From positions 558,001 through 622,000 of the forward strand of contig NZ_SKCJ01000001.1 in NCBI RefSeq assembly GCF_005434975.1: a stretch of 64,000 nucleotides of DNA, given 5' to 3'. Both the position numbers and the translations under genes were made by a program. Under the pieces are notes generated by a model, which worked only from the letters and a program-made list of their open reading frames with translations, was not told where the DNA came from and ran no database searches. Within the stretch, counting starts at the first letter, position 1, and the number at the start of each line of letters is the position of its first letter. Source of the stretch: Parerythrobacter lutipelagi (GTDB lineage Bacteria; Pseudomonadota; Alphaproteobacteria; Sphingomonadales; Sphingomonadaceae). This document shows positions 1 through 64,000 of the stretch, piece by piece.

Positions 1-2
1 CG

Positions 3-1178
<1,176 letters not shown>

Positions 1179-1198
1179 TCAACCAAGGAGAATCCCCG

Positions 1199-2035
1199 AT
1201 GAGCAATAGCCCCTGGAGCCACAGCCGCAGCGGCAGCGTGTCCGATGATATCGATTTTGCCATCCGCGGAGAGGACCTGCAGTTCGTCGAAATCGAACTC
1301 GATCCGGGTGAAAGCGCAGTGGCAGAAGCCGGTGCCATGGTATGGAAAGACGCCAGCATCGATATGCAGACCGTCTTCGGTGACGGCAGCGCCAGCCAGG
1401 ATGGCGGCTTCATGGGCAAGCTTGTCGGTGCGGGCAAGCGGCTGGTGACCGGCGAAAGCCTGTTCACCACGGTCTTCACCCATCAGGGCCAGGGCAAGGC
1501 GCGGGTCGCTTTCGCTTCCCCTACTCCCGGCACGATCTTGCCGATCAAGCTGGACAGTGTCGGCGGCACATTGATCTGCCAGAAAGACAGCTTCCTCGCC
1601 GCTGCTCGCGGGGTGGCGATCGGGATCGAGTTTCAGCAGAAGATGATGACCGGCCTGTTCGGCGGCGAAGGCTTCATCATGCAAAAACTGACCGGTGATG
1701 GCTGGGTCTTCGTCCAGATGGGCGGCACGTTGATCGAGCGCGAGCTCGGCCCGGGCGAAGAACTGCATGTCGATACCGGCTGCGTCGCGGCCTACACTTC
1801 CGGGGTCGACATGGATGTCACTCGCGTGGGCGGGGTCAAGACCATGCTGGTGGGCGGCGAAGGCGTGTTCTTCGCCCGGCTGCGCGGCCCCGGCAAGGTG
1901 TGGATACAATCGCTACCATTCAGCCGCCTTGCCGGACGAATGCTCGCAGCAGCGGGCCCGCTCGGCAGCAAGAACAATGCCGGCGAAGGCAGCGTGCTCG
2001 GCTCGCTCGGTGATATCGTGATGGGCAACAACTGA
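1199..2035 (+). CDS. AIM24 / TIGR00266 family protein
   Basis: A 278-residue protein of the AIM24-like (TIGR00266) family, a beta-rich fold whose bacterial role is not established. Typical traits are visible: a DLQFVEIELDPGESAVAEAGAMV start, many Gly-Gly turns (FGGEGFIMQKLTG, VGGEGVFFARL) and repeated beta-strand patterns. The ATG at 1199 is chosen because an AAGGAG ribosome site lies at 1185-1190 and the family similarity begins there. The frame is open further upstream only because it overlaps serS. There is no signal peptide or membrane helix. It sits between serS and surE on the same strand with short gaps, so co-transcription is likely. The family is clear but the function unknown. Confidence 0.85.
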   Translation: MSNSPWSHSRSGSVSDDIDFAIRGEDLQFVEIELDPGESAVAEAGAMVWKDASIDMQTVFGDGSASQDGGFMGKLVGAGKRLVTGESLFTTVFTHQGQGKARVAFASPTPGTILPIKLDSVGGTLICQKDSFLAAARGVAIGIEFQQKMMTGLFGGEGFIMQKLTGDGWVFVQMGGTLIERELGPGEELHVDTGCVAAYTSGVDMDVTRVGGVKTMLVGGEGVFFARLRGPGKVWIQSLPFSRLAGRMLAAAGPLGSKNNAGEGSVLGSLGDIVMGNN

Positions 2036-2046
2036 TCGGAAATTCG

Positions 2047-2814
2047 ATGCGCATTCTCCTCACCAATGACGACGGGATCAATGCGCCCGGATTTGCCGTG
2101 CTGGAGGAGATTGCTCGCGAATTGAGCGAGGACGTCTGGATCTGCGCCCCGGCTGAAGAGCAATCGGGCGCGGGCCATTCCCTGACGCTCAACCAGCCCG
2201 TGCGGCTGCGCAAGCTGGGGGAGCGACGTTTCTCCGTAACCGGCACCCCGACCGACAGCGTCATGCTGGCGCTGCGTACGGTGCTCAAGGAACTCAAGCC
2301 CGATCTGATTCTGTCCGGGGTCAATCGCGGGGCGAACCTCGGTGATGATATCACCTATTCGGGCACCGTTTCGGCGGCAATGGAAGGTGCGCTTGCGGGC
2401 ATCCGCTCGATTGCGCTCAGTCAGGTGCTCGACCGCGAAGGTGATCGCGATGTATTCGAAGCAGCGCGCCAGTGGGGCGCGAAGGTGCTGCGTCCGTTGC
2501 TCACACTCGACTTCGCAGACCGGATGCTGGTGAACGTCAATTTCCCGCCGCGCGCCGCCGCCGATATCAAAGGCATCCGCGTGGTCCGGCAGGGTTTTCA
2601 TGACTATTCGCGCGGCAGCGTGGTCGAAGGGCGGGACCCGCGCGGGCTGACCTATTACTGGTTCGGACTGCATGCGATCGAACACACCAATGACCACGAC
2701 ACCGATCTGGAGGCCATTGCCGACGGGTATATCTCTGTAACACCGCTGCGCCCCGAATTGACGCATGACTCCTCACTCGCCACACTGCGTGAAAGCTTCG
2801 CCGCCGAGGAATAA
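2047..2814 (+). CDS. surE: 5'/3'-nucleotidase SurE
   Basis: Metal-dependent survival-protein E phosphatase acting on nucleoside 5'- and 3'-monophosphates and possibly polyphosphate. The 255-residue length is normal. The N-terminus MRILLTNDDGINAPG carries the Asp-Asp pair that binds the divalent metal. SGVNRGANLGDDITYSGTVSAA is the usual second metal and active-site segment (Ser and Asn). It is followed after 4 bp by an NlpD-like gene. The surE-nlpD pairing is widespread in proteobacteria (surE-pcm-nlpD-rpoS in enterics); here pcm is absent between them. Cytoplasmic; confident. Confidence 0.96.
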   Translation: MRILLTNDDGINAPGFAVLEEIARELSEDVWICAPAEEQSGAGHSLTLNQPVRLRKLGERRFSVTGTPTDSVMLALRTVLKELKPDLILSGVNRGANLGDDITYSGTVSAAMEGALAGIRSIALSQVLDREGDRDVFEAARQWGAKVLRPLLTLDFADRMLVNVNFPPRAAADIKGIRVVRQGFHDYSRGSVVEGRDPRGLTYYWFGLHAIEHTNDHDTDLEAIADGYISVTPLRPELTHDSSLATLRESFAAEE

Positions 2815-2818
2815 CCGC

Positions 2819-3586
2819 ATGAAACATTTCGCTTTGCTCGCATTCTTGCCGCTCCTTCTCGCAGCCGGCGATCCGGCGACCGAAGCGCACCATGTGGTGG
2901 CCGAGGGTGAGACCCTGAGCGGGATCGCCAGTCGCGCAGGCGTGCCGATGGGCGTGATTGCTGCAGCCAACGGACTGGTCGAACCCTACAACGTCCGCGT
3001 CGGCCAAACCCTCGCAATCCCCCGGCAGCGTGTGCATGTCGTCAAGGACGGTGACACCGGTCTCGCCATTTCGCGCCGCTACGGAGTTCCGTTTGAGAAT
3101 ATCGCCATCGCCAACGGGATGGATGAACCATACACCGTCAAAACTGGACAGCGGCTGATCATCCCTGCGGTTATCGCAGTGTCTGAAACGCCGGTCGAAA
3201 CGCGCACAGAACCCTATTTCCGCTGGCCACATGATGGCGCGGTCCTGCTCGGTTTCCAGCGGCGCGATGACAAGGGCCACGAAGGGATCGACCTCGCAGC
3301 CAAAACCGGTGACATGGTGCGCGCCTCGTCCTCGGGTACGGTGGTCTATGCCCAGCAGGATTCCGGACGTTTCGGCCGGCTGATCGTGCTTGACCATGGC
3401 AACGGATGGCGCACCCGTTATGGCCATTTATCGCGCATCACAGTCAAGTTGGGCGATGTGGTGAAGACCGGCGAGCGCTTGGGCTTGGCGGGCAGCGGCG
3501 GCGTCGCAACCCGGCCCGAGGTGCATTTCGACATCCTCAAAGACAACGTGCCGGTTGACCCGGCCAAGAAGCTGCCGCAACGCTGA
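2819..3586 (+). CDS. LysM / M23 (LytM) domain envelope protein, NlpD-like
   Basis: A 255-residue exported murein-associated protein. Residues 1-18 form a hydrophobic signal (MKHFALLAFLPLLLAAG). Two LysM repeats follow at about 22-65 and 70-115, then a LytM domain to the end. The zinc ligands H154 and D158 (HEGID) and H236 are present, as is H203 (YGHLS). The first His of the usual HxH is replaced by Glu (E234-V-H236), so hydrolytic activity is doubtful. It ends with LPQR, as enteric NlpD does. Position directly after surE also supports an NlpD/DipM-type activator of cell-division amidases. The start was chosen at 2819 because the signal peptide begins there. Confidence 0.87.
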   Translation: MKHFALLAFLPLLLAAGDPATEAHHVVAEGETLSGIASRAGVPMGVIAAANGLVEPYNVRVGQTLAIPRQRVHVVKDGDTGLAISRRYGVPFENIAIANGMDEPYTVKTGQRLIIPAVIAVSETPVETRTEPYFRWPHDGAVLLGFQRRDDKGHEGIDLAAKTGDMVRASSSGTVVYAQQDSGRFGRLIVLDHGNGWRTRYGHLSRITVKLGDVVKTGERLGLAGSGGVATRPEVHFDILKDNVPVDPAKKLPQR

Positions 3587-3591
3587 CCGCG

Positions 3592-4692
3592 ATGGAAAAG
3601 CAGAACGACCGGATTGTAGCACCCGGCAGCGGACGCCGCGTGCGCGGGTCTCGGTTCCAACCACTGCGCCGCGCGGTCAAGGTCCCGGTGTGGGGCGATC
3701 TGGGCATCCGGGTTGGTCTCGCACTGTTTTTGATCGGCATGGTGATATTGATACACTGGTGGGACCGGGAAGGACTGGTCGACAATCTGGACGGTGAAGT
3801 CAGTTTTCTCGACGTGGTCTATTTTACCATGATCTCCATCACCACGACCGGCTTCGGCGATATTGCCCCGGTTACGGATCGGGCGCGGCTGGTGGAAGCA
3901 GTGATTGTTACGCCGGTACGCTTCGCAGTGCTCTTCATATTCGTGGGCACGGCCTACAATTTTCTTATTAAACACAGCTGGGAGAAATGGCGCATGGCCC
4001 GCATTCAGGAACAGCTTACCGACCATATCGTCGTGCTTGGCTATGGCGTCTCGGGATCCGAGAGTGTGAATGAATTGATCGAGCGCGGTGCCGATCCGAG
4101 CGAAATTGTGGTGGTCGACCCGAGCGCGGATCGTCTCGCTGACGCCGAAAATATGGGCTGCAACGTCATGGCGGCCGATGCCACGCGTGACGAAACCCTC
4201 AAGGCCGTGCGGATCAGGCAGGCAGCCAATGTGCTCGTGTCCGCCGGGCGTGATGATACATCGATATTGATCGTGCTCACGGTGCGCCAGATAGCCCCCG
4301 ACGTCCCGATAAGCGTGGTCGTGCGGGCGGCCGACAATGAATCGCTCGCGCGTCAGGCCGGGGCCAACAATGTCATCAATCCGGTCCGCTTTACCGGCCT
4401 GCTTCTGGCCGGAAGCGCCAAGGGCGAGCATATCGCTGACTATCTCGCGGATCTCGCATCGGTGACCGGGCGGGTCCAGCTGGTCGAGCGTGAAGTGACC
4501 GCCGAGGAATGCGGTCTTGCCATATCGGAGCTGCGTTCAGGCGGACGCGGCTTGCGCGTCTACCGCAGCGGCAAGGTGCTCGGCTTCTGGGAAGACGATT
4601 GCCAAAGCCTGCTGCCGGGCGATATCGTCGTCGAAATCGTCCCGACACAGAATGGCACTCAACGCGGTGACGGCCATAACGGCCACGATTGA
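3592..4692 (+). CDS. Two-helix potassium channel with RCK (TrkA-N) domain
   Basis: A 366-residue inner-membrane ion channel. After about 35 basic residues come a first membrane helix (GIRVGLALFLIGMVILI), a pore loop with the filter TTTGFGD and a second helix (RFAVLFIFVGTAYNFLI). A cytoplasmic RCK domain then starts at DHIVVLGYGVSGSESV, with the Rossmann GxGxxG motif. The filter is the GFG form rather than the classic GYG, which is common in this bacterial branch. A TrkA-C-like region ends the protein. It starts 5 bp after the NlpD-like gene, so it is probably in the same transcript. Ligand and ion selectivity cannot be read from sequence. Confidence 0.88.
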   Translation: MEKQNDRIVAPGSGRRVRGSRFQPLRRAVKVPVWGDLGIRVGLALFLIGMVILIHWWDREGLVDNLDGEVSFLDVVYFTMISITTTGFGDIAPVTDRARLVEAVIVTPVRFAVLFIFVGTAYNFLIKHSWEKWRMARIQEQLTDHIVVLGYGVSGSESVNELIERGADPSEIVVVDPSADRLADAENMGCNVMAADATRDETLKAVRIRQAANVLVSAGRDDTSILIVLTVRQIAPDVPISVVVRAADNESLARQAGANNVINPVRFTGLLLAGSAKGEHIADYLADLASVTGRVQLVEREVTAEECGLAISELRSGGRGLRVYRSGKVLGFWEDDCQSLLPGDIVVEIVPTQNGTQRGDGHNGHD

Positions 4693-4714
4693 CGCAGAAA
4701 CCGTAGTCCTGCCT

Positions 4715-5119
4715 TTATGGCATATAGGCGTGAACCAGCCCCATCGCAGTGTAGAACAGCAGCCAATATGCCGCGTCGATGAAGAACAGCGCCTTGCCCT
4801 TCTGGCTGAAAAGGTAGTTCGTGCCGATGGCCGGAACGATGAAGCCCAGTGCCACGCCGAACGCGGTCAGGACCTTGGCACCCACCCCTAATTCGTAGCC
4901 ATAGCTGGCGAAAGTGTGTGCCAGCGTCCAGCTGGCAAGCAGGGAAAAGGCGAATGCGCCGCCGTAAATCAGCGCCATATTGCCCTGCTTGACCTGTTCT
5001 TCGGTCAGGCCGACCGCACCCATCCATTGCTTGCCCATCACCGGGCCGTACCAGATGCCGCCAACCACGAACCCTGCAAGCGCAGCCAGCACAATGGCCA
5101 GCCAGTTAACATCGAACAT
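4715..5119 (-). CDS. DUF1761 family membrane protein
   Basis: A 134-residue integral membrane protein with four predicted helices. It begins [26 protein letters not shown], and the GGIWYGP...GKQWM pattern is the hallmark of DUF1761, whose function is unknown. The ATG at 5119 is preceded on the minus strand by GAGGGGAA, a good ribosome site; longer open frames upstream have no support. It converges with the potassium channel gene (22 bp gap) and is divergent from rimO, so the 5120-5196 region probably carries both promoters. Confidence 0.82.
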
Positions 5120-5196
5120 CACTGTTCCCCTCTTCATGCGGACCCGCAGCAAGGGATAGCGTATTGCGCGCAGCGCGTGTAGAGGCGCGCGCAACT

Positions 5197-6567
5197 ATGA
5201 GCATTACCAAAACTCTTCCCGATCAGAAGAAGGTCGGCATGGTCAGTCTCGGCTGCCCCAAGGCGCTGGTCGATTCCGAGCGCATTCTCACCCGTTTGCG
5301 CGCAGACGGCTACGCCATGTCACCCGATTATGCGGGCGCCGACGTCGTGTTGGTCAACACCTGCGGCTTTCTCGATTCCGCAAAAGAAGAGAGCCTGCAG
5401 GCGATTGGCGAAGCAATAGCCGAGAACGGCCGCGTGATCGTGACGGGCTGCATGGGGGAGGAAGCCGACGCGATCCGCGCGGCGCATCCGCAAGTGCTCG
5501 CAGTCACCGGTGCCCACCAGTATGAGCAGGTGGTCGAAGCGGTTCACGAGCACGCACCGCCGAGCCAGGGGCCGTTTGTCGACCTGATCCCGCAACCGGA
5601 CATCAAGCTGACACCGCGCCACTACAGCTATCTGAAGATTTCCGAAGGCTGCAATCACTCCTGCGCTTTCTGCATCATCCCGGACCTGCGCGGCAAGCTC
5701 GCGAGCCGGCGGATCGATGCGGTCCTGCGCGAAGCGGAAAAGCTCGTCGCAGCAGGCACCAGGGAACTGTTGGTGATTAGCCAGGACACGTCCGCTTACG
5801 GCGTCGATACGCGGCATGAGACGAAGCCTTGGAAAGGGCGCGAAGTGCGTGCCCATATGACCGACCTCGCGCGCGAGCTGGGCCAGCTCGATATTGGTGG
5901 CGGCACGCCCCCTTGGGTCCGCCTCCACTATGTCTATCCCTACCCGCATGTCGATGCGGTCATCCCGCTGATGGCCGAAGGTCTGCTGACGCCCTATCTC
6001 GACATTCCGTTCCAGCATGCGAGCCCGAAAGTGCTCAAGTCGATGAAGCGCCCGGCGAACGAGGCAAAAGTGCTCGAACGGCTCAGGGGCTGGCGTGAAA
6101 TCTGCCCCGAGATCGCCGTTCGCTCCAGCTTCGTCGTTGGCTTCCCGGGCGAGACCGAAGACGACTTCAAATATCTGCTCGACTGGCTGGAAGAGGCGCA
6201 GCTTGACCGCGTCGGCGCATTCCGCTTCGAGCCGGTCGAAGGCGCGCAGGCCAACGCTCTGCCCGACCCCGTGCCCGAAGAAGTGAAAGAAGATCGCTAC
6301 GCCCGGGTGATGGAAGTCACCGAGCGGATCAGCGCCGCCAAACTCGCGGCAAAAGTCGGCAAGACCATTCCTGTCATCATCGACGAAGTCGGCGAACCCG
6401 ACGAGGACGGCGATATCGGCGCCACTGCCCGCAGTCAGGCCGATGCCCCCGAGATCGACGGCGCGGTCTACCTCCGCAATGTCGCCGCGGCGCTGCAACA
6501 GGGCGATATCATCCAGGTCGAGATCGAGGATTCGGACGCACACGACCTGTTCGGTGTGCCCGCTTAA
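5197..6567 (+). CDS. rimO: Ribosomal protein S12 methylthiotransferase RimO
   Basis: Radical-SAM enzyme that adds a methylthio group to the conserved Asp of ribosomal protein S12. The 456-residue protein has the three expected parts. The UPF0004 domain carries its three Cys (SLGCPK, NTCGF, GCMGE). The radical-SAM core carries the CxxxCxxC cluster motif ([12 protein letters not shown]) and [13 protein letters not shown]-terminal TRAM domain follows ([13 protein letters not shown] onwards). The ATG at 5197 fits the family start (short tail then [11 protein letters not shown]). It is divergent from the DUF1761 gene and followed by a 214 bp gap holding an inverted-repeat element. Confidence 0.96.
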
Positions 6568-6580
6568 TTTGTTGGATTAA

Positions 6581-6656
6581 GGTGACAGGTGTCACCCTGT
6601 TGGATTTCGTAACACTCTGTTTTCGAGCGTTTTTGCAAAGTCCAACAGGGCGACAC
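6581..6656. repeat. Nested inverted repeats downstream of rimO
   Basis: A perfect short palindrome, GGTGACA-GG-TGTCACC, lies at 6581-6596. Its right arm overlaps a second, longer pair: GTGTCACCCTGTTGGA at 6589-6604 and TCCAACAGGGCGACAC at 6641-6656, which are inverted copies matching at 15 of 16 bases across a 36-base spacer. A direct copy of TGTTGGATT also occurs at 6570-6578 and 6599-6607. The two hairpins share bases, so they are mutually exclusive as RNA. There is no T-run, so it is not a classic terminator. It could be a dispersed intergenic repeat, a protein-binding palindrome or a structured leader. The rest of the 6568-6781 gap shows no gene. Confidence 0.75.
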
Positions 6657-6781
6657 TTCCTATCGAAAAACCCGATTGAAGCTTCGATCGTCAAAGAATG
6701 CGGCGCAATGATAGCGCGGCCGGTCCGTGTAGGAAAATCCTTCCTTGCGAGCTTGTGCAACGCCTCTAGAATTGCGCCGAG

Positions 6782-7198
6782 ATGCCCCACCATACTTCCA
6801 CCCTTGCTGTCCCGACATCCGGCCCCGGAATGCATGAGATTACGCGCGATATCGCTGCGTGGGTCGCCTCAACTGGGATTCGCGCCGGTCTGCTGACCGC
6901 GCTGTGCCGTCATACGTCCGCCTCGCTCGTAATTACGGAGAACGCATCAGCAGCGGTTCGGCGCGATATGTTGCGCTGGCTTGACCGGCTGGCGCCGCAG
7001 GGTGCGCAGTACGAACATGACGACGAAGGGCCCGACGAAATGCCCGCACATCTCAAATCGGCGCTGACCGGCGTTTCGCTATGCGTCCCGATCGATCTTG
7101 GCGAGATGATGCTGGGCACCTGGCAAGGGGTCTTCCTGATCGAACATCGCGCGGCACCCCACAGAAGGGAGATCGCGCTGCATCTCGCAGGCGAATGA
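6782..7198 (+). CDS. YjbQ / UPF0047 family protein
   Basis: A 138-residue cytoplasmic protein of the YjbQ (UPF0047) family, some members of which show thiamine-phosphate-synthase-like activity; the physiological role is unsettled. Family traits are the GPGMHEITRDI start, HTSASLVITENA and the closing DLGEMMLGTWQGVFLIEHR segment with conserved His and Arg residues. The length is typical. The start at 6782 lies just after a weak GAG site and is the first Met in frame. It is followed 34 bp later by a transglutaminase-like gene on the same strand. Confidence 0.88.
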   Translation: MPHHTSTLAVPTSGPGMHEITRDIAAWVASTGIRAGLLTALCRHTSASLVITENASAAVRRDMLRWLDRLAPQGAQYEHDDEGPDEMPAHLKSALTGVSLCVPIDLGEMMLGTWQGVFLIEHRAAPHRREIALHLAGE

Positions 7199-7232
7199 TG
7201 CAACCAATGCTTGTGCCCCGCGTTGAGCCCGC

Positions 7233-8045
7233 ATGACCACTTCCATTTCCGCCAGCTTTGCTTTCCGCACCGAAGAACCAACCGATGTCCTGCTCCAATT
7301 CGAAGCAGCGGCAATTCCGGAGCAGCGCTTGCTGGCGGCGAACACCAGCATGTCCAGCTCTGAATATTGTGCGCGGGTGGCAGCGGGCGATGACATCGGC
7401 GAGCGCATCTGGCTGCGCGTCGATGGCCGGTTCGAAGTCGAATACACCAGCGAGGTTGAACTCGACCGGTTGCTCAGCCCGATCAGCGCTCTGCACCGCG
7501 TGCCGCCGCACACGCTCCCCGCCGAAGCGGTGAAATATCTGTTCGATTCGCGCTATTGCCAGGCCGACCGCATGCAGAGCTTCGTCCATGACGAGTTTGG
7601 TCAAGCAGAAGGCGGTGCGCGGATCATGGCAATGCACAACTGGATTGCGTCGAATTTCACCTACACGCCGGGCGCGTCGAACTCCTCCACCACGGCGGTC
7701 GACAGCTTCATCGAGCGGCGCGGCATCTGCCGCGACTACGCCCATGTCATGATCGCCTTTGCCCGCGCAAGCGGGATACCGGCGCGCTTCGTCAGCTGCT
7801 TTGCGCCGCAGGTCACCCCGCCCGATTTCCACGCTGTCGCGGAAGTTTTTCTGTCCGACCCCACGATGGCCGACGGTTCATCGATCAGCGGCGGCGCATG
7901 GTACCTGATCGACGCAACCAACATGGCCAACGCAGAGGATATCGTAAAAATCGGTGTCGGACGCGACGCCGCCGACGTGAGCTTCATGACCAGCTTCGGA
8001 GCAGCCGAATTCCTTGAGAAGACCGTCGAAGTGAAAACCGGCTAG
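7233..8045 (+). CDS. Transglutaminase-like cysteine protease-fold protein
   Basis: A 270-residue protein with an N-terminal beta region (about 1-90) and a transglutaminase-like core. The catalytic triad is visible: Cys in GICRDYAH, His in DFHAVAEVF and Asp in LIDATNMAN. No signal peptide is apparent, so it is probably cytoplasmic. Members of this family are annotated as transglutaminase-family proteins; peptide cross-linking or amidase activity is possible, but the substrate is unknown. It lies 34 bp after yjbQ and 88 bp before zwf. Confidence 0.85.
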   Translation: MTTSISASFAFRTEEPTDVLLQFEAAAIPEQRLLAANTSMSSSEYCARVAAGDDIGERIWLRVDGRFEVEYTSEVELDRLLSPISALHRVPPHTLPAEAVKYLFDSRYCQADRMQSFVHDEFGQAEGGARIMAMHNWIASNFTYTPGASNSSTTAVDSFIERRGICRDYAHVMIAFARASGIPARFVSCFAPQVTPPDFHAVAEVFLSDPTMADGSSISGGAWYLIDATNMANAEDIVKIGVGRDAADVSFMTSFGAAEFLEKTVEVKTG

Positions 8046-8133
8046 GATCAGGCAAGAATACGATTGCGGTGCATGGCGCGCCCTGTCTGGTCCTGCTACG
8101 CGTTGCCTTGCGAGACATGGGAGATCTACGCGC

Positions 8134-9573
8134 ATGAGTTTTACCGCCGACCGCCTCTTGTTGTTCGGTGCCACGGGCGATCTGTCGCAGCGGATGCTGC
8201 TGCCGAGCTTGTGTGCACTGCACGCCGACGAGCTGATCGATCCCGGCCTGAAGATCATCGGCACCGCGCGCAGTGACCTTGACGATGCGGGCTTCCGCCA
8301 GTTCGCCCGCGAAGCGCTGGAGAAATACCTGCCGGCCAATCGCCGCGGCGGCATGGCCAGTTTCCTCAACCGGCTGAGCTACCAGCCGCTCGATGCGACA
8401 ACGCTGGAGGGTTACGAGGAACTCGCCCGAAAGGTCGGCCCGACCGACAAGGGGCTGGCAATCTTCCTGTCGACTGCGCCGAGCCTGTTCGAACCGACGA
8501 TCAAGGGTCTGCAACACGCCGGGCTGGACGGCGAGACCGTGCGGATGTGCCTCGAAAAGCCGCTGGGGATCGATCTTGCATCGAGCTGTGAGATCAACGA
8601 CGCGGTCGCCGGCGCCTATCCCGAAGACCGCATCTTCCGTATCGATCACTACCTCGGCAAGGAAACGGTCCAGAACCTGCTCGCGCTGCGGTTCGCCAAC
8701 ATCATGTTCGAACCGCTGTGGAATGCAGCGCATATCGACCATGTCCAGATCACTGTCGGCGAAACGGTCGGGCTGGAAAGCCGGGTCGCCTATTACGATG
8801 ACAGCGGCGCGCTGCGCGACATGGTCCAGAACCACATGCTTCAGCTGCTCGCGCTGGTCGCGATGGAGCCTCCCGGTCAGTTCGACGCAACTGCCGTGCG
8901 CGACGAGAAGGTCAAGGTGCTACGCAGCCTGCGCAAGGTCGAGACTGGTGAGACGGTGACCGGCCAATACCGTGCCGGAGCGATTGGCGGCCAGGCCGTG
9001 CCGGGGTATGATGAAGAACTGGGCCAGGAAAGCGACACGGAAACCTTCGTCGCGATCAAGGCGCATGTCGACAATTGGCGCTGGAAGGGTGTGCCCTTCT
9101 ATCTGCGGACCGGCAAGCGGCTGCCCCGGCGGGTGACGGAGATCATCGTCCATTTCCGCTGTGTGCCGCATTCGATCTTCGCGGGTAAAGGCGCCACGAT
9201 GCAGCCTAACAAGCTGGTGATCGGCATTCAGCCGGAAGAGAACATCACGCTCTCGCTGATGTCGAAAGTGCCGGGGTTGGACCGTGAGGGCATCCGCTTG
9301 CGGCAAGTGCCGCTCAATATCGCCCTGCCCGATGCCTTTTCCGGCACGGTGCGAAGGATCGCTTACGAGCGGCTGCTGCTCGATCTGATCGAAGGCGATC
9401 AGACCCTGTTCGTCCGCCGCGACGAAGTGGAGGCCCAGTGGGAATGGATCGATGCGATCCGGATGCTGTGGGCAGACGATGATCTGAAACCCAAAACCTA
9501 CACGGCGGGGAGCTGGGGGCCGAGCGCAGCCATCGCGCTGGCCGAACGCGACGGGGTAAGCTGGCATGAGTGA
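8134..9573 (+). CDS. zwf: Glucose-6-phosphate 1-dehydrogenase
   Basis: Oxidises glucose 6-phosphate to 6-phosphogluconolactone with NADP+ or NAD+ and is the entry step of the Entner-Doudoroff route here. The 479-residue protein has the dinucleotide-binding motif [18 protein letters not shown] at residues 5-22. The active-site signature RIDHYLGKE, with the catalytic His, sits near residue 170. An upstream GGGAGA ribosome site lies at about 8119-8124. It is the first gene of a five-gene operon. Its stop overlaps the edd start by 8 bp, which implies translational coupling. No pgl (lactonase) gene lies in the cluster. Confidence 0.97.
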
Positions 9574-11380
9574 TACGCTGCACGACACGATCCACCGCGT
9601 GACGCAGCGGGTGATCGAGAAATCGAGCGACAGCCGCACGGCCTATCTCGATCTGATCGCGCGCGAGGCGGACAATCAGCCCGACCGCGCGCAGGTATCC
9701 TGTTCCAATCTCGCCCATGCCTATGCCGGTGCGCTGGAAGATCAGACTGCGCTCAAAGCCAATCGCGGCCCGAATATCGGCATCGTCAGCGCCTATAACG
9801 ACATGCTTTCCGCCCATCAGCCTTACGGCCGGTACCCTGAGCGTTTGAAGATCTACGCCCGTGAAGTCGGCGCCACCGCGCAGGTCGCAGGGGCGACCCC
9901 GGCAATGTGCGACGGGGTCACGCAGGGCGAGACGGGCATGGAGCTTTCGCTCTTCAGCCGCGATGTCATCGCGCTTTCGACCGGCGTCGCGCTGAGCCAT
10001 GCGATGTATGACAGCGCGTTGATGCTGGGCATTTGCGACAAGATCGTGCCCGGCCTGGTGATCGGGGCTTTGCGGTTCGGACATCTGCCCGCGATTTTCG
10101 TGCCGAGCGGTCCGATGCCAAGCGGCATTTCGAACAAGCAGAAACAGGCCACGCGACAGCTCTATGCCGAAGGCAAGGCGACCCGCGCGCAGTTGCTCGA
10201 AAGCGAGCTCGGAAGCTATCATTCGCCGGGCACCTGCACTTTCTATGGCACTGCCAATTCCAACCAGATGATGATGGAGATGATGGGTCTGCACATACCG
10301 GGCAGCGCCTTCATCCAGCCGGGTACAAAGCTGCGGCAGGCGCTCGACCGCGAGGCTGTGCACCGCGTTGCGGCCATCGGGCGCAGCGGTAACGACTATC
10401 GCCCGCTCGGCCATTGCGTCGACGAAAAAGCCATTATCAACGCCGCTATCGGCCTGCTCGCCACCGGCGGGTCGACCAACCACGCGATCCACATTCCGGC
10501 GATGGCCCGCGCGGCAGGTGTCCAGTTCGACTGGACCGACCTGGCCGAACTTTCCGGCGCGGTGCCGCTGGTCGCCAATGTCTATCCCAACGGCGCCGGC
10601 GACGTGAACCATTTCCACGATGCGGGCGGCATGGGCTATGTAATCGGTACGCTGCTGAGCGAGGGTCTGTGCCACCGCGACGTGCTAACCGTGGGGGCCG
10701 GCGATCTGTCCGCCTATGCGCGGGAGCCGGGCCTCGACGGAGACACGCTGACCTGGCGCGAAGTCGGCAAGAGCGGCGACGATACGATGCTCAAACCTGC
10801 CAGCGATCCGTTCCAGCCCGATGGCGGAATGCGGCTGGTACAGGGCAATCTGGGCCGCGCCTGCTTCAAATCCTCTGCTGTCGCGCGTGATCGCTACACT
10901 GTCGAAGCGCCCTGCCGGGTGTTTGAAACGCAGCACGCGGTGGCTGAAGCTTTCTCGGCTGGCGAGCTGGACCGCGACGTGGTGGTCGTCGTCCGGTTTC
11001 AGGGGCCCCGCGCCAACGGTATGCCGGAATTGCACAAGCTGACCCCGCCGCTCGGCGTGCTGCAGGACCGCGGATATAAAGTCGCGCTGGTGACCGACGG
11101 GCGCATGTCGGGCGCAAGCGGCAAAGTGCCCGCGGCGATTCATTGCACGCCCGAAGCGCTGGGCGGCGGCCCTTTGTCGAAACTGCGCGATGGCGATGTG
11201 GTGAAAATCTGCGCCACGACAGGGGAGCTTTCCACCACCGCCGACCTCGACAGCCGCGATCCCGCGCCCGACAGTCTTGATCAGCAGGGCATGGGCCGCG
11301 AGCTGTTCGCCATGTTCCGCATGCATGCCGATGGCGCTGAAAAGGGCGGCTCTGCGATGCTCGCAACAGGGGGAATGTGA
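9566..11380 (+). CDS. edd: Phosphogluconate dehydratase
   Basis: Converts 6-phosphogluconate to 2-keto-3-deoxy-6-phosphogluconate, the committed Entner-Doudoroff step. The 604 residues belong to the IlvD/Edd [4Fe-4S] dehydratase family. Visible markers are [40 protein letters not shown] with its cluster Cys, [16 protein letters not shown] and the C-terminal [19 protein letters not shown]. The start overlaps zwf by 8 bp and its stop TGA at 11378-11380 shares one base with the glk ATG. Cytoplasmic; very confident. Confidence 0.97.
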
Positions 11381-12378
11381 TGGATGTCGTTGCGGTAGAT
11401 ATCGGGGGCACTCATGCCCGGTTCGTCATCGCCAGCATGGGCAGCGATGGCAGCATCAGCATGGACGAGCCGGAAACGCTCCACACGGACGATCACGCCA
11501 GTTTTCAGACTGCGTGGGAGGATTATCGCCAGCGCAAGGGCGGGACGCTGCCGGCCAATGTCAGCATGGCGATTGCCGGGCCTGTCGGTAGCCCGAATGA
11601 TCCAAACAGAGTCATCCGCTTCACCAACAACCCGTGGATCATCCGCCCGGCACTGGTGCAGGAAAAGCTCGGGGTCGAGCGCTGCACCATTGTCAACGAT
11701 TTCGAAGCGGTGGCCCACGCGGTAGCGCGTGCGCCGCAGGACCAGTTTGTCCACCTGACCGGCCCGGACAAGCCGCTGGCCCCGACCGGACGCCTGAGCG
11801 TGCTCGGCCCCGGCACCGGGCTTGGGGTGGCGCATCTCTACCGCGAGCCGGACGGCACTTACCGCGTCTCGGCCACTGAAGGCGGGCACATCGATTTTGC
11901 TCCGCTCGATCAGATCGACGATGCAATCCTTGCGCGGCTGCGCAAGCGGCACACCCGCGTGTCGGTCGAGCGCGTCGTCGCCGGACCGGCGATTTCCGAT
12001 ATCTACGCAGCGCTGGCGGCAATGGAAGGCAAGGCTGTAGCGGACGAAGACGACATCGCGATCTGGACCCGCGGGCAGGACGGCAGTGACAGCCTCGCCG
12101 CTGCAGCGGTCGACCGTTTCTGCATGTCGCTCGGCAGTGTTGCGGGCGATATCGCGCTGGCCCAAGGGGGCTTCGGCGGGGTCGTGATCGCCGGCGGGCT
12201 CGGCTATCGCATCCGTGAGACCCTGCTCAAATCGGGCTTTGCCGAGCGGTTCAAGGCCAAGGGCCGGTTCCAGGAGCTGATGTCTTCGATCCCGGTCAAA
12301 CTGATTATCCATCCGCAGCCGGGCCTGTTTGGCGCCGCAGCCGCGTTTACCTCTGAACACGGGAATTCATCGACATGA
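11380..12378 (+). CDS. glk: Glucokinase (Glk family)
   Basis: Phosphorylates glucose with ATP, feeding Zwf. The roughly 332-residue protein belongs to the bacterial Glk (non-ROK) family. DIGGTHARF at the N-terminus is the phosphate-binding loop; VLGPGTGLGVAHL and EGGHIDFAP are the usual glucose and ATP-site segments. The ATG at 11380 overlaps the edd TGA by one base; a GTG one codon upstream (11377) is a possible alternative. It overlaps eda by 4 bp (ATGA). Placement between edd and eda matches the sphingomonad Entner-Doudoroff operon. Confidence 0.94.
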   Translation: MDVVAVDIGGTHARFVIASMGSDGSISMDEPETLHTDDHASFQTAWEDYRQRKGGTLPANVSMAIAGPVGSPNDPNRVIRFTNNPWIIRPALVQEKLGVERCTIVNDFEAVAHAVARAPQDQFVHLTGPDKPLAPTGRLSVLGPGTGLGVAHLYREPDGTYRVSATEGGHIDFAPLDQIDDAILARLRKRHTRVSVERVVAGPAISDIYAALAAMEGKAVADEDDIAIWTRGQDGSDSLAAAAVDRFCMSLGSVAGDIALAQGGFGGVVIAGGLGYRIRETLLKSGFAERFKAKGRFQELMSSIPVKLIIHPQPGLFGAAAAFTSEHGNSST

Positions 12379-12989
12379 GCGACATCGACACCATCATGCG
12401 CACCGCGCCGGTCATTCCCGTCATTGTCATAGACAAGGTGGAACATGCCGTGCCGCTCGCCGAAGCGCTGGTTGCAGGCGGATTGCGCGTGCTCGAAGTC
12501 ACGCTGCGAACTCCGGCCGCGCTGGCTGCGATCACTGCGATGAAGCAAGTCCCGGGCGCAATTGTCGGCGCGGGGACAGTCACCAATCAGGAAGAGCTGG
12601 AAGATGCGATTTCCGCTGGCAGCGAGTTCATCGTCTCGCCCGGGTTGACGGACACGCTCGGGCGCGCAGCGATCCGCCATGGCATCCCGTTCCTGCCAGG
12701 AATTGCCACAGCAGGCGACATCATGCGCGGGCTCGACCTCGGGCTTACCCGGTTCAAGTTCTTCCCTGCCATGGCCGCCGGCGGCTTGCCCGCGCTGAAG
12801 GCGCTGGCCGCACCGTTCGGTCAATGCCGCTTCTGCCCGACCGGCGGGATCACCACGGAGAACGCCGCCGAATGGCTTGCCTTCGAGCCGGTGCTGTGTG
12901 TCGGCGGAAGCTGGGTCGCCCCCAAGGGTGCGCCGGACAAGGCTGCGGTTGAAACCATGGCGCGCGACGCGATGGCCCTGCGCGCATGA
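12375..12989 (+). CDS. eda: KDPG aldolase (2-dehydro-3-deoxy-phosphogluconate aldolase)
   Basis: Cleaves KDPG to pyruvate and glyceraldehyde 3-phosphate, completing the pathway encoded here. This is a 204-residue class I aldolase with a TIM-barrel fold. IVGAGTV, the Schiff-base segment RFKFFPAMAAGGLPALKALA with its Lys, and CPTGGI are conserved features. The start ATG overlaps the glk stop (ATGA) and its own stop overlaps the ppc ATG the same way, so glk, eda and ppc are likely co-translated. Confidence 0.96.
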   Translation: MSDIDTIMRTAPVIPVIVIDKVEHAVPLAEALVAGGLRVLEVTLRTPAALAAITAMKQVPGAIVGAGTVTNQEELEDAISAGSEFIVSPGLTDTLGRAAIRHGIPFLPGIATAGDIMRGLDLGLTRFKFFPAMAAGGLPALKALAAPFGQCRFCPTGGITTENAAEWLAFEPVLCVGGSWVAPKGAPDKAAVETMARDAMALRA

Positions 12990-15754
12990 CCAGTTTTGCG
13001 AAGCTATCCGAACGCCTGCAGGAGCTGCACCAGCTTACCAAGCAAACCCCGCTGTTCAATCCAGTCTTTCAGCTGTCGCTCGACCTTTCGCGCCAGTTGG
13101 AAAGCGGCGAACTCACGCTTGATCAGGTCGAGAGCCTCGTACGCGAGCTGGAATGTCATTCGCTGACCAGCAGGGCCTACCGCCTTCGCCGCAATCTTTC
13201 GCCAGTCGGCCCGGAGGCGAATGACAGCGAAGTGGCCGCGCTGTGCGACACAGGTGATTTCGCATCGTTCAAGGACCAGTGGGAACGCCCGAGCCTGCAT
13301 GCTGTGTTCACCGCGCATCCGACCTTCCTGCTCACTCCGGACCAGAGCGAAGCCGTCGCCGAGGCCGCTGGAAACGGACAGGAAGCGCGCTGTGTTACCG
13401 GAGCCGACCGTCCCGCAGTCACGCTCGGCTACGAGCATGATCGTGCGATGCTTGCCATCGCCCATGCACAGGACGCGCGCGACCGGATCGTCGCGACGGC
13501 ACTGCATGAAGCGGCACAGAACTGGCCCGACCAATGGACCGGCGTCGCGCCCATCCCCTTCCGCTTTGCCAGTTGGGTGGGTTACGACATGGATGGAAGA
13601 ACCGACATCAAGTGGTTCGATTCCATCGGTTTTCGCCTGAAGGAAAAAGCGCAAAGGCTGGCTCGCTATTGCGTCAGGCTCGAAGCGCTGGACGCGGCGC
13701 ATCCCCTGCTCGGCGAGCTGGCGGCCGCGCGCGATTATGCGCAGCACCGGGCGGATGATTTCGCCGCCGACCTGACCGATCCGGCGGCATTGTCAGTCGC
13801 CGCGAACCGCCTGACTGCAAACGATCCGCGCAAACTGCTCAGCCTCGCCCCGACGATCGACAAGCTCGAAGCCGAAGCGGCAACGTGCGGTTCCGACCGC
13901 GCGGTTGCGCTCAAGACGCTGGCAGCAGCTATGCGCGCCGACGGGCTCGGCATGGGCTGGATCCACTTCCGGGTGAATTCGAGCCAGCTGCACAACGCGA
14001 TCCGCCGCCGGATCGACCCGGACAACACACTTGACCTGTCGAGCAAGGGCGCGGTTGCCACTCTGCGTGATCTGCTGGCCAGAGTGAAACCGCTGCGCAC
14101 CAATTTCGCTGCCTTGGCGACTGAGAGCAGCACCGCGATCCGCCAGTTCATCGCGATGGCGCAGATCCTGCACCATATCGATGCCGATGCGCCGATCCGC
14201 ATGCTTATCGCCGAATGCGAACAGCCCTCCACGATCCTCGCATCGCTCTATTTCGCCAAGCTGTTCGGGATTGAGGACAAGGTCGACGTTTCTCCGCTGT
14301 TCGAGACGGAAAGCGCGCTGGAACACGGCGGCCGTTTCCTCGACTCGCTGATGGCGGAAGAAAGCTATCGTCAATATGCCCGTCAGCGCGGCCGCGTGTG
14401 CATCCAGACAGGCTTTTCCGATGCCGGCCGCTTCGTCGGGCAGATCCCGGCCAGCCTGGCGATCGAGCGGTTGCAGGGCCGCATGGCGCAGGCGATGGCC
14501 AAGAACGAGCTGACCGATGTCGCGGCGCTGATCTTCAACACCCATGGCGAGAGCATGGGGCGCGGCGCGCATCCGGGCGGTTTCGAGGACCGGCTGGCAT
14601 GGCCGCTCAGCCCGTGGGCGCGGCGGCGGTTTGCCCGTGCAGGGATAAGGCTTGAGCCCGAAGTCAGTTTCCAGGGCGGCGATGGCTATCTGCATTTCGC
14701 GACGCCCGAACTGGCCCAGGCGACACTGACGCGGATTGCGGTACTCGACCCGTCCTCCACCGATACCGATGCGCCAACGGACCCGTTTTATCGCCGCACG
14801 GACATCAGCCTGGATTTCTACCGCGCGGTTCGCAAGCACCAGCGCGAACATCTGGAAAGCGCCACTTACAGCCGGGCGCTGACCGCCTTTGGCCTTGGCC
14901 TGCTCAATTCGACCGGCAGCCGCGTCTCGCGCCGCCAGAGCGACCTGTCCGCCGATCGCGATATGAACCTGCGGCAGATTCGCGCGATTCCGCACAACGC
15001 GATCCTGCAACAGCTCGGCTATCCGGTGAATATCATCTCCGGCGTCGGCACTGCGGCTGACGGAAATTACGAGGATCTTGCGCAGCTGATTTCAGAAAGC
15101 GAGCGCGGCAAACAGCTGATCCGGCTGGTGCGCGCGTCCAACGCGCTGGCCAGCATCAAGACAGTGGCTGCCTATGGCGAGCTGTTCAACAGCGCCTATT
15201 GGGCCAGCCGCCCTTACCGCGGGACGGAAACTCAGCTGTCCGACGCCTGCGAAGTGCTCGCGGAATATCTCACCAAGGATGATCGCACCGGCACCTTCCG
15301 CCGTCTGGCATCGCGCCTGCGGGTCGATGCGCTCAAACTGCATCGGCTGCTCGATCTGATTCCCGACGAGAGCCCGCTCGAGGACCGCGAGAACGTTCGC
15401 CGTCAGATCGGCGTGCTGCAAGCTCTGCGTCTGGCGATGCTGCAATACATGTTCATCCGCGCTGTCAGCGTGCCGGCCTTCAGCCGCGCAAACGACATCA
15501 GCCGGGACGATGTGCTGGAGATGGTGTTCACCTTGCGGATCGACGATGCGCTGGCACAACTGCGCCGCGCCTATCCCACCAGTTTTCCGCGGCCAGGCGA
15601 TTTTGCGGTCGACGAACCGAGCGATTATCCGGACGGCGACGGCGAAGGCTATGCGGCAATTCACCGCGATTACATCGATCCGCTTGAGCGGGCTCATGGC
15701 CTGTCGCTGCGCATCGGCACGGCAATTGCCAATGAATTCGGCGCGCATGGCTGA
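12986..15754 (+). CDS. ppc: Divergent phosphoenolpyruvate carboxylase-family protein
   Basis: A 922-residue member of the PEP carboxylase family, which carboxylates PEP to oxaloacetate. The first catalytic motif is kept (FTAHPT, His111). The GYSDSxKDxG motif reads GFSDAGRFVG, with Arg482 where the usual catalytic Lys would be. The FHGRGG motif is replaced by NTHGESMGRGAHPGG near 519-533. By eye it is therefore far from canonical PEPC, although its length and overall order fit. It is the last gene of the zwf-edd-glk-eda operon, with a 4 bp overlap with eda, which suggests an anaplerotic or related role in glucose use. Family membership is likely; unaltered PEPC activity is not assured. Confidence 0.8.
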   Translation: MTSFAKLSERLQELHQLTKQTPLFNPVFQLSLDLSRQLESGELTLDQVESLVRELECHSLTSRAYRLRRNLSPVGPEANDSEVAALCDTGDFASFKDQWERPSLHAVFTAHPTFLLTPDQSEAVAEAAGNGQEARCVTGADRPAVTLGYEHDRAMLAIAHAQDARDRIVATALHEAAQNWPDQWTGVAPIPFRFASWVGYDMDGRTDIKWFDSIGFRLKEKAQRLARYCVRLEALDAAHPLLGELAAARDYAQHRADDFAADLTDPAALSVAANRLTANDPRKLLSLAPTIDKLEAEAATCGSDRAVALKTLAAAMRADGLGMGWIHFRVNSSQLHNAIRRRIDPDNTLDLSSKGAVATLRDLLARVKPLRTNFAALATESSTAIRQFIAMAQILHHIDADAPIRMLIAECEQPSTILASLYFAKLFGIEDKVDVSPLFETESALEHGGRFLDSLMAEESYRQYARQRGRVCIQTGFSDAGRFVGQIPASLAIERLQGRMAQAMAKNELTDVAALIFNTHGESMGRGAHPGGFEDRLAWPLSPWARRRFARAGIRLEPEVSFQGGDGYLHFATPELAQATLTRIAVLDPSSTDTDAPTDPFYRRTDISLDFYRAVRKHQREHLESATYSRALTAFGLGLLNSTGSRVSRRQSDLSADRDMNLRQIRAIPHNAILQQLGYPVNIISGVGTAADGNYEDLAQLISESERGKQLIRLVRASNALASIKTVAAYGELFNSAYWASRPYRGTETQLSDACEVLAEYLTKDDRTGTFRRLASRLRVDALKLHRLLDLIPDESPLEDRENVRRQIGVLQALRLAMLQYMFIRAVSVPAFSRANDISRDDVLEMVFTLRIDDALAQLRRAYPTSFPRPGDFAVDEPSDYPDGDGEGYAAIHRDYIDPLERAHGLSLRIGTAIANEFGAHG

Positions 15755-15854
15755 GCCGCGGCTGCGTTAACCTTTGGCCCTCCGCTGTTTCGCATCGGGA
15801 CGGAGCACTTCTGGCGACTAGCGCAAATCGCCCGATTGCCGCATATTCGCGAGC

Positions 15855-16574
15855 ATGAACCCGATACTTACATGGATTGGCGGCGCCACAGCCGCCCTCG
15901 TGCTGGTCTTCAGCGGTGCTTCGCTTGCCGGAGCCATGATGGACGATCCCTCGACCACTCAGGCAGCTGAGTCGGACGACATGACGATCGAGGATGCGAT
16001 TCCGATCGATGCGGATGCGGTTGCGACCGGTGGTGGCGACGATATCGAGTTTGTTGAGGGTGAAGTGGTGCAGGACGTGCCCGAGAAACCCGAAGCTGAT
16101 GCCAAGCAAGCACCCTTCGTGGTCAAGCGGATCCTCGATATCGACGGGCCGATCAAATATGGCCAGTGGTATTGGGATGACAAGAACGTGCCCGATGGGC
16201 CGATCGTCATGACCGTCGACCTCGACGCCCGCGTGATCTCGGTTTTCAAGGGCGGCTATGAAATTGGCGCCGCAGCCGCGCTGCTCGGCACAGACAAGCA
16301 CCCGACCCCGACCGGCACTTTCCCGATCCTGTTCAAGCAGCGGCACAATGTTTCGGAGAAATACGACAATGCGCCAATGCCTTGGTCGATGTTCCTGACG
16401 AGCGACGGAGTCGCGATCCACGGCGGCAGCACAATTGAAAACGGCTATGCCAGCCACGGCTGCATCGCGATCCCGGATGAACTCGCCAGCCGCATTTTTG
16501 CCATCGCCAAGAAGGGCGACAAGGTCATCATCACACGCGGCGAGAAGCTCGAAATGGGCGGTCAGATTATTTGA
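15855..16574 (+). CDS. L,D-transpeptidase (YkuD domain)
   Basis: A 239-residue periplasmic enzyme expected to form 3-3 peptidoglycan cross-links or attach proteins to murein. Residues 4-27 are a hydrophobic signal or anchor, followed by an acidic linker to about 85 and then a YkuD core. The signature HGG...SHGCI is intact with the catalytic nucleophile Cys203, and TPTGTFPIL is a family trait. The 100 bp upstream gap contains a GTTAACC sequence and no gene. It converges with tilS (11 bp gap). Confidence 0.9.
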   Translation: MNPILTWIGGATAALVLVFSGASLAGAMMDDPSTTQAAESDDMTIEDAIPIDADAVATGGGDDIEFVEGEVVQDVPEKPEADAKQAPFVVKRILDIDGPIKYGQWYWDDKNVPDGPIVMTVDLDARVISVFKGGYEIGAAAALLGTDKHPTPTGTFPILFKQRHNVSEKYDNAPMPWSMFLTSDGVAIHGGSTIENGYASHGCIAIPDELASRIFAIAKKGDKVIITRGEKLEMGGQII

Positions 16575-16585
16575 TCTGATACAGC

Positions 16586-17695
16586 CTAGTTGAGTTTGCG
16601 CGGAGGCTCGGGCTGGAAGTGCCACCAGACTTTCGGCACTGAATTCTCGGCGAAACTGCCTTCGCCGGACCAGGTCGCAAGGACACCGGCTAGCGAGGCG
16701 TTTTCCAGCCTCTCCAGCCGATCGACCAGCCGGGCAATTTCCGATCGCGAAGGGCTGGCGGCCATTTCGGCAAAAATCTGCCGTACCACTTCGATCCTGA
16801 CATAACGGGTCTGGTCGACCGCGAAGCGGTAACCGGCGCCGTCCTGTTCGACCCGTTCGAAATAAGTATCCGACACCAGCCGGGACAAAGCGGCATCGGC
16901 CTCGCCCAGCAATTCCGCGCTGCGTGCGAGGGCCACCGGATCGATCCAGTCGGCTTGCGCCAGCGCCTGCCGTATCCTGACCCGATCGAACGATCTATCC
17001 GTGTTGCTCGGGTCGGTCACAGGCTCGAAACCGGCCGCACGAACGACCTCTTCCAGCTCGGCCTTGCGCCAATTCAAGAGAGGCCGGACCAGCCGCCCCG
17101 ACGCACCCGGGATCCGGTTGACCGGACGGACGGACACGAGGCCCGGTAGGCCGCTGCCTCGATTGAGCCGCATCAGCAGGGTTTCTGCCTGATCGTCAGC
17201 GTGATGCGCAGTCGCGATCATGTCGAGCCCGCGCGCATCCTTCCAGTTTGCGAGCGCCTCATATCTCGCAATGCGGGCCTGCGCCTGAACATTGCCCCGC
17301 GGTACCTTAACCGGCAGGATTCGATGCGGCACGCCGATCTTGCGGCATACGCCGGCAACGAACTGCGCTTCTTCCGAGCTTTCCGGGCGCAATCCATGGT
17401 CCACCGTCGCCGCCTCGACCAGACCCGGGCATGCGGCATGCGCCAGCAACAGAAGGCCAAGACTGTCAGCCCCGCCCGAGACGGCGACGCCGAAGGAAAA
17501 ATAGTCCGATGAGGCTTCGCTGTAGACTCGTTCGAGATCAGCCCGGAAGCGTTCTACCTGTGCAGGATCAAGCGCCGTATCAATCGCAGTCCACCTTGCG
17601 CAAATTGGCCTGGAACTGGTCCGACAGGCGGCCAGAGGCGATGGCCGGATACGTCTCGCCGAATTCGGCCAATGCGATACAGGCGCGGCGCTCAT
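16586..17695 (-). CDS. tilS: tRNA(Ile)-lysidine synthetase, start uncertain
   Basis: ATP-dependent enzyme that makes lysidine at C34 of tRNA-Ile(CAU), which is essential for reading AUA. The PP-loop SGGADSLGLLLLAHA, DHGLRPES and ATAHHADDQAETLLMRLNRG are clear. Family similarity seems to begin only about residue 38 (ALDPAQVERF). No ATG, GTG or TTG lies between the ATG at 17695 and that point. Either the gene starts at 17695, overlapping the ybgF 3' end by 116 bp, or it uses an ATT codon right at the ybgF stop. Translational coupling to ybgF is likely. Confidence 0.92.
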   Translation of the reverse strand: MSAAPVSHWPNSARRIRPSPLAACRTSSRPICARWTAIDTALDPAQVERFRADLERVYSEASSDYFSFGVAVSGGADSLGLLLLAHAACPGLVEAATVDHGLRPESSEEAQFVAGVCRKIGVPHRILPVKVPRGNVQAQARIARYEALANWKDARGLDMIATAHHADDQAETLLMRLNRGSGLPGLVSVRPVNRIPGASGRLVRPLLNWRKAELEEVVRAAGFEPVTDPSNTDRSFDRVRIRQALAQADWIDPVALARSAELLGEADAALSRLVSDTYFERVEQDGAGYRFAVDQTRYVRIEVVRQIFAEMAASPSRSEIARLVDRLERLENASLAGVLATWSGEGSFAENSVPKVWWHFQPEPPRKLN

Positions 17696-18491
17696 CCTTC
17701 AGCGCGATCATGCTTTCCGCCAGATACAGCAGGCTGTCAGGCGCGCGGTTGGCGTTCTTATCCGCTTGATAGTTCTTCAGGAACCAGGTCGCCGCATCAT
17801 TCGGCTTGCCATCGTCGAGATAGGCACGGCCGAGCAGGTTGCGGCCATAAGTGGCGCGAGAATGGTCGGGATACTGCTCCACGAACATCGTCAGCTGCTG
17901 CTGAGCTTCAGGATAAAAGCCTGCATCCCACAGGCGGAAGCCATAGCTGTATTCGTCATCGCCCGCATCCTCGGTCTGCGGCTTGGCGATGGCCGAAACC
18001 GCGGCCAGACGAGCCGGCGTCGGGGCCGCAACTTCAGGCGTTACCTGCGCCGCCGCAGCAGATACGGCAGCCTCGTTTGTCGAGCTTGCAGGACTTGCTG
18101 ACGGCGAAACCGGCTGGGCCGCAGACGTTGCAGTGCCCATCGCATCAAGCCGCGCGGTCAGCCCCGAGATCGCGTTGGTGTTCTCCTCGGTCTGTGCGGT
18201 CAGACTTGCGATCTGCGCTTCCAGCGCGTCCAGGCGGATGAGGATATCGGTAACTGCGGTCGTCGAAGAGGATGCCGCGCGCGGGGTGCCGGCAGGGGCG
18301 GTGATCTCTGGCTCGAAATACCGGCCATCTCCGCCCGGGAAGACCTGGCGCTGCAGGGCGCGAACCTCGGCCTCGACCTTGCGCAAACGGGCCTCTGCCC
18401 CGCTGTCTTGCGCTATGACCGGCGCACTTGCGCCCGCAACGGCTGCGAAAGCGAGTCCTGCGGCGAATACGCGGCTTGCTCGGCTGATCAT
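17580..18491 (-). CDS. ybgF: Tol-Pal system protein YbgF / CpoB
   Basis: A 303-residue periplasmic protein that in other bacteria links the Tol-Pal machine with penicillin-binding protein 1B during division. The parts in order are a signal peptide (about 1-27, ending in APVIAQ) and a short coiled coil at 30-50 (RLRKVEAEVRALQRQVF). A second heptad stretch covers about 90-130, then an Ala/Pro linker. C-terminal TPR repeats start at DDEYSYGFRLWDAGFYPEA. The ATG at 18491 is the one that starts a signal peptide. The tol and pal genes are not adjacent here; the neighbours are a RodZ-like gene upstream and tilS downstream. Confidence 0.9.
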   Translation of the reverse strand: MISRASRVFAAGLAFAAVAGASAPVIAQDSGAEARLRKVEAEVRALQRQVFPGGDGRYFEPEITAPAGTPRAASSSTTAVTDILIRLDALEAQIASLTAQTEENTNAISGLTARLDAMGTATSAAQPVSPSASPASSTNEAAVSAAAAQVTPEVAAPTPARLAAVSAIAKPQTEDAGDDEYSYGFRLWDAGFYPEAQQQLTMFVEQYPDHSRATYGRNLLGRAYLDDGKPNDAATWFLKNYQADKNANRAPDSLLYLAESMIALKDERRACIALAEFGETYPAIASGRLSDQFQANLRKVDCD

Positions 18492-18669
18492 TTCTTGTCC
18501 AACTCCTGTACCGTCCGGCGAACGGGTTTGCCGGTCCCGACCATTCGGTAATGACGCTGAAGGCGGCCACCCGAACGGTCGCTGAATGTCCGGCAAATTT
18601 CTGCCTTAACCATGCCCGCTTGTCGAGCCGTTCAACCTGCAAAACAGTGGAACGCGGATTGCTTGATGG

Positions 18670-19506
18670 CTATTCGGCTGCGTTAGCCGGGCTCTCACTT
18701 CGGTCGCGCAGCGCTTGCGCACTGACTTGCGCATCGCCAATCGTCACCGGCTCCTCGGCAAGTTTGGCAACGTTTTGCCCGCCGATGGTTATGGCCAGCA
18801 AATCTGGCCGGCCAGTGTTGATCCGCGGATCCACCGCATCGGCCGGGATCGTGAAAGTTTCGCCCTTGGTGAGCTGCTTTTCCAGCAGGCGGCTGCCGTC
18901 CGCATCGGTAAAGCGGACCCAGACGTTGTCATCGAGCGCTGTGAAGATGACGGCCCGGTTAGCTGGCCCGCCTGCTTGCCCACCAGTTGAAGACGCGACT
19001 TCGGCCGGCGTGGCTGCGGCATCACTGCTCGCGGCCTGTTCCGCCGTTTGTTCGTCTGGCAGGATCGAGCCTGGTCCCGCACCGGGAAATACACGGTCGC
19101 CGAAAAATGCGATCAAGCCGATAATCAGAATCAACGCCGCAGCGGCACTGAACCACGCCAGTCCTCGACCGGGAATGCGTGCCGGATCGCCCGGTTCGAA
19201 GCTTGAGGTCGAATCGCTTTGCCGGCCACCACCCTCAGCCAGTTCAGCGCGAACCATCTCGAGGATTGCATCGTCATCCAGACCCAGCGCCCGTGCATAG
19301 GTGCGTGAAAAGCCGACCGCATAGGTGCGCGATGGCAATTCAGCCCAATCGCCAGCTTCGATGGTTTGGAGATGCCTCAGCGGAATGCGCGTTTCCTCCG
19401 CAATCGCATCGAGCGATTTCTCTTGCGATTCTCGCGCATGGCGCAAGCGATCACCCGCTCTTTCGAGTGGCAATTCTTCTTCCAACTGCTCAGCTGTGTC
19501 CGACAT
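18670..19506 (-). CDS. RodZ-like helix-turn-helix / DUF4115 membrane protein
   Basis: A 278-residue bitopic protein. An N-terminal Xre-type HTH (about 17-85, RLRHARESQEKSLDAIAEET...) is followed by a linker and one membrane helix near 120-142 (FSAAAALILIIGLIAFFG). A periplasmic Ala/Gly linker leads to a C-terminal DUF4115 domain (DDNVWVRFTDADG...). This is the RodZ architecture, which couples MreB to cell-wall growth, although mreB is not in the window. The ATG at 19506 has an AGGA site about 8 bases upstream. The gap of 178 bp to ybgF suggests a separate promoter for ybgF. Confidence 0.87.
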   Translation of the reverse strand: MSDTAEQLEEELPLERAGDRLRHARESQEKSLDAIAEETRIPLRHLQTIEAGDWAELPSRTYAVGFSRTYARALGLDDDAILEMVRAELAEGGGRQSDSTSSFEPGDPARIPGRGLAWFSAAAALILIIGLIAFFGDRVFPGAGPGSILPDEQTAEQAASSDAAATPAEVASSTGGQAGGPANRAVIFTALDDNVWVRFTDADGSRLLEKQLTKGETFTIPADAVDPRINTGRPDLLAITIGGQNVAKLAEEPVTIGDAQVSAQALRDRSESPANAAE

Positions 19507-19642
19507 TCCGGTCCTGATGGCGCCCATTTTCTATTTTGTGCAAGACAATAGGTCTGCCCACTCACTGTCAAGCGCCGAGTACGGCGAACCCCTGCAAATA
19601 CCGACGAAATGGTTTTCCAGCAGGATGAAGTCTGGTGCCGGA

Positions 19643-21919
19643 TCAGTCAGTCGCAATTCCGCGTTCGTCCGCCCACGCCTTCAGCGTTTCGCGCATGTTG
19701 TCAGGCGGGCTGGAAAGCCAGGCCGTCATGGCCTCCGTAATCTCACTGAGATCGACCTGCCGGACCAATTCCTTGATCGGGCCGACCGAGACCGGTGTGA
19801 TCGACAACCGCCGGAAACCGAGCCCGAGCAGCGCCAGAGCTTCGAGCTGCCGTCCGCCCATTTCTCCGCACACACCCAGATCGACCTCTTGACCTACGGT
19901 GGCCTGTGCTATCCGTCGCAAAAAGCGCAGGATGGAAGGGCTCAGCCAATCGTATCGCTCTGCCAGTTTGGGGTTGGCCCGGTCGGCAGCGAACAGGAAC
20001 TGCGTCAGATCGTTCGTCCCGACAGAAATGAACGAGACACGCGGAATCAGCAGGTCGAGCACTTCGGCCAGCGACGGCACCTCCAGCATCGCGCCGTATT
20101 CGACCCGGTCGGGCAGAACGTGCTTGCGCTTGCGCAGGAAAGCCAGCTGGTCTTCGAAGACGGCCTTGGCTGCGTCAAACTCCCATGGCTCGCTGACCAT
20201 CGGAAACATGACATATAGAGAGCGGCCCGATGCCGCCTCGAGCAGCGCGCGGGCCTGGGCCTTGAGCAGCCCCTGACGCTCCAGCGCCATGCGCAGCGCG
20301 CGCCACCCCATCGCCGGGTTTTCGTCCAGCTCGGCTTCGCCCGGCTTGAGATAGGGCACCGCCTTGTCGCCGCCGATATCGACGGTGCGGAAGATCACCG
20401 GCTTGTCGCCCGCTGCATCCAGCACGTCGCGGTACAGGCGCAACTGTTTTTCCCGCTGCGGCATGGTTGCCGACACCAGGAACTGGAATTCCGTACGAAA
20501 CAGGCCGATCCCGTCAGCACCGACAAGGTTCAGATTGGAAATATCGTCACGCAGACCGGCGTTCATCATGACTTGAATGCGGGTGCCGCACCGGGTGAAC
20601 GGTTCGATATCGCGCATCTCGGCATAGGCTGCCTGCCTTTCCTTGGTTTTGGCGAAGCGCGTGTCGAAGGCTGCGGCCACGGTCTGGCCCGGGCGGACGG
20701 TGGCACAGCCAGCATCCCCATCCAGCAGAATTTCATCGCCTTCGATCACCACGCTGCGAATACCGCGCGCGCGGCCGAGCACGGGTATCCCCATGGCCCG
20801 CGCCACGATCACGACATGTGCGGTCAGCGATCCTTCTTCGAGGATGACTCCTTTCAGCCGCCGACGATCGTATTCGAGCAATTCGGCGGGGCCGAGGTTC
20901 TTGGCAATCAGGATTGTATCGCGCCGCAGCCCTTGCGTCGCCGCAGTGCCGAGCTGTCCGGACACGATCCGCAACAGCCGGTTGGAGAGATCCTCCAGGT
21001 CGTGCATCCGGTCCGCCAACAGCGGATCGTCAATTTCCCGCATGCGCATACGGGTCCGCTGCTGCACCCGCTCGATCGCAGCTTCAGCGGTCAGACCGCT
21101 GTCGATGGCTTCGTTGATCCGGCGTGACCAGCCTTCATCGTAAGCGAACATCTTGTAGGTCTGCAGGACCTCGTCATGTTCCCCGCCTTTGCCGAATTCG
21201 GCCTGCTGGGTCATGCCGTCGATCTGATCGCGCATCTTGTCGAACGCGCGGTACACACGCTGGCGCTCGGCTTCGATGTCGTCGGCCATAACATGATCGA
21301 TGGTGATGCGTGGCTGGTGAAACGTCGCCAGACCGCTGGCGAGACCTTTGACCAGGGAAAGGCCCGTAATCGTGACCGGACCGGTCTGCTGTTTGCCCCG
21401 TCCGCCGCTTTGTACTTCATCGACCAGATCGTTGTTGGACAGCAATTCCGACAGGACCATCGCCGTCGTCTGAAGCGCTTCGACCTCCACATCTTCATAG
21501 CGGCGCGGCTCGACATGCTGCACGCAAAGCACCCCGACGGAGCGTTCGCGATAGACAATCGGCACACCGGCGAAGCTGTGGAACTTGTCCTCGCCCGTTT
21601 CCGGGCGGTACTGGAAATCGGGATGGGCTTTCGCTTCGGCCAGGTTGAGCGTTTCAACCTGATCCGCGATAGTCCCGGTCAGCCCTTCGCCCATTGCCAG
21701 CCGGGTCACGTGGACCGCGCTCTTGTTGAGCCCGCGCGTCGCAAACAGTTCCAGCATGCCGTCGCGCAGCAGGTAGATCGAACACACTTCGCTATCGAGC
21801 GTTTCGCCGATTATCTCCACCACACGATCGAGCTTGCCTTGCGCATGCATGCGCGAAGCCATCACCTCGTGGAGCTGAGTCAGGATAGAACGTGCGGCGG
21901 CAGCAGCTGTCATATGCAC
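19643..21919 (-). CDS. ptsP: PEP-protein phosphotransferase PtsP (EI-Ntr)
   Basis: Enzyme I of the nitrogen-type PTS, which passes phosphate from PEP to NPr and regulates carbon, nitrogen and potassium metabolism. At 758 residues it has an N-terminal GAF domain (about 20-160) and then the EI region. The phospho-His segment GSLTAHVVIVARAMGIP and the C-terminal PEP-binding barrel (GLFRTEFQFL, VDIGGDKAVPYL, SVGTNDLTQFLFAADR) are intact. NPr and EIIA-Ntr genes are not in the window. The start is at 21919, with an alternative Met two codons in. Confidence 0.95.
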   Translation of the reverse strand: MHMTAAAAARSILTQLHEVMASRMHAQGKLDRVVEIIGETLDSEVCSIYLLRDGMLELFATRGLNKSAVHVTRLAMGEGLTGTIADQVETLNLAEAKAHPDFQYRPETGEDKFHSFAGVPIVYRERSVGVLCVQHVEPRRYEDVEVEALQTTAMVLSELLSNNDLVDEVQSGGRGKQQTGPVTITGLSLVKGLASGLATFHQPRITIDHVMADDIEAERQRVYRAFDKMRDQIDGMTQQAEFGKGGEHDEVLQTYKMFAYDEGWSRRINEAIDSGLTAEAAIERVQQRTRMRMREIDDPLLADRMHDLEDLSNRLLRIVSGQLGTAATQGLRRDTILIAKNLGPAELLEYDRRRLKGVILEEGSLTAHVVIVARAMGIPVLGRARGIRSVVIEGDEILLDGDAGCATVRPGQTVAAAFDTRFAKTKERQAAYAEMRDIEPFTRCGTRIQVMMNAGLRDDISNLNLVGADGIGLFRTEFQFLVSATMPQREKQLRLYRDVLDAAGDKPVIFRTVDIGGDKAVPYLKPGEAELDENPAMGWRALRMALERQGLLKAQARALLEAASGRSLYVMFPMVSEPWEFDAAKAVFEDQLAFLRKRKHVLPDRVEYGAMLEVPSLAEVLDLLIPRVSFISVGTNDLTQFLFAADRANPKLAERYDWLSPSILRFLRRIAQATVGQEVDLGVCGEMGGRQLEALALLGLGFRRLSITPVSVGPIKELVRQVDLSEITEAMTAWLSSPPDNMRETLKAWADERGIATD

Positions 21920-21979
21920 AGCCTACAACACAGCAGTGTAAATTAAAAATGGATTGGAGCGCCGCCGCCGCTCGAATTT

Positions 21980-22135
21980 CTACGCCGAGGCAAGCTCTTC
22001 CTTGATCAGGAGCTTTCGCTTCTTGAGCAGTTGAATGGTTACGTCGTCAGGTGCGGGCCGGTTCAATTCCTCACGAAGCTTGGCTTCGATATTGGCGTGC
22101 TTGGATTTCAATGCGCTGACATGAGACGATACCAT
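21980..22135 (-). CDS. DUF465 (YdcH-like) small protein
   Basis: A 51-residue protein of the DUF465/YdcH family, an all-helical, highly charged coiled-coil type with no established function. It shows the family's ending LKKRKLLIKEEL. The ATG at 22135 is preceded on the minus strand by GAAGGAGAG, an excellent ribosome site. It lies upstream of ptsP and back to back with another DUF465 gene on the plus strand. Confidence 0.85.
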   Translation of the reverse strand: MVSSHVSALKSKHANIEAKLREELNRPAPDDVTIQLLKKRKLLIKEELASA

Positions 22136-22299
22136 CTGGCTCTCCTTCTCTGGGGCGACCCCGGGGAGCGACTCGTCCATCGCGGGCGAGCCGCTTGGTG
22201 CTAACTAACCACAATAATGATAGCTTGCGAAGTCCTGATGAAATCCTAATCGGTGGCTGGCGGGAATACCGCGACGAATCGATCCGACCGGAGATGCCC

Positions 22300-22497
22300 G
22301 TGACCGAACAGGAGTTGCAGAAAAGGCTCGCTCTGGTGAGCACCGAACACCGCGATCTGGATGCAGCCATCGAAGCGCTGCGTGCCTCCGGCTCGACCGA
22401 CCAGCTTCAGGTAGCCCGGCTGAAAAAGCGCAAGCTCATCCTGAAAGACCAGATTGCGATCATCCAGGATCAGTTGCTGCCCGATATCATCGCGTGA
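22300..22497 (+). CDS. DUF465 (YdcH-like) small protein, second copy
   Basis: A 65-residue helical protein with the same family pattern as the neighbour on the other strand (HRDLDAAIEALR ... LKKRKLILKDQI). A GTG at 22300 has a CCGGAG site 6 bases upstream. The ATG two codons earlier (22294) abuts that site directly and is less likely. The pair is divergently arranged across 22136-22299, so the two genes may share a control region. Function unknown. Confidence 0.8.
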   Translation: MTEQELQKRLALVSTEHRDLDAAIEALRASGSTDQLQVARLKKRKLILKDQIAIIQDQLLPDIIA

Positions 22498-22558
22498 TTT
22501 GTTTTAGATGGCCTCAATCGCCGGCGTTCGCGTCCGCTCACTTGGCTTTCCTCGCTTT

Positions 22559-22574
22559 CGCGACCTGAAGGTCG
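22559..22574. repeat. Small palindrome in a GC-rich intergenic segment
   Basis: GCGACCT-GA-AGGTCGC is a perfect 7 bp inverted repeat. It sits within the 22498-22722 gap, the longest gap of the window. The surrounding stretch (about 22535-22605) is rich in CGCTTTCG and GCGGGCGGC words and resembles a degenerate dispersed intergenic repeat. It could act as a weak factor-independent or Rho-linked end for the DUF465 gene, but there is no T-run. I see no gene in the gap. Confidence 0.45.
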
Positions 22575-22722
22575 CTTCGCTGCGGGCGGCCCGCGGCGGC
22601 GTCTGAGGGTCAAAACAAAAATCCCGAAAACCGCCCCGCAATGGGACAGTCCCATAATGAGTCATTAAACTATCCACAGCCCGCTGGCGTGGCTGAATCG
22701 GGTGGCGTAGCGAGGCTGCAAC

Positions 22723-23184
22723 ATGTCCAGCCCTGTCAACATCAGCCAGCCCATCATCGAGGCGCTTTACACCGAAGCGCTGGTGCTAGCCGACGAGGCA
22801 CGGCAGGTGTTCGACCTCAACCCGGTGCGCGAAACAGGCGAACAGGCCGACCGTGTCAGGCTTGCCCTGTCGGTCGAAGGGCTGCGCACCACCACCCGCG
22901 TGATGCATGTGCTGGCGTGGCTGCTCAACCACCGCGCTTTCTTTGCCGGCGAGTTGAGCGCGTTGCAGCTTCGCAGACACAGCAAGCTGCCGCCCGATCG
23001 CGCGGCCGAACGCCCCAATCTGGCCTTGCTGGAATATCCCACGCGTGAACTGATCCACGAAACCGAAGCGCTGCACGCCCGTGTCGCACGGCTCGATGCG
23101 GCTTGGCGCGACGGATTCGAAATGCAGCCCACGGCCGTTCACCGCCTGCGCGAACGGCTCAACCGGTCTTTTGCTGCGTACTAA
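22723..23184 (+). CDS. rcdA: RcdA-like regulator of CtrA degradation (DUF1465)
   Basis: A 153-residue all-helical protein of the DUF1465 family. In Caulobacter this family is RcdA, an adaptor in the ClpXP-CpdR-PopA pathway that degrades the cell-cycle regulator CtrA. The start (SQPIIEALYTEALVLADEAR) and LRTTTRVMHVLAWLLNHRAFFAGEL are typical. The length is close to that of known members. Its stop overlaps the glpK stop by a few bases on the opposite strand. The role in this organism is inferred from the family. Confidence 0.82.
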   Translation: MSSPVNISQPIIEALYTEALVLADEARQVFDLNPVRETGEQADRVRLALSVEGLRTTTRVMHVLAWLLNHRAFFAGELSALQLRRHSKLPPDRAAERPNLALLEYPTRELIHETEALHARVARLDAAWRDGFEMQPTAVHRLRERLNRSFAAY

Positions 23185-24653
23185 ACCGCCGCAAGAGCGC
23201 GCCGCCAGTTTTCCAGCCGCAAGGCGCGTTCGGCATTATCCATATTGGGCCTGAAATGTTCGATCCCGCCGCGCATCGCCGCGCTTGCGTGGTCCAGATT
23301 GCTGTGCAGGCCGCAGCCGACCGCCGCCAGCATCGCCGCGCCCAGTGCAGTCGTCTCGACGAATTCGGGCCGTTCAACCGGCAGGTCGAGCAGATTGGCG
23401 ATGTCCTGCGCCATCCAGTCGTTCGCGCTCATCCCGCCATCGATCCGGAGCGAAGTCCATTCGGCACCGTCAGCGGCAAAGGCAGCAGCGAGATCATAGG
23501 TCTGGTGCGCCATAGCTTCCAACGCGGCCCGGGCAATTTCGGCCCTTCCCGTGCTGAAGCTGAGACCTGCAATCACCCCTCGCGCATCCGGCAGCCAGTG
23601 CGGTGCACCAAGGCCGGATAGCCCGGGCACAATCACCACTCCGCCGCTGTCCGGTATCGACCGCGCGAGCGTTTCCGTTTCCGCTGCAGTGCCGAGCAGC
23701 CCGAGCGAATCTCTCAGCCATTGCACCACGCTGCCCGCAACAAAGACCGACCCTTCGAGCGCGTAGGTCCGCTCGCCGCTTTGTTGCATCAACACCGTGC
23801 CGAGCAGCCGGTGTTGTGATCGCGGCAGCTCGCTGCCCTTGTTGGCGAGGATGAAAGCGCCCGTGCCATACGTGGCCTTTGTCTCGCCGGGCGAGAGGCA
23901 CCCCTGCCCGATGGTCGCGGATTGCTGGTCCCCGACAAGGCCGCAGATCGGGATTTCCGCGCCGAACAGTTCCTTTAGAGTGGTGCCGAACTGCCCACTG
24001 GTATCGACCACTTCGCCAAGCGCTCTGCGGGGCACATCGAACAGATCACACAGCGCGGGATCGAATTGCGCCCCATCGAGCGGCAGCAGCAGCGTGCGGC
24101 TGGCGTTGCTGGCATCGCTCAGATGCGCGCCGCCGGTCAGTTTCCACACCAGCCAGCTTTCAATCGTGCCGAGCGCCAGCGTGCCGACTTTGGCGGCGGC
24201 TTCGACCGCCGGTTCATTTTCGCACAACCAGCGCATTTTGGTGCCGGAGAAATAGGGGTCGAGCAGCAGCCCGGTCTGCTTCTGCACATGCTGCTCATGC
24301 CCCTCGCTGCGCAATTTGCCGCAGAAATCGGCGGTGCGCCGGTCCTGCCAGACCAGAGCGCGGGCGAGCGGTTCCCCGGTCGTCTTGTCCCACGCAACCA
24401 CGGTTTCGCGCTGGTTGGTGATGCCGATCGCGGCTATCCGGTCTGCCCCGCCTGCCTTGCCGACCATCTCGCGCGCGCAGGCCAGCGTCCGGTGCCAGAT
24501 CTCGGTCGCGTCATGCTCGACCCGGCCAGGCTGCGGATAGTGCTGGGTCAATTCCTGCTGCGCGCTGCCCTTTACCTTGCCCTGCGCATCGAACAGCATC
24601 GCGCGGGTTGAAGTGGTGCCTTCATCGAGCACCAGCAGCAGCTTCTCGGACAT
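23181..24653 (-). CDS. glpK: Glycerol kinase
   Basis: Phosphorylates glycerol to glycerol 3-phosphate. The 490-residue FGGY-family kinase has the N-terminal phosphate loop LVLDEGTTSTRAMLFD, QRETVVAWDKTTGEP, the DQQSATIGQGCLSPGETK segment and YGTGAFIL. The ATG at 24653 was chosen because the family start MSEKLLLVLDEGTTS fits there; longer frames upstream run into the MBL gene region. It is divergent from the MBL hydrolase gene (77 bp). No glpF or glpD lies nearby, so glycerol uptake is encoded elsewhere. Confidence 0.95.
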   Translation of the reverse strand: MSEKLLLVLDEGTTSTRAMLFDAQGKVKGSAQQELTQHYPQPGRVEHDATEIWHRTLACAREMVGKAGGADRIAAIGITNQRETVVAWDKTTGEPLARALVWQDRRTADFCGKLRSEGHEQHVQKQTGLLLDPYFSGTKMRWLCENEPAVEAAAKVGTLALGTIESWLVWKLTGGAHLSDASNASRTLLLPLDGAQFDPALCDLFDVPRRALGEVVDTSGQFGTTLKELFGAEIPICGLVGDQQSATIGQGCLSPGETKATYGTGAFILANKGSELPRSQHRLLGTVLMQQSGERTYALEGSVFVAGSVVQWLRDSLGLLGTAAETETLARSIPDSGGVVIVPGLSGLGAPHWLPDARGVIAGLSFSTGRAEIARAALEAMAHQTYDLAAAFAADGAEWTSLRIDGGMSANDWMAQDIANLLDLPVERPEFVETTALGAAMLAAVGCGLHSNLDHASAAMRGGIEHFRPNMDNAERALRLENWRRALAAV

Positions 24654-24730
24654 TGTGTTCTCCCTTTGCGCGGAGTTAGAGCCAAGCGTGCGCGCTCGAC
24701 AAGCCCTGCTGCGCCGCCCATATACGGGCA

Positions 24731-25615
24731 ATGGCACAAATCCCGCCCAAACCATGGCCAACCGGCAAGGCCGAACAGGCCGAACCGCTCGTGCGCCGGA
24801 TCCTCGCGCCCAATCCCTCGCCCTATACTTTCACCGGCACGCAGACCTATGTCGTCGGCAGCGAGGGCGACGTGGCCGTAATCGATCCGGGCCCGAATGA
24901 CGAAGACCATCTGCAAGCGATCATGGACACGATCGGCGTCGACAGGCTGGTCGCGATCATGTGCACGCACACGCACCGCGATCATTCGCCTGCCGCCAAG
25001 CCACTGGCCGAGTGGACCGGCGCACCGGTGGTCGGATGCGCGCCCCTGGTGCTCGAAGCTGACGGCCCGCGCGCTGACGAGGCGTTCGACACGACCTACG
25101 AACCCGATCGCGTCCTGGCGGACGGCGAAGCGATGACCGGGACGGGATGGACCTTGCGCGCGGTGCACACACCGGGACACACTTCGAACCACCTGTGCTT
25201 TGCGCTGGAAGAAAGCGGCGCGCTGTTTACCGGCGACCATGTAATGGGCTGGTCGACCAGCGTCGTCATCCCGCCCGATGGCGACATGGGCGACTATATG
25301 AAGAGCCTCGACAAGCTCTACGCCCGCGCTGGAGAGGGGGGCGACCGGATCTATTATTCCGCCCATGGCGCGCCAATCGAAAAACCGCGTCAGCTGGTGC
25401 GCGGAATGATCGGTCACCGGCGCCAGCGCGAAAACCAGATCGTGCGATTGCTCGGCGAAGGGCCGAAAAGCGCCGCCGATTTTGTTCCGTTGATGTACAA
25501 GGGCCTCGATCCGAAGCTGCACGGGGCTGCGCGTATGTCGGTCACCGCGCATTTGCTCGATCTGGAACGCAGGGGGCAAGTGAACCGTTCAGGGGATATA
25601 TGGCAGACGATCTGA
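24731..25615 (+). CDS. MBL-fold metallohydrolase (beta-lactamase-like)
   Basis: A 294-residue binuclear zinc hydrolase of the LACTB2/glyoxalase II-like group. The signature HTHRDHSP is intact, with further ligands in HTPGHTSNHL and FTGDHVMG. A C-terminal helical winged region (RQRENQIVRLL...SVTAHLLDLERRG) is the extension seen in LACTB2-type proteins. The substrate is unknown; RNA or a thioester are possibilities from the family. Its 3' end overlaps the next gene by 16 bp. Confidence 0.88.
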   Translation: MAQIPPKPWPTGKAEQAEPLVRRILAPNPSPYTFTGTQTYVVGSEGDVAVIDPGPNDEDHLQAIMDTIGVDRLVAIMCTHTHRDHSPAAKPLAEWTGAPVVGCAPLVLEADGPRADEAFDTTYEPDRVLADGEAMTGTGWTLRAVHTPGHTSNHLCFALEESGALFTGDHVMGWSTSVVIPPDGDMGDYMKSLDKLYARAGEGGDRIYYSAHGAPIEKPRQLVRGMIGHRRQRENQIVRLLGEGPKSAADFVPLMYKGLDPKLHGAARMSVTAHLLDLERRGQVNRSGDIWQTI

Positions 25616-26301
25616 CGAAAACCGGAGACGCGACCGAAAGCCTGAAGCCGAGGGTCGATAAAGAATACAATCTCGCCCGGGTACAAGGCGTGCCGTGGTT
25701 GATCGTGATCGTCCTGCTTGCGCTGGTGGCGTGGCTGGGGTGGAAAGCCTTTGGTCCGGACGCGAACAATGGTGACCCGGTTGCGACCTCGCTTGTCGCT
25801 TTCGAGGAACAGAACAAGCTGACTGTGTTCAGCGCGCAGCTTGCTCCTGTTGTTGCGAGCGAGGACAGCCGTCTGTTCGGCGCAATCAAGAGCCGGCAGG
25901 TCGCGGTAATCCCGGCGCGGGTGGATTACAGCCTGGACCTGTCGCGGATGGACCGCCGCCGGATGAAATGGGATGAAGCGACGGAAACACTGACCGTCCA
26001 GCTGCGCCCGATCCGCCTGGGCACACCCAATCTCGATGAAGCCGAAGCGCAGTACTTGCGCGAAGGCGTGTGGATCAGCCGCGATGCGCAGGACAATCTG
26101 ACCCGGCAGAACACCCGGCTGGCTGAACAGCAGGCGATGGAGGCCGCAGCCAACCCGACGCTGATGAAGCTTGCGCGTGATGCAGGCCGCAGCGCGATTG
26201 CGCAAAACCTCGCCATACCGCTACAGGTCGCGGGCTTTGGCGATGTGGATGTCGTGGTGACTTATGACGATGACCCAGGTGTGTCGAATTCGTCCAAGTG
26301 A
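25600..26301 (+). CDS. DUF4230 family membrane-anchored protein
   Basis: A 233-residue protein with one membrane helix at about 29-48 (VPWLIVIVLLALVAWLGW) and an exported DUF4230 domain (FEEQNKLTVFSAQL...DYSLDLSRMD...). The family's function is unknown. The ATG at 25600 lies inside the end of the MBL gene (16 bp overlap) and follows an AGGGG-type site, suggesting coupled translation. Confidence 0.82.
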   Translation: MADDLTKTGDATESLKPRVDKEYNLARVQGVPWLIVIVLLALVAWLGWKAFGPDANNGDPVATSLVAFEEQNKLTVFSAQLAPVVASEDSRLFGAIKSRQVAVIPARVDYSLDLSRMDRRRMKWDEATETLTVQLRPIRLGTPNLDEAEAQYLREGVWISRDAQDNLTRQNTRLAEQQAMEAAANPTLMKLARDAGRSAIAQNLAIPLQVAGFGDVDVVVTYDDDPGVSNSSK

Positions 26302-26359
26302 ACTAACCGATTTCACGCCATGAATGCGCCCGGAAATTTTCTTCGGGGGGAGACAGTTC

Positions 26360-27133
26360 ATGGCCACCGCAGCCGCGCCGCGCAGTCAGCCAATAGAGAG
26401 CACGCGCTTTTTTACGATCATGGCGTTCGTCATGTCGCTCGTGATTATCGCCGGGTTCTCGATCCAACTGGCATTGGGCCGCTCCAGCTTCGACGTGCCG
26501 GTCGCATATCATGTCCACGGCGTGGTTTTCATGGGCTGGATCGCGCTTTACCTTGCGCAGCACGTCTCCATCGCGCGCGGCAATCGCGCGCTCCATGCTG
26601 CGCTCGGGAGGGCGGCCTATCTGTGGATTCCGTTGATGGTTGCTACCGGCATCACCATCATGATCGTTGTCGCACGGCGCACCGGCGGACCGTTCTTCTT
26701 TGACGTCAACGAATTCCTGATCAGCAACATCGCACTGCTGCTGTGCTTTGGCGGAATGGCATGGTGGGCTCTGCGGCGGCGGCGCTACACCGGCTGGCAC
26801 CGCCGGCTGATGCTGTGCGCGATGGCGATCCTGACCGGGCCGGGTCTCGGCCGTCTGCTTCCGCTGCCGCTGATGATCCCCAACGCCTGGCTCATCACCA
26901 CATTGGCAACATGGATTTTCCCGATCATCGGAATCATCGCCGACAAGCGCAGCCGCGGCAGCGTCCATCCGGGCTATTGGTGGGGGCTTGGGCTCTATGT
27001 CGCGACCTTCGCAATCTCCATGGTGCTGGCCTACACGCCGCTCGGCTATGCCATCACCGAATGGGTCATTGCCGGAACTCCCGGTGCAGACCGCCCAATG
27101 GAGGCCTTCCTGCCTGAAGATTTCATACTGTAG
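26360..27133 (+). CDS. Polytopic membrane protein of unknown function
   Basis: A 257-residue protein with about seven predicted membrane helices, for example FFTIMAFVMSLVIIAGFSI, GVVFMGWIALYLAQHVSI and ISNIALLLCFGGMAWWAL. Several His residues (YHVHG, QHVSIA, GWHRRLM) lie at helix ends, as in heme- or metal-binding membrane proteins, but I do not recognise the family. A GGGGGGAGA ribosome site precedes the ATG at 26360. It stands between DUF4230 and nadA, with 58 and 109 bp gaps. Confidence 0.75.
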   Translation: MATAAAPRSQPIESTRFFTIMAFVMSLVIIAGFSIQLALGRSSFDVPVAYHVHGVVFMGWIALYLAQHVSIARGNRALHAALGRAAYLWIPLMVATGITIMIVVARRTGGPFFFDVNEFLISNIALLLCFGGMAWWALRRRRYTGWHRRLMLCAMAILTGPGLGRLLPLPLMIPNAWLITTLATWIFPIIGIIADKRSRGSVHPGYWWGLGLYVATFAISMVLAYTPLGYAITEWVIAGTPGADRPMEAFLPEDFIL

Positions 27134-27152
27134 CGCACATATGAAGGTGTCC

Positions 27153-27178
27153 GGAACGCACTCGCCTTCCTGTCCGTT
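27153..27178 (+). promoter_or_regulatory. Possible EcfG-type promoter upstream of nadA
   Basis: GGAAC at 27153-27157 and CGTT at 27175-27178 are separated by 17 bases. This fits the general-stress (EcfG) promoter pattern of alphaproteobacteria, GGAAC-N16/17-CGTT. It lies in the intergenic region about 65 bp before the nadA start. A match of this quality is expected about once by chance in a window this size, so only the location supports it. Confidence 0.3.
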
Positions 27179-27242
27179 CGGGTTATAGAGGGGGCAGCGA
27201 TGCGCCCATCACAGAGTGCCGAAAAAGGACGGATGCAAAAGA

Positions 27243-28223
27243 ATGACCGCAGAGACCAAGCCTCCCACCGGCAATGACTTGCTCGCCGAGATCGACCGGC
27301 TGCGCAAAGAGCGCAACGCGGTCATCCTCGCGCATTATTACCAAAGCCCGCAAATCCAGGACCTGGCGGATTATGTCGGCGACTCGCTGCAGCTGTCACA
27401 GATGGCGGCGGAGACCGATGCCGATGTGATCGCCTTTTGCGGTGTCAAATTCATGGCCGATACAGCGAAAATCCTCAGCCCGGAGAAAATCGTCGTGCTG
27501 CCCGATATGGACGCGGGATGTTCGCTTGAAGACAGCTGCCCGCCGGAGAAATTCAGGGCTTTCCGCGAGAAGCATCCCGATCATATCGCGCTCACTTACA
27601 TCAATTGTTCGACCGAGGTGAAGGCGCTGTCCGATGTCATCGTGACCAGCTCCAGCGCGGAGACGATCCTGCAGCAGATACCCAAGGACCAGAAGATCAT
27701 CTTTGGTCCCGACCGTCACCTTGGCGGGTATCTCAGCCGCAAGTTCGACCGCGAAATGCTGCTGTGGCCGGGCGTGTGCATCGTGCACGAGGCGTTCAGC
27801 GAGACGGAACTGCTCAAGCTCAAGGCGCAGCACCCCGATGCGCCCGTCGCCGCGCATCCCGAATGCCCGCCAACAATCATCGACCACGCCGATTATGTCG
27901 GATCGACCAGCGGCATCCTGCAATTTGCCGAGACTTTCGAAGGCGACACGCTGATCGTCGCGACCGAGCCGCACATCATCCACCAGATGGAAAAGGCGCT
28001 GCCGGAGAAAAACTTCATCGGCGCGCCCGGTGCCGACGGCAACTGCAGCTGCAACATCTGCCCTTACATGGCGCTCAACACGCTGGAGAAGCTTTACACC
28101 TGCCTGCGCGATCTGGAGCCGCGGATCGAAATCGAGGAAGGCCTGCGCCTGCAAGCCAAGAAAAGCCTCGACCGCATGCTGGAAATGGCGAGCGGAACTG
28201 TTGGCAAGGGGGATTTGGGGTAG
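27243..28223 (+). CDS. nadA: Quinolinate synthase A
   Basis: Condenses iminoaspartate with dihydroxyacetone phosphate to make quinolinate for NAD synthesis, using a [4Fe-4S] cluster. The 326-residue protein shows VILAHYYQSPQIQDLADYVGDS, FCGVKFMADTAKILSPEK and the cluster Cys in DAGCSLEDSC, HPECPP and CNICPYMALNT. The ATG at 27243 was chosen over the in-frame GTG at 27216 because the family start is close to it. nadB and nadC are not in the window. Confidence 0.96.
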   Translation: MTAETKPPTGNDLLAEIDRLRKERNAVILAHYYQSPQIQDLADYVGDSLQLSQMAAETDADVIAFCGVKFMADTAKILSPEKIVVLPDMDAGCSLEDSCPPEKFRAFREKHPDHIALTYINCSTEVKALSDVIVTSSSAETILQQIPKDQKIIFGPDRHLGGYLSRKFDREMLLWPGVCIVHEAFSETELLKLKAQHPDAPVAAHPECPPTIIDHADYVGSTSGILQFAETFEGDTLIVATEPHIIHQMEKALPEKNFIGAPGADGNCSCNICPYMALNTLEKLYTCLRDLEPRIEIEEGLRLQAKKSLDRMLEMASGTVGKGDLG

Positions 28224-28262
28224 GTTCAGGCAACCAACTCATCGCAGGAGAGTTATCCTCGC

Positions 28263-29579
28263 ATGACAGCTGAAATCCGTTTTTTCTGGGCCCGCCTCAA
28301 CGCGAATTACTGGTTTTATCCGGGGCTGTTCTCGATATTCGCTGCGGTGCTCGCGCTGTCGCTCGTGTGGCTCGATCGCAGCGGCGCAACGGCATTTCTC
28401 AGCGAGAGCGCTTGGCTAATCCCTGCGCGCCCCAAGGGTGCCGCAGACATGCTGACCGTGATGGCAGGCAGCATGATCGGCGTCGCATCCACCGTGTTCT
28501 CGATCACTTTGGTCGCGGTCACATATGCCAGCGGCAATTACGGCCCTCGCCTGTTGACCAACTTCCTCGAGGATCGCGGCAATCAGGTCAGCCTCGGCAC
28601 CTTCATTGCCAGCTTCGTCTACGCACTGATCGTGTTGCGCAGCGTCCGCTCGGAGGATGAAACCCCGGCAGCTTCGGCGACGGGGGATATGCTGCCCGGC
28701 TTCGTCCCGCAGCTTTCGCTGCTGGTCGCTTATTTGATGATGGCTGTCTGCGTCGGGGTATTGGTGTTCTTTCTGAACCACATCCCGTCCAGCATCCGCA
28801 TAAACATGGTACTGCGCGACATCGGGGAGCGGCTGCTCGGCGCCGTCCGCGTGACCTACCCGATTGAAGACGAATTCTCCGAAGCGCGCGAGCAGGTCGG
28901 CGGCAAGCCGGTGACCGCCTGGGACACTGGCTATGTCCAGTTGATCGACTTCGAGGATCTGGAAAAAATTGCCCGCGATTGCAATTGCACGTTTTCGCTC
29001 AGGGTGCGAACGGGCGATTTCGTGCATCGCGACCTGACCTTGATGGAAATCGAAGGGTGCCAGCCGGACGAGATAGAAGCCAGGGTTCGCGATTGTTTCA
29101 CTCTCGGCGCGTCGCGCACGCCCGAGCAGGACCCGCAGTTCCTGATCGACGAGCTGGTCGAAATCGGCCTGCGCGCGCTCAGCCCCGGGATCAACGATCC
29201 CTTCACTGCGATCACCGCGTTGCACTGGCTTGGTGCGGCAACGTCAGAAATCGGCAGACGTGACCTGCGCAAGGACATTGGCAACGGCGACTCCGACGAG
29301 ATCCCGGTGATCCCGCTGCCAGATGACTTCGCGCATTATGTGAAGCGCGGCTTCGGTGCTATCCGCAGTGCCGTTGCCACATCGCCGATTGCCGCAGAAG
29401 TGATGCTCGACACCTTGTCGCACGCGGCCACGCCGATCCGCGACCAACGGCGGCAAGAAATCTTGCGCGACGAAGGCAAGGCGCTGGCCGAACAGGCGCG
29501 GCTCAATCTTGTCGGGCCCGACCTCGCGAGGATGGAAGAACATGTTCTCCGCTTCGAGCGGACATTCTGGACCGACTAG
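28263..29579 (+). CDS. DUF2254 family membrane protein
   Basis: A 438-residue protein with four membrane helices in the N-terminal 170 residues (YPGLFSIFAAVLALSLVWLD, MLTVMAGSMIGVASTVFSI, ASFVYALIVLRSV, LVAYLMMAVCVGVLVFFLN). A large soluble C-terminal part follows, with the conserved ALSPGINDPFTAITALHWLG that marks DUF2254. Function is unknown. Its stop overlaps the DMT gene on the opposite strand by 4 bp. Confidence 0.85.
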   Translation: MTAEIRFFWARLNANYWFYPGLFSIFAAVLALSLVWLDRSGATAFLSESAWLIPARPKGAADMLTVMAGSMIGVASTVFSITLVAVTYASGNYGPRLLTNFLEDRGNQVSLGTFIASFVYALIVLRSVRSEDETPAASATGDMLPGFVPQLSLLVAYLMMAVCVGVLVFFLNHIPSSIRINMVLRDIGERLLGAVRVTYPIEDEFSEAREQVGGKPVTAWDTGYVQLIDFEDLEKIARDCNCTFSLRVRTGDFVHRDLTLMEIEGCQPDEIEARVRDCFTLGASRTPEQDPQFLIDELVEIGLRALSPGINDPFTAITALHWLGAATSEIGRRDLRKDIGNGDSDEIPVIPLPDDFAHYVKRGFGAIRSAVATSPIAAEVMLDTLSHAATPIRDQRRQEILRDEGKALAEQARLNLVGPDLARMEEHVLRFERTFWTD

Positions 29580-30526
29580 TCGCGCTTGGCCACCACCAGG
29601 CCCGGTCCGGTTCGCGGCTGTTCGGTACGTGCGACCACCAGAGCGCTCCCGAGCAGGGCCATCCCCAGCAGGTCCAGGCCGCCGAGCACTTCGCCAAAAA
29701 CCGCATATCCATAAAGCGCCGCGACCGCCGGCTGTGTGAGCAGCGCCAGCCCGATAATCAGCGGCGGAAAATGACGCAGGCTGAACACCAGCAGCCCCTG
29801 CCCGATCAACTGGCTGGTCACGAACAGCGCTATGATCGGGGTCCAGTCGCTCGGCCACACCGGTTCGCCAAGCGCGATGGCTGCGACCAGCGTAGCCGGT
29901 GCAGCAAAGATGCTCACCCAGACAAGCAGGCTCCAGCCCCCGATGCTCCCTTGCCCCTTGCCGGCGCGCGCATCCTGCAGGGTCAGCAGGTAAACCGCAT
30001 AGGCGAGGCCAGCCGCAAGGCAGAAGAGATCGCCAACCAGCGTGGCGAAGGATATCTCCAGGCTGCGCCCCATCAAAATCGCCGCGCCGCCCAGAGCGAA
30101 AGCGATGGCGAGCCATTCCAGACCTTTCGGCAGGATCCGGGCGACAACAAAGCCCCAGAACAGCAGCACGATGCTTCCCGCATTGCCGAACAAAACAGCG
30201 TTGCCGAGGCGGGTGCGCTCGATCCCGATATGCCAGCTCGACAGATCGAATGCGAAGGCGAGCGAACCGAGGGCGACCAGCAGCAGCGTCTTACGCGGAA
30301 TACCGGTCAGCGCCTGTCCGCTGGTCCGGGCGATAAGCGCGAGAAACGGCAGCGCGAGGAACAAGCGCCAGAATGCTGCCGACACCGGCCCGGTGTCCGC
30401 CAGCCGCACGAACCACGGGCCGAGCGCAAGCGCGACATTGCCGCCGAGCAGTGCAGCCAGCAGCAGCCAGCGGGGCCAAGTCGAACTATCCCCCCTGCTC
30501 GGTTTTGTTGCGCTTGTATCACTCAC
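29576..30526 (-). CDS. DMT-superfamily transporter (EamA domains)
   Basis: A 316-residue inner-membrane protein with about ten helices and two EamA repeats (PWFVRLADTGPVSAAFWRLF in the first, LIGQGLLVFSLRHFPPLIIG in the second). The family exports amino acids, nucleosides or other small metabolites; the substrate is unknown. The GTG at 30526 gives a normal N-terminus (SDTSATKPSRG...) but lacks a clear ribosome site, so the start is tentative. It is divergent from the old yellow enzyme gene across 70 bp. Confidence 0.85.
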   Translation of the reverse strand: MSDTSATKPSRGDSSTWPRWLLLAALLGGNVALALGPWFVRLADTGPVSAAFWRLFLALPFLALIARTSGQALTGIPRKTLLLVALGSLAFAFDLSSWHIGIERTRLGNAVLFGNAGSIVLLFWGFVVARILPKGLEWLAIAFALGGAAILMGRSLEISFATLVGDLFCLAAGLAYAVYLLTLQDARAGKGQGSIGGWSLLVWVSIFAAPATLVAAIALGEPVWPSDWTPIIALFVTSQLIGQGLLVFSLRHFPPLIIGLALLTQPAVAALYGYAVFGEVLGGLDLLGMALLGSALVVARTEQPRTGPGLVVAKRD

Positions 30527-30596
30527 GCAAGCGCCATAGCTTGGGTTGCAATCGAGGACGAAACGAAATTTGCCTGCGGGCAAGAAAGGACCCTGC

Positions 30597-31706
30597 GTGA
30601 ACGAAACGCTTTTTCAGCCGCTGAAGCTTGGTGCGATCGAGACGAAGAACCGCATCCAGATGGCCCCGCTCACGCGCGGCCGTGCAACACAGCCGGGTTC
30701 GGTGCCCAACGCAATGATGGCGACCTATTATCGCCAGCGCGCAGGGGCCGGCCTGATCATCAGCGAAGCGACCGGGATCAGCGTGGAGGGTCTAGGCTGG
30801 CCGGCAGCGCCGGGCATCTGGAGCGACGAACAGGTCGAAGGCTGGAAGCTCACGACCGAGGCGGTTCACGAGGCCGGCGGCAAGATTGTGCTGCAACTGT
30901 GGCACATGGGCCGACTGGTCCACCCGAGTTTCCTCGGCGGCAAGCCCGGCGTTTCCGCCAGCGCGACGACCGCGCCCGATCACGCGCACACCGCAACCGG
31001 TCGCCAGCCGCACGAACAGGCCCGGGCGCTCGACCTGGACGAGATTCCGCGCGTCGTCGCGGATTACCGCCATGCGGCAGAGAACGCCAAGAAGGCCGGA
31101 TTCGACGGCGTGCAATTGCACGGCGCGAACGGCTATCTGGTTGACCAGTTCCTGCGCGAAACCACCAATCTGCGAACGGACGATTACGGTGGTCCACCGG
31201 AAAACCGTGTGCGTTTTCTGCGCGAGGTTCTGACGGCGCTGGTCGATGTGTGGGGTGCTGATCGCGTCGGCGTGCGCCTGTCCCCCAACGGCGAGACGCA
31301 GGGCTGCAACGACAGCGATCCGGCGGCAATTTTCGGCGCCGCGGCCCAGGTGGTGCAGGACCTGGGGCTCGGCTTCCTCGAACTGCGTGAGCCGGGACCG
31401 GAGGGTACCTTCGGCCAGACCGATGTTCCCAAGCAGAGCCCGCTGATCCGCACGATCTACAAAGGGCCGCTGGTACTCAACAGCGACTACACGGCGGAAC
31501 AGGCCGCGGCCGACATTGCAGCAGGCAAATGCGATGCAGTCAGCTTCGGGCGCCCGTATATTTCCAATCCAGACCTGGCTGAACGCATCCGGCAAGGGGC
31601 GCAATGGGCTGAAAACGTTAATGTTCCCAAAAGCTGGTATCTGCCGGGACCGGAAGGCTACATCGACTATCCGACGCTGGCCGAAGAACGCGAAGCGGCG
31701 GAATAA
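30597..31706 (+). CDS. Old yellow enzyme-type alkene reductase (FMN)
   Basis: A 369-residue NemA/OYE-family flavoenzyme that reduces activated C=C bonds (enones, maleimides, nitro compounds) with NAD(P)H. Markers are APLTRGRA, LWHMGRLVHPSF and the active-site segment HGANGYLVDQFLRETTN. The substrate-binding pair is H175 and N178, and Y180 is the proton donor. The C-terminal FMN phosphate site is VSFGRPYISNPDL. The GTG at 30597 has an AAAGGA site 6 bases upstream. Confidence 0.93.
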   Translation: MNETLFQPLKLGAIETKNRIQMAPLTRGRATQPGSVPNAMMATYYRQRAGAGLIISEATGISVEGLGWPAAPGIWSDEQVEGWKLTTEAVHEAGGKIVLQLWHMGRLVHPSFLGGKPGVSASATTAPDHAHTATGRQPHEQARALDLDEIPRVVADYRHAAENAKKAGFDGVQLHGANGYLVDQFLRETTNLRTDDYGGPPENRVRFLREVLTALVDVWGADRVGVRLSPNGETQGCNDSDPAAIFGAAAQVVQDLGLGFLELREPGPEGTFGQTDVPKQSPLIRTIYKGPLVLNSDYTAEQAAADIAAGKCDAVSFGRPYISNPDLAERIRQGAQWAENVNVPKSWYLPGPEGYIDYPTLAEEREAAE

Positions 31707-31756
31707 TGAATCGGTCGTAAGGGAAGTTTAGGAACTTTCCTCTATCGGCTGCAGCC

Positions 31757-32641
31757 ATGAGATCGTGGCTGTTCATAGAGGGCGACAACCCGAAGAAGAT
31801 GGCGAAGGCTCCCATGGTGGGGGCCGACGCAGTCGTCGTCGACGTGTCGCATATTCCAGTAGACAGCAAGGCTCCGGCCTTGCGTGCTGGAATCGTCGAA
31901 TGGCTCAATGCCTACAATGATCCGCTGATCGCCAAGAAAGCCTTTGCCCGCTGGGTTCGGATCAAACCGCTCGACGCGCCGCACTGGCGCGAAGAATTGC
32001 TTGCGATCATGGAAGGCGCGCCGGAAGGGGTGATCTTGCCCAAGGCCACCGGCAGCGACCAGATCCGCACGCTCGGTTCAGAACTTTACGAGATCGAGCA
32101 GAAGCTGTGCCTCAAGCACAATTCGACCAAGATCATCCCGCAAGTCGGCGAAACCCCGGCGGCTGCGCTCAAGCTGCACGAACTGACCGATGACCGGCAG
32201 CCGCGGCTCAATGGCTTTGCGTGGAACGCGGAAGCGGTAGCACGGGGTATGGCGGCCAAGCGCACGCGCTATGACGATGGACGCTGGACCGATGCGCTGT
32301 CGCATGTCCGCGCGATGACGCTTATTCTCGCTCGCTCGATCGGTGTGATGGCGATCGATACGCCCAACGCCAGCGCAAAGAATGCCGATCAGGCGCGACG
32401 CTTTGCCGACTTCGCGCGGCAGGACGGGTTCACCGGCATGGCCGCGACCCATCCGGTCCAGATTTCAGCCATACATGACGCCTATTCGCTGAGCGCAAAG
32501 GAAAAGGCCGAAGCCGACGCTGTCATAGGTTCATTCAACAGCCGCTCCGTCGCCGACATTCTAAAAGATCTGGGCGACCCGGACGATGCTGAAGTCTCTG
32601 CTCCGGCTGAAGAAGCACAAGGCATCCGCGCGCTGACCTGA
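31757..32641 (+). CDS. HpcH/HpaI-type (CitE-like) lyase family protein
   Basis: A 294-residue TIM-barrel protein of the citrate lyase beta / malyl-CoA lyase family. Conserved parts are GADAVVVDV, ARWVRIKPLD, GVILPKATGSDQI and the C-terminal GFTGMAATHPVQISAIHDAY. Two metal-site positions look altered. The usual LDLED segment reads VVDVSHIP, and the usual AEDL reads AEAV. The Glu in QVGETPAA is kept. Activity as a CoA-ester lyase is therefore uncertain. Confidence 0.8.
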   Translation: MRSWLFIEGDNPKKMAKAPMVGADAVVVDVSHIPVDSKAPALRAGIVEWLNAYNDPLIAKKAFARWVRIKPLDAPHWREELLAIMEGAPEGVILPKATGSDQIRTLGSELYEIEQKLCLKHNSTKIIPQVGETPAAALKLHELTDDRQPRLNGFAWNAEAVARGMAAKRTRYDDGRWTDALSHVRAMTLILARSIGVMAIDTPNASAKNADQARRFADFARQDGFTGMAATHPVQISAIHDAYSLSAKEKAEADAVIGSFNSRSVADILKDLGDPDDAEVSAPAEEAQGIRALT

Positions 32642-32645
32642 CCAG

Positions 32646-32660
32646 AGGCGGTTATCGCCT
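32646..32660 (+). terminator. Weak terminator-like hairpin
   Basis: AGGCG-GTTAT-CGCCT forms a 5 bp stem followed by TGCTTG, just after the CitE-like stop. A second palindrome, CTGAGATCTCAG, lies at 32668-32679. These sit between two convergent genes, where a bidirectional end would be expected. The T-run is poor. Confidence 0.35.
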
Positions 32661-32682
32661 TGCTTGACTGAGATCTCAGGCC

Positions 32683-33000
32683 CTATTCTTCCGCGCCGTC
32701 GGTATCGGCATCTGCATCGGTATTGGCCGCTGCGGGATCAGCTTCTGCCTGCGATTCATCTCCATCCTTCTCCGCCGCAGGGGCTGCGGGGCTGGAGCCG
32801 CCCTCGCTCGCTTCGGGTTCGGCCCGCGGCGATTGTGAACGAATCTGGTCATGCGGGATCATCGCATCACTGATCGATCCATCGAGCACTTCGCCCCCTG
32901 CAACTGCGCCCTCATTTGCGACCGGGGCGTCACTGGTGCCCGAACCGCATGCGGCAAGCAGCAACACAACAGGTAAAATGCCAAGCTGGCGTTTCATCAT
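32683..33000 (-). CDS. Small lipoprotein coupled to lipB
   Basis: About 105 residues with a lipoprotein signal (MKRQLGILPVVLLLAACGSG); the lipobox is LAAC. The mature part is short and very acidic or Ala-rich (EADPAAANTDADADTDGAEE at the end), and I recognise no domain. Two consecutive ATG codons (33000 and 32997) follow; the first overlaps the lipB TGA by one base, so it is translated by coupling. Function unknown. Confidence 0.7.
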   Translation of the reverse strand: MMKRQLGILPVVLLLAACGSGTSDAPVANEGAVAGGEVLDGSISDAMIPHDQIRSQSPRAEPEASEGGSSPAAPAAEKDGDESQAEADPAAANTDADADTDGAEE

Positions 33001-33689
33001 CAGTCTCCACATGATTGCCCGACGCAGGCCAGGAATGTGTCCAGCCGTGCGAGCAAGGCATCGTCCCATTGGTCCGCCGTGCAGGCGATACCCAGTTGTT
33101 CCAGGCTGGTCACGCCGAATTCGTCGATCCCGCAGGGCACAATTCCGCTGAAATGCGCCAGGTCGGGCGCGAGGTTGACGGAGAAGCCATGCATCGTGAC
33201 CCAGCGCCGCACGCGCACGCCAATGGCTCCGATCTTTGCTTCGCGCCCGTCCGGATCGCTCGTCCATATCCCCACACGCCCCTCGGCGCGCTGTGCCTCG
33301 ATCCCAAAATCGCCCAGCGTGTCGATCACCCAGCCTTCGATGCAATGGACGAAACGTCGCACGTCCTTGTTGCGCTTGCCAAGGTCGAGCAGCACATAGC
33401 CGACGCGCTGCCCGGGGCCGTGGTAGGTGTAGCGCCCGCCCCGCCCCGCTTCGACCACTTCGAAACGGGGATCGAGCAATTCATCAACCGCGGCGCTGGT
33501 TCCGGCCGTGTACACCGGCGGATGTTCGAGCAACCAGACGAGTTCGCTTTCTTCCCCGTTCTGGATCGCAAGATTGCGCCGGTCCATCGCCTCCAGCGCC
33601 TCACGGTAAGGCACAGTAGCGCTTTCGCGCCGGATTTCAGGCAGGATCTCGGGCATGATTTCGGGCATGGGGCGCGGTTTTTCCGACAT
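33000..33689 (-). CDS. lipB: Octanoyltransferase LipB
   Basis: Moves the octanoyl group from acyl-carrier protein to lipoyl domains, the first step of lipoate synthesis. In the 229-residue protein [20 protein letters not shown], the Lys in [10 protein letters not shown] and the Cys186 nucleophile in GIVPCGI are all present. The ATG at 33689 was chosen at MSEKPRP. An N-terminal [12 protein letters not shown] repeat precedes the domain. It is divergent from the downstream membrane-protein gene, with a 67 bp gap. Confidence 0.95.
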
Positions 33690-33756
33690 GACGATTGCGT
33701 GGCGCGGTGCGGCGTGGTTATCAAGCGGAATTGAACAGATTGCAGGGGCGTTTTTG

Positions 33757-34602
33757 ATGAAACTGGACTTAGGCAAGGCCTGGAGCGATGCGGTTGCGAA
33801 GCTGAGCGCGAATTTCGACGTGGTTCTGGTCGTCGCGGGCGTCTTCTTCTTCCTGCCCTATCTCGCGCTGATGCTGTTCCTGCCGGCTGAAATGGCCGAA
33901 TTGCAAAGCGGCAATCGCCAGCCCGATATCGACAAGCTGGGCGAGATCATGCTCGAATTCTATAGCGGTTTCTGGTGGGTGTTCGTGCTTATCGGGATTG
34001 CGCAGGGGATCGGGACGCTGGTCCTGATGATCCTGCTGAGCGACCGTGCGCGGCCCACACTGGGCGAAGCTCTCGGCCTGGCGGCCAAGCTGTTCTTGCC
34101 CTTCTTCGCGGCGCAATTGCTGGTCGGCTTTGTGATGGGTCTGGTGATGCTGATCCCGATCTTCATCGGCGCTATCGGCGCTGCGAGCGAGATGCCTTTG
34201 CTGATCGGAGTGGCAGTGATCGTCGGCATCGCGGCGCTTGTCGCTGCAATCTATATCTACACCAAGACTTCACTGGTCGCCGCCGCAGTCGCCGTCGAAC
34301 GAACAATGAATCCGGTCGAGGCTCTGCAACAATCCTGGCGCGCGACCAAGGGCAACAGCATCATGCTGTTCTTCTTCTACCTGCTGCTGGTCATCGCAAT
34401 CGGGATCGTCAGCTTCATGATCACCAGCGTGATCGGATTGATTTTCGCTCTGACAGGTCCGGTGGTCGCGCAATATGGCAACGGGATCGTCGCAAGTCTG
34501 GTCAATGCAGCAACAGCCGCCTTGATGGCGGGCATCGTGATCAGCGTCTATTTGCAGCTGACCGGCGGCAATGTTGCGGAGACGCGCGAGACGTTCGAAT
34601 AA
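33757..34602 (+). CDS. Multi-helix membrane protein, DUF975/glycerophosphoryl-like
   Basis: A 281-residue protein with about six long membrane helices ([60 protein letters not shown]). [24 protein letters not shown] segment between helices is typical of the bacterial YciC/DUF975-like membrane families. Function unknown. The ATG at 33757 is the start of the recognisable protein; the frame upstream overlaps lipB. Confidence 0.75.
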
Positions 34603-34632
34603 TCGCCCCCGCCCTGAGTCCCCGGCAAAAGC

Positions 34633-35247
34633 CTAGGCCGCGTCTTTCCAGCCCCAGAACAGCTTGCACGGCAAGACGTTCCACAGCTCGAAACCCTCGT
34701 CGATGCGGTTGAAATGCTTGGCCATGAAATCGCGCGCCTTGGCAGAGAACTGGTAGACCAGAAACGCCCCGCCCGGGCGGATTACGCGATGGGTTGCCGC
34801 TGCAATCGCCGGGCCCACGCCATCGGGCAGTGTCGAGAACGGCAGGCCTGACAGCACATAGTCGGCATGATCGTGGCCGTGCGTCTTGATGATCTCTTCG
34901 ACATTCTCGGCCGAGCCGAGGACCGCAGTGAAGCGGCTGTCGGCGATCGTCTTGTTGAGATAGTCGACATACAGCGGGTTGGTATCGATCACGATAAGCG
35001 CAGCGTCACCGCGCATCTTTTCCAGCACGGGAAAGCAAAACGTGCCTACGCCGGGGCCATATTCGACGAACAGCTTGCATTCGTCCCATTTTACCGGAGC
35101 CAACATCTTGTCGATGGTGAAGCGCGAAGACGGGATGATCGAACCGACCATGCGCGGATGCTCGACGAAGCCGCGGAAGAACACACCCCATTGGCCGAAC
35201 AGGCGGCCGACGCGCGAGCGCAGACTACGGGGGCGGTTGAGCGCCAT
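34633..35247 (-). CDS. Class I SAM methyltransferase, PmtA-like
   Basis: A 204-residue methyltransferase. The SAM-binding motif VEYGPGVGTF and following IDTNPLYVDYL resemble phospholipid N-methyltransferases (PmtA) of alphaproteobacteria, which convert phosphatidylethanolamine towards phosphatidylcholine. The rRNA dimethylase-like motif LSGLPFSTLP supports this group. The ATG at 35247 begins MALNRPRSLRSRVG. The lipid substrate is inferred from the family. Confidence 0.78.
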   Translation of the reverse strand: MALNRPRSLRSRVGRLFGQWGVFFRGFVEHPRMVGSIIPSSRFTIDKMLAPVKWDECKLFVEYGPGVGTFCFPVLEKMRGDAALIVIDTNPLYVDYLNKTIADSRFTAVLGSAENVEEIIKTHGHDHADYVLSGLPFSTLPDGVGPAIAAATHRVIRPGGAFLVYQFSAKARDFMAKHFNRIDEGFELWNVLPCKLFWGWKDAA

Positions 35248-35373
35248 TTGATTGGAATCGGACAAGCAAGTAATCCTGATTGGCACCCGGCTGCGACCGG
35301 GCGGGTTGCCAACGCCTTGCAAAAAGCTTGGCCCATTGCAAGCGCAACCGCCCCGGCGTAGCGCAGCCAAAGC

Positions 35374-36729
35374 ATGGCCGACCGCGACTCTTCCACCCTA
35401 CTGCCAGCAAGCCCCCCTACCGGGCGCAGCATTTCGCGCGGCCGGATGATGCTGTTGTTTGCAGTGATGCTGGTGACTGCCGCTGGCAATACGGCCATGC
35501 AATCGGTCATGCCGTCCATCGGCACAGCGCTGCAGGTTGACGATGTATGGATCAGCCTCGCCTATACGTGGTCGGCTTTGCTGTGGGTGATCTGTGCGCC
35601 GATCTGGGCGCGGCGATCCGACCGGCGCGGGCGCAAGGCGATGATGGCGCTGGGCCTGATCGGCTTCATAACTTCGTTCTCGCTGTGCGGCATCGTCCTG
35701 TGGTTCGGTCTCGGCGGAGCGTTGACAGCGCTGTGGACCCTGTTGCTGTTTGCCCTGTTCCGCGCGCTATACGGCGGGTTCGGTTCAGCTGCGCCGCCGG
35801 CGGTTCAGGCCTATGTTGCATCGCGTACGTCGCGCGCCGAGCGGACTCAGTCGCTATCGCTGATCGCTTCGAGCTTCGGGCTGGGCACGGTCATCGGTCC
35901 TGCCCTCGCACCGATCCTCGTGTTCTCGTCGTCGCCGCAAGGGCTGGTCGGACCGTTCGTCGTGTTTGCCGGTGCGGGCGTGCTGGCGCTGGTCGTGCTG
36001 CGGCTGCGGCTTCCGAATGACGAACCGCAGTTCGCCGCCAGAGGACTGACCTATGACGCGCCCTATGGCTCCGGATCGTCATCGTCGCATGGTACAGACG
36101 ACGATGACGACGAGGATGGCGAGCAGCCAAAGCGCCTCGGCTGGTGGGAGCCGCGCTTGCGGCCCTGGGTCATTGCCGGGCTACTCGGCGGGCATGCCCA
36201 TGCCATGGTGCTGGGGATTGCCGGATTTCTCGTGCTCGACCGGCTTGGCCTGCGTGAAACGCCCGCAGAAGGTGCCGGACCGGTCGGCATAGTGCTGATG
36301 TGCGGAGCGATCGCCACTTTGCTGGCACAATGGGGGGTCATCCCCCGGTTGCAGCTCGGGCCGCGCGCAGCGACTCTGTCCGGTGTCGCGATAGCGGCGT
36401 TCGGAATCGTCATATTCGGGGTCGCGAGAGACCTCCACGCCATCGCGCTGGGCTATGCCATCGCCTCGCTTGGCTTCGGCCTGTTTCGTCCGGGCTTCAA
36501 TGCCGGGGCATCGCTCGCAGTGCGGCGCAATGAGCAGGGCGAAGCATCGGGCGTGGTGGCATCTGCGACCGGCGCGGCATTCGTCGCCGCCCCTGCCATC
36601 GGCGTCTGGCTATACGGCCATTCGGACTGGCTCGGCTTCGGTCTGATCGTCAGCCTGTGCGCAGTGGTGTTTGTCTACGGCTGGCGCACGCTGCAAGCGG
36701 ACGAGGATGCCACGCGCGAGCGGCGATAA
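35374..36729 (+). CDS. MFS transporter
   Basis: A 451-residue, 12-helix major facilitator. The family loop motif is ARRSDRRGRKAMMALG between helices 2 and 3. The central cytoplasmic loop contains a run of acids (TDDDDDEDGEQ) before the second half. A TetA/Bcr-type drug or small-molecule exporter is plausible; the substrate is not known. It ends 4 bp before the convergent ArsC-like gene. It is divergent from the methyltransferase. Confidence 0.86.
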   Translation: MADRDSSTLLPASPPTGRSISRGRMMLLFAVMLVTAAGNTAMQSVMPSIGTALQVDDVWISLAYTWSALLWVICAPIWARRSDRRGRKAMMALGLIGFITSFSLCGIVLWFGLGGALTALWTLLLFALFRALYGGFGSAAPPAVQAYVASRTSRAERTQSLSLIASSFGLGTVIGPALAPILVFSSSPQGLVGPFVVFAGAGVLALVVLRLRLPNDEPQFAARGLTYDAPYGSGSSSSHGTDDDDDEDGEQPKRLGWWEPRLRPWVIAGLLGGHAHAMVLGIAGFLVLDRLGLRETPAEGAGPVGIVLMCGAIATLLAQWGVIPRLQLGPRAATLSGVAIAAFGIVIFGVARDLHAIALGYAIASLGFGLFRPGFNAGASLAVRRNEQGEASGVVASATGAAFVAAPAIGVWLYGHSDWLGFGLIVSLCAVVFVYGWRTLQADEDATRERR

Positions 36730-36733
36730 GCCG

Positions 36734-37078
36734 TCACAGGATTTCCAGCACTATGTCCTGTGGCCGGCACAGGCGCGCGCCCTTGTCGGTCTCGACCAAG
36801 GGGCGCTCGATCAGGATCGGATCGGCTTCCATGGCGGCCAGCACCGCCGCGTCGTCCGCATCGGGCAATCCGCGCTCTGCCGCATCGGTGCCGCGGACAC
36901 GAAGGCCTTTCTGCGGCGTAATCCCCGCATCCCGGTAAAGCTGGGCCAGCTTTTGCGCACTCGGCGGGTCCTTGAGATATTCGACCACCGTGACTTCGAC
37001 CTGCGACAGGTTTTCGAGGATGGCCAGCGTCTTGCGCGAAGTGCCGCATTTCGGGTTGTGCCAGATGGTCGCTTTCAT
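36734..37078 (-). CDS. ArsC-family (glutaredoxin-dependent) reductase
   Basis: A 114-residue thioredoxin-fold protein of the ArsC/YfgD family. The active-site segment HNPKCGTSRKTL has Cys11, and the anion-binding Arg is in LIERPLV. No other arsenic genes (arsB, arsR) are nearby, so a general reductase role is as likely as arsenate resistance. The ATG at 37078 begins MKATIWHNPKC. Its promoter region faces the Fur-controlled receptor gene. Confidence 0.88.
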   Translation of the reverse strand: MKATIWHNPKCGTSRKTLAILENLSQVEVTVVEYLKDPPSAQKLAQLYRDAGITPQKGLRVRGTDAAERGLPDADDAAVLAAMEADPILIERPLVETDKGARLCRPQDIVLEIL

Positions 37079-37170
37079 TGTGATGCCTTGGATCCCTGTC
37101 TTCGTGAAAATCGATTGAAAGCGCCTAATGCCGCAATATTTTCCTGCCAAGCCAAATGCGTGTTTGCAAA

Positions 37171-37219
37171 TGCGAATAATTCTCAATAGCAGGGACTCAA
37201 TTATTGAAAACGATTCTCA
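37171..37219. promoter_or_regulatory. Two Fur boxes upstream of the siderophore receptor
   Basis: TGCGAATAATTCTCA at 37171-37185 matches the Fur 7-1-7 consensus TGAGAATnATTCTCA with one mismatch. TGAAAACGATTCTCA at 37205-37219 is a second, weaker copy (two mismatches). They lie 24-72 bp before the TonB receptor start, as expected for iron repression, and could also affect the divergent ArsC-like gene. Confidence 0.8.
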
Positions 37220-37242
37220 ACTAGACCGCTAGAAAGTTTTGT

Positions 37243-39354
37243 ATGCCCCTCAAGCCCATCCGCCTCATGCTCCTTGCCGGTGTTGCGAGCGCGGCTTTTC
37301 CGTCGGCTTCCTTCGCCAATTCCACCGCTGGTGCGGGTGCGGGTGCCGATGCCGACTTCGACCGCGATTATCTGCCGCGCGAGATTATCGTCACTGCCGG
37401 GCAGCTTGACGGATACCGGAGTGACGACGGCTCCAGCGCGACGAAGACCGCGACCCCGCTGATCGAAGTGCCGCAGACGGTGACCGTCATCACTGAAGAC
37501 CAGCTCGACGACCAGGCTATAACCCAGTTGGGCGATGCGCTGCGTTACGTTCCGGGTGTCAGCCTTGAAACGGGCGAGGGCCACCGCGATGAAGTGTTCA
37601 TTCGCGGGCAGGAAACCACAGCGGACTTCTATCTCGACGGGCTGCGCGACGACGCGCAATATTATCGCTCGCTCTACAATGTCTCGCGGGTGGAAGTGCT
37701 CAAAGGCGCCAACGCGCTGATCTTCGGTCGTGGCGGTGGCGGCGGCGTGATCAACCGGGTGAGCAAGACAGCGAACCCGGCAGAGCAGTTCGCTGGATTC
37801 GACGCTTCGCTCGACACTTTCGGCGCATTCGCTCTCTCGGCTGACGTCAACCAGCCGCTGGGTGAAAATGTCGCGGGCCGGATCAACGCGACTTACGAGG
37901 AGTTCGACAATGACCGGCAGACGTATGACGGCCGCTTCATCGGTGTTTCGCCAACGCTGACCTTCGACCTCGATCCGGCGACCAGGCTCACAGTCCATTA
38001 CACCTATGACGACGACCAGCGCGTGACTGACCGCGGGGTTCCTTCACTTAACGGCGGCCCCCTGCGCGGCTTCGACACGACCTTCTTCGGCGTACCGGGC
38101 TTCAACGAAGCGAGCGCCCAAGTGCATATTGCGCGCAGCCGGATCGATCACGATTTCTCGGACTCGCTGAGTGCCAATGCGTCGGTGCAGTATGCCAATT
38201 ACGACAAGGTTTACTCCAACGTTCTGCCCACCGGCACCAATGGCACCACTGTCTCGCTCAGCGGCTACCGTGACTTCACGCAGCGCGAAAACCTGATCGG
38301 GCAGGCCAATCTCATCTGGGATGTCCAGACGGGTCCGCTCGATCACACCATCCTGGCCGGGCTCGAAGCGCTCGACCAGAGCACAGGCAATGGCCGCTTT
38401 GGCATTGCGCTTAGCCAGAATCCGGTCGCGCTGCAGCAGACCCTTGCCTACCCGACTGTCACGATCACCGGCCTGAGCAGAGAGCGTCAGAGCGAGTTGT
38501 CGGTTCTGTCCGGCTATGTGCAGGACCAGATCGAAATCGGCGATTTCATAGAAGTTATTGCCGGCATTCGCTGGGAACGCTTCGACCTCGAGACCGAGGA
38601 CCTTGTCGGGACCAATGATGCGGACCGGGTCGATGAAATGTGGAGCCCGCGCTTCGGTCTCGTGCTCAAGCCGACCGGCAGCCTGTCCTTCTACGCCAGC
38701 TATTCGCAAAGTTTCCTGCCGCAGGCAGGCGACCAGTTCCTGATCTTGAGCACAGGCGATGCCGGGTTCGAACCGGAGAAATTCTCCAATTACGAAGTGG
38801 GCGCGAAATGGCTGGTGAAGCCTGACCTGTTTCTCACCGCCGCGCTCTTCCGGCTCGACCGGACCAACACCACGGCGCCCGATCCGGCGAACACGGGCCT
38901 GACGGTGCAAGTGGGGGAAAGCCGCGTCGAAGGGTTCGAACTGAGTTTGGTCGGCGAAGTGTTACCCGGCTGGCAGACCAGTTTCGGCTACACCTATCTC
39001 GATGGTGAAATCACCACGACGAGCGATTTTGCCGCCGCCGGCACCCGGCTGCAACAGCTGCCAAAGCACCAGATCAGTGCGTGGAACCACGTCGATGTGA
39101 CGGACCGTTTCGGACTGGGCTTCGGCGTGATCCATCAGTCGAAGCAGTTTTCCAGCTTCAGCAACAATGTTGTCTTGCCGAGCTACTGGCGAGCAGATGC
39201 GGCAGCGTTCTACGAACTGAACGACCGGATTTCCTTGCAGATCAATGTCGAGAACCTGTTTGACGAAGATTATTATTCCAGCGCCCATGGTGACAACAAC
39301 ATCCAGCCGGGCGATCCGCTGAGCGCGCGGTTCGGGGTGCGGGTAAAGATCTGA
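37243..39354 (+). CDS. TonB-dependent siderophore receptor
   Basis: A 703-residue outer-membrane receptor for ferric siderophores (FhuE/Fiu-like group). A signal peptide covers about 1-26. The plug domain shows VPQTVTVITEDQLDD, ALRYVPGV and VEVLKGANALIFGRGGGGGVINRV. A 22-strand barrel follows, ending in the aromatic-rich strand ARFGVRVKI. The TonB box is not obvious. Two Fur boxes upstream support iron repression. No siderophore synthesis genes are in the window. Confidence 0.95.
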   Translation: MPLKPIRLMLLAGVASAAFPSASFANSTAGAGAGADADFDRDYLPREIIVTAGQLDGYRSDDGSSATKTATPLIEVPQTVTVITEDQLDDQAITQLGDALRYVPGVSLETGEGHRDEVFIRGQETTADFYLDGLRDDAQYYRSLYNVSRVEVLKGANALIFGRGGGGGVINRVSKTANPAEQFAGFDASLDTFGAFALSADVNQPLGENVAGRINATYEEFDNDRQTYDGRFIGVSPTLTFDLDPATRLTVHYTYDDDQRVTDRGVPSLNGGPLRGFDTTFFGVPGFNEASAQVHIARSRIDHDFSDSLSANASVQYANYDKVYSNVLPTGTNGTTVSLSGYRDFTQRENLIGQANLIWDVQTGPLDHTILAGLEALDQSTGNGRFGIALSQNPVALQQTLAYPTVTITGLSRERQSELSVLSGYVQDQIEIGDFIEVIAGIRWERFDLETEDLVGTNDADRVDEMWSPRFGLVLKPTGSLSFYASYSQSFLPQAGDQFLILSTGDAGFEPEKFSNYEVGAKWLVKPDLFLTAALFRLDRTNTTAPDPANTGLTVQVGESRVEGFELSLVGEVLPGWQTSFGYTYLDGEITTTSDFAAAGTRLQQLPKHQISAWNHVDVTDRFGLGFGVIHQSKQFSSFSNNVVLPSYWRADAAAFYELNDRISLQINVENLFDEDYYSSAHGDNNIQPGDPLSARFGVRVKI

Positions 39355-39360
39355 CCGGGT

Positions 39361-39921
39361 CTATTCCTGGCTCTCGCTGTCCGTTTGAGGCAAACGCAAG
39401 GCTGGGACTTCGCGCGCGGCATCGTCCGCGCTGATCCCCGGAGCGGGCGCGGCACTGATCGTTTCACGCCGCCGCTCCACCCTGCCCGCGCGCTGGATGG
39501 CCCGAACCAGCCGCGGATAGACCCCGCAACGACACAGGTTGGGGATTGCGGCGCGAATCTCGTCTTCGCTCGGATTGGAATTCTTTGCGATCAGGGCAGC
39601 GCCCGCCATGACTATACCCGGGGTACAGAAACCGCACTGGATCGCCTGTTCGGCAACCATCGCTTGCTGCACCGGATGCGAACGATCGCGAGCAAGCCCT
39701 TCGATCGTAGTGATGTAGCGCCCTTCGGCCTCGGCCAGCGTGATCAGGCAACTGCGCAACGCTTCGCCATCGACGATCACCATGCAGGCACCGCAATCAC
39801 CATTGCCGCAGCCATATTTGGTCCCGGTAAGATTGGCCGCATCGCGCAGCGCCCACAGCAAAGGGGTGTCCGGGTTCATGTCGAATTCGAGCGGCTGCTC
39901 GTTCACCGTCAAGCGCGGCAT
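39361..39921 (-). CDS. [2Fe-2S] small subunit, xanthine dehydrogenase/IorA type
   Basis: A 186-residue iron-sulfur protein. The plant-type cluster Cys are in CGNGDCGAC and RSC. The second cluster Cys are in QCGFCTPG and LCRCGVYPR. It resembles the small subunit of isoquinoline 1-oxidoreductase and related molybdenum hydroxylases. The large molybdopterin subunit is not adjacent: the neighbours are a TonB receptor and a MATE pump. A C-terminal extension of about 40 residues rich in Arg, Ala and Pro is unusual. Confidence 0.9.
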   Translation of the reverse strand: MPRLTVNEQPLEFDMNPDTPLLWALRDAANLTGTKYGCGNGDCGACMVIVDGEALRSCLITLAEAEGRYITTIEGLARDRSHPVQQAMVAEQAIQCGFCTPGIVMAGAALIAKNSNPSEDEIRAAIPNLCRCGVYPRLVRAIQRAGRVERRRETISAAPAPGISADDAAREVPALRLPQTDSESQE

Positions 39922-40035
39922 TGATGCCCTTCCCTCTGTCGATCCAGCGCTGCGATCTTTCGCACGGCTTCCCCCTGGCAGACAAGCTGCACCTTTTCGC
40001 TTTCACCCGCGCGGTTGCCCCGCTAGCGCCCCGGC

Positions 40036-41385
40036 ATGAGCGAAAATGCCAAGCTGACCCGCGGGAGCATCTCCGGACATCTCGTCGGCCAGACAGCTCC
40101 GATGATTATCGGAGTGGCGGCAATCATGTCGATCGGCCTCGTCGACAGCTATTTTATCGGTCAACTCGGAAGCGGACAGCTCGCCGCCATAGCGTTCATC
40201 TTTCCTGTCGGGGTTGCGCTTGCCAGCCTCGGGGTCGGCGTCATGGTCGGGGTTAATTCGGTCGTCGCCCGCGCGATCGGCGAAGGCGACGACGACAAGG
40301 CCGCGCGCCGCGCCAATTTCGGCATTGTGTTCGCGGTGGCGGTCGGCCTCGTCCTCGGACTGCTGCTGTTTGCGCTGATCGGCCCTCTGTTCCGTCTGAT
40401 GAATGCGCAAGAGGAATTGCTGCCTTACATCATGACCTACATGCAGCCCTTCTCCCTCGGCTTTCCGCTGCAAATGGCGATCATGGGGCTGAACGGAGTG
40501 CTGCGCGGACAGGGTGAAGCGCGCAAGACTTCCTATGTTTCGGTCTGTTACGCAGCGGCGAACTGGGTGCTCGACCCGATCCTGATTACCGGCGCGTTCG
40601 GCATCGGCGGCTTCGGTATCGTGGGCGCGGCCTATGCCACGCTGATCGGCTGGGCCTGCGGCGCGGTGCTGGCGGTCATCCTGATTCGCAAGACCCGTTT
40701 GCCGATCAACCCCATGCTGCTGCGCAATTGCAGTCTGGTCGATCCGGCAAGTGCAATTCTGAAAGTTGCCGGACCAGCCGCTTTCTCCAACGCGATCAAT
40801 CCCATCGGCCTGTCAATCCTGACCTCGCTAGTCGCGATAGAAGGGTCGGCCGCAGTGGCCGGCTTCGGCGCGGCTGGACGGTTGCAGAGTTTCGCGGTCG
40901 TTCCATTGCTGGCCCTGTCCGGCTCGATCGGGGCAATCGTCGGGCAAAACTGGGGCGCCGGACAGATCGACCGGGCGCGCCAGGCTGCGCTGCGCGCCGG
41001 CGCATTCTGCATCTTCTACGGCCTGATCATTGCGGTCGGTCTGTTCTCCGCCGGCGAATGGTTCGCCGATTTCTTCACCGACGATCCGGCTGTGATCCGC
41101 CAGTTCGACCTGTATCTTCGCATCGCCGCATGGGGCTATGCCGGCTACGGCCTGCTGATCGTTGGCAACGGCATCCTCAACGCAGTGGGCAAGGCCGGGT
41201 GGGCGCTGGCTCAGAGCTGCTTCCGGGTGTTTGCAGTCATGTTGCCGATTGCATGGTTCCTGCGCGGATCTTGGGGCTCCACAGCGGTCTATTCGGCAGA
41301 GTTGGCGGCGAACCTTATCGGCGGGGCGATTGCTGCGCTGGTTGTCTGGCGCATCTTGGCGCGCGGAAAAGACAAACCGCGGTGA
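40036..41385 (+). CDS. MATE family efflux transporter
   Basis: A 449-residue, 12-helix MATE antiporter that exports drugs or metabolites using H+ or Na+. The two homologous halves are visible (GSISGHLVGQTAPMIIGVAAI and AGPAAFSNAINPIGLSILTS), with IVGQNWGAGQ and GEARKTS in the linking segments. The ATG at 40036 gives the normal start. It is followed by the chemosensory operon after 55 bp. Confidence 0.9.
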   Translation: MSENAKLTRGSISGHLVGQTAPMIIGVAAIMSIGLVDSYFIGQLGSGQLAAIAFIFPVGVALASLGVGVMVGVNSVVARAIGEGDDDKAARRANFGIVFAVAVGLVLGLLLFALIGPLFRLMNAQEELLPYIMTYMQPFSLGFPLQMAIMGLNGVLRGQGEARKTSYVSVCYAAANWVLDPILITGAFGIGGFGIVGAAYATLIGWACGAVLAVILIRKTRLPINPMLLRNCSLVDPASAILKVAGPAAFSNAINPIGLSILTSLVAIEGSAAVAGFGAAGRLQSFAVVPLLALSGSIGAIVGQNWGAGQIDRARQAALRAGAFCIFYGLIIAVGLFSAGEWFADFFTDDPAVIRQFDLYLRIAAWGYAGYGLLIVGNGILNAVGKAGWALAQSCFRVFAVMLPIAWFLRGSWGSTAVYSAELAANLIGGAIAALVVWRILARGKDKPR

Positions 41386-41392
41386 CACTTCG

Positions 41393-41400
41393 TTAACCAT
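41393..41400 (+). promoter_or_regulatory. CtrA-like half site before the chemosensory operon
   Basis: TTAACCAT is an exact copy of the CtrA half-site word known from Caulobacter. It lies about 40 bp before the cheA start, where a promoter of the operon should be. CtrA controls motility and chemotaxis genes in many alphaproteobacteria. An 8-base match can occur by chance about twice in the window, so position is the main support. Confidence 0.4.
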
Positions 41401-41440
41401 CCTTCTCCATAGCATGACCACGACAGTTGGGGGTGCATCA

Positions 41441-43822
41441 ATGGACGATCTGCTAACCGATTTCGTTGCGGAAACGCGCGAGATGCTGGAAGCGATAGGC
41501 GGCGAGATCGTAGCGTGGGAAGCCAATCCTGGTGACCGCGCACGGCTCGACGCCATTTTCCGGTTCGTCCACACCGTCAAAGGCAATTGCGGATTCTTCG
41601 ATTTTCCGCGCCTGGAAAAACTGAGCCACGCCGCCGAAGGCGCGCTGGCCGAAGTTCGTGCTGAACGCCGCCACCCCGACAGCAGGCTGGTCAATGCCGT
41701 GCTCGCGATCATCGACCGCATCTCGGTGATGATCGATGCGATCGAAGCTGGCACAGAAATTCCGCAAGGGGGCGATGAATACCTGGTTGCCGCGCTTGAG
41801 CCCGACGCCGGGGATACCGGTGAAACGGTCGCTATGCAGAACGCCGCGGCGCAGGCCAGTAGCGCGCAATCCGATGCAACCGGTTCCGCTGCCACCGCAA
41901 CCCCGCGCACCATTCGCTTGCCGGTCGAACTTCTCGACCGCGTGATGAGCGGCGTGTCCGACATGGTTCTCGCCCGGAACGATCTGGCCCGGCGTTTGCG
42001 TGAGGCAGGTGCCGAGCCGACGCTGGATGGCCCGTTCGAACGCATGACCAGCATTCTCACCGATGTGCGTGAAGCCGTCACCAGAATGCGCATGCAGCGC
42101 ATCGAATTGCTCTACAACGCGCTGCCGCGTCTGGTTCGCGACCTGTCGGCCGAACTCGGAAAACAGGTGATGGTCGATCTCGATGGCGGCGATGTCGAAC
42201 TCGATCGCGAGATGATCGAGATGATGCGCGACCCGATGACGCACATCATTCGCAACGCCATCGATCACGGGGTCGAAACCCCCTCCGCCCGCCTTGCCGC
42301 AGGCAAGCGCGAAATTGGCTTGCTGAGCATCTCTGCCCGCCAGTCCGGCAACCGCATCACGGTTACCGTTTCCGACGATGGTGCCGGTCTCAATCACGAG
42401 AAAATCGGCCTCAAGGCTGTGGCCAGCGGGCTTGTGACTGACAAAGAACTGGCCGCCATGTCACGCAATGAAATTGTCGACCTGATTTTTGAACCGGGCC
42501 TTTCGACCGCAGAAGAAGTCAGCTCTGTCTCGGGACGCGGCGTTGGCATGGATGTGGTGCGCGCGAATATCGAACGCGTTGGCGGTTCGATTTCCGTCAC
42601 CAGCGAGAAGAACGAAGGCACGCAATTCCACCTGCAAATCCCGCTTACGCTGAGCATTATTTCGGCGCTGACAGTCAGTGCGGGTGGCCAGCGCTTCGCG
42701 ATTCCGCAATCCTATGTGGAGGAGATCGTTCACGGCGGCGCCAAGGCGATCGAGTTTTCAAAGATCGGTGAAACCCGACTGATGACTTTCCGTGACCGGC
42801 GCACCGCCTGCGTATCGCTCGGCTACGTGCTCGGGCTCACAGAAAACGACGTCGGCAAAGCGCAGAAGCTTGTGCTCCTGCGGTTTGGTCCGACCGAATT
42901 GTTTGCGCTCGCTGTCGATGCGATTCACGATCAGGAAGATCTCGTGGTCAAACCGCTCGCACCAGCGATCATGCAGACCGGGTTCTACTCCGGCACGACA
43001 CTGCTCGATGATGGCAATCCGGTGCTGATGCTGGACATTCCGATACTCGCTCAGCGGAGCGGTCTGAGCATCGAAGCGCGCACCCGTGCAGCTTCGACCA
43101 AGGCAAATGACAATGATGAGCGCAGCCAGAACGCGCGCAAGCTGATGACTTTCGTCGGCTTCGACGGTCGCCGCAAGGCAATCGGAATGGAGCTGGTCGT
43201 GCGGATCGACCAAGTTGTCCCTGAAGCAATCGACCGCTCCGATGACCATGCGAAGGTCGTCGTCGGAGACACGATCTATACTCTGCTCGGTCTTGAACCG
43301 GATTGCGAGCTGGAGGAATCGGTCAAGCTGCTTCGCCTGTCCGACAGTCAGAGCCAGCTTAGCTATGCGGTCGCGGAGCTCGGTGAATCGGTGGAGATCA
43401 CAGACGAAATCAAACCGGTTCCGCAAGATGCCTCGCTCGAAGGTATCGTTCTGCACAGCGGCAAACCGCTCCGCGTGCTCGACGGTTTCGGGCTGTTTGC
43501 ACAACACGCCAGCCGACCGGTGGCGCCGGATCGCCCGGTGTGCCGGATTCCATTGCATGATGCGTGGGCCAGCCGAATGCTCGAGCCGCTGGTTCAGGCC
43601 GCCGGTTACCGCATTGCCGATGCGGATGACGAACATGTCGATATCGTGATTACTGTCGCGGGCGACAGTGGCGACGATCCTGTCGAAGCGGCAGAAACGC
43701 CCGCTATCGTTCTTTACGGCGATCCGGCCGACGCAGCGCGCGCGACTGGCGGGGTTTATCGCTATGATCGCAACGGGCTTGTCGATGCCCTGCGCCGTGC
43801 GCAGCGGGAGAAAGTCGCATGA
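41441..43822 (+). CDS. cheA: Chemotaxis histidine kinase CheA, with an extended C-terminus
   Basis: A 793-residue CheA. The HPt domain has the phospho-acceptor H44 (FVHTVKGN). A short linker replaces the usual P2 domain, then come the dimerisation helices and the HATPase with HIIRNAIDHG (N box), DDGAGL (G1) and GRGVGMDVV (G2). A CheW-like P5 domain follows. About 200 extra residues after P5 look like a second CheW-like stretch and an end segment (WASRMLEPLVQAAGYRIADA...VDIVITV) that resembles a degenerate receiver. The ATG at 41441 was chosen at MDDLLTDF; a GGGGG site lies 7 bases before. It overlaps cheW by 4 bp. Confidence 0.93.
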   Translation: MDDLLTDFVAETREMLEAIGGEIVAWEANPGDRARLDAIFRFVHTVKGNCGFFDFPRLEKLSHAAEGALAEVRAERRHPDSRLVNAVLAIIDRISVMIDAIEAGTEIPQGGDEYLVAALEPDAGDTGETVAMQNAAAQASSAQSDATGSAATATPRTIRLPVELLDRVMSGVSDMVLARNDLARRLREAGAEPTLDGPFERMTSILTDVREAVTRMRMQRIELLYNALPRLVRDLSAELGKQVMVDLDGGDVELDREMIEMMRDPMTHIIRNAIDHGVETPSARLAAGKREIGLLSISARQSGNRITVTVSDDGAGLNHEKIGLKAVASGLVTDKELAAMSRNEIVDLIFEPGLSTAEEVSSVSGRGVGMDVVRANIERVGGSISVTSEKNEGTQFHLQIPLTLSIISALTVSAGGQRFAIPQSYVEEIVHGGAKAIEFSKIGETRLMTFRDRRTACVSLGYVLGLTENDVGKAQKLVLLRFGPTELFALAVDAIHDQEDLVVKPLAPAIMQTGFYSGTTLLDDGNPVLMLDIPILAQRSGLSIEARTRAASTKANDNDERSQNARKLMTFVGFDGRRKAIGMELVVRIDQVVPEAIDRSDDHAKVVVGDTIYTLLGLEPDCELEESVKLLRLSDSQSQLSYAVAELGESVEITDEIKPVPQDASLEGIVLHSGKPLRVLDGFGLFAQHASRPVAPDRPVCRIPLHDAWASRMLEPLVQAAGYRIADADDEHVDIVITVAGDSGDDPVEAAETPAIVLYGDPADAARATGGVYRYDRNGLVDALRRAQREKVA

Positions 43823-44250
43823 GCACGCTCTACGTCGTGATCGAGATCGACGGGCGCCTTGCAGCGGTCGATGCTGCCGACGTCCAGTCTGTGATCGAGC
43901 TGGAGAATGTCTATCCGGTGCCGCGTGCACCGGCATGGGTCACCGGTCTGACCGCTATGCGCAGCCAGTCGCTGACCGTTATCGATTGCCGCCTGGCACT
44001 GGGTCTTGCCGCTGCCGACATGGCAGGCGAACGCTCGCCGGTCGTGAAAGTCGCGGGCCATCTCTACGCCCTCAAAGTCGATGCAGTCGACGATGTGCTC
44101 GAAGCCCGCTCCGAGGTGATGCCTGTGCCCGGCGGCTTCGGCCCCGGCTGGCAGCGGATCGGGCAAGGTATGATTGAAACCGATCGCGGCCCGGTCTTGC
44201 TGGTCGATGTCGAAGCACTGATCGCCGGACCAGAAGCAAAGGCGGCTTAA
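43819..44250 (+). CDS. cheW: CheW-like coupling protein
   Basis: A 143-residue SH3-like coupling protein joining receptors to CheA. It shows the CheW pattern (VVIEIDGRLAAVDAADVQSVIEL, TGLTAMRSQSLTVIDCRLAL, VDAVDDVLEA). Its start ATG overlaps the cheA stop. It ends 52 bp before cheY. Confidence 0.9.
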   Translation: MSTLYVVIEIDGRLAAVDAADVQSVIELENVYPVPRAPAWVTGLTAMRSQSLTVIDCRLALGLAAADMAGERSPVVKVAGHLYALKVDAVDDVLEARSEVMPVPGGFGPGWQRIGQGMIETDRGPVLLVDVEALIAGPEAKAA

Positions 44251-44302
44251 GCGAATAGTTACGCGTCTTAGCTAAGTTGTAAAAAAATAGGGATCGCTTG
44301 TT

Positions 44303-44668
44303 ATGAAAACCTGCCTCATTGTCGACGACTCGCGGGTGATCCGCAAAGTCTCCCGGCACATTCTCGAATCGCTCAAATTCACGGTTGAAGAGGCCGAGAA
44401 CGGCAAAGAAGGCCTGGAAAAATGCCAGGAGGCCATGCCCGATGTGGTCCTGCTCGACTGGAACATGCCGGTCATGACGGGTATCGAATTCATCAATTTG
44501 CTGCGTCAGCAGCCCGGCGGCGACAAGCCCAAAGTCGTATTCTGCACGACAGAGAACGACATTGCCCACATTCGCGAGGCGATCAGCGCCGGAGCGGACG
44601 AATATGTGATGAAACCATTCGATCACGAAACCCTCCAGATAAAGCTCCAGCTCGTCGGCATGGCCTGA
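44303..44668 (+). CDS. cheY: CheY-type response regulator
   Basis: A single-domain receiver of 121 residues. The acid pocket is D8-D9, the phospho-acceptor D52 (LLDWNMP), Thr in FCTTEND and Lys in MKPF. There is no output domain. It is within the chemosensory operon, so its phosphodonor is probably the CheA here. Its target (flagellar motor or other) is not shown. Confidence 0.92.
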   Translation: MKTCLIVDDSRVIRKVSRHILESLKFTVEEAENGKEGLEKCQEAMPDVVLLDWNMPVMTGIEFINLLRQQPGGDKPKVVFCTTENDIAHIREAISAGADEYVMKPFDHETLQIKLQLVGMA

Positions 44669-44678
44669 GGGCTGGATC

Positions 44679-45770
44679 GTGGGCGTGGCGACAAAAATTG
44701 GGGCGCCGCCAGCGCCGCTGACCAACCGCAAGACGCGGGTGATGATAGTCGACGATTCGTTGACCATCAGAGCAATCCTGTCGCGCACGATCGAGGCTGA
44801 GCACGACCTGGAAGTCGTCGCCCGTGTCAGCAGTGCCGAACTCGGCCTGCGCGAACTCGACGCGGCGCAGCCCGACGTAGTGTTGCTGGATCTCGAAATG
44901 CCGGGCATCGGCGGCCTCAGGGCGCTGCCCAAATTCCTCGATGCTTCACCATCGGTGAAAGTTCTCGTCGTGTCTTCGCTGACGGATGTCGGTGCTGAAG
45001 CCACCATGACAGCCCTGTCGATGGGCGCTGCCGACACCATGCCCAAGCCGCTAGCCGGACAATACGCAAAGCAATTCTGCCGTGAACTGGTCGACAAGGT
45101 TCGCGCCTTGGGCCGCGGGAAACCGGTAAAGGCTGACATCGCGCCGCCGTCCGCACGGACCGCACTAAATCTCAGAAGCAGCAAATCCCCCAGGATCATC
45201 GCCATCGGCGCATCGACCGGCGGCATTCATGCGCTCAACGTCCTGCTGCGCGCATTGCCCCGTTCGCTCGGCGCGCCAATTCTGGTGACGCAGCACCTGC
45301 CAAGCTCGTTTCTTCCCGTCTTCGCCAAGCAGCTTGAGAGCGCATCCGGGCGCAAGGCCGTTGTGGTCGAGAACGGGATGCTGATCGGTCCGGACATGAT
45401 CTATGTCGCCCCGGGTGACGGACATATGACGGTGCGGGAATTTGCCGGACAATTGCAGGTCCGGATTGTCACGGGGCCGACACCGAGCGGGTGCACGCCG
45501 TCCGTTGACCCGATGTTCGAAAGCCTGGCGACAGCAGTGGAAGGACGCGCCCTCGGTGTTGTCCTGTCCGGCATGGGCAAAGACGGCGCAATCGGGGCCA
45601 AGGCGCTGACCGAAGCCGGTGGCACAATCTTTGCGCAGGACGAGGAAAGTTCCGCAGTCTGGGGCATGCCGCGCGCAGTGGCCGAGCGCGGTCTTGCCAG
45701 TGTCATCCTGCCGCCAGACAAGCTCGGCTTGCGCATCGCTTCGTTGATGGAAGCCGGTTCATGGAAGTGA
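44679..45770 (+). CDS. cheB: Chemotaxis methylesterase CheB
   Basis: A 363-residue protein with a receiver domain (D25-D26, phospho-acceptor D71 in LLDLEMP) and a methylesterase domain. Its catalytic Ser (GASTGG, about 178), His (QHLP) and Asp (SGMGKDGAIGA) are all present. It demethylates or deamidates receptor glutamates. GTG start at 44679, 10 bp after cheY. It overlaps cheR by 10 bp. Confidence 0.94.
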   Translation: MGVATKIGAPPAPLTNRKTRVMIVDDSLTIRAILSRTIEAEHDLEVVARVSSAELGLRELDAAQPDVVLLDLEMPGIGGLRALPKFLDASPSVKVLVVSSLTDVGAEATMTALSMGAADTMPKPLAGQYAKQFCRELVDKVRALGRGKPVKADIAPPSARTALNLRSSKSPRIIAIGASTGGIHALNVLLRALPRSLGAPILVTQHLPSSFLPVFAKQLESASGRKAVVVENGMLIGPDMIYVAPGDGHMTVREFAGQLQVRIVTGPTPSGCTPSVDPMFESLATAVEGRALGVVLSGMGKDGAIGAKALTEAGGTIFAQDEESSAVWGMPRAVAERGLASVILPPDKLGLRIASLMEAGSWK

Positions 45771-46636
45771 ACGATGCCTCGCACCGGATCATCGCCGACC
45801 TGCTCGAGGCCCGCACAGGCCAACATATGAGTGAGAGCAGGCGCTGGCGCGTTACAACTGCGCTCGCCGGTCTGTTCCGCGAATACGGGATCACCAATGT
45901 CGACCAGTTGGTGTGCCTGCTGGCCGACGCCGATTCCGGGAAACTCGCCAAGCGGGTCGTCGAAGCGCTGCTCAACAATGAAACCTATTTCTTCCGCGAC
46001 CGGATGATGTTCGATCAACTCGCGACCAAGGTGCTGCCTGACCTCGCCCGCAAGCGGGCCGCTTCGAAGCGCCTGACCATCTGGTCGGCCGGCTGTTCAA
46101 CCGGGCAAGAAGCGCTCTCGGTCGCTATGCTGATCCTGGACCAGCCCGGACTATGGCGCGACTGGACAATCGACATCATCGGAACGGACGTATCCGAAAA
46201 GGCAATCGAGGCAGCGCGCAACGCCTGTTACAGCCAGTTCGAGATCCAGCGCGGCCTCGGTGTCGGTCAGATGCTCGCCCATTTCGAGGAAACACCGAAA
46301 GGATGGAGAGCGAAACCGGCGCTGAAGACCATGATCCGTTACAAGCAGCGCAACATGCTCGACCCGGTGGAAATCGAAGAGCGGTTCGATCTCATCATGT
46401 GCCGCAACGTGCTGTTGTATTTCGATCCTGTTCGCCGGGTGACCGCTTTCGACCGGCTGGCCGACAGCCTGCGCCCGGATGGATGGCTGTTGCTTGGCGC
46501 CGGCGAGACCGCGCAAGGCCGAACGCTCCGCTTCCGTCCGACCGAGGGCCATCAAGGTTTGTTTGTCCGGACAACTGAGAGCGAAGCGAGCGAGCGCCAT
46601 GTGTTCTGGCCGGTCGAGCAAAAGGCCGCAAAGTAA
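45761..46636 (+). CDS. cheR: Chemotaxis methyltransferase CheR
   Basis: A 291-residue SAM-dependent methyltransferase for receptor glutamates. The all-helical N-terminal domain is followed by NNETYFFRD, the SAM-binding WSAGCSTGQEALS and the family's FDLIMCRNVLLYFD. The start overlaps the cheB end. It completes a full adaptation pair with cheB. Confidence 0.94.
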   Translation: MEVNDASHRIIADLLEARTGQHMSESRRWRVTTALAGLFREYGITNVDQLVCLLADADSGKLAKRVVEALLNNETYFFRDRMMFDQLATKVLPDLARKRAASKRLTIWSAGCSTGQEALSVAMLILDQPGLWRDWTIDIIGTDVSEKAIEAARNACYSQFEIQRGLGVGQMLAHFEETPKGWRAKPALKTMIRYKQRNMLDPVEIEERFDLIMCRNVLLYFDPVRRVTAFDRLADSLRPDGWLLLGAGETAQGRTLRFRPTEGHQGLFVRTTESEASERHVFWPVEQKAAK

Positions 46637-46712
46637 ACCGCGAGTTAACCGATCCTTAGGGACGTTTGGCTAGCACTGCGCAAGGCGGGTCCATTCGCCG
46701 GAAGGGGAGAGC

Positions 46713-48242
46713 ATGATGCTCGATTCATTGCGAAAAATCAGTGCGTCGCCCACGGCGTCGGTTTTCGCACGGTTTGCGCTCCTTACCGTGATATTCAGCG
46801 CGGCGGCCGCATTGCTGTTGATGAGCAACCTCGATCGCACGGTGTCAGCCGCACTCGTGATCGCTGACTTCTTCACCTATGGCGCAGCTGCCGCCCTGCT
46901 CTATCGCGCGGCTCTGGTGCGTCTGCCGCAAGGTGACGATGACAGCATGACGGACGGTCTCTCGAACCTGCCCAACCGCCGCGCGCTTCATGCGACTCTC
47001 AGAGACGCGATCACCTCAGGCGCGGACATTTCCGTCGCACTTGTCGACCTTGACGGTTTCAAGATGGTCAATGATCTTTATGGCCGCGCGGTGGGCGACC
47101 TGCTGATCAGGGAAGCATCGGTTGTCCTGATCGAAGCCTGCGGCGATGAAGCCAAACCATTCCGGCTTGGCGGCGACGAATTCGCCATCTCCATGTCTGG
47201 TCCGCTGTGCAACACGATCCTCGAAGGGATTAGCCGTGGATTGATCGAACGCATGGCACAGCCGATGGCGGTGGGGGACCGGCGCATCGCGATCGGGGCA
47301 AGCATCGGACTGTCCTACAGCAACGGCAAGGACGGCCTTGATGCGTCAGAGCTCCTGCGCCGTGCCGATGTCGCCATGTATGCATCGAAACGCGGCGGCA
47401 AGATGCGCTGCTCCTGGTTCAAGAACGATTTCGATCGCAATCTTGAAGCGATGCGCGATATGGATGTCGAGCTGCGTGCGGCGCTTCTGAACGACGAATT
47501 CCAGGTCCACTATCAGCCACTGGTCGATGCCCAAACGCGCGAAGTCGTCGCTGTGGAATCGCTGATCCGCTGGATCCGTCCCGACGGGCAGAATGTCGGG
47601 CCCAACGTGTTCATCCCGATTGCCGAAGAATCCGGCCTGATCAATTCAATCGGCCTGTTCGTGCTGCGACAGAGCTGCCGCGATGCAATCGACTGGAACG
47701 GCATCAAGCTGTCGGTCAACATTTCAGCGGCGCAGCTGCGCAACCCTGAATTCCCGATCCAGCTTGGCCAGATTCTGGAGGATACGGGCTTCCCGCCCGA
47801 GCGTCTCGAACTTGAAATCACCGAGACCTGTCTCGTGCTCGATCCGGTGGTTGCCGAGCGGAGCCTGGATATCATTCGCGGCTTCGGAGTGAATGTCGTG
47901 CTGGACGATTTCGGCACCGGCTATGCTTCGATCGGTTTCCTCCGCCAGTTCCGCTTCGAGAAACTCAAGCTCGACCGCTCGCTGGTGGTCGATAGTGCCG
48001 ACGACGAGGGGTCGCGCGCGATGATGCTGTCGAGCATTTCGATGGCGCAGGCGCTCAACATGAATGTCACCGCTGAAGGCGTGGAGACCGAGGCGCAAGC
48101 CGATCTCGTCCGCTCGGCCGGCTGTGACCAGATTCAGGGATGGCTCTATTTCAAAGCCATGCCGAAAGATGAAATTGCACAACATCTGAGTGACATGATG
48201 CCAGGCAACGCAGAAATTGCTGCCGAACGGAGGAAAGCATGA
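46713..48242 (+). CDS. GGDEF-EAL membrane protein (c-di-GMP turnover)
   Basis: A 509-residue protein. Two membrane helices at about 18-65 are followed by a GGDEF domain and an EAL domain. The cyclase site GGDEF (about 153-157) is intact and has no RxxD inhibitory site at the normal spacing. The EAL motif reads ESL (VAVESLIRW), with the Glu kept, and the later DDFGTGYAS and EITET sites are intact. It may therefore be bifunctional or mainly a phosphodiesterase. A GAAGGGGAGA site precedes the ATG. It overlaps the methyl-accepting gene by 4 bp. Confidence 0.92.
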
Positions 48243-49582
48243 ACGCGCAAACCAATATTCTCGCGGACGAGTTGTTGCGTGAGGTGGAGGAAGTGGAGAT
48301 CACTTATGCCGAGAACGGGGCAGAACGCTCGGCCATCGGTCGCTGGTTCATGTCAAGATCACTCGCCTCGAAGGCCAAAATCGCATCGGCCCTGTCACTG
48401 CTTGGCCTGACCATCGTGGTTGGAGCCGCCCTTATCGGATTCTCCGATCCGGCATGGGCTCCATTCGTGCGCATGGTCATCGTCGTGATCGGCGCAACCG
48501 CGCTTGTCGCAAGCTTGGCGACGCTCAAGTTCATTCTCGACAAGGTCATTGATCCGTTTCTCCAGATCACGGCAGACATGAAGAAGCTGACCGAAGGCAA
48601 ACGTGACATCACCCCCGTGGGTACAGACCGACCGGACGAAATAGGTGATATGGCCCGTTCGCTCGCGATCTTTCTCAAATCTGGTCACAAGCTCGATGAA
48701 TTGCTGGCCGGCCGCAAACTGTCCAGCCAACGCCGGGCCGAGGAACTTGACCAATTGGCCGACACGTTTGAACGCCAGGTCAGCGAAATCGTCGGCGGTG
48801 TCGCCGCAGCATCCAGCCAGCTGCAATCGACTGCCAGCACCATGGCCGCCGCTGCCGAGCAATCCAGCGATCAGGCGACCCGGGTCGTTGATTCGATGAA
48901 GGAAGCCTCTTCCGGTGTAACCGCCGCAGCCGCCGCGAGTGACGAGTTTGCCATGTCGATCGGCGAAATCAGCCGTCAGGCAGCTTCCTCGGCCGAGCTC
49001 GCCCGCAAGGCATCCGATTCCGCCGAGAAAGCCGACACGACAATCTCTGCCCTGTCGAGTTCGGCCGCCGAGGTTGGCGATATCGTCGAACTGATCCAGT
49101 CGATTGCCAAACGGACCAACCTGCTCGCGCTCAATGCGTCGATCGAAGCCGCCCGTGGGGGAGAGGCCGGGCGCGGCTTTGCCGTCGTCGCGTCGGAAGT
49201 GAAGGAACTGGCTGCGCAGACCAGCCGCGCGACAGAAGAAGTCTCGGCCCAGATCCGTGCAATGCAGGATTCCACCGGCAATAGTGTCAAGGCGCTGCGT
49301 CAAATCGGCGGTCAGATCGAGCAACTCGAAGCGACTGCGATTTCCATCGCCTCTGCGGTGGATCAGCAGTCGGTCGCCGGTCAGGATCTGGCCCGCAGCA
49401 TCGACCTCGCTGCGCGCAGCAGTGACGAAGTCTCTTCACGGATTGTCGAGGTCCGCGAAACCGCTGTGTCGACCGGCGCGGCCGCTTCCCAGGTCCTGAA
49501 CTCAGCCACCGAGCTCGAAGTCCAGGCTGCCAATATGAGCGCTCAGGTGCGCGATTTCGTCGGCCGGGTGCGTAACGGCTGA
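48239..49582 (+). CDS. Methyl-accepting chemotaxis protein without periplasmic sensor
   Basis: A 447-residue receptor. About 45 cytoplasmic residues are followed by two membrane helices separated by only about ten residues (DPAWAPFVR), so there is no periplasmic sensing domain. Then come HAMP ([21 protein letters not shown]) and the signalling coil with the hairpin [20 protein letters not shown]. There is no CheR/CheB-docking pentapeptide. It is translationally coupled to the GGDEF-EAL gene. Confidence 0.93.
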
Positions 49583-49751
49583 ACTGGGCGTGCCGTCAGC
49601 GATGGTACCGCATTGTGTCTAAACGCCAAATCGCGCACTATTGCTTGGGGGGCTGATTCGCGTTTGCAGCCCGATTGAGCGGTGCGGGGGCGCAAATGGC
49701 AATCAACTTGACTTACCTTCAAGCGGCAGATCCGCAGGGCGGAATGCCGGC

Positions 49752-51599
49752 GTGAAATCCATCGCGACCGCAGCGTACGAGGACGAATCCGGTATTCGCA
49801 CAGTGTTGGGCTCGCGTGACGAGCTCGACCGTGCGATCGAAACTGGAAAGATCCGGTCGGACACGCCAATCACCGTGTATTTCGACGATCGCAGTTCCAG
49901 CAGACAGCCAGCGTCCTCGATTGCGCAACTCGCGCATTTCTTTTCAATCACCGAGCTTCGCATAGTTGAAGGTGGCGAAGCGAAGGACCGTTTCAGCGCT
50001 GCAAGCCTGGAATTTGCCATCAGTGTCGGCGAGATTGCACCGGACAGCGAAGTGCAACTCGAATATACCGATGGCGGTAAGGTGATCGCGCCCGCAGCTT
50101 CGCTTCCGCTGCTCGCCAGTGCCTTCAAGCAACGGTCTGAGAGCCCTTCGGGGGAAGAAGCCGCTAAACCAGATAGCACTGAGCCGGTCGCGCCTCAGGC
50201 GGAGGATGGCGAGACGCAGACGGAACCAGCCGTCAGCGCCCTGAATCCTCCCGCGTCAGACGATCCGGTCGAAGAACTTGATCCGGCGGAGGCGGAAGCC
50301 GATCCCGAACTGTCAGAGCCTGAGCCGGACCCGATTGAAGCCCAACCCTCCGAACATCCGGGCGAACGCCAGTCGGAAATGGACGAAGCGGTGTTTGTAC
50401 CGCAACCACCGTCCAACACCGGCAAGTTTGTTGCTTTCGGCGCTGCCGGAATCGTGCTGCTTCTGCTGCTTGTGTGGTTGCTTGGCGGATCGGGACATTA
50501 TGCGGCTGCCGATGTATCCGTCTACGACCAGCCAAGCTATGACGCCGCTGTAGTCGGCGAGGTGGCCTATGGAACAGAGCTGGCGCTGATGCCCAGCGCA
50601 GAGGCCGGCTGGCTCGAGATTACCGAAGGGCCCAATGAGGGCTCTTATATCCCGGAAAGCTTCGTAACTGACAGCGAGCCGCCCGCGCTCGACCGAAGTG
50701 CAGCAGCGGCGCTGGAATTGCCGCGTAGTGTGCCATTCTACGGTGTTCCCGATCAAAGCGCCGAAGCGCTCGGCAGCTATGGTCCCGGGACCATCCTGTC
50801 GGTCACCGGCGCAGTCGACGGCGATGACGGCTTGCAATATCTGCTGTTCCGGGCTGCGAGCGGATCAGTCATGGACCGTCCGGCCTATGTGGTCCGGTCC
50901 GAAACAGAAGTCGCTCAGCCCGAGAGGGCGCCGCTGCCGCCTGCTGCCGTGCAGGAAGAAGACGTGCCAGAGCCCGAAGAGACTCAGGCGCCAGAACGTG
51001 ACAGCGTTTCTGAAACTTGCCGCTCGCGGCGCGCCGGAATCGAGCGACTGGCCTGCGAATCGCCCCGCATAGCCGGCCTCGACCGTCAGCTCTCGCGCGA
51101 ATGGAACGCAGCGCGGGATCGCTTCGCTGCGCAGGGCCAGACTATCACCCCGCTGGATAGTTTCCGGCAACGCGCGTCATCTTGCCGGACGGAAAATTGT
51201 GCGGCGCGGCGGTTGCAGCAAGGCATCGACCTTATTCGGCGGCAACAACCGCAAGCGCGACAAACCACCGCCCCGCCGCCTCCTCCGCCACCGGTCGACC
51301 GGTCGCGCCAGGCTCAGCCGCAGCGGGATCTGCGGTCCTATTTCCGCGCCAGCGACTATCCGCGGCGCGCCGCGCGCGACGGGCGACAGGGAAGTGTAAC
51401 GGTTATGCTGACCATCGGCGGCAACGGCCGCGTTTCGGGCTGCAACGTCACATCATCGAGCGGGCACAGCGATCTCGACAAAGAAACGTGCGATGTCCTG
51501 CGCAAGCGCGCGAGGTTTACGCCCGCCGCAGACGAAAACGGCCGCGCGACAACCGGCGGCTTCGGCCCTGTTTCGATCGGCTGGCAACTGAACGGCTGA
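49752..51599 (+). CDS. Multidomain membrane protein with LprI-like and TonB C-terminal domains
   Basis: A 615-residue protein. It has an N-terminal domain (about 1-65) shared with the next gene, an acidic Pro/Glu linker (110-220), a membrane helix at about 225-245 and SH3-like repeats (about 250-400). An LprI-like Cys segment (about 421-500, CRSRRAGIERLACESP) and a TonB C-terminal domain (about 527-615, YPRRAARDGRQGSVTVML) follow. The GTG at 49752 was chosen because it aligns with the start of the paralogue. TonB family membership is clear, but ExbB/ExbD are absent. The 49583-49751 gap upstream shows no gene. Confidence 0.85.
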   Translation: MKSIATAAYEDESGIRTVLGSRDELDRAIETGKIRSDTPITVYFDDRSSSRQPASSIAQLAHFFSITELRIVEGGEAKDRFSAASLEFAISVGEIAPDSEVQLEYTDGGKVIAPAASLPLLASAFKQRSESPSGEEAAKPDSTEPVAPQAEDGETQTEPAVSALNPPASDDPVEELDPAEAEADPELSEPEPDPIEAQPSEHPGERQSEMDEAVFVPQPPSNTGKFVAFGAAGIVLLLLLVWLLGGSGHYAAADVSVYDQPSYDAAVVGEVAYGTELALMPSAEAGWLEITEGPNEGSYIPESFVTDSEPPALDRSAAAALELPRSVPFYGVPDQSAEALGSYGPGTILSVTGAVDGDDGLQYLLFRAASGSVMDRPAYVVRSETEVAQPERAPLPPAAVQEEDVPEPEETQAPERDSVSETCRSRRAGIERLACESPRIAGLDRQLSREWNAARDRFAAQGQTITPLDSFRQRASSCRTENCAARRLQQGIDLIRRQQPQARQTTAPPPPPPPVDRSRQAQPQRDLRSYFRASDYPRRAARDGRQGSVTVMLTIGGNGRVSGCNVTSSSGHSDLDKETCDVLRKRARFTPAADENGRATTGGFGPVSIGWQLNG

Positions 51600-51720
51600 T
51601 AGGCGGCGCAAGCGCTTCAACACGAGTGGGACATCCACACCGGGCTATGGACTCAGCGGGAACGCGCCTTAGAACAGCCGGATAGACGGTGTGAACAACC
51701 AGGGGCAATACTGACAAGCC

Positions 51721-53118
51721 ATGGCTCAGATTTCGATGCTTTCATTCGACGAAGACGGCGCTCAGACAATGCTGGGCTCAGTCGAGGAAATCGAGAGCGC
51801 GATAGCAGGTGGCCGGATCACATCGTACACGCCTGTTACCGTCTACATGTCCGACCGACGCAAGTCGCGGCATCCAGCCGGAGAGCATCCTGACCTCGGC
51901 CAGTTCTTCCCCAAGACCCCGGAACCGGAGGCTGAACCGGAACCCGAACCCCAGCCTGAGCCTGAGCAAATCGAAGAGCCGAAGGGCGATTTCGACCCCG
52001 AACCGGACCCGGTTGATGATGGCCACGCGACCACCGCGGCGGCGGATCCGAAGCCTTCACCGGCCCCTGTGGCGGACCCTGTCGCTAATCAGTCGGCCGA
52101 GCCACCCCCTCCTCAACAGGGCACCGCCCCCGACTATGCCGCGTTGCTGGCAGAAGCGCGGGCGCGCGACCGCAAGACGCTGAAGGTCATTCTCGGCTGC
52201 GTTGCCGGAGGCGTTGTGCTGGTGGGCGGTGCAGCATGGATCGGCCTCAGCCGTGGCGACAGCGCCGACAACTCCGACGATTACGACTATGAGGCAGTTG
52301 CTTCCTCGTCAGAGGCGGCGATGGATGCGGCGGTCGCTGATACCGGGAATGCGCAATCTTTCTACCTCGCTCGCTGGACCAATGTGCGCGCCAGCCCATC
52401 GGTGGACAGCGCCGACGTGGGCAGGATTGAACGCGGTTCTTCCGTCAGCGGGACGCTCACCGCGCCGGATAGCAGAGGCAGACAGTGGCTGAGGCTGGAC
52501 GCAGGGCCATATGCGGGCAATTACATTTCATCGGCCAATTTCATGGCGGTCGAACCGCCGCCGATCGATACCACTACCGCCGGCGAATACCGGTTGATCG
52601 AAGCAAGCGACGTCTTCGCTGGCCCGAGTGACAGCGCACCGCGCGTGTCGGGCACGGTTTCGTCTTATCCGCAGGCCCATAAATTCGAAGCTTTCGGCGG
52701 GGTCAATGGCTTTGCCGAAGTCGGGCTGGAAGACGGGGGTGTCGGATACATCCCGTGGACCAAAACCAACACGAGCCACCTGGATTACCCGGCGCGAAGG
52801 GTGTTCGTGCGCAATCGCTGCCGCGATGTGAAATATGTCGTCTTCACCTACCGTGAGAACGGTTCGTGGCAGACAAGTACTCCGCTCTGGACTTTGCCGG
52901 CGGGCGCTTCAGGCGACCTGCAAATGAACGGCCGGACGATTTACGTCGACACTCCGGAAATGTATTATCACGACTTCGGCTCAAGCAACCCGAACGGCGG
53001 CGGCAAGCGCTTTTACGTTGTCGACAAGAAGAACATCAATATCAACGGCCAGACTGACCTGATGACCACGGTCATCCCCGAGGTCTATCCCGACAATTAC
53101 CAGCTCATCTTCTGCTGA
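51721..53118 (+). CDS. Paralogous membrane protein with SH3-like domains and an unknown C-terminal domain
   Basis: A 465-residue relative of the previous gene. Its N-terminal domain matches the other (LGSVEEIESAIAGGRI...TPVTVYMSDRRKSRHPAG against LGSRDELDRAIETGKI...TPITVYFDDRSSSRQPAS). Then come an EPEPEPQPEPE linker, a membrane helix at about 156-176, two SH3-like segments (about 220-350) and a C-terminal domain of about 105 residues (VRNRCRDVKYVVFTYRENGS...) that I do not recognise. It converges with the minus-strand operon (37 bp). Confidence 0.82.
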   Translation: MAQISMLSFDEDGAQTMLGSVEEIESAIAGGRITSYTPVTVYMSDRRKSRHPAGEHPDLGQFFPKTPEPEAEPEPEPQPEPEQIEEPKGDFDPEPDPVDDGHATTAAADPKPSPAPVADPVANQSAEPPPPQQGTAPDYAALLAEARARDRKTLKVILGCVAGGVVLVGGAAWIGLSRGDSADNSDDYDYEAVASSSEAAMDAAVADTGNAQSFYLARWTNVRASPSVDSADVGRIERGSSVSGTLTAPDSRGRQWLRLDAGPYAGNYISSANFMAVEPPPIDTTTAGEYRLIEASDVFAGPSDSAPRVSGTVSSYPQAHKFEAFGGVNGFAEVGLEDGGVGYIPWTKTNTSHLDYPARRVFVRNRCRDVKYVVFTYRENGSWQTSTPLWTLPAGASGDLQMNGRTIYVDTPEMYYHDFGSSNPNGGGKRFYVVDKKNININGQTDLMTTVIPEVYPDNYQLIFC

Positions 53119-53155
53119 CGTTGCCATCGTAGGCTGGCGCGCTGCAATATTGTGT

Positions 53156-54172
53156 TCAGTCGCTGAAGCCCGTCAACTGGCCCTTCTGTTCGATCCGGAG
53201 CATCCCGTCGTCATCATAGGCGACGCATGTGTCCAACAGTTCGAGTGACGGATTGTCGGATTTGTGGAGATCGAAATAGGGCTGGATCCGTTCGCTCTTC
53301 TTCGCACTGCGGCTCTGATCGAAACGGTCGATAAACTGCATCGACGGGACCACCGCGATTCTCTCAGGCGACAAACGGATGCCGAGCAGGTCGCGCGCAT
53401 CGCCGTCATCTTCGCCCGGATGAATTTGTAGCCCATCGCCAGTCATGTTGAGCAAGTGAACCTGCCCGATCTCCCCCGCCCTTGCCCGGTACTCGGATTG
53501 CGTCATGCCTTTCGCGGCTTCGATCAAACCCCGCAATCTGTCGGTCGGCACCTGCTGCGCAGGTTCGGGCCGGGCAACCGGCTGAGACGATTGCGGCGCG
53601 CGATCGACCGGCGAGGATGCGGTGGGGGGTCTTGGCGCTTGGGTCGGCCTTGCCGAGAGACTCTTGTCGTGGCGCTGCAGTATCTTGGCCAATTCCGGCA
53701 AATCCCTCTCAATTTCCATCACGCGTGACTGCGTCTCTGCATGCGTGTGCTTCAGATTCTTGTGGGATTTCGAGAGTTGATCCAGGTGATCGCGCATTGT
53801 CGACACTCGCCGGCCGAGAATGAACAACCCAGCAAGCAGGGCCAGTGCAAACAGTATCGCCAGACCAGTCGGGACTAAGTCCATCATCGACGATCCATCG
53901 TCAGGAAGGCTCGTACCAGTAGTTTGCTCGGATTCGCTTGCTGGCGCGCGTTCTACAATTGCGGCCTCGCCCGAGTTGTCGAGACCGGTACCAGCACCAC
54001 TGGCTGGTTCTGCATTGATAGCATTGGTCTCTTCGATGTCGGGCTCGCTCTGTGCGGCTTCCGGTCGAGACCCGGTTGAGCCCTCCTCCTGCGCCATGGC
54101 CCCGAGCGGTGCCGCCAAAATGGCGAGTGAGACTATGACAGGAAGCATCCGGTTCGACCGCAAAAACGCCAT
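53156..54172 (-). CDS. Exported membrane-anchored coiled-coil protein
   Basis: A 338-residue protein with a signal peptide (1-27, AAPLGAMAQ), an acidic linker, a membrane helix at about 97-118 (LVPTGLAILFALALLAGLFILG) and a coiled coil at about 120-165. A Pro/Gln linker and a conserved-looking C-terminal domain from about 215 (LRGLIEAAKGMTQSEYRARAGEIG...) complete it. No known family is recognised. It is the last gene of the operon, 2 bp after the ASKHA gene. Confidence 0.75.
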   Translation of the reverse strand: MAFLRSNRMLPVIVSLAILAAPLGAMAQEEGSTGSRPEAAQSEPDIEETNAINAEPASGAGTGLDNSGEAAIVERAPASESEQTTGTSLPDDGSSMMDLVPTGLAILFALALLAGLFILGRRVSTMRDHLDQLSKSHKNLKHTHAETQSRVMEIERDLPELAKILQRHDKSLSARPTQAPRPPTASSPVDRAPQSSQPVARPEPAQQVPTDRLRGLIEAAKGMTQSEYRARAGEIGQVHLLNMTGDGLQIHPGEDDGDARDLLGIRLSPERIAVVPSMQFIDRFDQSRSAKKSERIQPYFDLHKSDNPSLELLDTCVAYDDDGMLRIEQKGQLTGFSD

Positions 54173-54174
54173 TC

Positions 54175-57100
54175 CTATTCCTCCCCGTGGACTTCAAGCA
54201 ATCCGTCACGCTGCGCGACCGGCATCGCCATGATTTCGACCAGTCGCCGCAGGGCGATCAGGAACGGCGGTTCGATCCCGACGCTGTCCTTCTTCTTGCC
54301 CTTCGCTGCTTTGCGGTCATTGCCGATCTCGTCGATCCGCTTCTTGACCGCACTGATGATCTCGCCTTCGGCGCCTTCCTTCTGACCGGTATCGATATTG
54401 ATCGACAGGCCTAGCGAGTCCTCAAGCGCTTTGAGGAAGGCCTTGAATTCATCGAGATCGACCGTCTTGATCTTCTCATCGAACAGCTCAGCTGTCAGCG
54501 GGGCATTCCGGTCGAATTCCGCGTCCTTGGTTTCGAGCCGAAGCCCGAGCGGCATAATCGAGCCGAGCCCGTCCATGCTTTGCGCGTCGATATTGATGCT
54601 GTTGTCCTCGCCCAGCACGCCGCGCACGACTTCGAGCTTAGGATCGGCTGATGCGGAGAACCGCACACTTGTGTCGTCTTCAAATTCGCACGCAGCGGTG
54701 AATACGGAGAGCGCACGCGTCACTTCGGTGACCTTGTCCGCGCGCCCGCCTTCGCCATGCATCCGCTTGAACAGACCGCCGCCGCGCCCGCAAACCGCGA
54801 AGGCGGCGTGGCGTGCGTTGTCGACATCGATCGCATCGTCGCGTTCGATAAACTGTTTGACCAACCGGCCAATATACCAAGCCAGCCCGGCAATATAGAC
54901 CAGAGCGGCATAGCGCAGCGGGTTGCCCGTGTCCGATGTGAGCCGCCGCCAGTGCGTGCTCATATTCGAATGCAGATCGGGTCCGCCGCCCTCGCCCCGG
55001 CGCGCGCTGAACAGCATTTCTGCCAGTTGCTTGCGTTTCTTCGAAGCGCCCGTACCGTCAGCCGTGCCGATCGACTTGGCCCATGACTCAAGCCCGATAG
55101 CGGTGAGAATCTGCGGGTTGTTGACCAGCAGTTCGGTAAAGAAGTCCCCGCCGGCGAGCTTGACCGAGCCTTTCCAGACCGGCGAAGTGCCATCCCAGAT
55201 CGTCATGTCGGTCGTACCACCGCCGATATCGAGGATGATGTTGAGCCCGTCGGTGACGAATTTTTCTGCCTTCAGCATGTAGCTGGCGGCAGCAAGGCCT
55301 TCAGACTTGAGCTCGCCCATACCTTCTTCGTCGAGATCTTTGCCGAGCGAACGAAGGGCAGCGATAATATCGGCCTCGAAGGTGCTGCGCTTATTGTGGC
55401 TCATCGCTTCCGGGATCGAGAACCGCCATTCCGATTTCGCTGGATCCTCGCCCTTGGCCAGCAGTTCCGCAGCCGTCATGACCATGAACTGAGTGAGGAA
55501 ATCGCTCGCCGCGTCGAGCTCTTTCTCGTTGGTCGACCATTTAAGGTCGAACTGCGCATCCTTGGTCGCCTCGCGGAATGCCGCCAGCTCAAGTTCTTCC
55601 TCGCCTTCCGCAGGTGGTTGTGCGCTGTGGAAGTAGATCACGTTGCGGAAGCTCCAAAGTGCCTCTTCATGATCGTAAGGCAGCTTGGGAATTGCGACCG
55701 AGGGGATCGGCGTGTTGCGCTGCTCCGGCGGCAGGAAGCCGTGGTAGTAATCGCGCGTGGCGTGAATCTGGTTCTCTTTCTGGATCTGGTCCATCGGGGT
55801 GACCGGGAAAACCATCCGATTCTGGAATTCCACCGCCGACGCCTCGCTGTCGCCGAACGCGCCCACGGTGTTGGTGCTGCCGAAGTCGATTGCGACTCTG
55901 GTGGTCGAAACCGGTGGCTCTTTGCTTTCCAGGTCCACCAGCACCATGCCAACAACCGCTCGCGGGCGCTCGCTACCGAACTGGTCAGCGTAAAGGATCG
56001 CATCGAACGGCTTGGAGGAGCATTGCATGTCCTCCCAGAAATTGCCGTTCTTAACGCTGCGTTCTTTCGACTTGAACAGCGGCGGGCCGCTAAGGTTCAG
56101 CCGGTCGTGCAGACGATTGCCATCATTGGCACCGCGCAGCGCGATATCAGCGTTCGCCGTGTCGTTTGCGCTCGCAATCAGATTGTGCATCAAGTCGACG
56201 GAAATCGCCTGGATCGGCCGGGCCATTTTCTCCTTGGTGGCGTTCTTGTAATAGAAACGCGCGAGATAGGTGTGCCACGCGTCCGAGCGGAAGTTCGGCC
56301 ACAGCTGCGCGTTGTAGATGTCCCAGTCCTCCGAATCGACCAGTTGCCCGTCGTCATCGACCGGATCGATCGCATATTCGCGCTTGATCTGGGCCACCTT
56401 GCCATCGGGCGAACCATCGTCGATCTTTAGCTTGAGGCTGAAACTGGCCCGATTGCCGGTAACCTGGCCCGCGACATTTTCCTTCAGTTCGCCCGCCAGC
56501 ATCATGGCCAGCGGTTTCAGCGGCAAGACCATATCCTTCAAGCCGTTGGGATGGGCGTCGATCTTGGGCTTCTTCTTCAGCCGGACCGCACGTTTGGTCA
56601 GCAGGTCGTCCTTGGTGAGCAGCAGGTAACCTTCAGCCTGTGCTTCGCCCCGCACCTCGCTGAGCTTCTGCTTCGATTTCAGCACCTCTGCCAGAGAACG
56701 GCGTTTCCACACATGAACATGCGCGGGATCGAGCCCCAACGCTTCGGCGACCGCCTCATCAGCCAGGATAAAGCCCTTGACCTTGCCCGCTCCCGACCCG
56801 GGCAGCGGTTTGAGCCTCACCTTTGTTTCCGAGACCGTGTCATCGCCGCTGGGTTCGCCCAGCTGGACGTCATTCCACAAGGCGCGAAACAGCTTGGGCA
56901 GCTTCGACTGGTTGTTCTCAGGCGCACTGGTATCTTCCGGGGCGCGGCCAAGGGCTTTCGTCACGTCCCCGGCATAGGTCCTGAGCAGGTCGGCAATCCC
57001 GGCTGCAATCGTGCCGCCATGGCTGCGGATCCCGCTCCACAATTCCTCGATATAGCGCTTGAGGATCGACAGTTCCGCGACCGACAGCTTCTCGACGCCA

Positions 57101-57684
57101 GGTGACAGCGGGCACTTCAGGTCGCCCTGCGCCCAACTGATATGCGGGACGACAATCTTGTGCGAATTGCGCCCGGGCGAAACCAGGCACACCGGGTTGG
57201 TCATCGCAATCGGCTTTTCGTGCATACCGGAGGCATCATCCGCTGTCCGCAGCATGATCAGCGCCGGCTCCTTCCACAGGCTACCATGCCCCTGGATCGC
57301 GATCTCGGGCGTAAGAGTGGTCAGAACTTCAGCCAGGTTCGAGCCATTGGCCAGATCAACCGGAAGCGGGCGCAGAGTGAAATCCTGCTTGTGCCGGAGC
57401 CGCAACGCCATCAGCGCCAACAGCCCGCGCCAGCGCGACAGCGACCGGTCGTGCAGGCTGTGCTCTTCATCGAGCAAAGCCGCGCCGAAGGCGGAGGCTT
57501 GCGCCCACGGATCCGGGATCGCCTGAATCGGCTCCTTGCGCAGATCGGCATTGCCGGTTTTCTCGACCGGCAAGCCAATCGAAATGCTCCCCAGATTGAC
57601 ATTGGTCGAGAGCCAGCAACCAGCCTGGTTGAGCTGCGGGACATTGTTGTTCGCGCGAAGGCGGGGGAGGTTCGTGACAGTCAT
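54175..57684 (-). CDS. Large protein with actin/Hsp70 (ASKHA) ATPase core
   Basis: A 1169-residue cytoplasmic protein. The first 590 residues are of unknown fold. An ASKHA-type ATPase follows: phosphate-1 motif VAIDFGSTNTVGAF (D600) and phosphate-2 motif LDIGGGTTDMTIW (D819), then an adenosine-like GRGGGLF. It may be a distant relative of the SrfB virulence-associated family, but I cannot confirm this. There are no membrane helices. It starts 14 bp after the tubulin-like gene, so it is part of the same operon. Confidence 0.8.
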   Translation of the reverse strand: MTVTNLPRLRANNNVPQLNQAGCWLSTNVNLGSISIGLPVEKTGNADLRKEPIQAIPDPWAQASAFGAALLDEEHSLHDRSLSRWRGLLALMALRLRHKQDFTLRPLPVDLANGSNLAEVLTTLTPEIAIQGHGSLWKEPALIMLRTADDASGMHEKPIAMTNPVCLVSPGRNSHKIVVPHISWAQGDLKCPLSPGVEKLSVAELSILKRYIEELWSGIRSHGGTIAAGIADLLRTYAGDVTKALGRAPEDTSAPENNQSKLPKLFRALWNDVQLGEPSGDDTVSETKVRLKPLPGSGAGKVKGFILADEAVAEALGLDPAHVHVWKRRSLAEVLKSKQKLSEVRGEAQAEGYLLLTKDDLLTKRAVRLKKKPKIDAHPNGLKDMVLPLKPLAMMLAGELKENVAGQVTGNRASFSLKLKIDDGSPDGKVAQIKREYAIDPVDDDGQLVDSEDWDIYNAQLWPNFRSDAWHTYLARFYYKNATKEKMARPIQAISVDLMHNLIASANDTANADIALRGANDGNRLHDRLNLSGPPLFKSKERSVKNGNFWEDMQCSSKPFDAILYADQFGSERPRAVVGMVLVDLESKEPPVSTTRVAIDFGSTNTVGAFGDSEASAVEFQNRMVFPVTPMDQIQKENQIHATRDYYHGFLPPEQRNTPIPSVAIPKLPYDHEEALWSFRNVIYFHSAQPPAEGEEELELAAFREATKDAQFDLKWSTNEKELDAASDFLTQFMVMTAAELLAKGEDPAKSEWRFSIPEAMSHNKRSTFEADIIAALRSLGKDLDEEGMGELKSEGLAAASYMLKAEKFVTDGLNIILDIGGGTTDMTIWDGTSPVWKGSVKLAGGDFFTELLVNNPQILTAIGLESWAKSIGTADGTGASKKRKQLAEMLFSARRGEGGGPDLHSNMSTHWRRLTSDTGNPLRYAALVYIAGLAWYIGRLVKQFIERDDAIDVDNARHAAFAVCGRGGGLFKRMHGEGGRADKVTEVTRALSVFTAACEFEDDTSVRFSASADPKLEVVRGVLGEDNSINIDAQSMDGLGSIMPLGLRLETKDAEFDRNAPLTAELFDEKIKTVDLDEFKAFLKALEDSLGLSINIDTGQKEGAEGEIISAVKKRIDEIGNDRKAAKGKKKDSVGIEPPFLIALRRLVEIMAMPVAQRDGLLEVHGEE

Positions 57685-57698
57685 GGTTTCGGTCTCCC

Positions 57699-59288
57699 TC
57701 AGCTGATCTTGCAGTTTTCGTAAACGCTTACGACTGCCTTGCCGATGCCGCTGTGCTTGGGCTGCGGGCTGGCGTTCACCAAATTGTCGAGAATGATCGC
57801 GGCAGGCGGCCCGGCAACAGTGTCACGCGCGTTGTGGATCAGCGCATCGAACCCATATGCCCAGGTGTCCTCGTCGATCGAATTGGCAAGCAGGACTGGT
57901 TTGGTCGGTTCATCGTTGGACCGGTAGAAGGGCCCGAAGCGCCACAGATACTGGCTGGTCGAAGATCGCTTCGCCATCTCCTCGATCGAGGTCGCCCAGA
58001 ATTGCACGCTGCGGATCAGATCCTGCAACGCCTCCATCTGGTCAGCAGCCTGATCGGCATGCGATTTGCCGGCGAGTTTCTGCGCCCAATTGTATTTCTG
58101 CATGAAGCCGCCAAGCGGTTGACGCAGTTCAGGGGCGAAAATGTAACGCCAGTAGATGCAGAAGCGGAGCAATTGACCGAGCCGCGCCTGGTATTCGCGC
58201 TGGTCGGCCGCCTCAATAGGCAAGTCGCCCCAGTCAATCGCCTGGTCATCGCGCGAGCTTAAATGCACGCGGGTTTCCTCGACTTCGGTCAATTGGTTGA
58301 ACTTGCGGAAAAAATCGATCGCAGCGGTAGCGGAAACCAGCTCAGCCGGTAGCGCCGGGTTCGACTGCTCGTTTGCGCCGGGTTCGTGATAGCCGAGCGG
58401 GAAAGGATCGTTCCAGCCCAGCGTATAGAACATGTCGAAGGTTCGCGCGTTGTCGCCCTCGTCGCTATCCTCCAGATCGAGCAGCTTGTGATAATACTCG
58501 AGCGCGAGTTTGGTCTTGGGAAGCAGCTCGTCCGGACGGACCACAACGTCTTCCTCGTCCTCCGGGCTGTCGAACATGAAGTAAGGCAGCATCAACAACC
58601 CGCCGATGCGCACACTGCTGGCGTTGGCCAGCTTGGCCGAACCGTTGTCGTCCGGCACCCGCATATTGTGCAACCGCCGCGCGAGCGTCGGGAAACCTGC
58701 CGCCCCTGTACCGCCAAAGGCCGAGCCGACGAGGAAGATGTTGATCGATTCCCCTTGCGACTTCTGGCAAATGTCCTCGATTGCTTCGAAAAACTTGTTC
58801 TTGGTGCCATTCAGCGAAGCCAGAAACGCCGCCGAACCAACATGCGCGCGGCCGCGATACCCTTCGTTGAGCTTCATCTTCTGCTCGCTCTCGTCATTGA
58901 GAAAGAGCATGTCGAACAGGTGTTCCTGTGGCGCATCGAGCCCGCGGCCCAGCATCTGGTGCAGCGTATCGCCTTCCGTGTTCGGGCGATAGACGACATC
59001 AATCTCGTCGTCGTCGGCGAACAGCGGCCGGATATTGGTGTTGAAAATGCTTTGTGGGCCTGCCTCGCCCCATTCGATGCCATGATCGGTGTTGGACCAC
59101 AGCCGTTGCACCTTGCGCAAATTGGCCAGCATATTGACTGTGCGGGCAACATTGCCGTTGGCAAGGTCCTGATCGACGATGCCGACATAGGTATCGCCTT
59201 CGACCATACCGCTCATCATCAGGACAAGCGCGGCCTCGACTGTCTTCGCGCCGGTTCCGCCGACGCCTACAATGATGTTCTTCGCCAT
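57699..59288 (-). CDS. Tubulin/FtsZ-like GTPase (Tubulin_2 type)
   Basis: A 529-residue protein. An N-terminal Rossmann start IIVGVGGTGAKTVEAAL is followed by a tubulin-signature-like GSAFGGTGAAGFPTLARR at about 187-204. This corresponds to the GGGTGSG loop of FtsZ and tubulin. It is longer than FtsZ and clearly not the division FtsZ. The catalytic T7 loop is not obvious by eye. The ATG at 59288 starts MAKNIIVG, one base after the stop of the upstream membrane gene. Confidence 0.85.
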   Translation of the reverse strand: MAKNIIVGVGGTGAKTVEAALVLMMSGMVEGDTYVGIVDQDLANGNVARTVNMLANLRKVQRLWSNTDHGIEWGEAGPQSIFNTNIRPLFADDDEIDVVYRPNTEGDTLHQMLGRGLDAPQEHLFDMLFLNDESEQKMKLNEGYRGRAHVGSAAFLASLNGTKNKFFEAIEDICQKSQGESINIFLVGSAFGGTGAAGFPTLARRLHNMRVPDDNGSAKLANASSVRIGGLLMLPYFMFDSPEDEEDVVVRPDELLPKTKLALEYYHKLLDLEDSDEGDNARTFDMFYTLGWNDPFPLGYHEPGANEQSNPALPAELVSATAAIDFFRKFNQLTEVEETRVHLSSRDDQAIDWGDLPIEAADQREYQARLGQLLRFCIYWRYIFAPELRQPLGGFMQKYNWAQKLAGKSHADQAADQMEALQDLIRSVQFWATSIEEMAKRSSTSQYLWRFGPFYRSNDEPTKPVLLANSIDEDTWAYGFDALIHNARDTVAGPPAAIILDNLVNASPQPKHSGIGKAVVSVYENCKIS

Positions 59289-59289
59289 G

Positions 59290-59820
59290 TCAGCCTCCCT
59301 GCCGCAGCACGAAGCCAAGCGGTACGGACTTGACCATGGTCGCCTTCACGAACAGCGCGGTGCACAGCCAGAAGCCCAGGATCGTCAATCCGACGAGGGT
59401 CGCGATGGTTATTGCGTAGCTGCCCGGATCGATCGGATCGGCAATGGCCGGGATTGAAATGGTGCGCCACCAGGCGAAACCCATGGCTACCAGAATGACG
59501 ACGAAAAGGAGCGTCCAGAGCCAGAGCCTGGAGCTCTTGTCCTTGGGGGTCTGCGGCATTGTCCGATGCGCACTGAACAGAAACAGGATGGCCGCGATGC
59601 AGCTGACCAGCAGTGTCTGCCACGCCCATCCGAACAGGTCCGACCGTGCGCTTTCCAGCGCATCGAGCACGATACGGCTCGCATCATCCGAATTCTGCGT
59701 GTTGATCAGGAGCGACTCGCTCGCATCGGAAAACGAGTCAGTGAACATGTAGAGCAAACCGAACAGCGCAAGCGCGAGGACGAGATGGACCCCGATCGTC
59801 CCGAGGATACCCTTAACCAT
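59290..59820 (-). CDS. Four-helix membrane protein of the tubulin-like operon
   Basis: A 176-residue protein with four predicted membrane helices (GVHLVLALALFGLLYMFT, WQTLLVSCIAAILFLF, LWLWTLLFVVILVAMGFAWW, IATLVGLTILGFWLCTALFV). No family is recognised. It is one base apart from the tubulin-like gene and 69 bp from the lipoprotein gene. It could anchor the cytoplasmic NTPases to the inner membrane (inference from position only). Confidence 0.75.
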   Translation of the reverse strand: MVKGILGTIGVHLVLALALFGLLYMFTDSFSDASESLLINTQNSDDASRIVLDALESARSDLFGWAWQTLLVSCIAAILFLFSAHRTMPQTPKDKSSRLWLWTLLFVVILVAMGFAWWRTISIPAIADPIDPGSYAITIATLVGLTILGFWLCTALFVKATMVKSVPLGFVLRQGG

Positions 59821-59889
59821 GGCTGCTCATTCTCCTTATCACATGTCTGTCTTGGTCGCCCGCAACGGGCAAACCGGTTTTGTCTGATT

Positions 59890-61380
59890 TCAACCTTCTG
59901 AATTGACCAGCACGGTGAAGCCGATCACGCCGCCACCGTTCCGCTCTGTCGCAGTGCGCAGCGCATTCTCCATGATCCGCATCATTTCAGTCAGGTTGAG
60001 AGTGGGAAACAATTCCTGGCGATCGGCCTGCACGCTGCCCGCCTGATCCGATGTGAAAGACCATTCTTCCGCCCAGGCATTGGCCGGGTTTGGCGTATCG
60101 ACCGAAACCCGCGAAAGTTCGCCTGAGATCATATAGACGCCCGATCGTTTCAACTGGCCCGCCAGACTCTTGCTGTCGAAGCCATATTCGAATTTGCCCG
60201 GTGCGCCCTCCTCGCCTCGTTCAAACGGCGTGTCGTTGACCAGAGTCGAAATCTTGGACCACTTGCCGCATTTGTCCCCGTCACGCCGCCAGAGGTCGAC
60301 CGATGCACTGTATTCGCCTTGCCATACGGTGTTTTCGAGAAAATCATCATCGACCGGCGCAGTCCAGCTTGCTGACCGGACCGGCAACTTGGCATCCCGG
60401 CGGATCGCCGAACTGTCGAACTGGAACTGCTGAATCTTGATGCCGGGATGGGTTTCGAACGGCACCTGACGGAAGGCGGGATCGGCGCCCGGTGCAACGG
60501 GTTCACGCTTGCGCGCTTTGAGCGGCCCTGGATCGACTGTGAAGATCGACCGCTTGATGGCACCGGAAGCGAGCCCTTCACGGATGGTTCGTGCACCGCT
60601 TCGTTCGAGCTGGAGATCGAACTCCAGCACATCGTTTTTCGTCCCAATGGCGAGCAGGAACAAGGGGTGTGTGCCCTTGTGGCTTACGCTGGTTTCAGCG
60701 GTTCCGCCTGCGGGAATGTCATAGATTGTCCCGTCGAACGGGGCCTCGATACCGTAGATAGCGACTGCGCGGCCGCTCTGGAGGATCCGGGTCAGCGGTT
60801 CCTGCAGCGCAGTGGGCCCGCCCATACTGTCCATGCTGTTGTCGTACCACAGGTCGGAAATCACGATTGCCAGTTCTTCGGGTTTCTCCGCGACCATGGC
60901 GAGCACCTTGTCCAGATGCGATTCCTTGCTTTCGCAACTGGCAGAACCGCCTGCACAGCGGTACGTGGCCGGGTCCTGAAAGGTCGCTGCCGCATCGGTC
61001 ATCGGTTCGGAGATATTCACGCCGAAACCCCGGTATTGTACTTTGGTCGCACCGGCCGTGCGGGCGACCACTGGCAGATTGCCGGCAAGTATCTGGAAGG
61101 GCCGGTTGTCGTTATCCGCCCCGCGCAAATAGCCGAGCATGCTGGCCGATCGGTCAACGTAAATGGTGCTGGTTTCCGCCTTGATCGGCTCGCTCATTGC
61201 CGGATTGCGGTCGCCTTCATTCTCGCTCGCCTGCCAGATCCAGCGCTGCGTTTCGTCGGGAAAACAGGAAATGCCGAGTTTGCCGGATCCGCCATCACCG
61301 CAAGATGCAACCAGCGTTGCAAGCGCTGCGGTGGTCAAAAGTCTTTTCTTGTTGCGTGTAAAACGCCCGACGTAAAACAT
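59890..61380 (-). CDS. Lipoprotein with vWA-like metal site
   Basis: A 496-residue predicted lipoprotein: lipobox LVASC at Cys27, followed by Gly, so outer-membrane sorting is likely. A von Willebrand A-like fold follows, with the metal motif DxSxS at D76-R-S78-A-S80 and a later ISDLWYD. The C-terminal half is unrecognised. The first gene of a five-gene operon, with a GGGGGGA ribosome site before the ATG at 61380. Confidence 0.8.
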   Translation of the reverse strand: MFYVGRFTRNKKRLLTTAALATLVASCGDGGSGKLGISCFPDETQRWIWQASENEGDRNPAMSEPIKAETSTIYVDRSASMLGYLRGADNDNRPFQILAGNLPVVARTAGATKVQYRGFGVNISEPMTDAAATFQDPATYRCAGGSASCESKESHLDKVLAMVAEKPEELAIVISDLWYDNSMDSMGGPTALQEPLTRILQSGRAVAIYGIEAPFDGTIYDIPAGGTAETSVSHKGTHPLFLLAIGTKNDVLEFDLQLERSGARTIREGLASGAIKRSIFTVDPGPLKARKREPVAPGADPAFRQVPFETHPGIKIQQFQFDSSAIRRDAKLPVRSASWTAPVDDDFLENTVWQGEYSASVDLWRRDGDKCGKWSKISTLVNDTPFERGEEGAPGKFEYGFDSKSLAGQLKRSGVYMISGELSRVSVDTPNPANAWAEEWSFTSDQAGSVQADRQELFPTLNLTEMMRIMENALRTATERNGGGVIGFTVLVNSEG

Positions 61381-61583
61381 CGTCCCCCCAAAACCGACGA
61401 ATCCCTATTTACCGGTTATCTTTCCCATGAATCTAACTTTTGTCTACCGAATTCCGGAAGTTGTTTCGCTTTCGGCCAGCAATAGAGCACCGCCATGCCG
61501 GTCAGTTGCAATTGGCGAGCCACTTCATCCTCTCAGTCGTGCGGACAAACGTGTTTGCCGCAGCTTAAGATCCTGGCCTTGCG

Positions 61584-61844
61584 TTAGTCCGGGGTTTCGG
61601 AGGCGAGCAGATCCATCAGGTTGCGCGCCGCATCACGGTCAGTCGGACTTTCAAACGCGACATCAAGGTGCGGGGCCGCGTCCAGCATGTACAGCAAGCT
61701 CCACAGAGCGAAGCGGCGACCGCGGTCGCTTTCCATCCCGAGATCCACCGTCATGCGGTCGATCCCGGCAGGCAGTGCCACCGGATCGACCTCGGCCAGA
61801 TCGCGCGTTCCGAAATAGCGCTGCAACAGATCCTGCATTTCCAT
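61584..61844 (-). CDS. Small conserved-looking hypothetical protein
   Basis: An 86-residue soluble protein (MEMQDLLQRYFGTRDLAEVDP...), leucine-rich and acidic with no signal or known domain. A TTTCC/GAAA-type context before the ATG gives only a weak ribosome site. Its composition and codon use look like its neighbours, so it is probably real. It lies 203 bp from the vWA lipoprotein gene in the same direction. The gap between them shows no gene; it should contain the promoter of the tubulin-like operon. Function unknown. Confidence 0.65.
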   Translation of the reverse strand: MEMQDLLQRYFGTRDLAEVDPVALPAGIDRMTVDLGMESDRGRRFALWSLLYMLDAAPHLDVAFESPTDRDAARNLMDLLASETPD

Positions 61845-61934
61845 CTGCCCGCGCTAGCCGATCCGGCGCTTCGTGCAAGCCGGATAGCGGGATTTCGGTT
61901 GGGCAGAAACCAATTGGCTGTTAGAGGGCCGCCC

Positions 61935-63806
61935 ATGCTTACCATCGACGGTGTCACAGTACGGCTTGGCGGCCGGGCCATTCTTGAACGCGCCAGTGCA
62001 ACGGTGCCGGTTGGCGCGCGCGTCGGCCTGATCGGGCGCAATGGTGCGGGCAAGTCCACGCTCATGAAGGCCCTGATTGGCGAAATCGAGCCCGATGCAG
62101 GCGAGATCACCAAGCCGTCGCGCGCGCGCATCGGTTACATCGCGCAGGAAGCCCCGAGCGGAGCCATGACACCGGAAGAGGTTGTCCTCGCCTCTGCGAC
62201 GGAGCGTGCGCAATTGCTGGCAGAGCTGGAGACCTGCACGGATATGGACCGGATGGGCGATGTGCATGATCGCCTGCTGGCTATCGACGCCTACAGCGCA
62301 CCGTCGCGCGCAGCCAAGATCCTGAAAGGTCTCGGCTTCGATGAAGAAATGCAGCGCACTCCGGTGGATCATTTTTCGGGTGGCTGGAAAATGCGGATTG
62401 CCCTCGGTGCCTTGCTGTTTTCCGAGCCCGACATCCTGCTGCTGGATGAACCCTCGAACCATCTCGATCTCGAAGCGACGCTATGGCTCGAGAATTTTCT
62501 CAAGTCCTATCCCGCGACTCTGGTCGTGATCAGCCATGAGCGCGATTTGCTCAACAAGGTGGTCGATCACATCCTCCACCTGCAGGGCGGCCAATTGGCG
62601 CTGTACCCTGGCGGATACGATGCATTCGAGAAACAGCGGGCCGAACGCGCATCGCAGCTGGCAGCGGCCAAGGCGTCGCAGGATGCGCAGCGCGCTCGGC
62701 TGCAGGACTATGTCGCCCGCAACAGTGCGCGCGCCTCCACCGCCAAGCAGGCGCAATCGCGGGCCAAGATGCTGGCGCGGATGCAGCCAATTGCCGCGAT
62801 GATGGAGGACCCGACACTAAGCTTCGACTTCCCCGATCCCGCAGAACTGCGTTCACCGATGATAACGCTCGATCAGGCGGCCGTCGGCTACGGCACAGCA
62901 CCGCCGATCCTGCGCCGGCTAAGCATCAGGATCGATGCGGACGATCGCATTGCATTGCTCGGCCGCAACGGGAACGGAAAGACGACACTGGCACGGCTGC
63001 TTGCCTCTCAGCTCGATCCTGCGGAAGGCGAAATGAATGCACCCGGTCGGCTGAAAGTCGGCTATTTCACCCAATATCAGGTCGAAGAACTGGCCGCCGA
63101 AGAGACGCCGTTGGATCTCATGAACCGGGCAATGGAAGGCATGGCGCAGGCAGCAATCCGGGCGCAACTTGGCCGCTTCGGGTTCTCCGGCTCGCGTGCG
63201 CAGACCCGGGTGGACAAGCTGTCAGGCGGAGAACGTGCGAGGCTGGCGCTGGCGCTGATCACACGCGATGCGCCCCACTTGCTGATTTTGGACGAACCGA
63301 CGAACCATCTTGACGTTGATGCGCGTGAAGCGCTGATCCAGGCACTCAACGACTATTCCGGCGCCGTCATCCTGATCAGTCATGACCGGCACATGGTCGA
63401 ATTGACTGCCGATCGACTGATCCTTGTGGATGACGGAACGGCCCGCGAATACTCCGGCAGCATGGAAGATTATATCGATTTCGTTCTGGGCCGGAAGCAG
63501 CCCAAGCGAGACCGCGATGGTTTGTCCAGGAAGCAGCGCGGCGCGAACGGCAAGGATGCGTCAGCGAAGACGCGCGAAGCCAAATCGGAATTGACCATGG
63601 TCGAACAGGAAATTGCGCGCCTCACCCTCGAAGTCGAGGAGTTTGATCGACTGATCATGGAGTATAGCGGAAGCCAACAGGATAAATCAGGCGCGAATAT
63701 GGAGGATCTTCTTACGGCGCGGGCCAAAGTGGGCGACACTTTGGCGACCGCCGAGGAAAAGTGGTTGGCGCTTGGCACCAAGCTCGAGGCGATCACGCAA
63801 GGCTAG
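61935..63806 (+). CDS. ABC-F family ATPase
   Basis: A 623-residue soluble protein with two ABC domains. Walker A is GRNGAGKST and GRNGNGKTT; the signatures are HFSGGWKMRIALG and KLSGGERARLALA; Walker B is LLLDEPSNHLD and LILDEPTNHLD. There is no membrane domain, and a charged coiled coil closes the protein. It is of the Uup/YheS type, which acts on the ribosome or in translation stress. The ATG at 61935 begins MLTIDGVTVRLGG; the open frame upstream is antisense to the small gene. Confidence 0.93.
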   Translation: MLTIDGVTVRLGGRAILERASATVPVGARVGLIGRNGAGKSTLMKALIGEIEPDAGEITKPSRARIGYIAQEAPSGAMTPEEVVLASATERAQLLAELETCTDMDRMGDVHDRLLAIDAYSAPSRAAKILKGLGFDEEMQRTPVDHFSGGWKMRIALGALLFSEPDILLLDEPSNHLDLEATLWLENFLKSYPATLVVISHERDLLNKVVDHILHLQGGQLALYPGGYDAFEKQRAERASQLAAAKASQDAQRARLQDYVARNSARASTAKQAQSRAKMLARMQPIAAMMEDPTLSFDFPDPAELRSPMITLDQAAVGYGTAPPILRRLSIRIDADDRIALLGRNGNGKTTLARLLASQLDPAEGEMNAPGRLKVGYFTQYQVEELAAEETPLDLMNRAMEGMAQAAIRAQLGRFGFSGSRAQTRVDKLSGGERARLALALITRDAPHLLILDEPTNHLDVDAREALIQALNDYSGAVILISHDRHMVELTADRLILVDDGTAREYSGSMEDYIDFVLGRKQPKRDRDGLSRKQRGANGKDASAKTREAKSELTMVEQEIARLTLEVEEFDRLIMEYSGSQQDKSGANMEDLLTARAKVGDTLATAEEKWLALGTKLEAITQG

Positions 63807-63811
63807 TGCCT

Positions 63812-63839
63812 TCCCGGCAAGCTGAGCACAATGCCGGGA
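63812..63839 (+). terminator. Possible terminator of the ABC-F gene
   Basis: TCCCGGCA at 63812-63819 and TGCCGGGA at 63832-63839 form an 8 bp stem with a 12-base loop, six bases after the stop. The downstream tract (CCGTCTTTC) is only partly T-rich. Confidence 0.45.
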
Positions 63840-63958
63840 CCGTCTTTCAACGCCACCTTCTACTGCGAAGCGAACGCGCCTTCGGACCCATGCGCTCCCG
63901 CCAGGTGCCGGGCGCCATTCGAGCGGCTGCATCCCTGCTGGCTCGCAATTTGAAACGC

Positions 63959-63983
63959 AAAAAACCCCACTGACACCAGTGAG
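63959..63983 (-). terminator. Factor-independent terminator, minus strand
   Basis: On the minus strand, CTCACTG-GTGT-CAGTGGG forms a 7 bp stem (one G-U pair) followed by G and six Ts (63964-63959). It ends a gene to the right of the window that reads leftwards. The stretch 63840-63958 shows no gene. Confidence 0.75.
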
Positions 63984-64000
63984 ACGATTTTAGAACGGGT

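Follow-up and report, generated by a model that had tools for sequence, protein, structure and literature searches.

Both profile comparison and the analysis of gene neighbourhoods indicated that two tandem genes of Parerythrobacter lutipelagi encode membrane proteins, here called A and B, which share an N-terminal domain distantly related to GYF_2 and are linked with a gene cassette for a tubulin-like GTPase and an actin-like ATPase. The stretch analysed, referred to as the window, comprised 64,000 nt (GCF_005434975.1, NZ_SKCJ01000001.1, positions 558,001–622,000 of the forward strand). The shared domain, its GYF_2 kinship, the exchange of domains behind it, the linkage with the cassette and one fusion were established by computation. 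A and B are probably exchangeable trans-envelope adaptor subunits, anchoring the cassette assembly to peptidoglycan and outer membrane. The literature matches listed included no description of these adaptors or of their link with the cassette.

Both genes were found at the positions given by an earlier sequence-only reading of this DNA. Protein A (49,752–51,599, plus strand; 615 aa) was assigned a GTG start at 49,752, preferred on account of the domain boundary to the TTG at 49,641 that opens the longest reading frame, and consists, in order, of two GYF-like domains, an acidic Pro/Glu linker, one transmembrane (TM) helix, a weak SH3-like part, an LprI-like cysteine pattern and a TonB_C domain. 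Protein B (51,721–53,118, plus strand; 465 aa; ATG start at 51,721) consists of one GYF-like domain, an acidic Pro-rich linker, one TM helix, an SH3b domain, a second SH3-like part and a Cys/Tyr beta-sandwich. The two genes and the minus-strand operon of the cassette converge, with 37 bases from stop codon to stop codon.

The common N-terminal domain comprises about 60 residues. The earlier claim that both proteins start with the same domain of about 65 residues held in that the likeness exceeds chance, but protein A was found to carry two tandem copies, the second of which had been overlooked; copy 1 lies at 49,752–49,949 (about residues 8–64) and copy 2 at 49,950–50,126 (about residues 67–125), and the single copy of B lies at 51,721–51,930, all on the plus strand. 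Comparison of copy 1 of A with B gave a score of 134, which was reached by none of 2000 shuffles (mean 22.8, sd 4.4); the score between the two copies of A was likewise equalled in 0/2000, and the weaker likeness between copy 2 and B in 4/2000. A hidden Markov model (HMM) built from other genomes only matched B at 4.2e-12 and A at two places, at 2.2e-4 and 1.7e-5. The positions conserved most strongly in the domain are A27, A53 and L59 (numbering of B). The domain was named by none of Pfam, NCBIfam, PADLOC and PHROGs, and its HMM met just two PDB sequences, both chance-like (0.0031, with a best domain i-E-value of 5.4, and 0.87).

A resemblance to GYF-type folds had been suspected, and the profile comparison bore this out. 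The N-terminal domain was aligned with GYF_2 (PF14237) by hhalign at 95.7% over 52 columns with a score of 42.8, whereas 200 column shuffles gave at most 17.0 (0/200 as high) and 22 control windows at most 14.0. Because GYF_2 was unmatched in 39 genomes of the organism's own family, the GYF_2 reference sequences were drawn from the 71 GYF_2-bearing genomes among 378 searched across the phylum; the hhalign profile contained 27 of the 30 GYF_2 loci, three being dropped. The structure model of the domain (pLDDT 82.6) has a beta-beta-alpha-beta-beta order. GYF chains occupied the top two of the 50 rows listed by Foldseek and nine of the 50 in all, with individually weak matches (best E 0.28), and 14 rows of the same listing were chains of one unrelated protein, pesticin. 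VIA Z against GYF domains was also weak (≤5.0). The fold matches included the GYF domains of Smy2, GIGYF1/2, CD2BP2 and GltJ (7z3c). The Pfam GYF and GYF_2 models matched none of 14 domain copies at E ≤ 10, and the alignments show that the domain lacks the GP and Trp residues characteristic of GYF_2, which may have cost it the ability to bind Pro peptides. Judged by its sequence profile, the domain is a distant relative of GYF_2, and it can be called new as a divergent branch, probably not as a new fold; no Pfam family names the 14 copies. Pfam thus assigned it to no family of unrelated function; the GYF models fall short, and the kinship found was the distant one with GYF_2. Like the GYF_2/GYF fold, it is N-terminal and followed by a Pro-rich linker; unlike GYF_2, it nearly always adjoins one gene cassette in the genomes searched.

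Composition and helix prediction agreed with the acidic Pro/Glu linker and single membrane helix proposed for each protein. The linker of A (residues 126–222) contains 18 Pro and 27 Asp plus Glu, and that of B (residues 67–150) 21 of each. The hydrophobic TM helices were predicted at residues 226–244 of A (50,427–50,483, plus strand) and 156–174 of B (52,186–52,242, plus strand). Their flanking charges suggest that the N-termini of A and B are cytosolic; the charge bias across the helix is missing in two of 12 single-pass relatives.

The C-terminal modules differ, and SH3 plus beta-sandwich, SH3 only, TonB_C, LprI and DUF805 were found exchanged behind the same N-terminal domain. One of the two proteins had been read as ending in LprI-like plus TonB segments. 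The TonB_C domain of A (residues 534–604; 51,351–51,563, plus strand) was confirmed by PF03544 (2.1e-18, 67 bits versus a cut-off of 24.6) and TIGR01352 (1.7e-13), whereas the LprI-like piece is a cysteine pattern with a faint likeness, in a three-sequence set, to a true LprI-bearing relative (phmmer 1.5e-4). Pfam LprI (PF07007) matched that relative (L031:4561-5493) but, at E ≤ 1, neither the whole of A nor the piece alone. SH3-like segments had been claimed for both proteins. An SH3b fold was modelled in B (model residues 2–73; 52,336–52,551, plus strand; VIA Z up to 8.5, and 7.0 against the SH3b domain of lysostaphin); the claim is weaker by profile, SH3_3 being under the Pfam cut-off in both A (0.0032) and B (8.3e-5). 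The conserved Cys and Tyr noted in the last domain of B were also verified: in its C-terminal beta-sandwich (model residues 155–261; 52,795–53,115, plus strand), N161, C163, Y212, Y256 and C261 (model numbering) are invariant among seven sequences. Only middling fold matches were obtained for this sandwich (Vps13 adaptor-binding, Z 6.0; PUD-1, 4.9; GH64, 4.9). An NCBIfam GltJ match of B (8.5e-5) was discounted as likely compositional, since it covers the Pro/Glu linker.

The first gene of the cassette encodes a vWA protein, a putative lipoprotein, and the second a membrane protein; the genes of a short Tubulin_2 GTPase, of a large actin-like ATPase and of a membrane/coiled-coil protein follow in this order. 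In the window the cassette lies on the minus strand. The GTPase (57,699–59,318, 539 aa; start uncertain, likely the ATG at 59,288) matched PF13809 at 6.8e-9 (35.9 bits versus a cut-off of 27), and its match to Pfam Tubulin (PF00091) was under the cut-off (0.27; 11.9 versus 33 bits). Loops T1 and T4 bind GTP in the tubulin/FtsZ superfamily; they read GVGGTGAK and FGGTGAAG here, and three glycines of T1, together with GGTG in T4, are invariant among eight sequences. On these motifs and profiles the protein is placed in the tubulin/FtsZ superfamily, as Tubulin_2 rather than FtsZ. The actin-like ATPase (54,175–57,684, 1169 aa) has the phosphate motifs AIDFGSTNT and LDIGGGTTD; Pfam MreB and FtsA matches were under the cut-off (FtsA PF14450, 12.4 versus 31.8 bits), and no HSP70 model matched. 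The membrane/coiled-coil protein that follows (53,156–54,172, 338 aa) was recognised from its position and layout, since no other locus matched it in sequence; the C-terminal domain of about 120 aa in its counterparts was undetected in it. The small membrane protein (59,290–59,820; four predicted TM helices) had a sequence match only in locus L041 and was recognised elsewhere by position. The vWA-like protein (59,890–61,380), which had no Pfam match, shows by eye a lipobox-like ASC and a MIDAS-like DRSAS.

The domain of A and B was found to recur next to Tubulin_2 operons. Fifteen proteins with the N-terminal domain flank nine of ten alphaproteobacterial short-tubulin cassette loci in about eight genera, and at three loci of one genus a cassette domain and the N-terminal domain form one fused protein, as scored with a non-iterated profile; around one cassette (L042), no such protein was present within 19.9 kb. 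Among 149 genomes of the family, the N-domain profile gave strong matches (E ≤ 1.5e-11) only in the organism's own genome, G023, G087 and G057. The first three are the three short-tubulin genomes, whose copies sit inside the profile, and strong matches were thereby obtained in 3/3 short-tubulin genomes versus 1/146 others; three genomes of this sample with a long Tubulin_2 protein had none. A search of the same genomes with the whole of B matched G023 and G087 through the linker, SH3 and C-terminal parts, and these matches adjoin tubulin genes found by a separate Tubulin_2 search. G057 has an orphan B-like protein and no Tubulin_2 match in its genome. Two weak N-domain matches were dropped, one to an unrelated-looking membrane protein (G015, 0.007) and one with an in-frame stop (G094, 0.008). 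In another genome (G137) the whole of B matched weakly at two places (1.8e-5 and 3.0e-4), with neither an N-domain nor a Tubulin_2 match.

Convergence of A and B on the tubulin-like operon, as described earlier, is true of the window but is not the usual arrangement; at the eight other loci with these proteins, the genes are transcribed away from the vWA end, lie behind the membrane/coiled-coil gene in its own direction, or show both arrangements. In two congeners the upstream Che region is kept at 73–80% DNA identity and nothing matched from A to the vWA gene, and the Che cluster was therefore rejected as a part of the system. The genomic link of A/B-type proteins with the cassette is well supported, and the sequence-only reading of them as envelope parts linked to a tubulin-like operon was, as a whole, supported.

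The core cassette without N-domain proteins was met on two cyanobacterial plasmids (L053 and L054) and a Prevotella replicon; three of six matches from a plasmid-collection search were examined. The N-terminal domain was absent from all three loci, which argues that it is an accessory and not a part of the engine. The order Tubulin_2, actin-like, membrane/coiled-coil was met in the window, L053 and L054, the third gene of the window being recognised by position and layout. The best Pfam matches of the Gloeothece actin-like and coiled-coil proteins were FtsA and DivIC, both sub-threshold, and in Picosynechococcus DivIC was merely a minor match (0.33). The tubulin-like protein had no match in phage records, and the distribution of the cassette is sporadic rather than universal.

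Tubulin-like/actin-like pairs outside cell division are poorly understood, and dedicated modular membrane adaptors hint at a site of action between cytosol, wall and outer membrane. As adaptors, A and B would keep their GYF-like domains in the cytosol, docked on a cytosolic cassette member. From there the linker, acidic, flexible and rich in Pro, and the one TM helix would lead into the periplasm. On that side SH3b modules would hold peptidoglycan, the TonB_C of A would reach towards the outer membrane, and in B the Cys/Tyr beta-sandwich would bind some partner. In this way the assembly would fasten a filament or scaffold, driven by nucleotides, to both wall and outer membrane. The tubulin-like and actin-like proteins may work together as FtsZ and FtsA do, and A and B may act as do the GYF-TM-TonB_C components of bacterial focal adhesions, in neither case with membership in those families. 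The topology, docking partner, polymerisation, force or sensing, and biological role in this scheme are those that we infer. It is put forward more tentatively that the whole is a non-divisome trans-envelope machine, in which a GTPase of the tubulin family would act jointly with an ATPase of the actin family and be coupled to peptidoglycan (SH3b) or the outer membrane (TonB_C) by GYF-like adaptors that can replace one another, with a core in several phyla and plug-in adaptors in Alphaproteobacteria. The adaptors make the function of the cassette directly testable, and Synechocystis mutants provide a first phenotype for comparison.

The sequence-only reading had offered "envelope or sensory parts". 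The envelope part fits the architecture, and the sensory part gained no support of its own. A and B are unlikely to be envelope-state sensors whose periplasmic SH3b, LprI/TonB_C or beta-sandwich modules read the wall or outer membrane and signal via the GYF-like domain to the GTPase/ATPase with no mechanical anchoring, although this is not fully exclusive of the adaptor reading. A single-pass layout with varied outside and constant inside domains suits receptors as well as anchors, and the window copy adjoins a chemosensory cluster. However, Pfam named no sensory domain in A or B, TonB_C and SH3b are commonly anchoring modules, and the Che cluster was not seen beside the other cassettes viewed by ORF list and is kept by the congeners without A and B. 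That the two are bystanders, ordinary envelope proteins lying by chance beside the operon, would suit the convergent orientation in the window and the orphan gene of G057, but is very improbable, being largely refuted by the recurrence at 9/10 loci, the fusion in one genus and the joint absence from two congeners.

A surface-motility or pilus-coupling machine, as for Synechocystis sll0445-sll0446-sll0447, is rather unlikely. Sll0445 (Tubulin_2), Sll0446 (FtsA-like) and Sll0447 (DivIC-like) form a trio in the gene order of the window, likened by order and description; GYF-like proteins, present in the window, are absent from both cyanobacterial loci examined. In the parts of these sources covered, phototaxis was impaired by mutation of the three genes, whose products were grouped into complexes together with pilus proteins (PMC9880817), a CRP site was predicted for the sll0443-sll0449 unit (PMC2633013), and a comFB mutant that has pilus defects showed deregulated Sll0445/0446 (PMC12313861). 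The phototaxis phenotype may nevertheless be indirect, since photosystem II fluorescence was altered in the same mutants (PMC9880817). Furthermore, among seven alphaproteobacterial cassette genomes Flagellin_N was over the cut-off in one and pilT_fam in none, and the sub-threshold matches in all seven may be other secretion or pilus ATPases. Most of these hosts are unlikely to show twitching or flagellar motility, and a role in gliding is possible. Distinctly unlikely is a conflict (defence) system of the GTPase/tubulin/HSP70/vWA kind, in which A and B would serve as effectors or decoys at the membrane. The patchy distribution, the absence from two congeners and the plasmid location in cyanobacteria speak for it, as does the overlapping part list, which in the portion of PMC7159879 covered includes tubulin, HSP70, vWA and, in some planctomycete loci, paired GYF domains. 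Against it, no PADLOC model matched any of seven window proteins below 0.01, the core GTPases are absent from these proteins (none was matched by the TRAFAC GTPase, MoxR or GAP1 Pfam models), and the actin-like protein is large.

In the divisome, FtsZ is a tubulin-family filament former with the actin-family partner FtsA. The cassette is similar in its adjacent tubulin-like and actin-like genes and its DivIC-like membrane/coiled-coil protein, and dissimilar in having Tubulin_2, an actin-like protein under the FtsA cut-off and a sporadic occurrence. GltJ (AgmX) of the Myxococcus focal adhesion, whose solved GYF domain is among the fold matches above, is composed of a zinc ribbon, GYF, TM and TonB_C-like ends; unlike GltJ, A and B have no zinc ribbon, and no Cys in their N-terminal domains. 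According to the parts of the reports covered, GltG is a TonB_C-bearing membrane protein (PMC3169522), and GltJ and MreB are MglA effectors (PMC12288465); the likeness of A and B to GltJ/GltG is an analogy only. In the sections covered of the account by Makarova and Koonin (2010, PMC2875224), FtsZl1 is, like the window protein, a GTPase of the tubulin superfamily whose gene neighbours include those of vWA and membrane proteins, and an envelope role was predicted for it. The typical FtsZl1 protein has 1051 aa, including a long coiled coil, and its partners are GTPase, kinase or OmpA proteins, and those sections contain no actin-like gene or GYF-like adaptor; the window protein has 539 aa versus about 1000 aa. 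FtsZl2, compared by its description in the same sections, is said to be without associated genes, and about 300 aa follow its GTPase domain, as in the window protein.

Proteins A (49752-51599, plus strand, GTG start inferred) and B (51721-53118, plus strand), neighbouring single-helix membrane proteins in a genome of 3.1 Mb in two contigs, converge stop to stop with a minus-strand operon of five genes. These genes encode a membrane/coiled-coil protein (53156-54172), a large actin-like protein (54175-57684), a Tubulin_2 protein (57699-59318), a membrane protein with four helices (59290-59820) and a protein resembling lipoproteins (59890-61380) with a vWA-type DRSAS motif, the motifs being read by eye.

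Alignment of A with B over 54 residues scored 134, against a mean of 22.8 for shuffled sequences, and none of 2000 shuffles scored as high. With an HMM built without any window sequence, B gave one match to the domain (4.2e-12) and A gave two (2.2e-4 and 1.7e-5). The common N-terminal domain proposed by the sequence-only reading is thus real, but that reading missed the second copy in A, whose score was equalled by 0 of 2000 shuffles when compared with the first copy and by 4 of 2000 when compared with B.

The suggested likeness of this domain to GYF-type folds was supported mainly by profile comparison. Comparison by hhalign of the domain profile with a GYF_2 reference profile, for which 27 of the 30 GYF_2 loci retrieved were used, gave 95.7% over 52 columns with a score of 42.8; scores were ≤17.0 in 200 column shuffles and ≤14.0 in 22 control windows. 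None of 14 domain copies matched the GYF models in Pfam, even at E≤10, and alignments showed that the copies have lost GYF_2's signature GP and Trp residues. The predicted domain model (14 sequences, pLDDT 82.6) has the order beta-beta-alpha-beta-beta, and its Foldseek matches were weak (best E 0.28). GYF domains took the first two places and nine of the best 50 rows, where they came from four proteins (Smy2, GIGYF2, GIGYF1 and Myxococcus GltJ); chains of one unrelated protein, pesticin, filled 14 of these 50 rows, and the remaining non-GYF rows were mixed. VIA-align was led by TIC complex chains (Z 6.3, 5.9 and 5.2), followed by the Smy2 GYF domain (Z 5.0, 61 residues, rmsd 5.5), with 7 of the 50 entries listed titled GYF or GIGYF structures. 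Chiefly on the profile evidence, the N-terminal domain is described here as a predicted GYF_2-like domain that has diverged and may bind a different ligand.

A search with whole B matched five of 149 family genomes (the window's own genome, G023, G057, G087 and G137), and a separately run Tubulin_2 search of the same genomes matched six; in G023 and G087 the two matches were no more than about 4 kb apart. One scan of genome contigs yielded 7 short-tubulin loci, and short-tubulin searches, each including the window's own genome, matched 6/296 genomes in the order, 2/385 in the class and 3/398 in the phylum, one of the last weakly and in a 1931-aa frame. Once duplicates, recognised by their coordinates, had been dropped, the comparison covered ten alphaproteobacterial loci, about eight of which are independent because L023, L028 and L029 come from a single genus. 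Tubulin-like and actin-like genes were present in all ten, and a vWA-like gene was detected in nine, the exception (L030) beginning at a contig end. The expectation that the domain would recur beside Tubulin_2 operons was confirmed in 9/10 loci, in which 15 domain proteins with 16 domain copies adjoin the cassette: three in L033, two each in the window, L022, L031 and L041, and one each in L023, L028, L029 and L030. The cassette of L042 has no domain protein.

Strong domain-profile matches in the 149 family genomes were confined to the window's own genome (3), G023 (2), G087 (1) and G057 (1). Since the profile includes copies from the first three, the informative results are that beyond them only G057 matched strongly and that the three coincide exactly with the short-tubulin genomes. 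Three family genomes with long Tubulin_2 proteins (L016, L017 and L018; open frames of 991-1031 aa) had no domain match at E≤0.01. The G057 match is an orphan B-like protein (L024:8555-10120) with the GYF-like domain, a TM helix, SH3 and the Cys domain; its gene adjoins a cellulose-synthesis-like cluster, named by eye, and no Tubulin_2 was found in G057.

A chemosensory cluster (CheA, CheW, CheY, CheB, CheR, GGDEF-EAL and MCP, by eye) lies at 41162-49582. This Che region is kept at 73-80% identity in two congeners, G104 matching 44028-49572 as one stretch and G015 matching parts of 44026-49249. Neither congener matched the window from the Che region up to about 61.9 kb or had a Tubulin_2 match, and the ABC-F region of G104 sits on a different contig. 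Because both keep the Che region and lack A, B and the operon, these genes seem to be gained or lost jointly.

The domain proteins have differing C-terminal ends, comprising SH3 plus the Cys/Tyr domain in seven (by alignment), TonB_C in three, DUF805 in three, LprI in one and SH3 only in one (SH3_3 2.2e-5, just below cut-off). When a profile was built from two membrane/coiled-coil proteins over their C-terminal domain, with fusion proteins left out, it detected a complete copy of this cassette domain within the L023, L028 and L029 domain proteins (4.5e-29 to 5.3e-31), where the copy precedes the TM helix. Lys/Arg counts before and after the helix were 4/1, 3/0 and 4/0 in the three fusions, and all six membrane/coiled-coil proteins scored had a Lys/Arg excess after the last helix; by charge, the domain is predicted to be cytosolic in both groups. 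An iterated profile also found it in both cyanobacterial plasmid loci (Gloeothece and Picosynechococcus), weakly in L031, and not in the window copy, L041 or L042, so that in these last four loci the membrane/coiled-coil gene was assigned by position and layout. This C-terminal domain, of ~120 aa, recurs at L022, L023, L028, L029, L030, L033, L053 and L054 and so spans Alphaproteobacteria and cyanobacterial plasmids; among the proteins scanned, Pfam gave it no convincing match.

Lys/Arg counts before and after the helix were 1 and 0 in A and 5 and 1 in B, and 12 single-pass domain proteins showed an excess before the helix in ten and equality in two, from which we infer that the N-domain and linker of A and B are cytosolic. 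Past its helix, B starts its periplasmic portion with an SH3b domain of the kind that cell-wall enzymes carry (Z up to 8.5; 7.0 for lysostaphin), and TonB_C, present in A, usually contacts outer-membrane receptors. In the simplest model, A and B would be adaptors, with a plug that stays constant inside, anchors that can be exchanged outside and a flexible linker between; a docking partner, polymerisation, force and a signal running either inwards or outwards are putative parts of this model.

The patchy distribution fits several readings. A motility role in these hosts is disfavoured, as flagellin was found in only one of seven alphaproteobacterial cassette genomes (G659) and pilT_fam exceeded the cut-off in none, with sub-threshold matches in all seven. 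The window's genome, which carries the chemosensory cluster, lacked a Flagellin_N match and gave none to pilT_fam above the cut-off. A role in defence is disfavoured by the lack of any PADLOC match below 0.01. The tubulin-like and actin-like pairing recalls FtsZ-FtsA, which is among the closest known systems in parts, together with GYF_2, the Synechocystis trio described below, the Myxococcus focal adhesion with its GYF/TonB_C proteins and, from the portions available of their reports, FtsZl1/FtsZl2 (PMC2875224) and GTPase/tubulin/HSP70 systems (PMC7159879). None of these, by such descriptions as were available, combines tubulin-like, large actin-like and GYF-like adaptor proteins.

Tblastn with the tubulin-like protein returned six records, five cyanobacterial plasmids and a Prevotella replicon. 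In the three records examined, vWA-like, tubulin-like and actin-like genes are grouped in one set, and the GYF-like domain is absent from these two cyanobacterial loci and one Prevotella locus. The vWA match was the weakest (window protein against Gloeothece, 1.4e-4, phmmer). The best Pfam matches in Gloeothece were FtsA (0.0028) for the actin-like and DivIC (0.004) for the coiled-coil protein, both below cut-off; FtsA was again best in Picosynechococcus (4.8e-5), with DivIC minor (0.33). In the available part of one report (PMC9880817), Synechocystis Sll0446 and Sll0447, labelled FtsA-like and DivIC-like, adjoin the Tubulin_2 protein Sll0445; mutants of all three are impaired in phototaxis and have an altered fluorescence of photosystem II, and the authors place the three proteins in complexes that contain pilus proteins. 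As the same labels occur beside Tubulin_2, Sll0445-Sll0447 are likely related to the window operon.

The Prevotella set (L055:7978-16475) comprises vWA-like lipoprotein, tubulin-like, actin-like and coiled-coil proteins, followed by a zinc-ribbon-like membrane protein, in which the zinc ribbon occupies the place of the alphaproteobacterial GYF-like domain. Upstream in the window, at 37243-39921, lie an ordinary-looking TonB-dependent receptor-like gene and a 2Fe-2S dehydrogenase-like subunit, both named by eye.
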